Positions 1-40,394 of a stretch of 40,394 nt of DNA are shown in pieces; the stretch's first letter is position 1; each line of letters begins with the position of its first letter. The notes below the pieces were generated by a model. It saw only the letters and a list, made by a program, of their open reading frames with translations, did no database searches and was not told where the DNA came from. Position numbers and translations under genes: made by a program. The stretch covers positions 1 to 40,394 of IMG/VR virus record IMGVR_UViG_3300035216_001689. One strand, given 5' to 3'. The stretch comes from a virus.

Positions 1-300
1 GTTGGATCTATATATGTGAAAGTAGAAATCGCAAGATTCATCTCTTATTACATCGATAAACTCAATAAATTTAAAGTCTACAAATATCTTAGACTCTTCT
101 AATAATTCTCTTCCGGCGCATTCAATTGGAGTTTCGCCTTCGTTTATTGATCCACCAAAAACAGACCAGTAACCTCCGTAAGGATACGACATTCCGGTAA
201 CGTGGCACTTCTCTGATCTCTTCGCTAATAGTACTGAATTTTCAAATAGTACCGCAACCCCAGAAGCTCTTCTATTGGCAGCTTTCACATTCTCCGCCAT
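1..300 (-). CDS. Nudix hydrolase, C-terminus cut by window edge
   Basis: One hundred codons are visible from the ATG at 300 down to the left edge; the gene continues outside. A complete Nudix box lies at about residues 44-66 (GGSINEGETP, then RELLEES): the GX5E and REXXEE spacings fit, and the usual glycine after EE is replaced by lysine. The N-terminal strand (SGVAVLFENSVLLAKRSE) is the typical Nudix start. Nudix enzymes cleave nucleoside diphosphates linked to another group; the substrate cannot be read here. The start overlaps the end of the ribonucleotide reductase gene by 29 nt, and an in-frame TGA two codons upstream fixes this ATG as the first possible one. The neighbour suggests nucleotide-pool cleaning, but a sugar-nucleotide substrate is equally possible next to the sugar genes. 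Confidence 0.85.
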   Translation of the reverse strand, partial: MAENVKAANRRASGVAVLFENSVLLAKRSEKCHVTGMSYPYGGYWSVFGGSINEGETPIECAGRELLEESKIFVDFKFIEFIDVIRDESCDFYFHIYRSN

Positions 301-2737
301 TCTTCATTGCTTCAATACTGCAGGAAGTTTGAGAGCTAGAAGAATTTGACTCTTCTGAGGTTGACTTCTCTACCTTACTAGCAGCCCTATTCCTTAAATA
401 GTACGTTGTCTTTAGTCCTGATTTCCAGCACTCCATGTAAATGTCATTTAAATACTTCAAGGATGTTGAATTGTTATATAAATTAAAGCTAATGGCTTGG
501 TCGAGCCATTTTTGCCTAGCTGCATTGCATTCTATTAACTTGAACATATCCCTGTCAAAGGCGGTTTTGTATTTTTCCTTTATCCAATGCGGTATATCGC
601 CACTAAGTAAAGAAAGATCTCCGTCAACATCCTTGACTAGCTTTGCTACCTCAGGACTCCATAAGCCTTCGTTTTTCATGTCATCAATAAAATGCTGGTT
701 GGTGATAAAGAAGTTGCCGCTTTTATTTTCATAAACAAAGAGTACGGAAAAGTTGGGCTCAATACTTTGCTCTACTCCGTTGATATAACCTATGGTTGCA
801 GTTGGCGCAATAGCCATAACATTAGAGTTTCTCATACCGAATTCAGAAACATGTTTCCTTGAGATTTCCCACTCGTCTTTCTTGGTTTCACCATTACCAA
901 ATGGAGCTTGACCCTTGTAGGACATTAGGTTATTGTAGGAATCAATTGGAAAAATGTTTTGACTCCATAATGAGCCTTCATAAGTTTCATAGGATCCTCT
1001 TTCCTTAGCTAGTATGGAGCTAGCATATATAGACTGACAAGAATAAAACTCAAACAATTCATCGTTGAATTTAATAGATTCATCGCTATCAATATTAATA
1101 TTTAATTTATGAAGCACGTCGTGTATCGCCATCATACCTAACCCTATGGGGCGATTTTTTAGATTTGAGTTAGCGGCTTCTTTTGTTGGGTAAAAATTGA
1201 TATCAATGACATTGTCAAGCATTCTTACAGCCGTGTGTATTGTTGATTTTAGTTTATCGTAATTAATGAAATAACCAGACTTTCCGTGGGCGGACTTCTC
1301 CACATGGTTCAGTAGGTTTATTGATCCTAGGTTGCACACAGCAGTCTCGCCAATTTCAGTCTTCTCGCCGGATTTATATTTAGAGGCTTTAGTGTGGAGT
1401 GTTATTTCTGTACATAGATTACTACTGTGGACAACTCCTTCGTGCTGGTTAGTGTATCTTATATTGCACGGATCTTTGAATGTACACCAAGGATGTGACG
1501 TCTCAAATAATACCTTGAGCATTTTTTTCCACAACTCTTTTGCTGGGGTTTTTCTAAAGTTTTTAACATTTCCGTCTTCTGCTGATTGGCACATTGCTTG
1601 ATATCTATTGTCAAAATCTTTACCAAAGGAATCGTGTAGGCTTACATCGCTATCAGTGAGCTTTTCGTTCGGGTCGAAGAAGTACCAATCTTCATTAGCT
1701 TCAACTTTTCTCATGAAGATATCTGGAATCCATGAGGCGGTATTCATATCGTGACATCTGAGTCTATCATCACCAGTATTTCTTCTTAAGTTTAAGAAAT
1801 CCTCAAAGTCTAAATGCCAAGGCTCTAGGTATGCACAACCTGCTCCTGGACGCTTTCCACCTTGGTTTACAGCAACCAGCAAGTCGTTGTAAATTTTCAA
1901 CCATGGAATTAAACCTCCAGAAGTTCCATTTGTTCCCTTGATGTGGGAGCCTGAAGACCTAAATGGGGTTACATCAAAACCTAGACCACCCGCAAACTTA
2001 GATTTCCTAGCTTCCTGCCAAGCTCCATCAAATATGCCATCAATACTATCATCAAAAGTATTGAGATAGCAAGAGCTGAGTTGTGAGTGGGTTGTGCCGC
2101 TGTTGAATAGTGTGGGGGTAGAAGCTGTGTATAAAAATTTACTAAACAGATTGTAAAACTCTATTGCTTTTTCGTTTTTATCTTCTTCGTTGATGGCTAG
2201 ACCCATTGCAACTCTCATCCAAAAAGCTTGAGGAGTTTCCATTATTTTCTTTTCACTTCTTATGAAGTAACGATCAAATAGTATCTGGATTCCTAGGTAT
2301 TTAAAATTCTTGTCTCTGCCTATCTTTAGCGCCTCTGAGAGTTTGTTGAAATCAAATCCAAGTAATCTTTCGTCTAGCATTTCCTGCTTTACTAATTTTT
2401 TAATGTTCTGTATGAAGCTTTTTCTATACTGTGACTCGAAAGCTTCTGAGTCAACCCCTTCTTTAAATACTTCTTTGTATAGGCAGTTCAGGAGTAACCC
2501 TGCGGCAGCGTAAGAATAGTTTGGCTCTTTTTCTATTTTTTCTCTAGCAGATAAAACCAAAGCTTTGTCTATTTCGATGGTGGTTATTTTATCAAATAAT
2601 TGAAGCTGTGCATCTAGCACTATCTCGCTTGGAGAAACGTTGTCTATGTCAATGCATGCTCTTAATGCGCTAGCATTTATCTTATCAACTTCGAAGCTTT
2701 CTAGGCGACCATTTCTTTTCTTAACTTTTATATCCAT
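272..2737 (-). CDS. nrdA: Ribonucleoside-diphosphate reductase, large (alpha) subunit, class I
   Basis: Reduces ribonucleotides to deoxyribonucleotides for phage DNA synthesis. At 821 residues it is full length. An ATP-cone-like regulatory domain occupies about residues 1-95. The active-site set is intact by comparison with E. coli NrdA: C223 and C468 (AVCNLGSINL) as the redox pair, N440-x-C442-x-E444 (SSNLCTEI) as the radical site, and the tyrosine pair in TTYYLR near the C-terminus for radical transfer. The tail ends GGECESCQ, the CxxC shuttle expected for thioredoxin- or glutaredoxin-dependent recycling. No inteins or frameshifts are seen. The small subunit NrdB is not in the window; since the gene is class I, NrdB should lie beyond the left edge or come from the host. 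A 112-bp gap with a possible promoter precedes it. Confidence 0.97.
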   Translation of the reverse strand: MDIKVKKRNGRLESFEVDKINASALRACIDIDNVSPSEIVLDAQLQLFDKITTIEIDKALVLSAREKIEKEPNYSYAAAGLLLNCLYKEVFKEGVDSEAFESQYRKSFIQNIKKLVKQEMLDERLLGFDFNKLSEALKIGRDKNFKYLGIQILFDRYFIRSEKKIMETPQAFWMRVAMGLAINEEDKNEKAIEFYNLFSKFLYTASTPTLFNSGTTHSQLSSCYLNTFDDSIDGIFDGAWQEARKSKFAGGLGFDVTPFRSSGSHIKGTNGTSGGLIPWLKIYNDLLVAVNQGGKRPGAGCAYLEPWHLDFEDFLNLRRNTGDDRLRCHDMNTASWIPDIFMRKVEANEDWYFFDPNEKLTDSDVSLHDSFGKDFDNRYQAMCQSAEDGNVKNFRKTPAKELWKKMLKVLFETSHPWCTFKDPCNIRYTNQHEGVVHSSNLCTEITLHTKASKYKSGEKTEIGETAVCNLGSINLLNHVEKSAHGKSGYFINYDKLKSTIHTAVRMLDNVIDINFYPTKEAANSNLKNRPIGLGMMAIHDVLHKLNINIDSDESIKFNDELFEFYSCQSIYASSILAKERGSYETYEGSLWSQNIFPIDSYNNLMSYKGQAPFGNGETKKDEWEISRKHVSEFGMRNSNVMAIAPTATIGYINGVEQSIEPNFSVLFVYENKSGNFFITNQHFIDDMKNEGLWSPEVAKLVKDVDGDLSLLSGDIPHWIKEKYKTAFDRDMFKLIECNAARQKWLDQAISFNLYNNSTSLKYLNDIYMECWKSGLKTTYYLRNRAASKVEKSTSEESNSSSSQTSCSIEAMKNGGECESCQ

Positions 2738-2778
2738 GAGAATATTTTACACTGTATTGGGGTTGGATTTATTAAATC

Positions 2779-2812
2779 TTGTGTTTTTTACTAAAAAATT
2801 AGTTTAACACAA
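2779..2812. repeat. Imperfect inverted repeat upstream of nrdA
   Basis: Outer arms TTGTGTT (2779-2785) and AACACAA (2806-2812) enclose inner arms ACTAA (2790-2794) and TTAGT (2799-2803) around an AAAA loop, with an uneven internal bulge. On the minus strand it follows the dehydrogenase gene and precedes nrdA. No clean U-run follows on either strand, so it is only a weak terminator candidate. It overlaps the putative -10 at 2801-2806, so an operator is another reading. Confidence 0.4.
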
Positions 2813-2829
2813 AAATTCGTGTATATCAA
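2801..2829 (-). promoter_or_regulatory. Possible sigma-70-type promoter for nrdA
   Basis: On the minus strand TTGATA (2829-2824) is followed by 17 nt and TAAACT (2806-2801). That is five of six and four of six consensus matches. It lies in the only gap between the sugar genes and nrdA, and would give a leader of about 57 nt. The -10 overlaps the inverted repeat 2779-2812. It is weaker than the three plus-strand promoters further right. Confidence 0.3.
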
Positions 2830-2849
2830 GAAAAAAAGTTGCAGACTTA

Positions 2850-3689
2850 TTAACAATCGCTGTTGTCTACTGCTGAGCTAGATTTTGCCCAGTCCAGATC
2901 ACTTCTTACATCTAAATTCCTAGACCAGACCGACTTTAATACTTTTGGGTCAATTTCATTTTTTTCGAAAGTGGATATTAATGCATTTAAATCCTTGGGG
3001 AAACATGCGCCGCCGAAACCTTTGTCCCCATCATGCCCTGGTACTTGGTAATGCGAATAACCTATTCGCCTATCTCCCGTTACACCTTTAATGATTGAGT
3101 TCCAATCAAGCCCAAGTTTTTCTATAAGTAGATATATTTCATTAAAAAAACTAACTTTAGTTGCGAAAAAACAATTAGCTATATACTTTACGGACTCTGA
3201 TTCTACGCTTTTCATTATCAGGCACGGAATATTTGGGAAAGTTTTTTGGAATAAATTTAAAGCTTGTATGCCGTTAGATTCTTTATTTGTATAACCTATA
3301 ATGTGTCTATCTGCGTTTAAGAAGTCTTCTTTTGCGAATTTAGCAGTCAGGAACTCGGGGGAATGAATAATATTCAAGGCGCCGTACTCTGATTGCAGTC
3401 TTAATGTTGTGCCAATAGGGACAGTGGATTTAATTATCAAGATAGCGTTTGAGCCGATTTTTTCTATATCCCTAAAGCATGATTCTATAATTGATAAATT
3501 GCAATCATCCCCCATTATGTCTTTCATTGGGGTGGGCACACAGATAAAAACGAAGTCCTGTGAGATTACGTCTTTCAACGTGTGTGTTGATAGATTTGGG
3601 TTCTTGTCAAAAACTTTTACATTGTATTGATTGAAGCCGCTTGCGACGGCTGAACCTACAAACCCGTTACCTATTACCCCTATTTTCAT
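2850..3689 (-). CDS. Short UDP-glucose/GDP-mannose 6-dehydrogenase-like protein
   Basis: Enzymes of this family oxidise the C6 hydroxyl of a nucleotide sugar to a uronic acid using NAD. The N-terminal Rossmann motif GVIGNGFVGSAV (residues 4-15) and the active-site motif GGACFPKD with the catalytic cysteine (about residue 230) are both present, as is the central helix region (ESVKYIANCFFATKVSFFNEI). The protein has 279 residues against about 390-450 for the family and stops shortly after the active-site cysteine, so the C-terminal substrate-binding domain is missing. It may be a phage-type short form or may act with a partner. Its start overlaps the epimerase stop by 4 nt (ATGA), so the two are probably translationally coupled. 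Confidence 0.85.
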   Translation of the reverse strand: MKIGVIGNGFVGSAVASGFNQYNVKVFDKNPNLSTHTLKDVISQDFVFICVPTPMKDIMGDDCNLSIIESCFRDIEKIGSNAILIIKSTVPIGTTLRLQSEYGALNIIHSPEFLTAKFAKEDFLNADRHIIGYTNKESNGIQALNLFQKTFPNIPCLIMKSVESESVKYIANCFFATKVSFFNEIYLLIEKLGLDWNSIIKGVTGDRRIGYSHYQVPGHDGDKGFGGACFPKDLNALISTFEKNEIDPKVLKSVWSRNLDVRSDLDWAKSSSAVDNSDC

Positions 3690-4597
3690 TGTGGGCGATT
3701 TTTCTCAACCCACTCCTCTAGTTTCCTGGAGGGGTTCCAATTTAGCATTTTTTTTGCTTTCGTGTTGTCTGCTAATGTTTCACGAGATTCGCCTGGTCTA
3801 TTATCTATGTGTATATGTTTACCATCAGTAAGCTTAACTAAATCTAGTACAGAGTGGTTCGTTCCTGTGCCGAGATTGAAAAGCTCGCCAACTATATCCT
3901 TGTTGTTTGACTCTCCAGCAAGAAACATTGCTTCAACTATATCTTTCACGTGCGTATAATCTCTTGTTTGTAAACCATCACCAACTACAGTCATTGGTTC
4001 GCCTGCTAATTTTTGTCTAAAAAATAAACCAATGACCGGGGCGTAGTCACCAGCTAAAGGTTGACGGTTACCGTATACATTAAAAAATCTAAATAATACG
4101 GTTTCTAGTCCGAATAGACTAGTATACATCTTGCAGAGCTCTTCGCAGTTGGCCTTGCTCACGGAATAAGGATTGAGGCAGTCATTTGGCATATCTTCTT
4201 TTAGTGGAATTGGGTTTGACAAGCCGTAACAAGAGGAGGTTCCTGCGAACATGACCCGCTTACAGTCGTTAAGCCTCGCAGCTTGAAGTACATTAACGGT
4301 TCCGACAGAGTTATTTTTTACCGCATCAGATGGGTCCTGTACGCAAATTTGTATTCTTGATCTAGCAGCTAAATGGAAAACCAAGCCAACCCCTTTAAAT
4401 AAGGGATTCAAGGAATCGAAATCACAAATATCAACCTTATGGTTTTCGCAGTCATCTCTCCAAGTGAAATTTGAATTTGCGGTTGAGGACTCGTCATCTA
4501 TCACAATAACTTCGTGTCCGGCTTTAAGTAATCTTTCTACAAGGTGACTGCCTATAAATCCAGCCCCGCCTGTCACTAAACATTTTTTATTTGACAT
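3686..4597 (-). CDS. NAD-dependent NDP-sugar epimerase/dehydratase (extended SDR)
   Basis: An extended short-chain dehydrogenase of the UDP-glucose 4-epimerase type. The NAD-binding motif TGGAGFIGSHL is at the N-terminus, AGTSSCYG supplies the catalytic serine region, and NPYSVSKANCE holds the YxxxK pair. RFFNVYG and NLGTGTNHSV are family landmarks. The ATG at 4597 (MSNKKCLVTGG) is preferred to an in-frame TTG at 4627: it leaves the usual few residues before the Rossmann strand and sits 19 nt after the fcl stop. The exact sugar cannot be assigned; epimerisation of UDP-GlcNAc or UDP-Glc, or decarboxylation, are the obvious choices. It is in an operon with the other sugar-nucleotide genes. Confidence 0.88.
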   Translation of the reverse strand: MSNKKCLVTGGAGFIGSHLVERLLKAGHEVIVIDDESSTANSNFTWRDDCENHKVDICDFDSLNPLFKGVGLVFHLAARSRIQICVQDPSDAVKNNSVGTVNVLQAARLNDCKRVMFAGTSSCYGLSNPIPLKEDMPNDCLNPYSVSKANCEELCKMYTSLFGLETVLFRFFNVYGNRQPLAGDYAPVIGLFFRQKLAGEPMTVVGDGLQTRDYTHVKDIVEAMFLAGESNNKDIVGELFNLGTGTNHSVLDLVKLTDGKHIHIDNRPGESRETLADNTKAKKMLNWNPSRKLEEWVEKNRPQ

Positions 4598-4616
4598 GCT
4601 TATATATACACTTATT

Positions 4617-5573
4617 TTAGCAATCAATATTTACGTTTTTAATGTACCAGTCGTATGTTTTTTCTACACCTTGTTTTAGATCGTTGTCTTGGCGGAATCC
4701 TAGCTTGTGAATTCTTGTGTTATCCATTTTTTTTCTAAACGTTCCGTCTGGCTTAGAGGAGTCGAAGACTATATCTCCGTGGTACTCTATGATATTTTTA
4801 ATAATATTTACTAATTTCACTATTGAGACTTCGTCGTTGGAGCCGCAGTTCAGGTGGGATATCCCGGATTCATATACACTAGATGCATCAATGCTTTCTA
4901 GGCATAGCGCTGCAGCCTTAGCTAAATCAGATACATATAGAAACTCTCTTAAAGGCTTGCCGCTTCCCCAGACATTTATACTTAAGCTTCCTTTTAATTT
5001 AGCGCAGTGAATTTTATTTATTAATGCTGGTAATACGTGAGAGCTCTTGAGGTCAAAATTATCTTTTGGTCCATATAAATTGCAGGGCATAATTGAGAAA
5101 AAATTATCACCATGTTGTTTGTAAAAACTTTCACACATCTTTAGGGCTGCAATTTTAGCTACAGCATAAGGTTCATTTGTGTATTCTAGTGGGCCGGTCA
5201 ATAGGTACTCTTCTTTGATCGGTATTCTTGATTCCCTTGGGTAGATGCATGATGAGCCAAGATTTATTAGTTTTTTAACATTAAAATCATGAGAGGATTT
5301 TATGATATTTGAGGCTATCTGTAGGTTTTCGTATATAAAATCTCCTCTGTATGTATTGTTTGCTAATATACCCCCAACTTTTGCGGCACAAATTACGACG
5401 TAATCTATATTGCTGCTTTTAAAGAACGTGTTTACGGATTCTTGGTTTAATAAATCAAGCTCACTCCTAGTTCTTGTTATTATATCTGTGTAACCTTTTG
5501 ACTTTAATTCATTAAAGATGGCCGAGCCAACCATTCCTCTATGCCCGGCAATAAAAACTTTACCCTGCTTCAC
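4617..5573 (-). CDS. fcl: GDP-L-fucose synthase
   Basis: Converts GDP-4-keto-6-deoxymannose, the product of Gmd, to GDP-L-fucose by 3,5-epimerisation and NADPH reduction. The Rossmann motif GHRGMVGSAI lies at residues 9-18, LGSSCIYPR carries the serine and the cysteine typical of Fcl, and EPYAVAKIAALK holds the YxxxK pair. The stretch NLYGPKDNFDLKSSHVLPALI is characteristic of the family. At 318 residues it is full length. It starts with GTG at 5573, overlapping the gmd stop (GTGA), as expected for a coupled gmd-fcl pair. Its presence with gmd argues that the glycan made by this phage contains fucose or a related 6-deoxyhexose. Confidence 0.93.
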   Translation of the reverse strand: MKQGKVFIAGHRGMVGSAIFNELKSKGYTDIITRTRSELDLLNQESVNTFFKSSNIDYVVICAAKVGGILANNTYRGDFIYENLQIASNIIKSSHDFNVKKLINLGSSCIYPRESRIPIKEEYLLTGPLEYTNEPYAVAKIAALKMCESFYKQHGDNFFSIMPCNLYGPKDNFDLKSSHVLPALINKIHCAKLKGSLSINVWGSGKPLREFLYVSDLAKAAALCLESIDASSVYESGISHLNCGSNDEVSIVKLVNIIKNIIEYHGDIVFDSSKPDGTFRKKMDNTRIHKLGFRQDNDLKQGVEKTYDWYIKNVNIDC

Positions 5574-6622
5574 TGGGATAAAAGTCGGTAATCGTTTTCG
5601 TACATTTTTTTAACTAAACCGGGGAAGTCTGTCTTACGGATCCAACCCATTTCCTTTTCTGCTAAACTGCAGTCGCCACAAAGCTTGTGGACCTCAGCTG
5701 GTCGGTAAAATTTAGAGCTAACTTTAAAAAATAATTTACCTTTTTTTGTGTAGAACTTTTCGTTATCTTCTTCGCCCTCGGAGTAGAATTCAATCCCAGC
5801 GCATTTTAATGTTTCCTCTAAAAATTCCCTAACGCTGTGCATTTCTCCGCTACCCAGAACATAATTTTTTGGTTTGTCTTGGTTTAGCATAATCCATACT
5901 CCAGACATGAAATCTTCCGCATCACTCCAGTCTCTTTTTGCGTCTAAGTTTCCAAGCTTTAATATTGGAATGTCTTTTCCGTTTTCTAGCGCAAGTTTAA
6001 TCTTGGCTACACTATTACTTATTTTTCTAGTAACAAAGTCTAAACCCCTTCGAGTTCCTTCGTGGTTAAATAACCAGCCCTGAATGGCATACAACTTGTA
6101 CGATTCTCTGTATACTCTGACAATGTGTCGTGCGGCACATTTTGCGGCACCATATGGAGATTGCGGTCTAAGTGGGTGGTTTTCGTCTTGAGGTACGCAA
6201 ACAACGTCGCCGAATTCTTCAGAAGATCCTGCATTGTAAAACCTGCAGTTTGGCGCAAACCTACGAATTGATTCTAATAAGTGAAGTACTGCGTCAGCAT
6301 CGGTATCCCAGGTCTGAATTGGGTAGTCCCAGCTTCCAGCGACAAAAGATTGAGCTGCGAAGTTTATAAAATAGTCAGGCTGGATATCAATAATTACATC
6401 CCTCATGCTGTGGGCATCATTAAGGTCCATATTGATTAATTTGAATCGAGGCTCGTCTTCGAGGTGAATAATGTTCTCGTGGTTTTTTACACTAAGCCGT
6501 CTTACTGCACCGTATATTTTAAAACCAGACTCGCCCAGCTCTTCGGTTAATAAATTTATAAGATAGTCCGCCATGTGGCTTCCGTCTTGACCTGTTACTC
6601 CTGTTATAATTATTTTTTTCAT
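5570..6622 (-). CDS. gmd: GDP-mannose 4,6-dehydratase
   Basis: First committed step to GDP-fucose, GDP-rhamnose and related sugars: GDP-mannose to GDP-4-keto-6-deoxymannose. Motifs are GVTGQDGSHMADYL at the N-terminus, NFAAQSFV, AGSSEEFG (Ser and Glu of the active site) and SPYGAAKCAARH (YxxxK). NHEGTRRGLDFVTRKI and LGNLDAKRDW are diagnostic for Gmd. At 350 residues it is complete. A 176-bp non-coding stretch containing a gene remnant separates it from the methyltransferase upstream, so it may be less tightly coupled to the glycosyltransferases than they are to one another. Confidence 0.96.
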   Translation of the reverse strand: MKKIIITGVTGQDGSHMADYLINLLTEELGESGFKIYGAVRRLSVKNHENIIHLEDEPRFKLINMDLNDAHSMRDVIIDIQPDYFINFAAQSFVAGSWDYPIQTWDTDADAVLHLLESIRRFAPNCRFYNAGSSEEFGDVVCVPQDENHPLRPQSPYGAAKCAARHIVRVYRESYKLYAIQGWLFNHEGTRRGLDFVTRKISNSVAKIKLALENGKDIPILKLGNLDAKRDWSDAEDFMSGVWIMLNQDKPKNYVLGSGEMHSVREFLEETLKCAGIEFYSEGEEDNEKFYTKKGKLFFKVSSKFYRPAEVHKLCGDCSLAEKEMGWIRKTDFPGLVKKMYENDYRLLSQ

Positions 6623-6670
6623 TCAGTATATGATAAATTTGTATAGCTATTAATCAATGATGATTTTTAT

Positions 6671-6778
6671 TCATTTCTTTTTTAAGACCGCTAACATTTG
6701 CCCTTTATCTATTGTCTTTATTATTTCGTATTTTTTAAGTATTGTTTTGTACCAGCGTCTCGAGCGGACATCCACGGT
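6671..6778 (-). pseudogene. C-terminal gene remnant, about 36 codons
   Basis: Between gmd and the methyltransferase the minus strand has a short open stretch bounded by a stop at its 5' end and a TGA at 6671-6673. It reads like a protein C-terminus (SRRWYKTILKKYEII, later GQMLAVLKKK). The ending resembles those of class I methyltransferases, including the gene next to it, which ends EVILKKKKHCL. There is no ATG in a sensible place, only a GTG at 6775, and no ribosome-binding site. I read it as what is left of a deleted or replaced gene. A tiny real gene starting at GTG cannot be excluded. Confidence 0.45.
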
Positions 6779-6789
6779 TTATTTTGAAT

Positions 6790-6813
6790 ATTCATTAATT
6801 ATAGACAGTGTTT
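6790..6813. repeat. 24-bp direct repeat, left copy (methyltransferase 3' end)
   Basis: On the plus strand it begins ATTCATTAATTATAGACAGT and ends GTTT. It matches 7504-7527 at 23 of 24 positions; the one difference is C against T. The minus-strand stop codon of the methyltransferase (TAA at 6801-6799) lies inside it. In another frame it encodes ETLSIINEYSK followed by a stop, matching the last residues of the glycosyltransferase whose gene ends at 7502. Confidence 0.85.
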
Positions 6814-7509
6814 CTTTTTCTTTAAAATTACCTCTCCATTACGATTTTGGCTCGAATACAAAGTATCCCAAACGCCAGAGTTCTCTGCTTCGGAAATTAT
6901 AGACCGTGTTTTAGAGGTGTTAGTGTCGTCTAGGACTAATACTTTTACGGTATTTTTAAATAAATCCCATTCTAGTTGAGTGGAAAAGTGCCCACCGTCT
7001 AGGCATAAAACATCAATGTTTTTAGTTATAGATATAGTTGGAGAAAGTTTGATGTCGGCATTGTAGTCATATGTATCTTTAGTGAATCCCGCGTCCGTTA
7101 CAAAAGATTCGTCTAAATCTTTATATGGAATAAGGGAGCCATACTTTAAGTCAAATTTATTGGGATTTAATTCATGAACCTCTATAAATTTCTCCCAATA
7201 CCGTTTTGTTATGTTGTAGAATTGTAAATTAGACTCTAAGGATATGAGTTTGGATTCGTCTTCACGTAAAAAAATGGAATCAAGGAAGCATTTTGTAGTT
7301 CCTAGGCCGCACCAGGTGCCTATTTCTAGATATGTTTTATATTCAGGATTTCTAGCGATATCCATTATCTGCTGACCTAGCTCCGTGTTTGATTTAACCT
7401 GTCCGCAAGCGAAGTTGGGCCTTCCGGGTATTTGGCTGGGGATTACCGAAAACGGTAAAATGGATGGGTCACCGTCAAGGTGGCTCATTGAAGTTTCTAA
7501 GCTATTCAT
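6799..7509 (-). CDS. Class I SAM-dependent methyltransferase
   Basis: Transfers a methyl group from S-adenosylmethionine, here probably to a sugar of the glycan made by the neighbouring genes. The SAM-binding motif YLEIGTWCGLGTT is at about residues 59-71, followed by an acidic strand end (LISLESN) and a second conserved strand DVLCLDGGHFSTQLEWD, as in the family of cephalosporin-hydroxylase-like and methyltransferase-24 enzymes. It is followed by VLVLDDTNTSKT. At 236 residues it looks complete. The start overlaps the preceding glycosyltransferase by 8 nt. Start and stop codons lie in the two copies of a 24-bp direct repeat, which suggests that the gene arrived as a cassette. A later start at MSHLDGD is possible. 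Confidence 0.8.
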   Translation of the reverse strand: MNSLETSMSHLDGDPSILPFSVIPSQIPGRPNFACGQVKSNTELGQQIMDIARNPEYKTYLEIGTWCGLGTTKCFLDSIFLREDESKLISLESNLQFYNITKRYWEKFIEVHELNPNKFDLKYGSLIPYKDLDESFVTDAGFTKDTYDYNADIKLSPTISITKNIDVLCLDGGHFSTQLEWDLFKNTVKVLVLDDTNTSKTRSIISEAENSGVWDTLYSSQNRNGEVILKKKKHCL

Positions 7510-8293
7510 TAATTATAGATAGTGTTTTATGAAAAGATCCTTCTATCGAGCAATTTCTTTCAAACCAATCTATGCAATTATTAGACATGTGACCCCATTG
7601 TTCCTTTGTTATAGATTTAATTTTCTCAAGAGATATTTGCAAGTTCTTACCGCAAACATAATGAACGTTTTCAATTAAAGGTTCTGGGTAATCAGTACAC
7701 ACCCCTTCGGTAAAAATAGGAACCGTCCCCATTCCAATTAATTCTATATCTCTAAGGCATTTTGGCCCAACCCCTCTTAAGCATAATCCATATTTCATGC
7801 GAGAAAGAGATCTAAGGTAATCTATATGATCTACTTTTCTGGTTTCATAATGGAATAAATCGCAATGTTTTGACCACACAAAAGAAAGATTATGTCTTTC
7901 GTGATTAGTGGGAGTACCAATAAAGCCTACATTAATCATTCTAGATTCATAAGTTGAGCGCAATTTATTCTTTAATGCTTCATAAGTTTTTGATCTCCAA
8001 GGCCAAAAAATCCACTTTTTATTTCTGGGCCCATTTTTGAATGTATTTGAGAAAAGGCACATATTATAATCATGCTTTAATCTGTCTAGTAGTGGAAAAT
8101 CATAAAGTAAAATATCTCCCATTTCATTTATCCAACATTTTGCTTGCGGGGAATCTGGATCGCAATGATACGACGAACCTCTATTTTCTGGACCTTTAAC
8201 TATTTCGCAAAAACCTCGCTCTGACCAAGCGTCAAGAAGCTCTCTAAATGACGAGCCATCATGCCCTCCAATTTGCGGTTTAATAATTTTCAT
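7502..8293 (-). CDS. Exostosin-like (GT47-type) glycosyltransferase, probable
   Basis: 263 residues. The C-terminal half follows the exostosin/GT-B pattern: a strand NVGFIGTPTNHERHN, then YLRSLSRMKYGLCLRGVGP and RDIELIGMGTVPIF, equivalent to the family region where a donor sugar is held and the 'difficult to see which chain is favoured' strand leads to the conserved acidic and glycine residues. The N-terminal half carries no motif I can name. It overlaps the upstream gene by 4 nt (ATGA). The last residues (KTLSIINE, then TAG) lie in the right copy of the 24-bp repeat. If the repeats recombined, the protein would end KTLSIINEYSK instead. The function in glycan synthesis is inferred from the fold pattern and the neighbours. 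Confidence 0.6.
   Translation of the reverse strand: MKIIKPQIGGHDGSSFRELLDAWSERGFCEIVKGPENRGSSYHCDPDSPQAKCWINEMGDILLYDFPLLDRLKHDYNMCLFSNTFKNGPRNKKWIFWPWRSKTYEALKNKLRSTYESRMINVGFIGTPTNHERHNLSFVWSKHCDLFHYETRKVDHIDYLRSLSRMKYGLCLRGVGPKCLRDIELIGMGTVPIFTEGVCTDYPEPLIENVHYVCGKNLQISLEKIKSITKEQWGHMSNNCIDWFERNCSIEGSFHKTLSIINE
7504..7527. repeat. 24-bp direct repeat, right copy (methyltransferase 5' end)
   Basis: Partner of 6790-6813, 714 bp away. The methyltransferase ATG (7509-7507) and the end of the preceding glycosyltransferase both fall inside it. On the minus strand it contains CTATAATTAATGAAT, which supplies a stop codon in one frame and a start codon in another. Confidence 0.85.
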
Positions 8294-8955
8294 ATATTTA
8301 TAATAAACCAGTTTGTGGGAAGTTTTTTTGTCCGAGATTGCACAATGCTTTGTATGTCATAAAAATATTTTTTAGAATTTAAGTTTAATTGTTTTATTAA
8401 TTGAAAGATTGCACTGTCTATGGTGTGTATTTCTTCAGCTTTTTCAAGTACACCAATCCAGTCAAAAATACTATCTGTAATTGGTGATAGGAAGATTTTA
8501 TGCAAAAAGCTTATGGAATTTATTTCAATTTTCCCGCCGCTATATGAGTTGTTGTGAAATGAAAACTTACCGGTAAGCTCTAGCTTTTGTTCTAATAAAT
8601 TTTCTCTCTCATAATCTCTTTCTATAAAGAAATGTGAAAATCGATACGAATAATCTATATTCATTTGCTCGTAAAAAGATTCCTCCCAATTAGGTAGCTT
8701 GCAATTCTCAAAACCAATTCTGATGAACTTGTTATTTTTATACATTTTTTCGCAATCGGAATCCGAGTTTACGGGACAAAGTTCTACATCAATATCTCTA
8801 TATAGTTGCTTTACGCTGGATAAATTATGATGTAGAACTGCGAGTTTTATTTTTTTATATTTTTTATGAAGTTTTCTAACTATTGCATTGCAAACAATAT
8901 GATCCCCGAGACCGAGATGGTGATGGATGAGAACGCTTTTTGTGTTTAATTCCAT
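8290..8955 (-). CDS. GT9/heptosyltransferase-like protein
   Basis: 221 residues. The N-terminus (VLIHHHLGLGDHIVCNAIVRKLHKK) has the glycine-rich acceptor loop that opens GT9 (ADP-heptose:LPS heptosyltransferase) enzymes, and the C-terminal part has the family-like segment AEEIHTIDSAIFQLIKQLNL, in place of the usual nucleotide-sugar-binding 'DTGxxHLAAA' region. It is shorter than the roughly 320-350 residues of heptosyltransferases, with a reduced second domain. It overlaps both neighbours (10 nt upstream, 4 nt downstream), so it is inside the same translation-coupled block. A catalytically reduced or regulatory member is possible. Confidence 0.6.
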   Translation of the reverse strand: MELNTKSVLIHHHLGLGDHIVCNAIVRKLHKKYKKIKLAVLHHNLSSVKQLYRDIDVELCPVNSDSDCEKMYKNNKFIRIGFENCKLPNWEESFYEQMNIDYSYRFSHFFIERDYERENLLEQKLELTGKFSFHNNSYSGGKIEINSISFLHKIFLSPITDSIFDWIGVLEKAEEIHTIDSAIFQLIKQLNLNSKKYFYDIQSIVQSRTKKLPTNWFIINI

Positions 8956-9608
8956 TTTTCTATTGGGCCAGGTTTGTTGTCATGTGTTATGCGTTCACCT
9001 ATAAATGACCCGTGTTTGAAAGGTTTATGATTTGGGAATTTTTTTTCATTATGCCTAGCCCTGCCATCATGCTCGAGGAAGTTTTTGCTATGCTTTTGAT
9101 ATAAAGAATGCAGTGATATTTGGTCGTTGTGGTATTCATCGCCTTTTCGGAAGTCAATCAAGCGTTCGTATAGCTCATTTAAGCCTGCGTTACCCGACCT
9201 CTTGCACCCCCACATTCCAGCCATGACCGCCCAATCATTATGAAGTCGATGATCTCTAATACAGTGAAATTGCATATCACTTTCTTCCCACTCAATTACA
9301 GCCTGGTATTCTTTATCAGAAACCCTTGAGTCGCAATCGCGGCTCACAAAAATAGATACACCGTCATGTGTCATTGGTTTAAATCGAGCAAAAGTCATAG
9401 AGTAATCTGGATTGTCTTCTGTTGGTATTATCTTCCCTCCCTCTGTTTGAATTTTTTCTTGAATTTTATCGCTCACAAGTGGATGAGTATAGAACCAGCT
9501 TTCCCATCCGATGTATAATTCACTACCAATGCTTTTTGCATTCTCAATAGCCCCATATGTATAATGATCGTTATTACCCCAAAGGGAAAATGATACTACT
9601 TTTTTCAT
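8946..9608 (-). CDS. GT-A-fold glycosyltransferase-like protein
   Basis: 220 residues. The motif FVSRDCDSRVSDKEY (about residues 87-101) is the DxD-containing signature seen in a group of bacterial and phage surface-glycan proteins, where the acidic pair holds the metal and nucleotide sugar. It is followed by WEESDMQFHCIRDH and NDWAVMAGMWGCK, also typical for this group. The N-terminal strand KKVVSFSLWGNNDHYTYGA is the usual start. It overlaps the GT2 gene by 4 nt (ATGA) and the GT9-like gene by 10 nt. Donor and acceptor are unknown. Confidence 0.65.
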   Translation of the reverse strand: MKKVVSFSLWGNNDHYTYGAIENAKSIGSELYIGWESWFYTHPLVSDKIQEKIQTEGGKIIPTEDNPDYSMTFARFKPMTHDGVSIFVSRDCDSRVSDKEYQAVIEWEESDMQFHCIRDHRLHNDWAVMAGMWGCKRSGNAGLNELYERLIDFRKGDEYHNDQISLHSLYQKHSKNFLEHDGRARHNEKKFPNHKPFKHGSFIGERITHDNKPGPIEKWN

Positions 9609-10333
9609 TTTTTGTATTTTAATTGTATTTCTTTATCGTGGGTTTCGGATTCTTTTAGTTTTGATTGAGAAACTGAATCAGGGCGGTATAAGAAATCACC
9701 CAAAACATGCTTGATTCTTTTGAATTTCATGCCCATTGAAAACATTCGCAGCCACATATCGTAGTCGGCTGAAGAAAAATATTTTTCATTAAATTCACCA
9801 GATTTTAGTAGGGATTTTCTTTTAACTAATGGAAAGGGTCCGCATGGATTTATTGTAAACATTAGTTTATACTCTGAGTCCAGTAGTAATGAATTTGTTA
9901 AATTATTCCAGTAATCTCCGGTTGGTAAGTTTGGGCCGCTTATTGAATCTACAAAATTATGTATTCCGTAAAATAAGTCTACATCTGGGTTTGCTTCTAT
10001 TTCGTTTTGATAAATTGATAAAGCATTGAAGTTTAACCTATCGTCTGTATTGAAGTTCATTACGTACTCCGTATTGGATTTACTGACTGCATAATTCCAT
10101 GCCCCGTAAACACTTAAGTATCCAGGTTGATATATGGAAACGTTGATGTGATTATTAAATTCAAAACTATTAATCCTATCGAACGATCCATCGCTAGAGA
10201 GTGCGTCAACAAAAATCAAATCAAACGGATTGCATATTTGAGAGTTAATATTGTCAAGGTATCCATCGATCCATTCTAGTGAATTGTAGGTAGAACAATA
10301 AACTGTGATTTTACTTGTGGATAAAATAGACAT
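9605..10333 (-). CDS. Family 2 glycosyltransferase
   Basis: A GT-A fold inverting transferase. The first strand KITVYCSTYNSLEWI, the strand DLIFVDALSSDGSFD, GAWNYAVSKSNTEYVMNFNTDDR with its DxD-like NTDD, and the later FSSADYDMWLRM (the catalytic ED/DxD region of GT2) are all present. I chose the ATG at 10333 (MSILSTSKITVY), preceded by AGGAG, rather than a GTG at 10366; both overlap the upstream gene. Length from this start is 242 residues. It probably adds one sugar to the glycan made by the cluster; the substrate is not determinable. Confidence 0.85.
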   Translation of the reverse strand: MSILSTSKITVYCSTYNSLEWIDGYLDNINSQICNPFDLIFVDALSSDGSFDRINSFEFNNHINVSIYQPGYLSVYGAWNYAVSKSNTEYVMNFNTDDRLNFNALSIYQNEIEANPDVDLFYGIHNFVDSISGPNLPTGDYWNNLTNSLLLDSEYKLMFTINPCGPFPLVKRKSLLKSGEFNEKYFSSADYDMWLRMFSMGMKFKRIKHVLGDFLYRPDSVSQSKLKESETHDKEIQLKYKK

Positions 10334-11075
10334 CACTCCTATCGTTTTGATAACCCTTAAATTCACTGCAAACAGGATCTCCCATTATAAAGTTACATGG
10401 TTGCAATTTAGACCTTAGTAGGTACTGTAATACCCACATGTCTGAATTAAATTCAGGTTTCCCCATAGATTCCCTAACTTCCACAAAGTTCTCATAAAAA
10501 TTTAACATCTTATCGAAAGATCCCCCCACTACCCCCATATTTATTAGCTCCCACGAGGTGTAATTAATCATGAAGTTAAAACTGTCGCCCCAACCGAAGT
10601 GTTCATGTATCTTCATGTAGGGAAACTCGTTTAGCATTATTGAATCCTTGCAAGCAAAGTAATCAATAGACTTATTTTCTTTAATTAAATTAATCGGGTC
10701 TTTAATTATAACCACATCTGAGGCATCAGTATGGAAAACCACATCAGGCTTTCTGGAAATATTCGACAAGAAATCCCTGAAACAAAAAAACCTATAATCA
10801 TTATTTGAATACTCCGTAGGTTCAACCCTCACAAATGAAACTAAATCATTAGAATATTCTTCTATTAGCGTATCATCCAGATTATCGTGAAACACCACTG
10901 CCTTTAATCCATTCGACAAAACCGAATCATACCATTTTTTTATATAATTTATATCAGACTTCGCGACCCTACCATCCGAACCCCTCCCCACTACGGCTGA
11001 ATCCCCAGGGTCATTAGGGTGAGGTTTGACTGAAAAATAAGACGTCAAAATTAAACTTTCTTTTTTACTTGACAT
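10311..11075 (-). CDS. GT-A-fold glycosyltransferase-like protein, first gene of the minus-strand sugar operon
   Basis: 254 residues. The motif VVFHTDASDVVIIKDP carries a DxxD/DxD pair at about residue 115, expected for metal-dependent nucleotide-sugar binding, and MGVVGGSFDKMLNF plus NSDMWVLQYLL match the later acceptor-side part of this kind of transferase. No signal peptide or membrane span is visible. Its ATG lies inside the -35/spacer of the divergent promoter P1 (11069-11096), so expression of the two directions may be mutually exclusive. No good ribosome-binding site is seen, and the minus-strand promoter was not identified with confidence. Confidence 0.65.
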   Translation of the reverse strand: MSSKKESLILTSYFSVKPHPNDPGDSAVVGRGSDGRVAKSDINYIKKWYDSVLSNGLKAVVFHDNLDDTLIEEYSNDLVSFVRVEPTEYSNNDYRFFCFRDFLSNISRKPDVVFHTDASDVVIIKDPINLIKENKSIDYFACKDSIMLNEFPYMKIHEHFGWGDSFNFMINYTSWELINMGVVGGSFDKMLNFYENFVEVRESMGKPEFNSDMWVLQYLLRSKLQPCNFIMGDPVCSEFKGYQNDRSDVYFIHK

Positions 11076-11096
11076 TCATGAAATATATGTTATAAT
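11069..11096 (+). promoter_or_regulatory. Consensus sigma-70-type promoter P1
   Basis: TTGACA (11069-11074), 16-nt spacer, TATAAT (11091-11096): both hexamers are perfect. The preceding bases TTTTTAC and the following TT are identical at promoter P2. It points to the sigma/SSB genes but also overlaps the start codon of the divergent glycosyltransferase gene (11075). Transcription would begin near 11103, giving a leader of about 190 nt that contains a hairpin and four direct repeats. Confidence 0.8.
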
Positions 11097-11101
11097 GCTT
11101 T

Positions 11102-11116
11102 AAAACCTTTGGTTTT
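11102..11116 (+). promoter_or_regulatory. Short hairpin at the 5' end of the P1 transcript
   Basis: AAAACC (11102-11107), loop TTT, GGTTTT (11111-11116), followed by TAAGCTTTTC. It sits exactly where P1 transcription should start. It may stabilise the RNA 5' end, pause polymerase, or be part of an operator. Six base pairs with only two G-C pairs make it a weak structure on its own. Confidence 0.4.
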
Positions 11117-11146
11117 TAAGCTTTTCTCATGTTAACCTTATTATTC

Positions 11147-11209
11147 TTACGTAGACCTAACTTGTTACGTAGACCTTTTCTTACGGAGACCTCATATCTT
11201 ACGGAGACC
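11147..11209. repeat. Four direct repeats TTACGKAGACC in the divergent control region
   Basis: Copies at 11147-11157, 11165-11175, 11181-11191 and 11199-11209, starts 18, 16 and 18 bp apart. The first two read TTACGTAGACC and the last two TTACGGAGACC. The sequences between them differ, so selection is on the 11-mer. They lie between P1 and P2, upstream of a sigma factor and SSB. Candidate roles are operator sites for a regulator, iterons of a replication origin, or protein-binding sites in the P1 leader RNA. Confidence 0.85.
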
Positions 11210-11243
11210 CTATTTTTAGGAAAAAAATAAAAAATCTTTTTAC

Positions 11244-11273
11244 TTGACATTATTTATGATAATATGGTATAAT
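11244..11273 (+). promoter_or_regulatory. Consensus sigma-70-type promoter P2 for sigma-ssb operon
   Basis: TTGACA (11244-11249), 18-nt spacer, TATAAT (11268-11273); both hexamers perfect. Expected start is near 11280, giving a leader of only about 14 nt before the ATG at 11294, with no Shine-Dalgarno sequence. It shares the 15-mer TTTTTACTTGACATT with P1. Confidence 0.8.
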
Positions 11274-11293
11274 TAGTACTTTTCCAATTACAT

Positions 11294-11890
11294 ATGAAAA
11301 TAAACTCCTTATCCGACAATGAGCTGGTTTGCAATCTGCAAGGCGGCATAGACCCAGAAGAAAGCTTAGGGGAACTAGTACAGCGCCATAGTGGAATTTT
11401 TATAACTATGGTGAATAATTACTCTCCCACCCACACTTCCGGGATAGTATCAAACAGAAGGGAACTACTAAAAGACAGAAACTACTACATCTATAAAGCG
11501 GCCATAAAATATGACGAAAATAGGAATACTAAATTCTCAACTCATCTCGGAAACGAAACCAGATGGTTGTGTTTGAATATTTACAATAAAAACAAAAACT
11601 CGAAAGAGGTTTACCTAGATATTTCCAACATCGCAAACAAAGAACAATCAATACCAGATGAAAACAAAGTAGACCTAGAAATATTAAGCAAGATAATGAG
11701 TATTATAAATAAAGATCCAGACAGTAGGGTTTCTAAAATATTCAAAATGAGATACATAGATGGTCAGAAAAATTCAGTAATGCCGTGGAATAAAATATGC
11801 AAACCTTTAAAACTAAGCATCCAGGGATGCATAAACATTCATGACAAAGCAATTAACAAAATCAAAAAACAACTAAAAGGAGAATTATGA
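11294..11890 (+). CDS. Sigma-70-family RNA polymerase sigma factor (phage-encoded)
   Basis: 198 residues. The segment YIYKAAIKYDENRNTKFSTH (about residues 62-81) followed by WLCLNIYNKN is the sigma region 2 pattern (A..KYD..RG.KFSTYA...I...L.N.), which binds the -10 element and core polymerase. The C-terminal part (ILSKIMSIINKDPDSRVSKIFKMRY, then a helix-turn-helix-like stretch PWNKICKPLKLSIQGCINIH) fits a shortened region 4. Region 1 is absent. Such proteins in phages redirect host polymerase to middle or late genes. It is the first gene of the plus-strand block, under two consensus promoters that the host holoenzyme should read, so it is probably made early. The stop overlaps the ssb start (ATGA). 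Confidence 0.82.
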   Translation: MKINSLSDNELVCNLQGGIDPEESLGELVQRHSGIFITMVNNYSPTHTSGIVSNRRELLKDRNYYIYKAAIKYDENRNTKFSTHLGNETRWLCLNIYNKNKNSKEVYLDISNIANKEQSIPDENKVDLEILSKIMSIINKDPDSRVSKIFKMRYIDGQKNSVMPWNKICKPLKLSIQGCINIHDKAINKIKKQLKGEL

Positions 11891-12279
11891 TAAACAAATT
11901 TATAGGAATCGGACACCTCACAAAAGATCCGGAAACAAAATCTTTCGAAAGTAGCAATACTAAATGTTCCTTCTCGCTAGCAATTAACAGCTCTAAGGAC
12001 GAAGTGTTATTTATGGACACTGAATGCTGGAATAAAACAGCAGAGAACTGTAAGAAATTCATCTCAAAGGGTTCCTGCGTTTATGTCGAAGGAAAAATAA
12101 AAGTTAGCAAGTGGGAGGATAAGGCTGGCAACTCAAGGCAGAAATTTTATCTAAATGCAGATTTGGTTAGATTTTTACCGAATGGAAAGAAGGAGTCCCC
12201 CGGGGGCCTTGAAACTAAAGCGCCTGGACCTAGCCCCTCAGTCCAATCTATAGTTGAAGAAGAAGACATGCCATTTTGA
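11887..12279 (+). CDS. ssb: Single-stranded DNA-binding protein
   Basis: 130 residues with the bacterial SSB plan. The OB fold spans about residues 1-100: INKFIGIGHLTKDPETK, FSLAINSS, CWNKTAENCKKFISKGSCVYVEGKI and WEDKAGNSRQKFYL are family positions. A Gly/Pro-rich linker leads to the acidic tip EEEDMPF, the counterpart of the DDDIPF tip that recruits replication and repair partners. A strong ribosome-binding site (AAAGGAG, 11877-11883) lies in the end of the sigma gene, and start and stop overlap as ATGA, so the two are coupled. It coats ssDNA in phage replication and recombination. Confidence 0.95.
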   Translation: MINKFIGIGHLTKDPETKSFESSNTKCSFSLAINSSKDEVLFMDTECWNKTAENCKKFISKGSCVYVEGKIKVSKWEDKAGNSRQKFYLNADLVRFLPNGKKESPGGLETKAPGPSPSVQSIVEEEDMPF

Positions 12280-12291
12280 GGAAAGAATATT

Positions 12292-13377
12292 ATGAGCAAA
12301 ATAAATTTTAGCGCACCAATAAATCCACTCAGTTTCGGTAATGTTTCAGTAAACATGCTTAGATCATTCCGTAAATTAGGTGTTGATGTTTCGTTTTTCC
12401 CGATAGGTAAATCTCTAGACTTTTCCTCTTACGATAAACTAGATAAGGAATTGAAAAACTGGATATACAAATCATCAGAAACAAGATTCGAAAACCTGTC
12501 TTCCGACACACCGTCCTTAAAAATGTGGCACCTAAACGGTTCCGAATCAGGAATAGGCAGACGCCAGCATCTCTACACTTTCTACGAGTGCGATGAACCG
12601 ACTCAAACCGAGGTTGGGACATGCACGGTTCAGGAAAAAACTATATTTAGTAGCTCTCACGCTAAGAAATGCTTTAATAACAAGGGCTGCGCTAATACAG
12701 AATATGTACCTATAGGATTTGATACAGATTTTTACGAAACTAACAAGACGTACCTTCAGGGTAAAATAAATTTTGGAATAGTTGGTAAATTCGAAAAAAG
12801 AAAGCATACCGCAAGAATCATAAACCTATGGGCGCAAAGGTACGGCAATAATAATGATTACCAGTTAACCTGTTGTGTAACAAATCCGTTTTTCAAACCT
12901 GAGCAAATGAACCAAGCATTAGCGCAAGCTACAGGTGGCAAAAGGTATACCAATATAAATTTTCTTCCATACCTCAAGACCAATTCTGAAATGAACGACC
13001 TCTACAACTCTATAGATATAAACTTGAGTGGCTTGAGTGGGGCCGAAGGTTGGAATTTACCTGCTTTTAATTCTACATGCCTAGGCAAATGGAGCGTCGT
13101 CTTGAACGCAACCTCCCACAAGGATTGGGCGAATAAAGAAAACTCAATACTAGTTGAACCTGATGGGCAGGAGCCAATTTACGATGGGGCATTCTTCCAA
13201 GAGGGGCAAGAGTTCAACCAGGGCAATCTCAATACCTTCTCAGAGCAATCATTTTACAAAGCTCTAGATAAAGCAGCCAGTAGGTATGATAATAAAAATG
13301 AAAAAGGTATTGAATTAAGGCAAGTATTTACGTACGATAATACAGTTGAAAAAATCTTAAAAATTATAAACAAATGA
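12292..13377 (+). CDS. GT-B-fold glycosyltransferase (GT4/GT1 type)
   Basis: 361 residues. The N-domain (FSAPINPLSFGNVSVNMLRSF) begins with the glycine-containing strand-loop of GT-B enzymes. The C-domain starts at INFGIVGKFEKRKHTARII and contains NFLPYLKTNSEMNDLYNSID and LSGAEGWNLPAFNSTCLGKW. This last motif, with its glutamate, is the E-x7-E-like nucleotide-sugar site of GT4 enzymes. It has its own ribosome-binding site (GAGGAAAG) 12 nt after ssb. Its placement in the sigma/SSB operon rather than in the sugar operon suggests that at least one glycosylation step is expressed with the replication genes. Donor and acceptor are unknown. Confidence 0.78.
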   Translation: MSKINFSAPINPLSFGNVSVNMLRSFRKLGVDVSFFPIGKSLDFSSYDKLDKELKNWIYKSSETRFENLSSDTPSLKMWHLNGSESGIGRRQHLYTFYECDEPTQTEVGTCTVQEKTIFSSSHAKKCFNNKGCANTEYVPIGFDTDFYETNKTYLQGKINFGIVGKFEKRKHTARIINLWAQRYGNNNDYQLTCCVTNPFFKPEQMNQALAQATGGKRYTNINFLPYLKTNSEMNDLYNSIDINLSGLSGAEGWNLPAFNSTCLGKWSVVLNATSHKDWANKENSILVEPDGQEPIYDGAFFQEGQEFNQGNLNTFSEQSFYKALDKAASRYDNKNEKGIELRQVFTYDNTVEKILKIINK

Positions 13378-13562
13378 ATATTAAAAAACAAGGTGATGGC
13401 GTACTTCTCTGCTGCGGTAAAGGAAGATGTCCTGTTTTAAAAAAGTCAAAATCGAAATCTGATCATTACAGCATTAAAGACGACTTTGGTGGAGAAGTTT
13501 CTCTCACTAAAGAACAACTTTTGGTTATACAAGAAGCGCTAGAAGCACTTCATGATAGTTGA
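13374..13562 (+). CDS. Small cysteine-containing protein, unknown
   Basis: 62 residues, overlapping the glycosyltransferase stop as ATGA and the next gene by 11 nt. The N-terminal half has LLCCGKGRCPVL, three cysteines in a glycine-rich setting; the C-terminal half is a predicted helix (LTKEQLLVIQEALEALHDS). I do not recognise a family. The cysteine cluster could bind a metal, but a fourth ligand is not evident. The tight overlaps on both sides support it as a real gene. Confidence 0.65.
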   Translation: MNIKKQGDGVLLCCGKGRCPVLKKSKSKSDHYSIKDDFGGEVSLTKEQLLVIQEALEALHDS

Positions 13563-13848
13563 GTTAACCTCCTGTGTTGGTTTAATGTGGATCCTGAGAT
13601 ACGGCTCCATATTAAATCGACCAAGAGTTTTTATTTTTAAATATTCTAATTTATTAAAAGAATTATTTAATTGTAGTTTATGTCTTGGTTTTTGGTGCGG
13701 CTTATTCATTGGTTTATTAATGTATTATTTTAAAGAAAGTAATATTTTATATTTGTTATTTCCTTTGTGCTCTAGTGCTTATTGTTGGTTCCTTGATTCC
13801 TTATTAGATTTAATACAATTAAGCTGCAATAAATTAGATAAAAAATAG
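13552..13848 (+). CDS. Small membrane protein, DUF1360-like
   Basis: 98 residues. It contains LFNCSLCLGFWCGLFIGLLMYY, a CxxCxGFW motif leading into a membrane helix, which is the signature of small DUF1360-type proteins in bacteria and phages. A second hydrophobic stretch (ILYLLFPLCSSAYCWFLDSLL) gives at least two spans. The role is unknown. It overlaps the preceding gene by 11 nt. Its third-base composition is more AT-rich than that of the neighbours (13620-13840). Confidence 0.7.
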   Translation: MIVELTSCVGLMWILRYGSILNRPRVFIFKYSNLLKELFNCSLCLGFWCGLFIGLLMYYFKESNILYLLFPLCSSAYCWFLDSLLDLIQLSCNKLDKK

Positions 13849-13877
13849 TTGACAACATAGTAGGTATCTGGTATAAT
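13849..13877 (+). promoter_or_regulatory. Consensus sigma-70-type promoter P3
   Basis: TTGACA (13849-13854), 17-nt spacer, TATAAT (13872-13877): perfect hexamers at the ideal distance. GGTATAAT is shared with P2. The start site should fall at about 13883-13886, on or just before the ATG at 13886, so the message would be leaderless or nearly so. Confidence 0.85.
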
Positions 13878-13885
13878 CTAACACT

Positions 13886-14272
13886 ATGCCAATGTATATC
13901 TTTCAAAACCCTGAGACCGAAGAGGAAACAGAGGTGTTCTTCCACATGAATGATGAGAAGAATTATGTAGATGAGAAAGGATTAGAATGGAAAAGAATTT
14001 TTACGTCATCCCAATTAAACACAGAAGGTTCTATCGACCCCTGGGATAATGCTAGCTTTGTAAACTCTACTGCAAACATGAAGGGTAGTGTTGGTGACAT
14101 GATGGATAAGAGCGCCGAACTTTCATCTATGCGCGCCGAAAAGAATGATGGCGTAGATCCACTAAAGAAAAAATACTTTGAAAACTACTCTAAGGAAAGA
14201 GGAGGAACAAAACATCATATGGAAAAAACTAAAACTTATGAAAGTAAAAACGTAAAAATAGACTTCGATTAA
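13886..14272 (+). CDS. Conserved phage-type protein with FmdB-like N-terminus
   Basis: 128 residues. The N-terminus (MPMYIFQNPETEEETEVF) follows the pattern of FmdB-type zinc-ribbon proteins (MPxYxFxC..CG), but all zinc-binding cysteines are absent, and GLEWKRIFT matches the strand that usually closes the ribbon. The rest is hydrophilic (DPLKKKYFENYSKERGG near the C-terminus). The role is unknown; small regulators and structural proteins of this type occur in phages. It is preceded by a perfect promoter with no room for a ribosome-binding site, and the next gene follows 2 nt after its stop. Confidence 0.65.
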   Translation: MPMYIFQNPETEEETEVFFHMNDEKNYVDEKGLEWKRIFTSSQLNTEGSIDPWDNASFVNSTANMKGSVGDMMDKSAELSSMRAEKNDGVDPLKKKYFENYSKERGGTKHHMEKTKTYESKNVKIDFD

Positions 14273-14274
14273 TT

Positions 14275-14844
14275 ATGAGCTTACAATTATATAAACCAAA
14301 TAAATACAATACTGGATTTGGATTCAGTTTCTCAATGGGCGTGGACAAAAATAGCGGTGAACCCATCCTATTTGTTTCAGCAATCATGCAGCATTCTTGG
14401 GACGACAAAGCTAGAAGAGGAACCTTTATAGCAAACAAAGAAGATCCAGAAAAAAATATAACTTTAAAATTCAATGAATTCGAATGTGGCTCAATAATTA
14501 ATGCTGTCAAAAATAGATTTGCTTACGATACTTTCCACAAGTTTGACGAAAATAAAACAACGATAAAATTTACACCATGGGACAAGCAGGTGAAAGTATC
14601 CAAGTTTGACGCTTCGACAAAAACTTACAAAGAGGAAATGCAGACCTTGCCCGCTTTTGGTTTAACTATAATAAAGAATGGTGGCAGCACTTTTAAATGT
14701 TCGCTTGAACCAGGAGAAGCGGAGTGTTTGTCTAATTTTCTTCAAGTTATTTTGCAGAAGACATATGACCACAGGATAAAGAAATCAGTTGAAGCTTTCG
14801 CTAAATCAAGACAGTCTAGCAGCTCAGAAGACTGTCCCATCTAA
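14275..14844 (+). CDS. Unknown protein, possibly PC4/Whirly-like nucleic-acid binding
   Basis: 189 residues. The central and C-terminal parts alternate predicted strands (FGFSFSMGV, ILFVSAIMQ, RGTFIAN, NITLKFNEFE, AFGLTIIKNGGSTFKCSLEPGE) and end in a helix (AECLSNFLQVILQKTYDHRI). The strand-GE-helix ending resembles phage PC4/Whirly-type ssDNA-binding proteins, and the gene shares an operon region with ssb, but no diagnostic motif is present. The C-terminal tail is serine-rich and short. Treat the function as unknown. Confidence 0.65.
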   Translation: MSLQLYKPNKYNTGFGFSFSMGVDKNSGEPILFVSAIMQHSWDDKARRGTFIANKEDPEKNITLKFNEFECGSIINAVKNRFAYDTFHKFDENKTTIKFTPWDKQVKVSKFDASTKTYKEEMQTLPAFGLTIIKNGGSTFKCSLEPGEAECLSNFLQVILQKTYDHRIKKSVEAFAKSRQSSSSEDCPI

Positions 14845-16763
14845 TGCAAAAAAAGAAGATACTCTTTCACAGTAATCATAGTAAGGCTTTTACTGGTTTC
14901 GGCAAAAACTGTAAAAATGTATTATCTTACCTCTATTCTACCGGTAAATATGAAATAATTGAAGCCTGCAATGGTATGGCTAAATCCCATCCTGCGCTAA
15001 GTAAGCTTCCGTGGAAGTGCTTAGGCACACTGCCTGATGACCCATCAAAGATAGAGCATTTAAAAAAAGACCCAAATTTATTTAGGGCTGCAGGTTATGG
15101 GTCCGAGTCAATAGATGACCTTATTAAAGAATTTAAACCCGACATATATGTTGGCGCAGAAGATATATGGGGGTTTAATGGCTATTGGAAGAGGGAATGG
15201 TGGAATAAGATAAATTCCATGATATGGACAACCCTGGATTCAGAGCCTATATTGCCACTTGCCATTGAGGCTGCCCCGTTAATAGACAACTTTTACGTAT
15301 GGGCAAGTTTTGCAGAAAGAGAGCTCCACAAACTAGGTCACACTCATGTTAAAACACTAAGAGGTAGCGTTGAAACTTCGAGCTTCTTTAAGATTCCTGT
15401 CGAAGATAGGCATGAGCTAAGGAAGAAGTTCTTGATTGACTCTAATTGCTTCCTAATAGGTTTTGTTTTCAGAAATCAACTCAGGAAAAGTGTTCCCAAT
15501 CTACTCGATGGTTTTGCCGACTTTTTAAGCAAAAATCCAGAATCTAATGCCAAGTTATTGTTGCATACCCATTGGGGGGAAGGATGGGATATAGTGAGAT
15601 TAATTAAAGAAAAAAACATAGAAAACTCAAGGATTATCACTACGTATTTTTGCAAAAAATGTAAACAGTACGAAATAAAACCATTTCAAGGCCAAGAACA
15701 AGATTGCAAATACTGTGGCGCAAAAAAAAGCCAAAACACCACAAATGTTCAGTCGGGAGTCTCAGAGAGCCAACTTAATGAAATATATAATTTGATGGAT
15801 GTGTACTGTCACCCTTTTACTTCTGGCGGACAAGAGATACCAATACAGGAAGCCAAACTCACAGAGCTAATAACGCTGGTTACCAGTTACAGCTGCGGAG
15901 AAGACACCTGCACAAGAGAGACCGGCTCCTTCCCACTAGACTGGGCCGAGTACCGCGAACCTGGCACTCAATTCATAAAGGCAAGCACCTATCCATCTAG
16001 TATATCCAAGCAGCTTTCAAAAGTTTTCAAAATGAAAAGTAGCAAAAGGTCATCTATTGGAAAAATTGGTAGAAAGTTTGTTATTGATGAGTTTTCATCT
16101 GAGGTTATCGGCGCCAAACTTGAATTCATTTTTGACTCAATGCCTGATTGCGATTGGGATTTTGATTTTACACAAAAACCCAAGAATCCAAATTATATTC
16201 CTCCCGAAATAGAATCTGATTCAGAATGGTTGAAGGATATTTATAGTAATATATTGCTTGTTGACGTTGAACCCAAAACTGACAATGGCCACAAATATTG
16301 GATGCAAGAAATATCTAAAGGTAAAACCAGAGAAGAAATATTAGCCTACTTCAAGCAGGTTGCTGAAAAAGAAAACTCTTCAGGAAAAAACAAAATAGAT
16401 TTTGAAGATCTACTCGGGGATGAAGGCGCAGATAATAGGCTGGCGATAGTTATACCGGGCGAAGAGTCAGATGTTTTAATGATAAACAGTTTACTTGGCG
16501 GAGTGAATAAACTATACCCAAAACACAACATTTACATAATAACGAATCCTGAATTCAACGACCTTATTGAAGATAACCCGCATGTATTTAAAATAATACC
16601 ATACAAGAAAGAAGTCGATAGTTTACTTTTTTTAGAGGGAGCCGGCTCTCACCAAGGTTATTTCGATTTAGCCTTCGTGCCGCACATAGGCACCCAGAAA
16701 ATGTTTAATTTCCAGCATAACGGTAAAGATAAAAGCCAACTAGAATTAAGGAGCGAATTATGA
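14844..16763 (+). CDS. Multidomain glycosyltransferase: GT4, zinc ribbon, DUF4214-like, GT9 N-domain
   Basis: 639 residues. (a) About 1-430 is a GT-B enzyme of GT4 type: KILFHSNHSKAFTGFGKNC at the start, FLIGFVFRNQLRKSVPNLL opening the second domain, and CHPFTSGGQEIPIQEAKL as the nucleotide-sugar motif. (b) A zinc-ribbon-like pair, CKKCKQYE and CKYCGAKK at about 271-298, sits inside the second domain. (c) TDNGHKYWMQEISKGKTREE at about 480-500 matches the DUF4214 pattern (GxxYWxxxLxxG), a domain seen in surface-protein and glycan genes. (d) LAIVIPGEESDVLMINSLLG to the end is the N-terminal Rossmann half of a GT9 enzyme. The matching half opens the next gene. The start shares one base with the preceding stop (TAATG). 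Confidence 0.78.
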   Translation: MQKKKILFHSNHSKAFTGFGKNCKNVLSYLYSTGKYEIIEACNGMAKSHPALSKLPWKCLGTLPDDPSKIEHLKKDPNLFRAAGYGSESIDDLIKEFKPDIYVGAEDIWGFNGYWKREWWNKINSMIWTTLDSEPILPLAIEAAPLIDNFYVWASFAERELHKLGHTHVKTLRGSVETSSFFKIPVEDRHELRKKFLIDSNCFLIGFVFRNQLRKSVPNLLDGFADFLSKNPESNAKLLLHTHWGEGWDIVRLIKEKNIENSRIITTYFCKKCKQYEIKPFQGQEQDCKYCGAKKSQNTTNVQSGVSESQLNEIYNLMDVYCHPFTSGGQEIPIQEAKLTELITLVTSYSCGEDTCTRETGSFPLDWAEYREPGTQFIKASTYPSSISKQLSKVFKMKSSKRSSIGKIGRKFVIDEFSSEVIGAKLEFIFDSMPDCDWDFDFTQKPKNPNYIPPEIESDSEWLKDIYSNILLVDVEPKTDNGHKYWMQEISKGKTREEILAYFKQVAEKENSSGKNKIDFEDLLGDEGADNRLAIVIPGEESDVLMINSLLGGVNKLYPKHNIYIITNPEFNDLIEDNPHVFKIIPYKKEVDSLLFLEGAGSHQGYFDLAFVPHIGTQKMFNFQHNGKDKSQLELRSEL

Positions 16764-17953
16764 GTCATATCGCCGAAGAGTACGCAAAATGCTTAGGTGT
16801 TAAAATAGGTAGACCTGAAATCTCAGAACATTTTTACCCCACTCCTTCAGGTAAATACATAACGATCCATAGCCCTAAAGGTATACAGTCAAGGGAGTAT
16901 TCTTTTTGGGATAATGTAGTTTCACTAATTAAACCTATCGCCAAAGATTACAATATCATACAGATAGGTTCCAAAGAAGATAAACCATGCAAAAATACCG
17001 ACTACAATTTATGCGGTTTAACATCCTTAAAGAATATAAATTACATAATAAAAAATTCTTCACTACATATTTGTGTTAACAGTTTTTCCCTCCATATTGC
17101 GTCCCACTTCGATATCCCTACGTTATCTTTATTTTCGGATATGCTTCCTGAGCAGTCAGGAGCTATTTGGAATAAAAAATCAGAATGTTTATTCATTAAA
17201 CCGAACCTTCAGGGCTCCAAACCTAGCTACTCCAGGCAAGAGTCTAAAAAAACAATAGACACGATAAAACCTGAGGAAATTGCTATCAAGGCACTGTCTT
17301 TATTAAACATAGAAAACGACTTAGAAAGTTACGAAACTTTAAATATAGGTAAGTTCTATGAAAATTCAGTGCTTGAGGCTATACCCAACCACCCAGCGCC
17401 AGAAGGATTTTTACCTAGTTCCGTTGTAAACCTAAGGTGTGATTATGGCTTAGAACAGGAAAGCTTTATGAGTTGGATGAGATTTAAAGTAAACTTAATG
17501 TCTTCCAAAAGGATCAACTTAAATTTAATTAATCAGCTAAAACAAAATATAGTTGCCATGACTTTATTTCTAGAAGATGGAGATTTCAATGAAGAATACT
17601 TTAGTCAGTTAGGGTCTATGGGGGTCAAGTATTCGCTGATCTGTAGGGATAAACAAAAACTATCATCCATTCGTTTTAAATTCTTTGACTTTAATATCGA
17701 AGAATATAAAGTAATACATAAAAAAGATCTTGACTTTGGCAAAAAAGTATGTGATAATACATTTTATCATAGCAATAAAATACTCATATCAAATGGTAAA
17801 GAATATTCCTGCAAAGCAGCATGCGACTCAGGGATTGAAAGAACCGAAGAAGGTCAAAAAATTATCGACAACGATATTTTTTGGGAAGAAATAGAACATA
17901 CAAATATATACAATTATGCCAAGAACAAAAAAAAGCGAAACAACAGCGGATAA
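16760..17953 (+). CDS. GT9 C-terminal domain with unknown C-terminal extension
   Basis: 397 residues. It opens with HIAEEYAKCLGV, the usual helix joining the two GT9 domains, continues with the C-terminal GT9 domain (YITIHSPKG strand; NIIQIGSKED; ICVNSFSLHIASHFDIPTL in place of the family's donor-binding 'DTGxxHLAAAxxxP') and ends near residue 190. Residues after about 200 are an unrecognised domain with alternating strands and helices and a few cysteines (YSCKAACDSG). A clear ribosome-binding site (AAGGAG) precedes the ATG, which overlaps the upstream stop as ATGA, so this is a true gene boundary and not an obvious sequencing frameshift. Together with the end of the previous protein it makes one complete GT9 fold. 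Confidence 0.72.
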   Translation: MSHIAEEYAKCLGVKIGRPEISEHFYPTPSGKYITIHSPKGIQSREYSFWDNVVSLIKPIAKDYNIIQIGSKEDKPCKNTDYNLCGLTSLKNINYIIKNSSLHICVNSFSLHIASHFDIPTLSLFSDMLPEQSGAIWNKKSECLFIKPNLQGSKPSYSRQESKKTIDTIKPEEIAIKALSLLNIENDLESYETLNIGKFYENSVLEAIPNHPAPEGFLPSSVVNLRCDYGLEQESFMSWMRFKVNLMSSKRINLNLINQLKQNIVAMTLFLEDGDFNEEYFSQLGSMGVKYSLICRDKQKLSSIRFKFFDFNIEEYKVIHKKDLDFGKKVCDNTFYHSNKILISNGKEYSCKAACDSGIERTEEGQKIIDNDIFWEEIEHTNIYNYAKNKKKRNNSG

Positions 17954-18734
17954 CTCTACCACTATTTCAGATGTCAAAATAGACAATAACTCAGGCCCAT
18001 CTCTTTTCAACAGGGACGAAAACGGGCTTTTAAGGAATATTCAGTACGTCTTCAATGAAGATGGCTCCGTAAACTGGAGAGCTATGATAAAAGAAGAGCA
18101 TCTATTCCCAAATAAACTTTGGTTTCAAGCAAGAAATAAAGACATGCCTAGATCGATAGAAGGCTTAAAAGACAACCAACTATTAATCAAGCTTAGTGGA
18201 ATCAAAGAACTCGCCAGACTAAGAGGATTTTCTAGCGTCTCATACACCATGGATAAATGTGAAGATGAGCATGTAGCTGTGACTTGTAAAACTAACTTTA
18301 TCCCGAACTACGAAACCGCAGGAAGCTCAGTATCATTCGAGGATATGGCTAATGCGAGCATAAAAAATACCAGCAGTTTTGCTACAAAATTCCTAGAGAC
18401 TATAGCTTGTAACAGATCGTTTGTTCGTTGCGTTAGAAATTTCCTAAACGTACATATTGTAGGAGATGATGAAATGGATAAGTCTGCCCCGGGGTCCGCT
18501 TCAGCTTCCGAAACCTCTAAGAAGAGCGACCCATTTAGCCCTACCACCACCCTTAAAAATCGCGCAAAAAGCGTTTTATCTGTAGATTCTTTTGAGGATT
18601 TTAAACTTTTTATCAAAAAAATGTGGCAGGAGAAAAAAGAAGGGGTTTATCAGAATCCAAATGTAGAAACATGGAAAGACTGGGATAATATCTCTGTTAA
18701 AGATGCTAAAATACTAATAAGCTTAATTAGCTGA
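17916..18734 (+). CDS. Unknown phage protein, possible ssDNA-annealing/recombination protein
   Basis: 272 residues. The N-terminus is hydrophilic, followed by a conserved-looking core (WRAMIKEEHLFPNK; LLIKLSGIKELARLRGFSSV). TIACNRSFVRCVRNFLNVHI at about 168-187 resembles the 'NRAxxRxVRxxLGI' ending of several phage single-strand annealing protein families. A Ser/Pro-rich linker and a C-terminal helix-rich region follow. The assignment is an inference from one motif and from sharing a transcription unit with ssb; it may be something else. It overlaps the previous gene by 38 nt in another frame and meets the tail operon end to end, overlapping the convergent gene by 12 nt. Confidence 0.6.
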   Translation: MPRTKKSETTADNSTTISDVKIDNNSGPSLFNRDENGLLRNIQYVFNEDGSVNWRAMIKEEHLFPNKLWFQARNKDMPRSIEGLKDNQLLIKLSGIKELARLRGFSSVSYTMDKCEDEHVAVTCKTNFIPNYETAGSSVSFEDMANASIKNTSSFATKFLETIACNRSFVRCVRNFLNVHIVGDDEMDKSAPGSASASETSKKSDPFSPTTTLKNRAKSVLSVDSFEDFKLFIKKMWQEKKEGVYQNPNVETWKDWDNISVKDAKILISLIS

Positions 18735-21218
18735 TATACTTAGAGTATAACCATACCTGGTTGGCGCATTCGTTAACACGAAATTAACTGAATTTTTAGT
18801 TGGCTTCCCAACTATCATAGCCCCCAAGTATTCTGGCGCAATACTATCTCCGGTATATTGAAGCCCGAATGTTATAACTGGAGTTTTACTTTGCTGTTTA
18901 GGGTATTCAACCTCAATACAATTAGTATTTAAATCTTTCATTTTATCTAGGCTATATTCAAAAGATTGAGTGTCAGTAGTGAATTTAATTGGGCCCAATA
19001 CGCCCACAGCGTCTGTAAGACTCCCTGACCCAATAGTATCGAAGGGCAATAACTTAAATCCGCTAGGACCTACGCCTAAGGATGAATCCAAATACGATAT
19101 AGTTGACTGTATAGAAATTGAATCTTCTTCCAACGTAAATTCTTTGTATAAATTACTGTCTGAAATTTGAAAAAATTCGTTTTGGCCAGTGTAAAGGTTT
19201 ATTTTAACTACATTGTAATTAGTTGATTGGCCATAATCATAGCCCGATTGATAGTAATTGTCTACAAAGTCATATTCAAAAAATATACCGGAAGATGAAG
19301 TTGTTCCAGTTAAATTATTAATACTAATTGGCTTGGCTTGAACAAGGTGGCCTGTTGAGTATATGCTCTCCCCACTTTTATATTTTACGTCAAAAGATAC
19401 GTTTATTTCTCTCGTCTTTTCGTAACCACTTCCTGCATATTTATATATCTCAGTTCCACTAGAATTAATCCAAGACCAATGTTCTCCAATATCATTAACC
19501 ACTAAGCTCGACTCTTCCGTAACTCCGCTTGAATTAATAAAGTCGACATCTCTACTTTGCTCCTGTGTTATATCTATTCCATCAAAAAAAGATTGATTAA
19601 TGAAGTCTTCGGAAAAAATCTTAGTAATTAATGCGGCCTGATTTCTTTTTAATCCAACCCACCCCGGCCCCTTGTCCATATTATAGACTTTATTTAGTTG
19701 AGACTTATTTACTATTACCGCAGGCATTCTTCCTACTGAATTTAAATAAGAAGCTGATTGTTCATAGGTTTTTTGGAAGTTTATGCCACTATGATATTTA
19801 ATATCGTAACTATTTGGGTTGTTTTTTGGCATAGAATATATACCTCCCACTTCCAGGCTTGACCCAGATTTAATATCTAAATAGCTTGCGCATTTAAAAG
19901 TTTTATCAACTGAATCATAATAACCATAATTATATATTCCTCCAGAAGCAAATGACCCATCAATACCCGTAGTCACATAACCTGTATATTTAGGGCATCC
20001 TTCTCCCCAATATCCGCCCGCGCCACTACCGAAAGTGCCTGACCCTGTAAATCCATCACCTGTTGAAAATAAATATTCAGTTATTTCTCCAGTATTAAAC
20101 CCTGACTGAACGGACAAAGAATTATCGTAAATATACTGAGTTCCAGTATTATAGCTCCCGTAATCAGTATTAAAAAGTTCACCACTATCAAAAAATATAG
20201 GATGATCGTAACCCGACACAGACCCACTTGTTTGACCTGTCCCAGTAACTCCATAACAACTAGTCATTAGGCCACTTCCAGTGTTATAATTTATACTGAA
20301 TTGATTATAATATGCATCTCCACCAGAAATTCTATTACCGCTTAAATTTTCAATTTTAGGGATATATTCTATCACTAAGGGTTGCGATGGACCACCGATA
20401 TACCCGGAAAAATTCAAACCAGTAAAATACTCCTGAGGTTTAAATACTCCAGAAACATCCCCGCTTGAGTAAATATCAAATGGCAAAATCATTATGTAGT
20501 TTTCAGTTTTTGGAATTAATTCCACTTCTGCGTAACCATTTGATCCTGTAGCGCAGGACAACTTATCCTGATAGCCGGGAAATGACCCCTGGTTTAATCC
20601 AGTAAAATGATAAAGGTTGGCGTATTGAAAATCATTGGAAATATCCTGTCCGCCCTCTCCAGTCAAGCCACTATATTTGCAATAAAAAAAGCCTTGATCA
20701 ATACCCGTTTCCAATATAGAAAATTCCGGTTTATGGTTCTGTGTCGTTAAAAGCCCCTTGCTTGAGTTTCCAGTGAAATCAGTTAAAGTCACCTCTACAG
20801 AATAATTCCTATTATAATTATCTCCTGTTATTTGGTAACTCAAAAAGTTTTCCGTTATTCCTGATTGCGAATAAATTTTAACCCCATTATCCATGGCGTT
20901 TTGCCCAGTTAAACTTCCATAATTCTCATATATATCTATATTAAATCCACTTATATAAACATTATTTTGGATACTTAAGGAGTCTTTATATACGTAATCA
21001 TCTCTTGGATCTATAACCTCCCACTTTAGATTTAAATACGAGTTTTGGAACCCTTGGTTATAATTAGATCTAGATGTTGATTCATCTTTAAGATCATTTA
21101 CGGTTTGAGGTAAAATGGAACTTTCCAAATATATATTGGACACCCTAAATGTCTTTCCGTACTTCAAGTAAGGATCAGCTAAAGGTATTTTTACTTGACT
21201 GGAATTAGAAAAAGACAT
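18723..21218 (-). CDS. Tail-tip-associated fibre-like protein downstream of gpJ
   Basis: 831 residues, start overlapping the gpJ-like stop as TAATG, last gene of the tail operon. No named domain is visible. The sequence is rich in Gly, Ser, Thr, Tyr and Asn, with many short beta-type segments joined by SG or TG turns (for example FSTGDGFTGSGTFGSGAGG), as in phage receptor-binding and fibre proteins. Few cysteines and no membrane span are present. The C-terminal 100 residues (PVITFGLQYTGDSIAPEYLG) look like a compact beta domain. Position after gpJ and composition suggest a side or central fibre contacting the host; the specificity cannot be read. Confidence 0.6.
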   Translation of the reverse strand: MSFSNSSQVKIPLADPYLKYGKTFRVSNIYLESSILPQTVNDLKDESTSRSNYNQGFQNSYLNLKWEVIDPRDDYVYKDSLSIQNNVYISGFNIDIYENYGSLTGQNAMDNGVKIYSQSGITENFLSYQITGDNYNRNYSVEVTLTDFTGNSSKGLLTTQNHKPEFSILETGIDQGFFYCKYSGLTGEGGQDISNDFQYANLYHFTGLNQGSFPGYQDKLSCATGSNGYAEVELIPKTENYIMILPFDIYSSGDVSGVFKPQEYFTGLNFSGYIGGPSQPLVIEYIPKIENLSGNRISGGDAYYNQFSINYNTGSGLMTSCYGVTGTGQTSGSVSGYDHPIFFDSGELFNTDYGSYNTGTQYIYDNSLSVQSGFNTGEITEYLFSTGDGFTGSGTFGSGAGGYWGEGCPKYTGYVTTGIDGSFASGGIYNYGYYDSVDKTFKCASYLDIKSGSSLEVGGIYSMPKNNPNSYDIKYHSGINFQKTYEQSASYLNSVGRMPAVIVNKSQLNKVYNMDKGPGWVGLKRNQAALITKIFSEDFINQSFFDGIDITQEQSRDVDFINSSGVTEESSLVVNDIGEHWSWINSSGTEIYKYAGSGYEKTREINVSFDVKYKSGESIYSTGHLVQAKPISINNLTGTTSSSGIFFEYDFVDNYYQSGYDYGQSTNYNVVKINLYTGQNEFFQISDSNLYKEFTLEEDSISIQSTISYLDSSLGVGPSGFKLLPFDTIGSGSLTDAVGVLGPIKFTTDTQSFEYSLDKMKDLNTNCIEVEYPKQQSKTPVITFGLQYTGDSIAPEYLGAMIVGKPTKNSVNFVLTNAPTRYGYTLSISAN

Positions 21219-24200
21219 TATCTTGCAACTGAATACACTCTTGCGTAATAGTTTCCGTTTTCAATTATTTTTTCACTTCTATAATCGTGAGACATTATTT
21301 CTAATTCCAGGTTTGCTTGTATTTCAAAAGTTGACAAAAGCAAGTCTTCACTAAAAAACTGCACTCTATAGCTTGCCGCTCCCTCTACTCTCTCCCATGA
21401 GGCTTTTATTCCGTAAGGTATTTTATCGACTATATCTTCAAATAAAATTTCCACAGTAACCCCCGAAGGAGCATCTAAGCTATTTTCTGTAAATATAACC
21501 GGTGAGTTGGGTTTTTTTACTGATAGACTCTTTTCTATATTATCAAATTTGTCCTCATTATATTCAACTCCTTGTATTTTGTATACCCCATTTGAGGACT
21601 CAGTAATATTAACTATTTTATACCTTCCCGGTTCAGCTAAATTAACGGAATCCTCAATTGAAAAAGTTAGCCCCTTGGAGTCTTTTATTTTAAACAATGA
21701 ATCATCTAGTTTGCGCTCAAATATATACCCTATCTTGTCTTTCTTTTTTAATGTGACCCAATCACCATTAACGTCGTGATCATGAGACCCACTTACTGCT
21801 ATAAAATCACCAAACCCTTCAGGTGGATCTGTTTTAATTTCATACTCATCACAATCCGTAACAAGTATTTCTTTGTTGTTGTGAGTTTCTATAGAGTCTC
21901 CTATTTTAGGGAACCCCTCTGCCCAGCTGTAAAATGGAATCTCACCATTGTTACTGGACCCGCAATCATCTTCTGGGTTAAGCCACACAAACCTAGAAGG
22001 CTGGGGCGACTCTAAATAATATCCAGCCAGCCAACCTGTCTGACCCGAACCTATAACCGACTGCACCATTAATTGATCTGTTTCATTATTTATGGTTGCC
22101 AATGAGCCGCCTCTATCTTCTGCATCTTCCGCCGCCTCCTCAAACGTATACTCCCCGGTTATGAAGGAGTAAGGGTTGTCAATAATAGTCATTTCTTGGT
22201 TATTTGCGTACAAATCTATAACTTGAAAATTATTAATTTGAGGCAGCCTCATGTTATCTATATCTTGTTCTTGAACAACCGCTTTTTCATCAAGTGTTTC
22301 TATTGTTTGATTGCCGGATAGAGTATATATGCTTATGCTTTTCCATGTGTTCTTGTCGTTCTCATCTATCAATGAATTTATTGGATAATCTACAGATATT
22401 TTAACGCTCTTTGCATCAGGCTCCGCCCATACATCGATAATTTTCCCAGCAAACCTGCCCACCGTTCTCTTATTGTCCATTACATCAATAATATCTCCGG
22501 GCTTCAAATAAGACCCAATAGCACTAGTCTCAAACGATACTATTTCTGACTCCATGTTTGCTGTCTTAACTATAAAATCTGCAGCTCTTTTAGCTTGGGA
22601 TTGTGAGGTTATTCCAAATCCATCTATGGTTTGCTCTATCATGTTATTTTCCTGTATGGATTTTCTATCCTCAGAGTATTCCATTTTAGGCTTAAACATA
22701 TTAAACTTATCTAAGTATTTTATTTTGCACGAATTAGTTCTACTTGTTTTTGGCGTACTAGAATAAGAAAAACCCTCCTTTGAAGTATTATTATTAGCAA
22801 AAAGCATTACAGATTCTTTCTTCTCGTCTTGGAAAAAATTTATTGCTCCACCAGACCAATATGCGTACGCCCTAAAGATAGAGGCGAACTCATTTATTAG
22901 GTTAAACGCATTTTCGGAACTCATCATGAATGCATTTAGCGTGTACCTTGGCTCCACAAGAGGGTAATCTATCTCAACTGCGCACCGACCTAAATCAATA
23001 ACGGGATTCCTTTCCAAGAAAATAACTTTATTAGTTGATTGAGTGTTTACTATTTTTATTGATTCACATTTTCCACTATCATAATAAATTGCTAATTTTT
23101 TATCTATATGAGAAAATTCCTTGGAGAATAAATCTGCGCCATAATTTTCATTTATCTTTATTTTCCCATTTCCAACTAATTCAAACTCTCTTTTTTGGTA
23201 CTTGGGGGAGTATCCTGTGCTAACAAATTCGTCACAGTATTTTGCAATTTTATAAAGCGTCCATCTATCTATATTTTCTGGTTTAATGCCAAATTTACCA
23301 ACTCCATATCTTTTATTAGATATTAAATCATACAAGCACCAAGCTGGATTATCAGTCCAAAGTTTTGCTGGCTGAGGTACTGGATCATCCTTTGATGCCT
23401 GGCCCCTAAATTTACCATCCCAGTTTCCGTCATATTGCCTGTTTTCAGGGTCGTAATTACTTGGTACAGCTATTTTCTTTAACTTTAAATGGTAATTCCT
23501 GTTCGGTACGGACGGTAAGTCTTTTGCATTTACTCGGGTACCTATAACCACTGAATTAGGATAGCTTAATTGTGTTGGAGTAATCTCGGTTACTCCCGCA
23601 AGAGAAAACCTTTCTTTGTACCTGGCTGCAATTTCTCCTTCTTTTGCGAGGTTTCTCTCTCTATTCAGTTTATATACTTTTATGTTTCTGTTTTTTCTAG
23701 ATGGATTGGGCGGTAAATAAATCTTAATGTCTTTTCGGTATGGAGAAGTAGCAACCCCATACATGAATACATCCGTTGAATAAGGAACTTCCCCCTCGTT
23801 ACCATATTTTATCCTAAACTTCGCTTTGTTTGGCCATATTTCTCCTGAGTTTTCTATTTTGTTGCCTATCCTCCATCGGTCCTCACTTTGTATATAAACA
23901 AATAAACCCAATAAACCAGCTGAAATAGATCCGTCCACCGCTGCGTCTTTTACTTTTGCCGCCCCTCTTTCGGAAAACTTCTTAGAGGATGCGATAGCGG
24001 GTACCGGTTGTGCGCTTGCTTCAAGTGCAGACATAGAAAACAAATCAGAAGCTTCTTTTACTCCGAAAGCTGATTTTGTGCCGTAGTACCCGCTTGTTAG
24101 AAGTATCAACCACTCCCATAACTCTCCTATTTCATAACTAACCTCAATATTATCTCCTTCGTAATGATATGCTAATTCATCCACTTGCAGTGTAACAAGC

Positions 24201-26602
24201 ACTTCTTCCACTAACGAGTTTATTACCTCGTGCCCAACATAATACTCCTCTTCTGATAGTTTAATAGACTGCTGATCAGCAGATCCTACCAATAAAAATA
24301 TCAAATTACTCAGATCCAACCGATCTTTTCCTTTTTCTCCAGGGCCTCCCTCTCCATTTTTTACGTCTTTCACTCCGTTGATTTCTATAGGCTGCCAAAG
24401 ATTAGGATTATTTTCTGGGTTTATATCTATTTCGGAAAACCAGTTTTTATTTTTAATATCTTGGTCTTCTGTATTTTTTAAAATATAAAAAATATCAGTT
24501 GATACCGTGCTTCCATTCTCGTCTTTTGCAGTCAGCAATTCTGTAAAATCTTCAAAAGAATCACCTTGATTGTAATCTCCCGTTATTTTATACAAAATCG
24601 ATTTACTTTCCAAAACGCTGCCCACCTTATTTACATATTGATTGCTTTGATTAAAGCTCCCTAAAATATCTCCAGCGTCTTGCCCCATCTCATAAAAACC
24701 AACCCCTCCATTATGCCTAGTGTACCTAACTTTATCTCCTTGTTGGTAAAATTTTTGATCATTAATCTTTATGTCTTTAAAGGAAAATTCTTGGTAATCA
24801 TTTATACTCTTAGTGGTTGTATAGAATTTTGCATTATTTTCATCTCCTTGATATGTTACGCTTGCTTCTTGGTCCTTATAAGTATAGTTTTCGTATCTAT
24901 TGAACTTCTCATTTAAGCTCAAACCAATAGAGTATGAGTATTTCTCTCCTCCCTCTTCGTAAGCTATGTACTCGCCCTTCTTGTATGTTTTCTTTGTCTC
25001 AAATTCTTTTAAATTGTCTGTAGGGCCAGATATTAACGTCGTATTTAATGACCTTGGCCCATAAAGAGGAGCGTTAATATCTACAGTGTTCGCAGTAAAC
25101 AAATATTGAGGCTCGAGCAGGGATTGGTCCTCACTGCCAATTATCCCCCCCTGATTTTGCGCTATATCAATGTCAAATTCGTTTACATTATACGAATCCT
25201 TATTAGTATCTGGATTAACCTCTTTTACAGAATAATCATCTAAAACAACTCCCTGCAGATAATCATCAGAAGGATTTCTTAAAAACTTAGGGTCACTTGG
25301 GTCCTCAATTTTGTCCGACTCTTTATTAAATTTTAAAGTTTCTCCGTTTTTATTACAAAAGCCGTCTATTGGCCCTTCGCAAATTAGATCTATAGTTTTG
25401 TATATTGATGATGACTCCATCTTGAACCACCCAACTCCATTATCTCTATTTGCATTTATCCACCTTTCTCCAACACTTATAGGGAAATACCCCTCTCGAG
25501 CTTTATCTTTGTACCCTATATAGGTGAGCTCTCCATCTTGCGCAAAAGCTATCGGGTAGAAAACTTTCTCCTCACCATTGGTATCTAACTGAGGAACGCT
25601 TTGCACACATGAATATGAAGTCCACCTAGCTTGGTTTCCTGGCACCTTATAAGTATGGTCTGCCTGTGATCTAGGGACCCAATTCCCGTCGTGACCCACC
25701 CCGATGTCACCGATTATACTGGAAACCCCCTTAAGGTAGTTCCATTCGTACCAGAAATACCCTGCTAACGAATTTCCTTTCCTCTCAACATTGCCTTGTC
25801 TTTCTGGGGTATTTATATATGGATTAACGTTTTCATCGATATTTGTTATTTGCTCTCTCTGAACATCTGCGTTTACAAAATCTCCATAAATCCCATCCTG
25901 CCCACCAAACTTAGTATTAGGTAGCATCTTCTTGAGAAACTGATAAGCAGGATCCGAAGATTTAAAATTACTACTTCCATCAAATAAATTCAAAACAAAA
26001 GAAGACATCAATGGTCCAGCCTCTGGATTGTAATGCTTATTGTATTTAGGTATTATACTAAAAATACCATTATCAAAACTTATAAGTTTGCCTGCCTCCA
26101 CATCATAATCATAATTTACATTGCACGAAGAAATTACATTGCTACCAACCAACATCCTTCCGTATCCAACCGGGATACTGGCGCCCTGATTAAATCTATT
26201 GTCCCCTCCTTCAAAAATAAAAGACTGAGTTTGAGTGACCAGTGTTTCATCATCCCGTTCCATTGCCTCGGCCATTTTCTTAGAAACTAACATCGATGCT
26301 GCCGTTGTCGCAGCCATCATAACCAAGTTTAATGCAAAGGTTGCCGACCCTTGTGGTACAGGAAATATATGTATATTCTTCCTCGTTGGAAGACTGTAAT
26401 CTTCTTGCCTTATAAATTCTCCACTAGGCAATTTTTTTATGCCATAGATTATTCCTTCTTTTTGTTTTTTATTTAGATAAATTTCTATTTCTTGTCGGTT
26501 GGCAAATAATGCTGAAATAGCCTCGCATGGAGAATCAACATCCAAGTCCCATTCTTCTCCAAACCTAGCTCCAAGCTCACCATGTAGAAATACCTTTTTC
26601 AT
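21218..26602 (-). CDS. Tail tip protein: gpI-like domain fused to gpJ-like host-specificity protein, with C-type-lectin-like insert
   Basis: 1794 residues from the ATG at 26602, which has an AGGT-type ribosome-binding site and lies 18 nt after the gpK stop; an earlier in-frame ATG at 26668 would overlap gpK by 49 nt. Residues about 1-90 (KKVFLHGELGARFGEEWDL, SPCEAISALFANR) match lambda gpI, followed by a hydrophobic stretch (ALNLVMMAATTAASMLV). The gpJ part starts at IPVGYGRMLVGSNVISSC. Middle landmarks are LYDLISNKRYGVGKFGI with WTLYKIAKYCDEFVSTGY, FASIFRAYAYWSGGAINFF, and YLKPGDIIDVMDNKR. A C-type-lectin-like domain occupies about 1470-1630, then gpJ sequence resumes (GRYKIVNITES) and a fibronectin-III-like domain ends the protein. 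About 600 residues between 200 and 900 are extra relative to lambda gpJ. It forms the tail-tip hub and first host contact. Confidence 0.9.
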   Translation of the reverse strand: MKKVFLHGELGARFGEEWDLDVDSPCEAISALFANRQEIEIYLNKKQKEGIIYGIKKLPSGEFIRQEDYSLPTRKNIHIFPVPQGSATFALNLVMMAATTAASMLVSKKMAEAMERDDETLVTQTQSFIFEGGDNRFNQGASIPVGYGRMLVGSNVISSCNVNYDYDVEAGKLISFDNGIFSIIPKYNKHYNPEAGPLMSSFVLNLFDGSSNFKSSDPAYQFLKKMLPNTKFGGQDGIYGDFVNADVQREQITNIDENVNPYINTPERQGNVERKGNSLAGYFWYEWNYLKGVSSIIGDIGVGHDGNWVPRSQADHTYKVPGNQARWTSYSCVQSVPQLDTNGEEKVFYPIAFAQDGELTYIGYKDKAREGYFPISVGERWINANRDNGVGWFKMESSSIYKTIDLICEGPIDGFCNKNGETLKFNKESDKIEDPSDPKFLRNPSDDYLQGVVLDDYSVKEVNPDTNKDSYNVNEFDIDIAQNQGGIIGSEDQSLLEPQYLFTANTVDINAPLYGPRSLNTTLISGPTDNLKEFETKKTYKKGEYIAYEEGGEKYSYSIGLSLNEKFNRYENYTYKDQEASVTYQGDENNAKFYTTTKSINDYQEFSFKDIKINDQKFYQQGDKVRYTRHNGGVGFYEMGQDAGDILGSFNQSNQYVNKVGSVLESKSILYKITGDYNQGDSFEDFTELLTAKDENGSTVSTDIFYILKNTEDQDIKNKNWFSEIDINPENNPNLWQPIEINGVKDVKNGEGGPGEKGKDRLDLSNLIFLLVGSADQQSIKLSEEEYYVGHEVINSLVEEVLVTLQVDELAYHYEGDNIEVSYEIGELWEWLILLTSGYYGTKSAFGVKEASDLFSMSALEASAQPVPAIASSKKFSERGAAKVKDAAVDGSISAGLLGLFVYIQSEDRWRIGNKIENSGEIWPNKAKFRIKYGNEGEVPYSTDVFMYGVATSPYRKDIKIYLPPNPSRKNRNIKVYKLNRERNLAKEGEIAARYKERFSLAGVTEITPTQLSYPNSVVIGTRVNAKDLPSVPNRNYHLKLKKIAVPSNYDPENRQYDGNWDGKFRGQASKDDPVPQPAKLWTDNPAWCLYDLISNKRYGVGKFGIKPENIDRWTLYKIAKYCDEFVSTGYSPKYQKREFELVGNGKIKINENYGADLFSKEFSHIDKKLAIYYDSGKCESIKIVNTQSTNKVIFLERNPVIDLGRCAVEIDYPLVEPRYTLNAFMMSSENAFNLINEFASIFRAYAYWSGGAINFFQDEKKESVMLFANNNTSKEGFSYSSTPKTSRTNSCKIKYLDKFNMFKPKMEYSEDRKSIQENNMIEQTIDGFGITSQSQAKRAADFIVKTANMESEIVSFETSAIGSYLKPGDIIDVMDNKRTVGRFAGKIIDVWAEPDAKSVKISVDYPINSLIDENDKNTWKSISIYTLSGNQTIETLDEKAVVQEQDIDNMRLPQINNFQVIDLYANNQEMTIIDNPYSFITGEYTFEEAAEDAEDRGGSLATINNETDQLMVQSVIGSGQTGWLAGYYLESPQPSRFVWLNPEDDCGSSNNGEIPFYSWAEGFPKIGDSIETHNNKEILVTDCDEYEIKTDPPEGFGDFIAVSGSHDHDVNGDWVTLKKKDKIGYIFERKLDDSLFKIKDSKGLTFSIEDSVNLAEPGRYKIVNITESSNGVYKIQGVEYNEDKFDNIEKSLSVKKPNSPVIFTENSLDAPSGVTVEILFEDIVDKIPYGIKASWERVEGAASYRVQFFSEDLLLSTFEIQANLELEIMSHDYRSEKIIENGNYYARVYSVAR
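21712..22197 (-). other. C-type-lectin-like domain inside the gpJ-like protein
   Basis: The segment reads as a CTLD: YTFEEAAEDAEDRGGSLATI (first helices and strand), a variable loop, GWLAGYYLE, FVWLNPEDDCG, FYSWAEGFP (the counterpart of the W..GEPN region), and KIGYIFERK as the closing strand. Two cysteines (DDCG and VTDCDEY) could pair. It interrupts gpJ sequence, which continues directly after it. CTLDs in phage tails and in diversity-generating systems bind receptors; sugar binding is an inference. Confidence 0.7.
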
Positions 26603-26619
26603 CCTTTTACCTAGTATAT

Positions 26620-27333
26620 TTACACTAACGAAGCATGCCTGTACACTTCTTTTATTTTTGATTGCCAACGCTCATCCAGTAATTCTCGGCGCGATAAAGT
26701 TCCACTTACTTGATGCATAAAATTATCATCACCAATATATATTCCAACATGAAACCTTTTACCTTTTTTAATTTCAAACACTATTACATCGTGTTTGTTT
26801 AATTTTTTATCTTCTATTTTAGATAAGTTTTTATTTAATATTTTTAATAATAGTTTATTTGCTTTATCGTCTTCTTCTGGAAGCCAGTAGTTTTTGTTCC
26901 ATTTAGATATGTTTATATTTAATTCTTTTTTAAAATAATCTTTAAACATACAAGTACATTCAAAAAATCCTTTTATATAAGGTCTACCAGTGAGCATATT
27001 AGTATTATAACTTTCAGGATAATATAAATAAAATTTTTTAGTAATTAAACTATAAATTAAATAAGGCACACCGACTTCCTCAGACATAGCGATATCAGGT
27101 TTTGACGGTTTTTCATTAGTCTTCGGGTGCGAATGATATATTCCGATTATTCTTTTATCCATATTGTGTTTTAAGAATTTTAACGGCGATATTGTGAAAT
27201 GCTCTATTGGATTAGTATGTTCATTTATTGCTGGTTCAACAGAAACAGTTAGATCCCTATTAAGCAATATGAATCCGCAAACTTCCTCTCCAGGGTTGCC
27301 TTCTGCATGTTTTATTATCTCAGTCTCAAACAT
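26620..27333 (-). CDS. Tail assembly protein gpK-like: JAMM/MPN plus NlpC/P60 domains
   Basis: 237 residues in two domains, as in lambda gpK. Residues 1-110 are a JAMM/MPN domain with EEVCGF (Glu) and HSHPKTNEKPSKPD, giving HxH-x10-D for zinc. Residues 125-237 are an NlpC/P60 cysteine peptidase with ECTCMFKDYF (Cys), RFHVGIYIGDD (His) and FMHQVSG. Family members act in tail-tip assembly and cleave peptidoglycan on entry. All expected metal and catalytic residues are visible. It follows the gpL-like gene with no gap and precedes gpI/J as in lambda. Confidence 0.92.
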   Translation of the reverse strand: MFETEIIKHAEGNPGEEVCGFILLNRDLTVSVEPAINEHTNPIEHFTISPLKFLKHNMDKRIIGIYHSHPKTNEKPSKPDIAMSEEVGVPYLIYSLITKKFYLYYPESYNTNMLTGRPYIKGFFECTCMFKDYFKKELNINISKWNKNYWLPEEDDKANKLLLKILNKNLSKIEDKKLNKHDVIVFEIKKGKRFHVGIYIGDDNFMHQVSGTLSRRELLDERWQSKIKEVYRHASLV

Positions 27334-28368
27334 CTATTTAAATTCATAAGGGTCAACCCCTGGAAATCCTCCGAATGGAAGTCCATTTTCAGATTCAGTC
27401 CAGGACCCTCCGCCATTTGGACTATTACTTACTCTTCTTCCTCCTCCTGCTCCAGTTGCTGCATCCGAAAACCTTAGCTTGCATCCGCATAAGCTTCTAT
27501 CACAATCATCAAGAACCCAGTTTTCTGTATCGTAAATAGGATTAGACCTAACGGCGTCATTAAGACATACATACATATCTACAGGGTTCAAGGAAGAGTC
27601 GTGATCAAATGGTACAATTCTAACCACATCTCCCCTCAAGTATGTTCCTGTTGCGGCCCAGTCAGGGTAAACTCCTCCTTCTTCTTCTTTCTTTCCGAAT
27701 TCTTTGTTTTGAAACTCCCCACTAAAGTAAACTTCTTCGCCAACCATATTTTGATTGTATCCGCTAGGAACAAATCTTTTATTTTTTTCGTCAGCAATAG
27801 GCTTGCCCTTGTACCCGCAACCTATATCTCCCCTATAGCGCCAACCGCAATTATTAGAATAAACAGTTCTAGCTGGTACGCTTGCGTTCTGTAATTCCAA
27901 TAAAGAGACCAGTTCGAATTCAACTATATTATCGTCTTCTTTTGTTTTTTGGTTTACGAAGAATACGTCTTCAGCGAATGACGCTTCAGGATCAGGCTCA
28001 GCATGCGGATTAACTCCATTTGGAAAATTTATTGCATCCAAATACTTAACAAATGTTTTAATCCTAGTAACCTTATAATTAATAAAGTCATTAAAATAAT
28101 TAAGCCTCAGGGAGATTACTCCTTGGTGGTTTGTGAATGTCATTTTTGGCCTAGGAAGCCTACCATCTCCATGAGTCTCAAATCCAGTAGCTTTTATTGG
28201 AAAAAAATCATACTCTTGACCATCAAAAACCAATTTCTTCTTGTACCCGTTTTCTCCTGCGTGAAAAAGATACTGTCCCTTATCGCGAAGATTTATTTTA
28301 TATAGACATATAATTGCGGAAGCGTCCAATTCAAATATAGCCTTAACATTACTATCGGTATTTTTCAT
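27334..28368 (-). CDS. Minor tail protein gpL-like with [4Fe-4S] cysteines and CBM-like insert
   Basis: 344 residues from the ATG at 28368; a TTG at 28374 is also in frame. The N-terminal domain (YDFFPIKATGFETHGDGRLPRPKMTF) and the beginning of the second domain match gpL. Four conserved cysteines for an iron-sulfur cluster are visible: NNCGWRYRGDIGC and LDDCDRSLCGC (five cysteines, one extra). Between the pairs is WAATGTYLRGDVV ... YVCLNDAVRSNPIYDTENW, a pattern like carbohydrate-binding module 5/12. The ending GLPFGGFPGVDPYEFK is the family C-terminus. It sits in the tail-tip baseplate between gpM and gpJ. Its cluster would be redox-sensitive, by analogy with lambda. Confidence 0.9.
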   Translation of the reverse strand: MKNTDSNVKAIFELDASAIICLYKINLRDKGQYLFHAGENGYKKKLVFDGQEYDFFPIKATGFETHGDGRLPRPKMTFTNHQGVISLRLNYFNDFINYKVTRIKTFVKYLDAINFPNGVNPHAEPDPEASFAEDVFFVNQKTKEDDNIVEFELVSLLELQNASVPARTVYSNNCGWRYRGDIGCGYKGKPIADEKNKRFVPSGYNQNMVGEEVYFSGEFQNKEFGKKEEEGGVYPDWAATGTYLRGDVVRIVPFDHDSSLNPVDMYVCLNDAVRSNPIYDTENWVLDDCDRSLCGCKLRFSDAATGAGGGRRVSNSPNGGGSWTESENGLPFGGFPGVDPYEFK

Positions 28369-28370
28369 TA

Positions 28371-29573
28371 TCAATAATTATTATAATTTATTCCGTTTTG
28401 ATTTGTAGTTCCATCAGCATTAACAGACCCCAAGAAATTAGAGATATTTATATTATTTTCAATGTTGTAGGAATATGCAGGTTTTGGTGGTAATCCATAA
28501 ACTCTACTAACCTCCTTGGTTTGCTTGATTACCGGAAGGTAAGATAACTCCGTCCTAATTTCTCTAATATTATCAGAAAAATTACTCTTCCCACCAAGCC
28601 CAATATGCCAATTCATATTATTATATTGATACCCATAACTATACTGAGCTAAATGATATATATCATCAGAAGCTCCAAAATAATAAAAACAATAAAATAT
28701 ATGATTTTTTAAAATTAAAGGATCCCTCGAAGATAATTCTATTTCTTCATTATCTATATACTTCCCCCAAAGATTACTTTTCATTTTTCCATTCCAGTTG
28801 TAATCTAAATACTCCCCAATTTGCTCTATGAATACTTCGTCTCTATTTTCTCCACTCTTGAATATTGAATCCGCGTTACAGTTTTTATTAATCTGAAATA
28901 TACTATTCCACTCCTCAAGCATTTCGCCTTTTTTTTGAGACGAATTAGTTTTCGCCACAAACTTGTCTGGCAATATCAAGCTTCCGGTTTCATTCGAGTT
29001 GCCACTAATAAAATTTCTCTTGATATCGATATTAAAAATGCACCCTTGAAGCGACGAAGAGGTTAAAGCTATAGATCCAGTTGAGCTTATGTTATTCTCC
29101 TCGATTTCTATAAAAGGCATATTTCCTTCAGTAGAGTGTACGTTAGACACCTCAACAACCCCCTGAGGAGACCAAGGTTCATCATAATAATCTTCAAGTA
29201 TTATTTTCCCAGAGTGAACGTATTCCGATTGACTTAAATCAGACTTTTTAGTTAAAGGTTTCAGGTTACCAATTGTGACATTTTCGCTACTAGATAAAGG
29301 CGATACGCTCTCTCCAGGTGCCCAGGGCATGGATTCTGGGTATCCCAGCTTATTGGTCTGCGAGGACGAAAGTTGCACAATTTGCTCGGAAACATATTTC
29401 ACTCTTTCAAACTTCCATATGTAGTCAGATTTTGTTTGGTATTCAATTATTCCAGTTGTCCCGCTATTGTATATTTTAATTCTTGATTGTGATTCTGCAT
29501 TCATTACCACCTGCATGCGAATGTAATCATTACTCGAATCATTATCTCCTGATGAAAAATTATATATATTCAT
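28371..29573 (-). CDS. Tail-operon protein, unknown
   Basis: 400 residues, overlapping the upstream gene by 4 nt (ATGA). It lies between the 460-residue protein and gpL. No family is recognised. It is rich in Ser, Asn and Tyr, with beta-type segments (GSIALTSSSLQGCIFNID; HIFYCFYYFGASDDIYHLAQY) and no membrane span or signal peptide. The C-terminus is Asn-rich. Position suggests a structural tail-tip component or a small decoration protein; this is inference from synteny, since the lambda operon has no equivalent between gpM and gpL. Confidence 0.6.
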   Translation of the reverse strand: MNIYNFSSGDNDSSNDYIRMQVVMNAESQSRIKIYNSGTTGIIEYQTKSDYIWKFERVKYVSEQIVQLSSSQTNKLGYPESMPWAPGESVSPLSSSENVTIGNLKPLTKKSDLSQSEYVHSGKIILEDYYDEPWSPQGVVEVSNVHSTEGNMPFIEIEENNISSTGSIALTSSSLQGCIFNIDIKRNFISGNSNETGSLILPDKFVAKTNSSQKKGEMLEEWNSIFQINKNCNADSIFKSGENRDEVFIEQIGEYLDYNWNGKMKSNLWGKYIDNEEIELSSRDPLILKNHIFYCFYYFGASDDIYHLAQYSYGYQYNNMNWHIGLGGKSNFSDNIREIRTELSYLPVIKQTKEVSRVYGLPPKPAYSYNIENNINISNFLGSVNADGTTNQNGINYNNY

Positions 29574-30952
29574 ATTATTTCTTCCATTGGGTATGCGTCA
29601 AAATTTCCGCTATCAACTATAAACATTCTTACATCTTCTGCTCCCCCTTGGACTATTTCTGCATTAAAGAAAACCGCTTGATTACTTAAGTCTCCCGCAT
29701 TCTGAACGGGCTCAACCTTTACAATCATACCTGTCCAGGAATAACCATCGAGATCAACAACTCCAGTATTATTACTTTCGTATGAGACTTCCATAATTTT
29801 GTCTTGATAATTTACTTGAGTAGGGGGAAATGTAGACTGCAATAAATTACTTATATCATTATGCTGCCCAGCTTGAATTAATTGATTAACCATAGAGTTG
29901 AACACCCCAAGAGATCCGGATACGCCTAGATTACCATAAGCCTCATACCAATTCGGCTTCATATTCTCAAGCATTGATGCGTAATTTAAAGAGATGTCTC
30001 TTAGGCCGGTAAAAACATTTTCAATTGAAACTTCATCCGAAGTATTAAGCTCTATTGTTTTCTTTTTATTTAAGAAATATTGGTTTTGTATTTTTTCTAT
30101 AGTTGACAAATCTGGCTCCACGAAGTTTTCATAATTATTTAAAAAATCAGTATTATTTATTGGGCACAAAAACTCTCCTTCAAGTAAAAATGATGGCTTG
30201 CAGTAGTTTGACTCTAATTCGGGATTCTCTGTTATGGACAAGTTTAATCCAGATTTCTCAAAAAATTGACTACCTTCATCCTCAGTATAAAAGACCTGCT
30301 CTCTTGGCATATAATTACTATCGCCTGATTCTTCGAACCATTGTCCAGACCCAATGTGCTCATCGTTTCGTAAGATTAAATTTTCACCAGCACCGTAGCA
30401 ATCATAACTTTCCCACCACATCACTGAAACGTAATCAGGCTGCCTACAATTCATAACTTCGAAACCTGGTAGAATATTTATTTTTGCGCTAAATTTATCT
30501 CCATCTCTATTTTCTAATGTGCCTGGGTGACCATTCGTTAGCTCTGAGATCAAAGGATGAAAGAATGTGTCTATCACTATTCTCTGAAATGGCTGGAGAG
30601 TAAAAGGTAACTCCGAGGTGTTTCCTGTATTATACTCAGGATAATCAGCGTAATCGGGATACTTAAATATGGAAAACCTTTGCGGGTCTGTATTTCTAAA
30701 TCCGGTTACAGTAATTGGAAGGTTACAAACATTAACTATGCTAATAAACTTCCCGCTATCTACCGTAACTCTACTTGAATCGCAGTCGAACTCGGTAGCG
30801 GGAAGACATGATCCATCATAAATTATTGTTCCGTAATTTTCCTGCAACACATACTCTTCTTGACCTTCCTGAATCATTGGGCCGCAGTCAAGTAGCGTTG
30901 TCTCACCAGTTGGAGACAAAGTTATCCCTGATTCTTGCGTTATAAAAGACAT
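29570..30952 (-). CDS. Tail-operon protein with ASH/Ig-like domain, unknown function
   Basis: 460 residues; the start overlaps the upstream stop as TAATG and the end overlaps the next gene as ATGA. Residues about 60-170 have a pattern of the ASH/choice-of-anchor sandwich: SIVNVCNLPITVTGF (a strand with 'N.G..PL.I'), FTLQPFQRIVIDTFFHP and SAKINILPGFE. The rest contains CxxC-type pairs (LDCG, CDSS, DCYG) and a helical segment (LNYASMLENMKPNWYEAYGN). The phrase QWFEESGDSN is related to QYFEESGENN in the 1668-residue neighbour. The C-terminus is a small beta domain. A structural tail-tip role is inferred from position. Confidence 0.6.
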   Translation of the reverse strand: MSFITQESGITLSPTGETTLLDCGPMIQEGQEEYVLQENYGTIIYDGSCLPATEFDCDSSRVTVDSGKFISIVNVCNLPITVTGFRNTDPQRFSIFKYPDYADYPEYNTGNTSELPFTLQPFQRIVIDTFFHPLISELTNGHPGTLENRDGDKFSAKINILPGFEVMNCRQPDYVSVMWWESYDCYGAGENLILRNDEHIGSGQWFEESGDSNYMPREQVFYTEDEGSQFFEKSGLNLSITENPELESNYCKPSFLLEGEFLCPINNTDFLNNYENFVEPDLSTIEKIQNQYFLNKKKTIELNTSDEVSIENVFTGLRDISLNYASMLENMKPNWYEAYGNLGVSGSLGVFNSMVNQLIQAGQHNDISNLLQSTFPPTQVNYQDKIMEVSYESNNTGVVDLDGYSWTGMIVKVEPVQNAGDLSNQAVFFNAEIVQGGAEDVRMFIVDSGNFDAYPMEEII

Positions 30953-33900
30953 TATTCAGTTATCCTTATTGATCCATTTAGCCATCCGTCCATGTCTACG
31001 GAGATTATATCTACTTCAGATATACCAAAACCCATTAAGTAGTCGTCTAATAATGGCTTCAAAGATGCCTTATGATATAATAAAAATGGCCCAGTTTTTT
31101 GGAATAAAATATTTCCGCTAAAATTAGTGCCCGAAAACACTTCTATTGTTACATTTTGTTTTGCGCATAAACTTCGAACTTCTTGATAAAATGAATTCCT
31201 TCCTATTGCGGCGGAACTGGTAAACATTTTCCTTATATTATTTCCGTCAGTTATCGAAGACGAAGTTAGGAATGAAATTTGCGAAGGCTCCTTGTAAAGG
31301 TTATCTTTAATGTATTCTTGGCTAGAAAAAACTGGTATAAAAGATCTAGTAGTAGAATCGGCTCCAACATTTCCATCGTCAAGTACTAGTTTAACAATTT
31401 CTGCTTGTCCCTGCTCTATAGATTTACCATCGTTTGACCCGCCCAGCGGAAGGTTTGATAAATGCGCGCCATATCCGACTACTTTTTCATTTTTTTGTGG
31501 TACGGGTTCACTTAAAGCAGCCACGTTACTGGCTGGCGCGTTTATATTAAACTCATAATTCGCATACCCATCCATACCCTTAAATGTTCCATCGTCAGAA
31601 TTAACAACCAATTGAATCTCTTCCGAAAAGTCGCTGAGTTTTCCAACCCTAACGCCAAAGAATAAATCTAGTTTTTCTCCAGGTTTTATTATCGGCAAAT
31701 GAGAGTAGTCTCCCTGAAATTTATTGGCACGAGTAATGTTACCTATATTATAGTCAACTATTTCTAGACCAGAGTTAGCCCTAAATACCCTGACCGGCGA
31801 CCCCTTGAAAGCTACCCCCGCGTTCTTAACCCCTAAACTCTGCGAAGAATTTCCTGACCAACCTCCATTTATATTAGTGGCGACACCCTCCCTGATAACT
31901 TCGTATTTAGTATTAAAGGATTCCCAGAGTATATTTGAATTGTCAGGCTCATCTGACAGTAATTGTTGATTGCTTAAATCCCCAAAATATTGACCCCCAA
32001 ACCCCTTAACTATAGAATCCTTGCTTTGTGTAGATTTGGTATATTTTATATCTTTATTACTGCCGCCCTTAACTATACCTTGTTTTAATATTTCCGTTGT
32101 CCACTTGACGGGGTTATTCTGCTCACCCACATTAATTAATGTATTTAAAAGCTTAACGTCATGCGGCCCGCAATTGTATAAAACTATAGAAAATAAATTT
32201 TCATATCCAGAGTCGTTAGTTACCAATTCTACTACTTTTATTAAATCCATCATTCTGGCAACTTCCCCACCGGGATCCCCTTCTTGCGTTATAGGAAAAA
32301 AGAATTGAGGTTTTTTTTCAGGAGGATCCAGGTAAGGCTCCTGCCCATCATAATCATATACGTAATTTGTGGCATACTTTGACAATTGCCCATCGACACC
32401 AATCTGAGCAAACATAAAAACTGTCGGCAGTTCTTCTTCGTACCAAGAAGGATTTTGCCCCCCAAGGTCAGGGTTATTGTACCGTGAGCTGCCCGCATTG
32501 TTTTCTTTTGTCTTGTAGGCTTCTAATTTTTCATAAGGATTTTGAGATTGATAGCCATATTTCTTAAGAGTGGCATCATCTGGCCTTCTTTTTGCAAGTT
32601 CTCCACCTTTTCTTAATTGAGCACACATGTCAAGAGCATATTGGCTATAAAATTCATTATAGTCGTGACTTGCCCCCTTTAGGGGCATGGTGGCGTCAGC
32701 GGTTGTAAAAACTCCATCGCTTAGCATTATAACTATTCTATCTGTCACATGTTCAGCTCGCGGACTATTATAAAACTGAGCCAAGGCCTGGCTAATCGCC
32801 CTAGGTGAATCTTCCAATAGTGGGTCATTAGTATCTTTTATGTCTATACTCTTATAAGATTGCACTTTATCAAATGAGTTTGGGTAATCTGAAACATCCT
32901 GAATTACCTGCCTGGTATCTGCCATCAGTATAAAGCCAAGGTTTATTCTTTTTTCATCTATCTTTATTTTAAACCTATCTAAATTTTGTAAATTATACCC
33001 GTTATCAGAAAGTAAATCGCCAAGCTCCCTCAACGGGTCGTAAAGTTTACCTATTAAACTGTTAAGAATCTGATTCCCCGCAGGCCATGGCGGCATTGAG
33101 TCATCTCCACTTATGGAGCCATAAGATAATTCGGGTGCATCATAAACCCCCCCAAAAGACTTAGTTCCAGGCATTACGTATCCATCATGAGCTGTAATCA
33201 TTTTTAAAATAACATCGATTGCCATTGTGTATTTCGATAGAGTCTCCCCCTCTACCTTGAGGTATTGATTGGTCATACTTCCAGTAGTATCGACAATAAA
33301 CACTAAGTCAACCGCCTTCGACTTTCCCGACAAAGAATTGTTCGCTCCGATGTCAAATCCGATACCTTTACTGGCCTGAAGCACAGAAGAAAATGTACAC
33401 AATTCGTGCTTGGTTATCGGGTTATGTATTTCCGCGCCATAGCAAGGCCTATCCTCCGCTCTTTCTCCTATTCCAAACACCGACCTCAAATCTTCTTCTA
33501 TAGAGCTAGTTGACTCTATGAACGTTGCGGAAATCGTATGATTATTTTTGTAAACTACATCGTGACCCCAACTAGGGCAATAGAAGTTCGAACTTAGAGG
33601 CTTTGTTGGTGACGTTATTGGGTTAGAGTCCATCAGGTATGGTCTAGGCATATTGAATCTAAACTTCTTGTACCCAAGGTGACTTTCTAAAAATTGTAAT
33701 ATTTCAGCCGCTTCCTGATCGCTTCTTTTATCAAAAACCACATTAAATGTAGATAAATTTGAATTTAATTCTTTTTTATATTTCTTATTATAGTATTTTA
33801 CAAAATTTGATTGTATGTTGTCTGGAGTATGCTTGATATTAAAAGCTAAACTTGGCTTTTGGTCAAAACTCCTAACTTCTAGCCATGGATACTTTGGCGT

Positions 33901-35958
33901 TTCATCTGGATCTTTTAGGTATATACTGCTTCTTCCTTGTACTGCAGAGATCAATAACCAAAAGTCGTCCTCAGCGTCTAATGTGAAATTTTCCATCGGG
34001 GTAAACTGGATGGTTGTTGTATCTGCGTCTATGTCTGAGTCTATTTGAAGTCTTCTGTAGTTTTTTAAATAAACTTGCCTCTTTCTAATTTCTCCGGTTG
34101 CTGGGTCTCTTACTGCTGATTTTATTTTTTCCACCCCTGCCGGCAAAGCAACTTTATTAAACGAACAATCTTCAGGGCACCCAGAGAGCTTTTTTATTGA
34201 TATGTTATTGTAGAAAACAAAATTTTCTCCTCTTATTGTTATATTATTTTCGCCCGATTCTTCGAAATATTGAGCGCCGTATTCCAGTGAGGCAGTTTCA
34301 CCTCTTGGGCTAATTTGATCTCCCGCCCTGACCGACCAAACTTGATCTGCTGGATTTATTGTTTCTATTTCGTCGCCCAGTATTTCTAACTGATCTGCCT
34401 CTTTTTCCTGAAACCACTGAACGGATGTTTCTTCTCCAGCAGACGAAGTAGCCCTCAAGTTAGCCACGTCTTCATATGAGCCTTCAGATAATACTGGGGA
34501 AAATATAAATTCTGTATCAGATACTTTTTCAATTATCTTGGTTTTTCTTACGTTAAATATGGAATCCGTAGGATTTTTCACATTTATATATATGCAGTCT
34601 CCTCTTTGGAAGTTTTCTGGATTAACAAATCGAACCCTTCCTCCAGATATCTCACTTGATCCAGGTTCACTATATTTAGTTATTCCCTCTACGTTGCTGG
34701 GCTCAATTTTTTTTGCGTTTTCATTTTCTGTTGAAAACGTGTTTAATTTTATAGGCTGGCCTTTTACAAAATCAGTTTTTTCATCTATGAATACTGGAAT
34801 AAGAGCGTCGATTCTGCTATTATATCCAGCATGGCTCTCAACGCTTGATAGTGAGCTCTCAGTATTGCATATGAATTTTGCATTTATTTTATTATTATTC
34901 CTGTAGACTATAGAATGGTTAAAGTCAGTGCAAGTATATTTTAGATCTTCTTTATATGGGTAAGTATATTTGAAATTAAAAGACGCTATTTCGCTTGATA
35001 ATAACCTATCCCCTTTATAGTCTAAACTAAAAATAGATTCATAGGAAAAAGACTTCTCTTGCAAAAAATGAACTATAGCCCTAGCTTCCTTATCCGTTCT
35101 ATTATTAAAATTTAAACTAAGTTCCAAGGGTAATGAATTTATGGCCATGTTAGTTACATAGTCCTTACCTTCTCCCATTTTCAACTGATCATTAATGGCT
35201 ACAAAATCAGACTTCGACCCATAAGAAGGTCTCCATAAAAAATCTTGCGTCCAGTAGCCCGAACCATTCTTAGAGTTTGGCGCATTAAAATCTTCCGACT
35301 CATGATCCCTAGTGCAATAAAAAAATCTCCCTAAATTAGAAACAAAAGGATTCTTAAAAATAAAACTGCCAGATTTATGGCCGTAAACAAAAATTTTCAA
35401 ATAGCCTCCAACTGCACCCTCTGGAATAGAAGAAGAATCTATGTCAATAGCGACATTGTAATACTCTTCATTATTAAGTTCGCTGCCGGCCATTAATCTA
35501 TGATTAGACCTTGAGTCCGAAACTTCTAATTCCTCCCCTGAGTCATCTTGAAATATTACAGCCACCCCGACACCTATAGAATTATTAACATCTACCAACC
35601 CCCCACTGTTTCTCGTTAAGTAAGTTTTATATTCATCTATCGTTAATGTCCCTTGATCAACTTTCCTGACCATGCAGTTTGCAGAATAACTCAAGTTTTT
35701 ATCTACAAAAAAATAACTACCTATTGCTGTTTCTTCGCTTCTTGATAATTCAACTTCCCCCAATAAATCGGCAGATATTACATTTTCCTCATCAGTTAAT
35801 ATTGGTTCGTATTCTTCATTCGACAAAGGTTGAACCAAGTCTCCATTTTCATCTGTGCGTTGAAATCTCTCAGGTGGAAATGCTAAATTTTCAACTTGAA
35901 CTATGTCATCTTTTTCATACTTTTTTTTAGTATGCCAGGCTTGCGTCGGTATATCCAT
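30952..35958 (-). CDS. Large tail-tip protein: two gpM-like domains fused to a von Willebrand A domain
   Basis: 1668 residues. Order: an N-terminal CBM5/12-like segment (AWHTKKKYEKDDIVQV and, later, FFYCTRDHES ... GYWTQDFLW); a gpM-like domain at about 245-365 (RTDKEARAIVHFLQEKSFSY; HSIVYRNNNKINAKFI); a beta-rich middle; a second gpM-like domain at about 700-815 (KRSDQEAAEILQFLESHLGY; FYCPSWGHDVVYKNNHTISA); a von Willebrand A domain from about 880 with MIDAS D890-x-T892-x-S894 (FIVDTTGSM), a Thr near 1045 and MLSDG with D1081; then a beta-sandwich tail (ASH-like: IIKPGEKLDLFFGVRVGKL). gpM in lambda links tape measure to tip. A MIDAS domain usually binds a protein or glycan ligand through Mg2+. 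This is a fused, much enlarged gpM. Start and stop overlap its neighbours as TAATG. Confidence 0.78.
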   Translation of the reverse strand: MDIPTQAWHTKKKYEKDDIVQVENLAFPPERFQRTDENGDLVQPLSNEEYEPILTDEENVISADLLGEVELSRSEETAIGSYFFVDKNLSYSANCMVRKVDQGTLTIDEYKTYLTRNSGGLVDVNNSIGVGVAVIFQDDSGEELEVSDSRSNHRLMAGSELNNEEYYNVAIDIDSSSIPEGAVGGYLKIFVYGHKSGSFIFKNPFVSNLGRFFYCTRDHESEDFNAPNSKNGSGYWTQDFLWRPSYGSKSDFVAINDQLKMGEGKDYVTNMAINSLPLELSLNFNNRTDKEARAIVHFLQEKSFSYESIFSLDYKGDRLLSSEIASFNFKYTYPYKEDLKYTCTDFNHSIVYRNNNKINAKFICNTESSLSSVESHAGYNSRIDALIPVFIDEKTDFVKGQPIKLNTFSTENENAKKIEPSNVEGITKYSEPGSSEISGGRVRFVNPENFQRGDCIYINVKNPTDSIFNVRKTKIIEKVSDTEFIFSPVLSEGSYEDVANLRATSSAGEETSVQWFQEKEADQLEILGDEIETINPADQVWSVRAGDQISPRGETASLEYGAQYFEESGENNITIRGENFVFYNNISIKKLSGCPEDCSFNKVALPAGVEKIKSAVRDPATGEIRKRQVYLKNYRRLQIDSDIDADTTTIQFTPMENFTLDAEDDFWLLISAVQGRSSIYLKDPDETPKYPWLEVRSFDQKPSLAFNIKHTPDNIQSNFVKYYNKKYKKELNSNLSTFNVVFDKRSDQEAAEILQFLESHLGYKKFRFNMPRPYLMDSNPITSPTKPLSSNFYCPSWGHDVVYKNNHTISATFIESTSSIEEDLRSVFGIGERAEDRPCYGAEIHNPITKHELCTFSSVLQASKGIGFDIGANNSLSGKSKAVDLVFIVDTTGSMTNQYLKVEGETLSKYTMAIDVILKMITAHDGYVMPGTKSFGGVYDAPELSYGSISGDDSMPPWPAGNQILNSLIGKLYDPLRELGDLLSDNGYNLQNLDRFKIKIDEKRINLGFILMADTRQVIQDVSDYPNSFDKVQSYKSIDIKDTNDPLLEDSPRAISQALAQFYNSPRAEHVTDRIVIMLSDGVFTTADATMPLKGASHDYNEFYSQYALDMCAQLRKGGELAKRRPDDATLKKYGYQSQNPYEKLEAYKTKENNAGSSRYNNPDLGGQNPSWYEEELPTVFMFAQIGVDGQLSKYATNYVYDYDGQEPYLDPPEKKPQFFFPITQEGDPGGEVARMMDLIKVVELVTNDSGYENLFSIVLYNCGPHDVKLLNTLINVGEQNNPVKWTTEILKQGIVKGGSNKDIKYTKSTQSKDSIVKGFGGQYFGDLSNQQLLSDEPDNSNILWESFNTKYEVIREGVATNINGGWSGNSSQSLGVKNAGVAFKGSPVRVFRANSGLEIVDYNIGNITRANKFQGDYSHLPIIKPGEKLDLFFGVRVGKLSDFSEEIQLVVNSDDGTFKGMDGYANYEFNINAPASNVAALSEPVPQKNEKVVGYGAHLSNLPLGGSNDGKSIEQGQAEIVKLVLDDGNVGADSTTRSFIPVFSSQEYIKDNLYKEPSQISFLTSSSITDGNNIRKMFTSSAAIGRNSFYQEVRSLCAKQNVTIEVFSGTNFSGNILFQKTGPFLLYHKASLKPLLDDYLMGFGISEVDIISVDMDGWLNGSIRITE

Positions 35959-37157
35959 TACCTATAAGATTGTTTTATTGTTGCGGTTCCCTTAAGGAAT
36001 CCTCCCTCTGATACACTTAAATTATCTTCCTCCACTACACCATAATCTCTTAGTTCCTGTGATGGCAACTCTGGGTAGACTAAACTTCCAGCTAATGCAA
36101 ATTTTTTAAGAAGTCCAGCATTATTATCGGTAAAATCTTTATTAAACCCTATGTCTGATAACTCAACCACGACACTTGCCCTTTGCCCCGATATCTTAAG
36201 AAATGGATCAAGTTTTTCGCCTTGAATTCTTATGGATATTTCTATTTGGTCTTTTGTTACCCTGGTTGGCACCTCCCCCTCTTCATCTATTTTTCCGCTA
36301 ATAGGCACAGGTATTTCTGGACTCCTGTTCGAGGATATTGAGTACTCAAAATTTAACGGATAGTCTATTCCAATCCCAGATGCGCCTATAAGTTTTGTGT
36401 TTATAGCGTGTGGCACACTAAATTGGTTTTCCTTTAAGCATTGATAATCATTAATAATTGACTCAGATAACCCTTCCTGATATTTCATTCTGCCATATAT
36501 GTCTATGCTTAAATTGGCTTCTATGATCTGAAAAGGCTCAGCTGAAAAACTCAGCTCCCTCAAGTATGCGTCTTCAAAAATATAATCCCCAAAACTCCCT
36601 GTTAACTTAGCTTCATTAACCTGAGGGTAAATAGTTGGATCCATCAATCCAGTTAAATCTGCAAACGTATTAAGATTTCCAGTATTCATATAGTAAGATA
36701 TATTTAAAGAACCCTTGACAGCATTAGAGGCAGCATAATTCCTTAATACGTCAACCTCTCCATATTCTATATCTCTATCGTAGTCCAATATTGTCTCACC
36801 GGTTGACCTAACTTTAATATGATAATCTCCAGGAGATAGATCCTCAGCCAGGTAAAGGGCCTGCCCTCCAGGATAGGCTATTTTGTATCCACTAGGTATA
36901 GCTTCTACTGATTCTGGCAGTTTAACTCCGGGGCCGCTTTTTGGCCCCATCAGGAATCCAGATTCATAAGCTCCAGTAAAATGTATGTCTCCTGATTGTA
37001 GGGCAAATGACACATTGTAATCATCTAGAAATTTTTTAGCCTTTATAGGTTGACTGGCCGACAGTCCAGCGCTACGAGCAAACACCATCATCGGCTCTTG
37101 CCCTTCTGACGCCAGCAAAACTGGCACATCTTCGTATCTGTAAAAAGGCTTGCTCAT
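35958..37157 (-). CDS. Putative tail-tube-like structural protein B
   Basis: 399 residues, coupled to the upstream gene by ATGA. Alternating strands run through the protein, for example KGSLNISYYMNTGNLNTFAD, ANLSIDIYGRMKYQE and ISIRIQGEKLDPFLKISG, and it ends KGTATIKQSYR. The C-terminal strand resembles the end of its upstream neighbour (KITVNLTYKSYYNKR), so the two may be distant paralogues with tail-tube-type folds. Position between the tape measure and gpM fits a tail component near the tip. No named family is evident. Confidence 0.6.
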   Translation of the reverse strand: MSKPFYRYEDVPVLLASEGQEPMMVFARSAGLSASQPIKAKKFLDDYNVSFALQSGDIHFTGAYESGFLMGPKSGPGVKLPESVEAIPSGYKIAYPGGQALYLAEDLSPGDYHIKVRSTGETILDYDRDIEYGEVDVLRNYAASNAVKGSLNISYYMNTGNLNTFADLTGLMDPTIYPQVNEAKLTGSFGDYIFEDAYLRELSFSAEPFQIIEANLSIDIYGRMKYQEGLSESIINDYQCLKENQFSVPHAINTKLIGASGIGIDYPLNFEYSISSNRSPEIPVPISGKIDEEGEVPTRVTKDQIEISIRIQGEKLDPFLKISGQRASVVVELSDIGFNKDFTDNNAGLLKKFALAGSLVYPELPSQELRDYGVVEEDNLSVSEGGFLKGTATIKQSYR

Positions 37158-38182
37158 CTCTTATTATAATAAGATTTATACGTTAAATTTACAGTTATCT
37201 TACCTTCAGTAGAAGCCGACATAGACTCGCCTATTAATCTTGCGCTTTTAACTATGTAATTCTGTATGGTTTCACCGAAGCAATCGTTAATCTTAATCGC
37301 TATATCCTCAATATGAGGGTTCCTTAAGTATTTCCTCATGCTTTGGTATCTATATTCATCAATATCCAAACTGAAATTTGTTGTGCTAGACATTGGCCAT
37401 ACAACATCTACTTGAGCTGGAACAGAAGACCCCACCGTATATATGGGGCTAAGAGGAACTTCTATACTATGACTAAAAGAAGTTACCCTATCTGTTGAGG
37501 CTCCTGCGCATTCTATTGAAATTGAACCTTGATTAGTTATTCTTATTTCCGGAAAAGGATTGGAGCCGGATGCATTATACACCCCATCATTTGATTCTTC
37601 CGTGGAAACCCTAAACCCACCTTGCTCTTGCAAGAAAAAACCGTCCTGGCTTTCGCTTTTTACGTAGTCTGGAGATCCACCTATATCCCCAAAAACCCTA
37701 ATTGACGTGGAGGTTGTCGGCAATTGACCAACAGAGCACGATACCGAATGATTACTTATGTATCCCTGATCGAAGCCAAAATACTGATCTCCATGATGTA
37801 TGCTACCATTAAAGGAATTATCCCCCGTAAACTGAAGAAAAAAATCCTCGCTTACTAAAATTGAATTTATTGAAAAACTACCCTCAAGAGGGGAATTTAT
37901 TAAAGCCATACTTCTTGGTGGCTTTGGTCTATATTGATCAACCGCACACTCCAAGCTTTCATCAATTAAAACATGAAAACCATTTTCGTCTAAAATAAAA
38001 GATCCATCAGGCTGAAGCATTCGCGACGGATATTGATAAAAATTTTGATTAACGTGCCCCCATCCTAGAATATTTATAGGTTCTTCGTTTATGGAATAAG
38101 ATCCATCAACGCTCTGCACACCATGGATTTGGGTGCCATTTATGAAGAATTTCTGCTCATAACCTAATACGGCCTGCTTCAT
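37154..38182 (-). CDS. Putative tail-tube-like structural protein A
   Basis: 342 residues from the ATG at 38182, which overlaps the tape-measure stop as TGATG; an in-frame TTG lies one codon upstream, and a good ribosome-binding site (GGTGGAG) precedes both. It is beta-rich: SVDGSYSINEEPINILGWGHV, EGSFSINSILVSEDFFLQF, GSISIECAG, FSLDIDEYRYQSMRKYL and the C-terminal KITVNLTYKSYYNKR, typical of tail-tube-like proteins. No membrane span or signal peptide is seen. Structural role is inferred from composition and from its place next to the tape measure. Confidence 0.6.
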   Translation of the reverse strand: MKQAVLGYEQKFFINGTQIHGVQSVDGSYSINEEPINILGWGHVNQNFYQYPSRMLQPDGSFILDENGFHVLIDESLECAVDQYRPKPPRSMALINSPLEGSFSINSILVSEDFFLQFTGDNSFNGSIHHGDQYFGFDQGYISNHSVSCSVGQLPTTSTSIRVFGDIGGSPDYVKSESQDGFFLQEQGGFRVSTEESNDGVYNASGSNPFPEIRITNQGSISIECAGASTDRVTSFSHSIEVPLSPIYTVGSSVPAQVDVVWPMSSTTNFSLDIDEYRYQSMRKYLRNPHIEDIAIKINDCFGETIQNYIVKSARLIGESMSASTEGKITVNLTYKSYYNKR

Positions 38183-40394
38183 CAACTAAGCTCTCCACCT
38201 ATCCTTTTTTCATCTCTAATCACTTCGAGAACGGCGCTTTTTATTTTCATCGATAATTCTTGCTCTTTCTCGTAAGATCCTGAGGATCCGTCTGTGGAAA
38301 CTTTCTCTTGGCCAGATTGATCTATCGTTACATTTACGTTTATGTTGTTGGTTGTGGCTCTTTTTTGAGTTGCATCATTGTCCTTGGTAGCTGGCGATCC
38401 TTGGAAAGATGTCTGGTTGAGCATTTGAGCTGGATCACTTGCGCTCAACCTGTTAACCGGACCTGATCCTTTTGCCGGCACAGAAGGGGCGGACCTTACC
38501 GGAGAATTTGAAACCATGCCTCCATCGTAATATCCGGATTCACCCCGCTTGAATCCATCAGGGTTTTGTAGGGCGAATTTCATCATTGCTGGATTCTCCC
38601 TAAGCAATTTGTCTGTGGAGCTTTTCTTTATTATAAAATCCCCTTCTGTTAGTCCTACTGGGCCTACATTATCTATTCCTCCTGGACCTTGAATAATTGG
38701 CATTTCGCCAGTTTTATTCATTCTGTCCAAATTATCGTAACCGATTCTGTTAGCTAAACCCGATGGAATAAAACCTTCTCCCGCTGTAAGCATTGCTGGT
38801 ATCGAGCCGCCAGACTTCCTGCCTAATAAACTATTTTTATCCCTATGGCTCAAAGTTTTTGATGCATCGAACTTCCAGGTCCCTTCCCTGGACATAGTGT
38901 AAGCTTGATTATCATTAGATATTAAATACCCAGTAGACTCAGCGCCTTTAAGGTCATTGTAATCCATATCGATATTCTGCTTCCTTGCTTGCTTGAATGC
39001 TTCAGAATGCTTGCCTAGACCTGAATGACCCATAGCAGTATTCTGTATCGATTTTAATATGTAAGGCGATGCGGCTGCAACTAAACCAGAAGCGGCTGTA
39101 GCGCCCACCATTTGAACTATAGACCCTATTTTTTGCTGCTTCTTCTTAAACTTCTCATTGGTTTTCTGTGTTTCGTAGGCAGCCTTCTCTAGCAAGAAAT
39201 CTTTATACTCTTGCATTACAGGGTCTCTTGCTAAAAATCTAGAACTCAATCTTGGATCTCCTCTTGAAATATTTACGTCTGATCTTAAGTCTAAATTTTT
39301 GAATTTATTTTTATCAAAGGTTGGAGGAGAAGATGAATCTTCGTTCTGCATAGATTTAGCTACAAATTTAGCCACTTCATTCATTACCACCATTTGTGTT
39401 ATGCCTTCTGTGCCCGCCCTAACTCGACTCTTTTGCCGTGCGCCTTTTTGGCCGGTTCCATTATCGAATTTTTGAGCTTCTTCTTTTGGTACCACGTATT
39501 CTCCGGCGGTCAACATCGCGGGCACTTTATCCACTCCAGCTGGCCCAGTAACAAACCCGCCCTTTGCAAATTCTTGCACTGGCATAAGATTATTACCAGC
39601 ATTCAAAGCTAAAGTATTTGCATTGATGGCTGCCACTAAGGTCGTATTTGAATTCAGTAGCGCCGCATTGGAAAGGTTTAACGCCTGATTGGAACTGTTT
39701 AACGCCTGATTGGAACTGCTTAACGCCTGATTGGAACCGTTTAATGTCTCATTCGAGCCCTTTAGCATAACATTAGACTCTTTCAACAACATATTAGAAT
39801 CCTTTAGTAAATCCTGACCGGTAAATGCAAAACTTAAATTAGACATAATCTTATCGATATTATGCTCCATTATTCTATCAAGAAGGGATTCCGCTAAACC
39901 TAACCCAAAATCGCTCCAAGCCTCAGACGCACTTTTAGCCCCAGACCCTATAGACTTAAATAAATCCTTTAAACCTGACCTTGCATTATCAAAACCAATA
40001 TTAACTAAGTCTGCACCCAGGTTGGCCGCATTGACGCTCATCTCAGCCATTTTTTCTCTAAGTGCATCTGCTGCTCGTGTTCCATTCTGGAACTCCAAAT
40101 TAACTGCGGTCATTGCTTCAGCTAATGCTTTTGCATCTTCCGGCGAGCCTGTTTGTTGAAATTTTTCTTCAGCAAACTGCAGGTTACCTTTAGCCGAAAT
40201 TTTACTCTCCGCAATCTGCCCAGCAACAAGTTGTGTAATTTTCCCCTGCTCTGCTAATTGTTTTATTTTTTCTTGATTTATTAAATTAGTAGTATTTAAA
40301 TTTAATATTTCTGCATTTGTTTGTCTGGTAACTAAGTCTATTCTATTTTTTTCTATATTATAGAAATCATTTTTTATTTGGGCATCTCTTTCGG
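38182..40394 (-). CDS. Tail tape measure protein, N-terminus beyond the right edge
   Basis: The frame is open from the stop at 38182 to the right edge, giving 736 visible residues; an internal ATG at 40113 is not the start. N-terminal visible residues are helical (NLNTTNLINQEKIKQLAEQG), then GLGLAESLLDRIMEHNIDKI. A run of seven-residue repeats (SNQALSSSNQALNSSNQAL) follows, then three copies of a tape-measure C-terminal module: GPAGVDKVPAMLTAGEYVVP, SIPAMLTAGEGFIPSGLANR and GPGGIDNVGPVGLTEGDFII. The three copies of 'PAMLTxGE' are a common feature of tape-measure C-termini. It sets tail length and is ejected into the host. Length of the whole is unknown. Confidence 0.88.
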   Translation of the reverse strand, partial: ERDAQIKNDFYNIEKNRIDLVTRQTNAEILNLNTTNLINQEKIKQLAEQGKITQLVAGQIAESKISAKGNLQFAEEKFQQTGSPEDAKALAEAMTAVNLEFQNGTRAADALREKMAEMSVNAANLGADLVNIGFDNARSGLKDLFKSIGSGAKSASEAWSDFGLGLAESLLDRIMEHNIDKIMSNLSFAFTGQDLLKDSNMLLKESNVMLKGSNETLNGSNQALSSSNQALNSSNQALNLSNAALLNSNTTLVAAINANTLALNAGNNLMPVQEFAKGGFVTGPAGVDKVPAMLTAGEYVVPKEEAQKFDNGTGQKGARQKSRVRAGTEGITQMVVMNEVAKFVAKSMQNEDSSSPPTFDKNKFKNLDLRSDVNISRGDPRLSSRFLARDPVMQEYKDFLLEKAAYETQKTNEKFKKKQQKIGSIVQMVGATAASGLVAAASPYILKSIQNTAMGHSGLGKHSEAFKQARKQNIDMDYNDLKGAESTGYLISNDNQAYTMSREGTWKFDASKTLSHRDKNSLLGRKSGGSIPAMLTAGEGFIPSGLANRIGYDNLDRMNKTGEMPIIQGPGGIDNVGPVGLTEGDFIIKKSSTDKLLRENPAMMKFALQNPDGFKRGESGYYDGGMVSNSPVRSAPSVPAKGSGPVNRLSASDPAQMLNQTSFQGSPATKDNDATQKRATTNNINVNVTIDQSGQEKVSTDGSSGSYEKEQELSMKIKSAVLEVIRDEKRIGGELS
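39638..39805 (-). repeat. Eight 21-bp units encoding heptads in the tape measure
   Basis: Units start every 21 bp from 39638. The middle three (39680, 39701, 39722) are nearly identical, reading CGCCTGATTGGAACTG in their core; the outer ones are diverged. They encode L/A-x-x-SN-x-x-type heptads (SNQALNS), a short helical rod. The near-identity of the middle three points to recent tandem duplication. Confidence 0.85.

Follow-up and report, generated by a model that had tools for sequence, protein, structure and literature searches.

A von Willebrand A domain behind tandem gpM-type domains in a distal tail protein of an uncultured marine phage, with a variable face suggestive of host recognition

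The DNA considered here, called the window, is a stretch of 40,394 nucleotides from an uncultured marine virus of bacteria (IMG/VR record IMGVR_UViG_3300035216_001689, positions 1–40,394). The tail genes discussed below are all read from the minus strand. They begin with the C-terminal part of a tape measure protein (38182..40392), which is cut by the contig end and matches ORFs of up to 1923 amino acids at the equivalent position in relatives; its identity is taken from length and position. Two conserved tail genes of 343 and 399 amino acids follow (37154..38185 and 35958..37157), each at the equivalent position between the tape measure and the gpM slot in all 15 relatives checked. After them come an ORF of 1668 amino acids (30952..35958), a 460-aa gene (29570..30952), a 400-aa gene (28371..29573), a gpL-type hub protein (27334..28374; Phage_tail_L PF05100, E 1.3e-47), a gpK-type protein with JAB and NlpC/P60 parts (26620..27333) and a gpI/gpJ-type fusion, the central tip protein (21218..26668; Phage-tail_3 PF13550, E 3.1e-20, with a weak Lambda_tail_I match at the N-terminus). 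The order tape measure, 343, 399, tandem gpM, L, K, I/J is constant in the loci checked, with or without a von Willebrand A (VWA) domain in the gpM-type protein. The 1668-aa ORF is a real gene, starting with an ATG at 35958 that overlaps the stop of the upstream gene (TAATG coupling) and kept in 24 distinct homologous proteins, the window's own counted in. It lies between the tape measure and gpL, as gpM does, with two conserved genes separating it from the tape measure, in agreement with the original prediction, which placed it at the junction of tape measure and tip. In a cultured-phage collection, no relatives were found for the whole protein, for its VWA domain or for the M1–M2 part. A Flavobacteriaceae host was considered on the basis of one MAG contig (L088) and rejected: PF05939, the gpM family, occurs in 1 of 299 genomes of that bacterial family, which is the MAG itself, so that its contig may be a binning error.

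Two gpM-type domains are found within the 1668-aa chain. The second, M2 (residues 698–815; 33514..33867), matches the Pfam family Phage_min_tail (PF05939) with an E-value of 9.7e-14 and 52.1 bits, above the curated cut-off of 39, and its profile also finds lambda gpM in the PDB (8iyk_M, E 0.0044). The first, M1 (about residues 237–370; 34849..35250), gives a weaker match when searched alone (E 2.3e-5, 25.1 bits, below the cut-off of 39), yet 7 of 7 members match, hhalign aligns M1 with M2 (probability 97.4, E 1e-11), and by these profile comparisons M1 can be regarded as a real gpM-type domain. Both are modelled with low confidence. Between them lies a beta-rich region (residues 376–690; 33889..34833) whose length varies among relatives and which contains a short repeat, QxFEESGxNxxxI, near residues 514 and 563. 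Lambda gpM has 109 amino acids in a single domain and is present in six copies, whereas here there are two diverged copies per chain and about 1400 further residues; the likeness lies in the domain family and in the gene slot from tape measure to gpL. Since the gpM hallmark of a single domain of about 110 amino acids is lacking, the protein is not a plain gpM, although it includes domains of this family and occupies the gpM slot. The original prediction was right that there are two such domains where gpM is normally small, but the pair is no departure from the norm: both copies are present in 40 of 40 further distinct distant relatives that are complete here, marine phage proteins without VWA, and the duplication was rejected as a novelty. 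It is old and ordinary, being the usual condition in a large group of phages. It was also considered that VWA might be common to all tandem-gpM proteins, and this was rejected, as the VWA profile finds no match in the 40 distant relatives and Pfam none in the seven of them scanned. One subgroup carries the VWA as an accessory module, at the gene position that gpM takes in lambda.

The VWA domain (residues 880–1252; 32203..33321) is weakly visible in sequence searches. PF00092 reaches E 0.0037 and 17.9 bits on the isolated region, short of its curated cut-off of 23.8, which is a detection threshold and not a structural definition; 7 of 9 members match the family, and the best relative gives E 1.1e-4. 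A PDB sequence search with the domain returned unrelated matches only, for example Pumilio. The AlphaFold model (m35187a0296ee) has pLDDT mostly 75–93 in this region, Foldseek matches it to MIC2, TRAP, factor B and PitA, and VIA gives Z-scores of 15–16.6 to the A-domains of integrin I, CMG2, TRAP and collagen VI, with 16.6 for collagen VI and TRAP (183–191 residues at 2.5–2.7 Å). A fold search in BFVD gave R4TII5, an unnamed protein, as best match (E 4e-5), with a poor superposition. As judged from the model, the fold is decisive and outweighs the Pfam shortfall. A Rossmann-like VWA fold around D890, on which the original prediction had staked its claim, is found with Z up to 16.6, and the proposed fusion behind a duplicated gpM is confirmed, with M1 and M2 as placed above and VWA at 880–1250. 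In the literature searched no protein with this domain order was found, and the order is absent from the cultured-phage collection, as the prediction had supposed.

The metal site (MIDAS) of the VWA consists of the motif D890-x-T892-x-S894 (33277..33291), invariant in the close clade, and of D1081 on strand 4 (32716..32718), an aspartate in all 24 homologues that cover the position. All four residues stand where they had been predicted, giving the DxSxS/DxTxS motif with the strand 4 aspartate, and a chance motif is ruled out by fold and conservation. Well-studied VWA adhesins have a canonical threonine in the MIDAS. No conserved threonine is found in MIDAS loop 2 among the homologues, so the site, described earlier as intact, has four of the five canonical residues. 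Within one or two residues of the threonine position is Glu1049 (32812..32814), which is a glutamate in 18 of 18 homologues with an otherwise intact site and absent in 6 of 6 with an altered one; it perhaps replaces the threonine. As strong proof the covariation is weakened by there being only about two independent losses on the VWA tree. Metal-dependent binding by the VWA is likely, as far as these residues can tell. The MIDAS is broken or altered in 6 of 24 homologues and one relative (L038) lacks the VWA altogether, so that some phages of the group manage without the metal site or without the domain. Four of the MIDAS-degenerate VWAs (L012, L032, L034, L035) make up a single clade in the tree of VWAs but lie apart from one another in the trees of M2 and gpL, which speaks for the exchange of whole VWA alleles.

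Behind the VWA is a beta-sandwich, Ig-like region (residues 1271–1481; 31516..32148), conserved among homologues, with strands in the model and pLDDT of 55–80 in the modelled parts plus a low-confidence stretch. The chain ends in an exchangeable domain of 187 amino acids (residues 1482–1668; 30952..31515), for which neither Pfam nor PHROGs gives a match in the window's own protein; among the C-terminal domains searched, only that of L029 matches PHROGs well (phrog_24956). The domain is replaced in L007/L008, L024/L028 and L001/L006, pairs of phages that are otherwise 92–99.6% identical: DNA homology stops at query residues 1479–1507 and resumes where the gene ends or close to that point. A larger replacement is seen in L029 as compared to L017, which starts at residue 860 and takes in most of the following two genes (the equivalents of the 460-aa and 400-aa genes) between flanks that are >99% identical, and the C-terminal domain of L029 has relatives in cyanophages, once beside the baseplate gene gp9.

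Within the VWA the MIDAS strand is invariant (0.0) and variability is highest in the three loops beside it, with 1.30 extra residue types per site versus 0.64; none of 451 circular shifts is as high. Loops 2 and 3 lie in a segment of about 90 codons (residues 1016–1106; 32641..32913) that divergent phages have exchanged. The window and L014 share 95.4% nucleotide identity within it and 67.5% outside, with 28 of 31 identical 4-fold sites inside and 85 of 264 outside; L001 and L017 share 97.5% within and 73.0% outside. The reverse is seen in L001/L002, L014/L017 and L007/L008, which are 93.5–98% identical and drop to 75–85% at this segment or an interval overlapping it. The 4-fold sites agree in these cases, with 0 of 1000 shuffles in each. 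Variability that is local and repeated at one site might come from a diversity-generating retroelement (DGR) or from silent donors elsewhere in the phage's own DNA, but this is a very improbable source: the phages share the block as an allele, 4-fold sites included, and do not show scattered point changes, and no second copy of the segment, DGR template or silent donor is found either in the window or in the loci retrieved, these genomes being partial.

The swapping of DNA for the gripping face suggests that the VWA is used for host cell recognition. The loops could also vary to escape a host defence or to coevolve with another virion protein. In L001 and L002 loops 2 and 3 differ while the following genes are about 94% and the C-termini 95% identical, and this favours an outside partner over a neighbouring tail protein. 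The same pair tells against a reading that makes the VWA no more than a rigid arm or a scaffold for assembly, with specificity residing in residues 1482–1668 and the 460-aa and 400-aa proteins and with loops that fit those partners. Such a scaffold would explain why the C-terminal domain is the part replaced most often, why VWA, C-terminus and 460/400 genes change together in L029, and why some relatives do without the metal motif. It is rather unlikely, since L010, L030 and L031 retain the VWA without a C-terminal domain, and the variable positions cluster at the MIDAS face with the MIDAS residues spared. We consider it probable that the protein fills the distal (gpM) slot in a siphophage tail of the lambda type and has been enlarged to serve as an arm for host recognition, with ring and MIDAS-face specificity. 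The narrower proposal, that an integrin-I-like metal-dependent face is the primary receptor-binding site, with Glu1049 for threonine and a 90-codon loop cassette that is recombined while the metal site stays fixed, is put forward tentatively. Of the original prediction of metal-dependent adhesion, the adhesion gains independent support from variability and recombination at the metal-site face and from the swapping of C-termini; the metal dependence does not extend to the whole group, in view of the 6 altered sites and of L038.

In the structures of lambda and T1, gpM is found between tube and hub (PMC10721106, PMC11945409), and in lambda six copies in two conformers form a threefold ring that joins the sixfold tube to the threefold hub (PMC10721106). 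Sequence and fold show that two gpM domains in the chain here are followed by a VWA that has four of the five MIDAS residues, and this in turn by the Ig-like region and the exchangeable C-terminal domain. By analogy with lambda, since M1 and M2 are not confidently modelled, three copies of the protein would supply the six gpM domains, M1 and M2 would adopt the two conformers, and three VWA arms would hang off the joint of tube and tip. Tandem gpM may then be a simple genetic answer to the step from sixfold to threefold, with one chain providing one domain per conformer. The pattern of variability and recombination suggests that the MIDAS face and C-terminal domain touch a ligand that varies, the simplest candidate being a structure on the host surface. 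This contact would set adsorption specificity and in the window's phage probably involve bound Mg2+ or Mn2+. The original prediction went further and proposed that the ligand signal could be passed on to the tail tube; on such a reading a conformational change like that of integrin I domains would travel through the gpM ring and trigger DNA release. The I-domain fold, its covalent joining to gpM domains and the location of lambda gpM at the tube-tip joint would all suit such signalling, but there is no evidence for a switch, and relatives without the metal site, or without the VWA (L038), keep the same tail genes; it is improbable, and nothing found here supports it.

To our knowledge, phage receptor-binding modules are mostly beta-helical, jelly-roll or fibre-like. 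VWA domains are exposed and put to adhesive use in the tip adhesins PitA and Mfa5, in TRAP and MIC2 and in integrin I domains. The likeness of these to the protein described here lies in the VWA fold; PitA (Streptococcus oralis pili), Mfa5 (Porphyromonas gingivalis type V pili), TRAP and MIC2 (apicomplexan parasites) and the integrins are cellular proteins without gpM domains. If the proposal is true, the use of an I-domain for adsorption would link phages to the adhesion chemistry on which integrins, pilus tips and parasite adhesins rely, and the exchanged loop segment marks likely contact residues ahead of experiment, which makes the idea directly testable. Proteins with VWA/MIDAS of a CobT-like, AAA-ATPase-linked kind are known from tailed phages and archaeal viruses such as Hardycor1 and HVTV-1 (PMC8651126, PMC7911831), but these belong to replication or accessory regions beside AAA ATPases, in contrast to the tail-tip region seen here. 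The evolved distal tail (evoDit) proteins of Skunavirus, and of further siphophages that infect Gram-positive bacteria, carry extra binding domains that promote adsorption and show strain specificity (PMC10688798). Both are distal-tail cores enlarged with added domains; in evoDit a single Dit contains carbohydrate-binding modules as insertions, whereas here the VWA, the Ig-like region and the swappable C-terminus come after tandem gpM. A module of that kind may be present here too, as a beta jelly-roll domain near the N-terminus (residues 66–240; 35239..35763; pLDDT mostly 78–91) resembles CBM4/16/22 and the beta domains of phage fibres and tailspikes, a likeness that is suggestive only at a best Foldseek E of 0.0046–0.03 and VIA Z-scores of 5–7.

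The best reading of the minus-strand ORF at 30952-35958 is that its product, a protein of 1668 amino acids, is a distal tail protein turned recognition arm. The ORF start overlaps the preceding gene at TAATG. Its homologue family consists of 24 distinct proteins on IMG/VR contigs, with no homologue among 50,697 GenBank phage records. The two gpM-like domains proposed ahead of a von Willebrand A (VWA) domain are both found. The second (M2, residues 698-815) clearly belongs to the Phage_min_tail/gpM family (E 9.7e-14) and also matches the solved lambda gpM structure. The first (M1, about residues 237-370) is not listed when the whole protein is searched against families. Searched alone it belongs to the same Phage_min_tail family (E 2.3e-5; 7/7 members match), and profile comparison matches it to M2 (E 1e-11). 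AlphaFold models both gpM domains with low confidence.

In 40 further distinct viral-contig proteins that lack a VWA, the M1 and M2 profiles each detect both domains in unchanged order; with the M2 profile the second domain scores far above the first, while the M1 profile for the most part favours the first. The tandem gpM is therefore an old feature, fixed in a large phage group. In the loci compared, the gene order (tape measure, a 343-aa and a 399-aa gene, tandem-M protein, L, K, I/J) does not change with the presence of the VWA, and the VWA subgroup forms nearly a single clade on the gpL tree. Inside that clade, the related locus L038 is a natural VWA-less variant (1-750, directly before gpL), in which M2 runs directly into a domain resembling the start of the product of the 460-aa gene. 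In VWA-less relatives the protein seems to carry accessory domains of other kinds: those of 1374-1893 aa (loci L041, L045, L046, L047, L048, L066 and L076) have long uncharacterised extensions before M1 or after M2.

Sequence profiles give weak matches for the VWA. In an AlphaFold model built from an alignment of 20 homologues, this region has pLDDT mostly 75-93, and its best solved structural matches are A-domains: MIC2, TRAP, factor B and the pilus protein PitA by Foldseek, and, by VIA Z, collagen VI and TRAP (16.6), CMG2 (about 16), the integrin alpha2 I domain (15.7) and the Porphyromonas pilus tip protein Mfa5 (15.1). The matched part covers residues 880-1252. The model bears out the original prediction of a VWA fold around D890. 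The metal site (MIDAS) had been called intact; D890, T892, S894 and D1081 are present at the positions given, but the fifth residue, the loop-2 Thr, lacks conservation. Glu1049 lies within 1-2 residues of the canonical Thr place in 18/18 homologues whose site is otherwise intact, and the position is Lys, Arg or Ser in 6/6 with an altered site. Since the VWA tree places the altered VWAs in about two groups, this covariation reflects no more than about two independent losses, and the tie between Glu1049 and an otherwise intact MIDAS is only suggestive.

Among nine close relatives the MIDAS-motif strand shows zero variation, and variability in the VWA peaks in the three loops around the metal site (1.30 vs 0.64 extra residue types per position; 0/451 circular shifts as high). 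Between the window and locus L014, DNA identity is 95.4% in codons 1016-1095 vs 67.5% over the gene, with 28/31 fourfold sites identical inside this segment vs 85/264 outside. L001/L017 show the same pattern (97.5% inside vs 73.0%). The reverse is seen in L001/L002, L014/L017 and L007/L008, pairs otherwise 93.5-98% identical, whose identity drops to 75-85% within that stretch or one overlapping it. In 1000 shuffles no such value, high or low, is reached. Purifying selection cannot account for fourfold sites that match in one pair and differ in another, but recombination does, with the segment exchanged between phages. This segment holds loops 2 and 3 plus D1081, and no second copy is found in the window or the relatives' loci examined.

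The C-terminal domain (residues 1482-1668) is replaced between phages otherwise 92-99.6% identical; in L007/L008, L024/L028 and L001/L006 homology is lost at residues 1479-1507 and resumes at the gene end or close to it. Several unrelated types of this domain occur among relatives. Between L029 and L017, whose two flanks are >99% identical, the whole stretch that starts at residue 860 and takes in most of the next two genes is replaced, and the metal motif is gone from the L029 VWA. Whole modules that are exchanged while the structural genes around them stay conserved typically mark parts used in host recognition. The L029 C-terminal domain (L029 10275-10766) matches phrog_24956 and has related proteins in cyanophages S-SSM7 and Sf-FS3 and in Xanthomonas phage XacN1; the S-SSM7 relative adjoins baseplate gene gp9.

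Lambda gpM is present in six copies that adopt two conformers and build a threefold ring, which sits between a sixfold tube and a threefold hub (PMC10721106), and the T1 tail tip resembles that of lambda (PMC11945409). By analogy, three chains with two diverged gpM domains each could build a lambda-like ring, one domain per conformer; we infer that three VWA arms would extend from this three-copy ring. The gpL-type hub (window 27334-28374) has a cysteine-rich C-terminal region, and the corresponding region of lambda gpL binds an iron-sulphur cluster (PMC10721106).

A comparable role is known for evolved Dit proteins, but these carry carbohydrate-binding modules (PMC10688798), whereas the added part here is an A-domain. 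Two points are less sure: that the window phage binds in a metal-dependent way, and that its partner belongs to the host surface and not to the virion. L001 and L002 differ in their loops but are almost alike in the genes that follow and in their C-termini, which favours a partner outside the virion. The phage VWA proteins found in the literature searched, a collection without most subscription journals, lie outside the tail, beside AAA ATPases or in accessory regions; no tail-tip VWA was found there.

A short repeat module, QxFEESGxNxxxI/L, is common to the tandem-gpM protein (residues 514 and 563) and the product of the next gene, ORF 29570-30952 (204 and 229), and a related stretch occurs at the N-terminus of the L007/L008 proteins. 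Elsewhere in the window, a nucleotide-sugar/glycosyltransferase block (2850-6622 and 9605-16763, beside 272-2737) contains UDP-glucose/GDP-mannose dehydrogenase, NAD-dependent epimerases, GDP-mannose 4,6-dehydratase and several glycosyltransferases. It could serve to modify sugars on the host surface, the virion itself or DNA, and on this phage contig it adjoins a ribonucleotide reductase large subunit.
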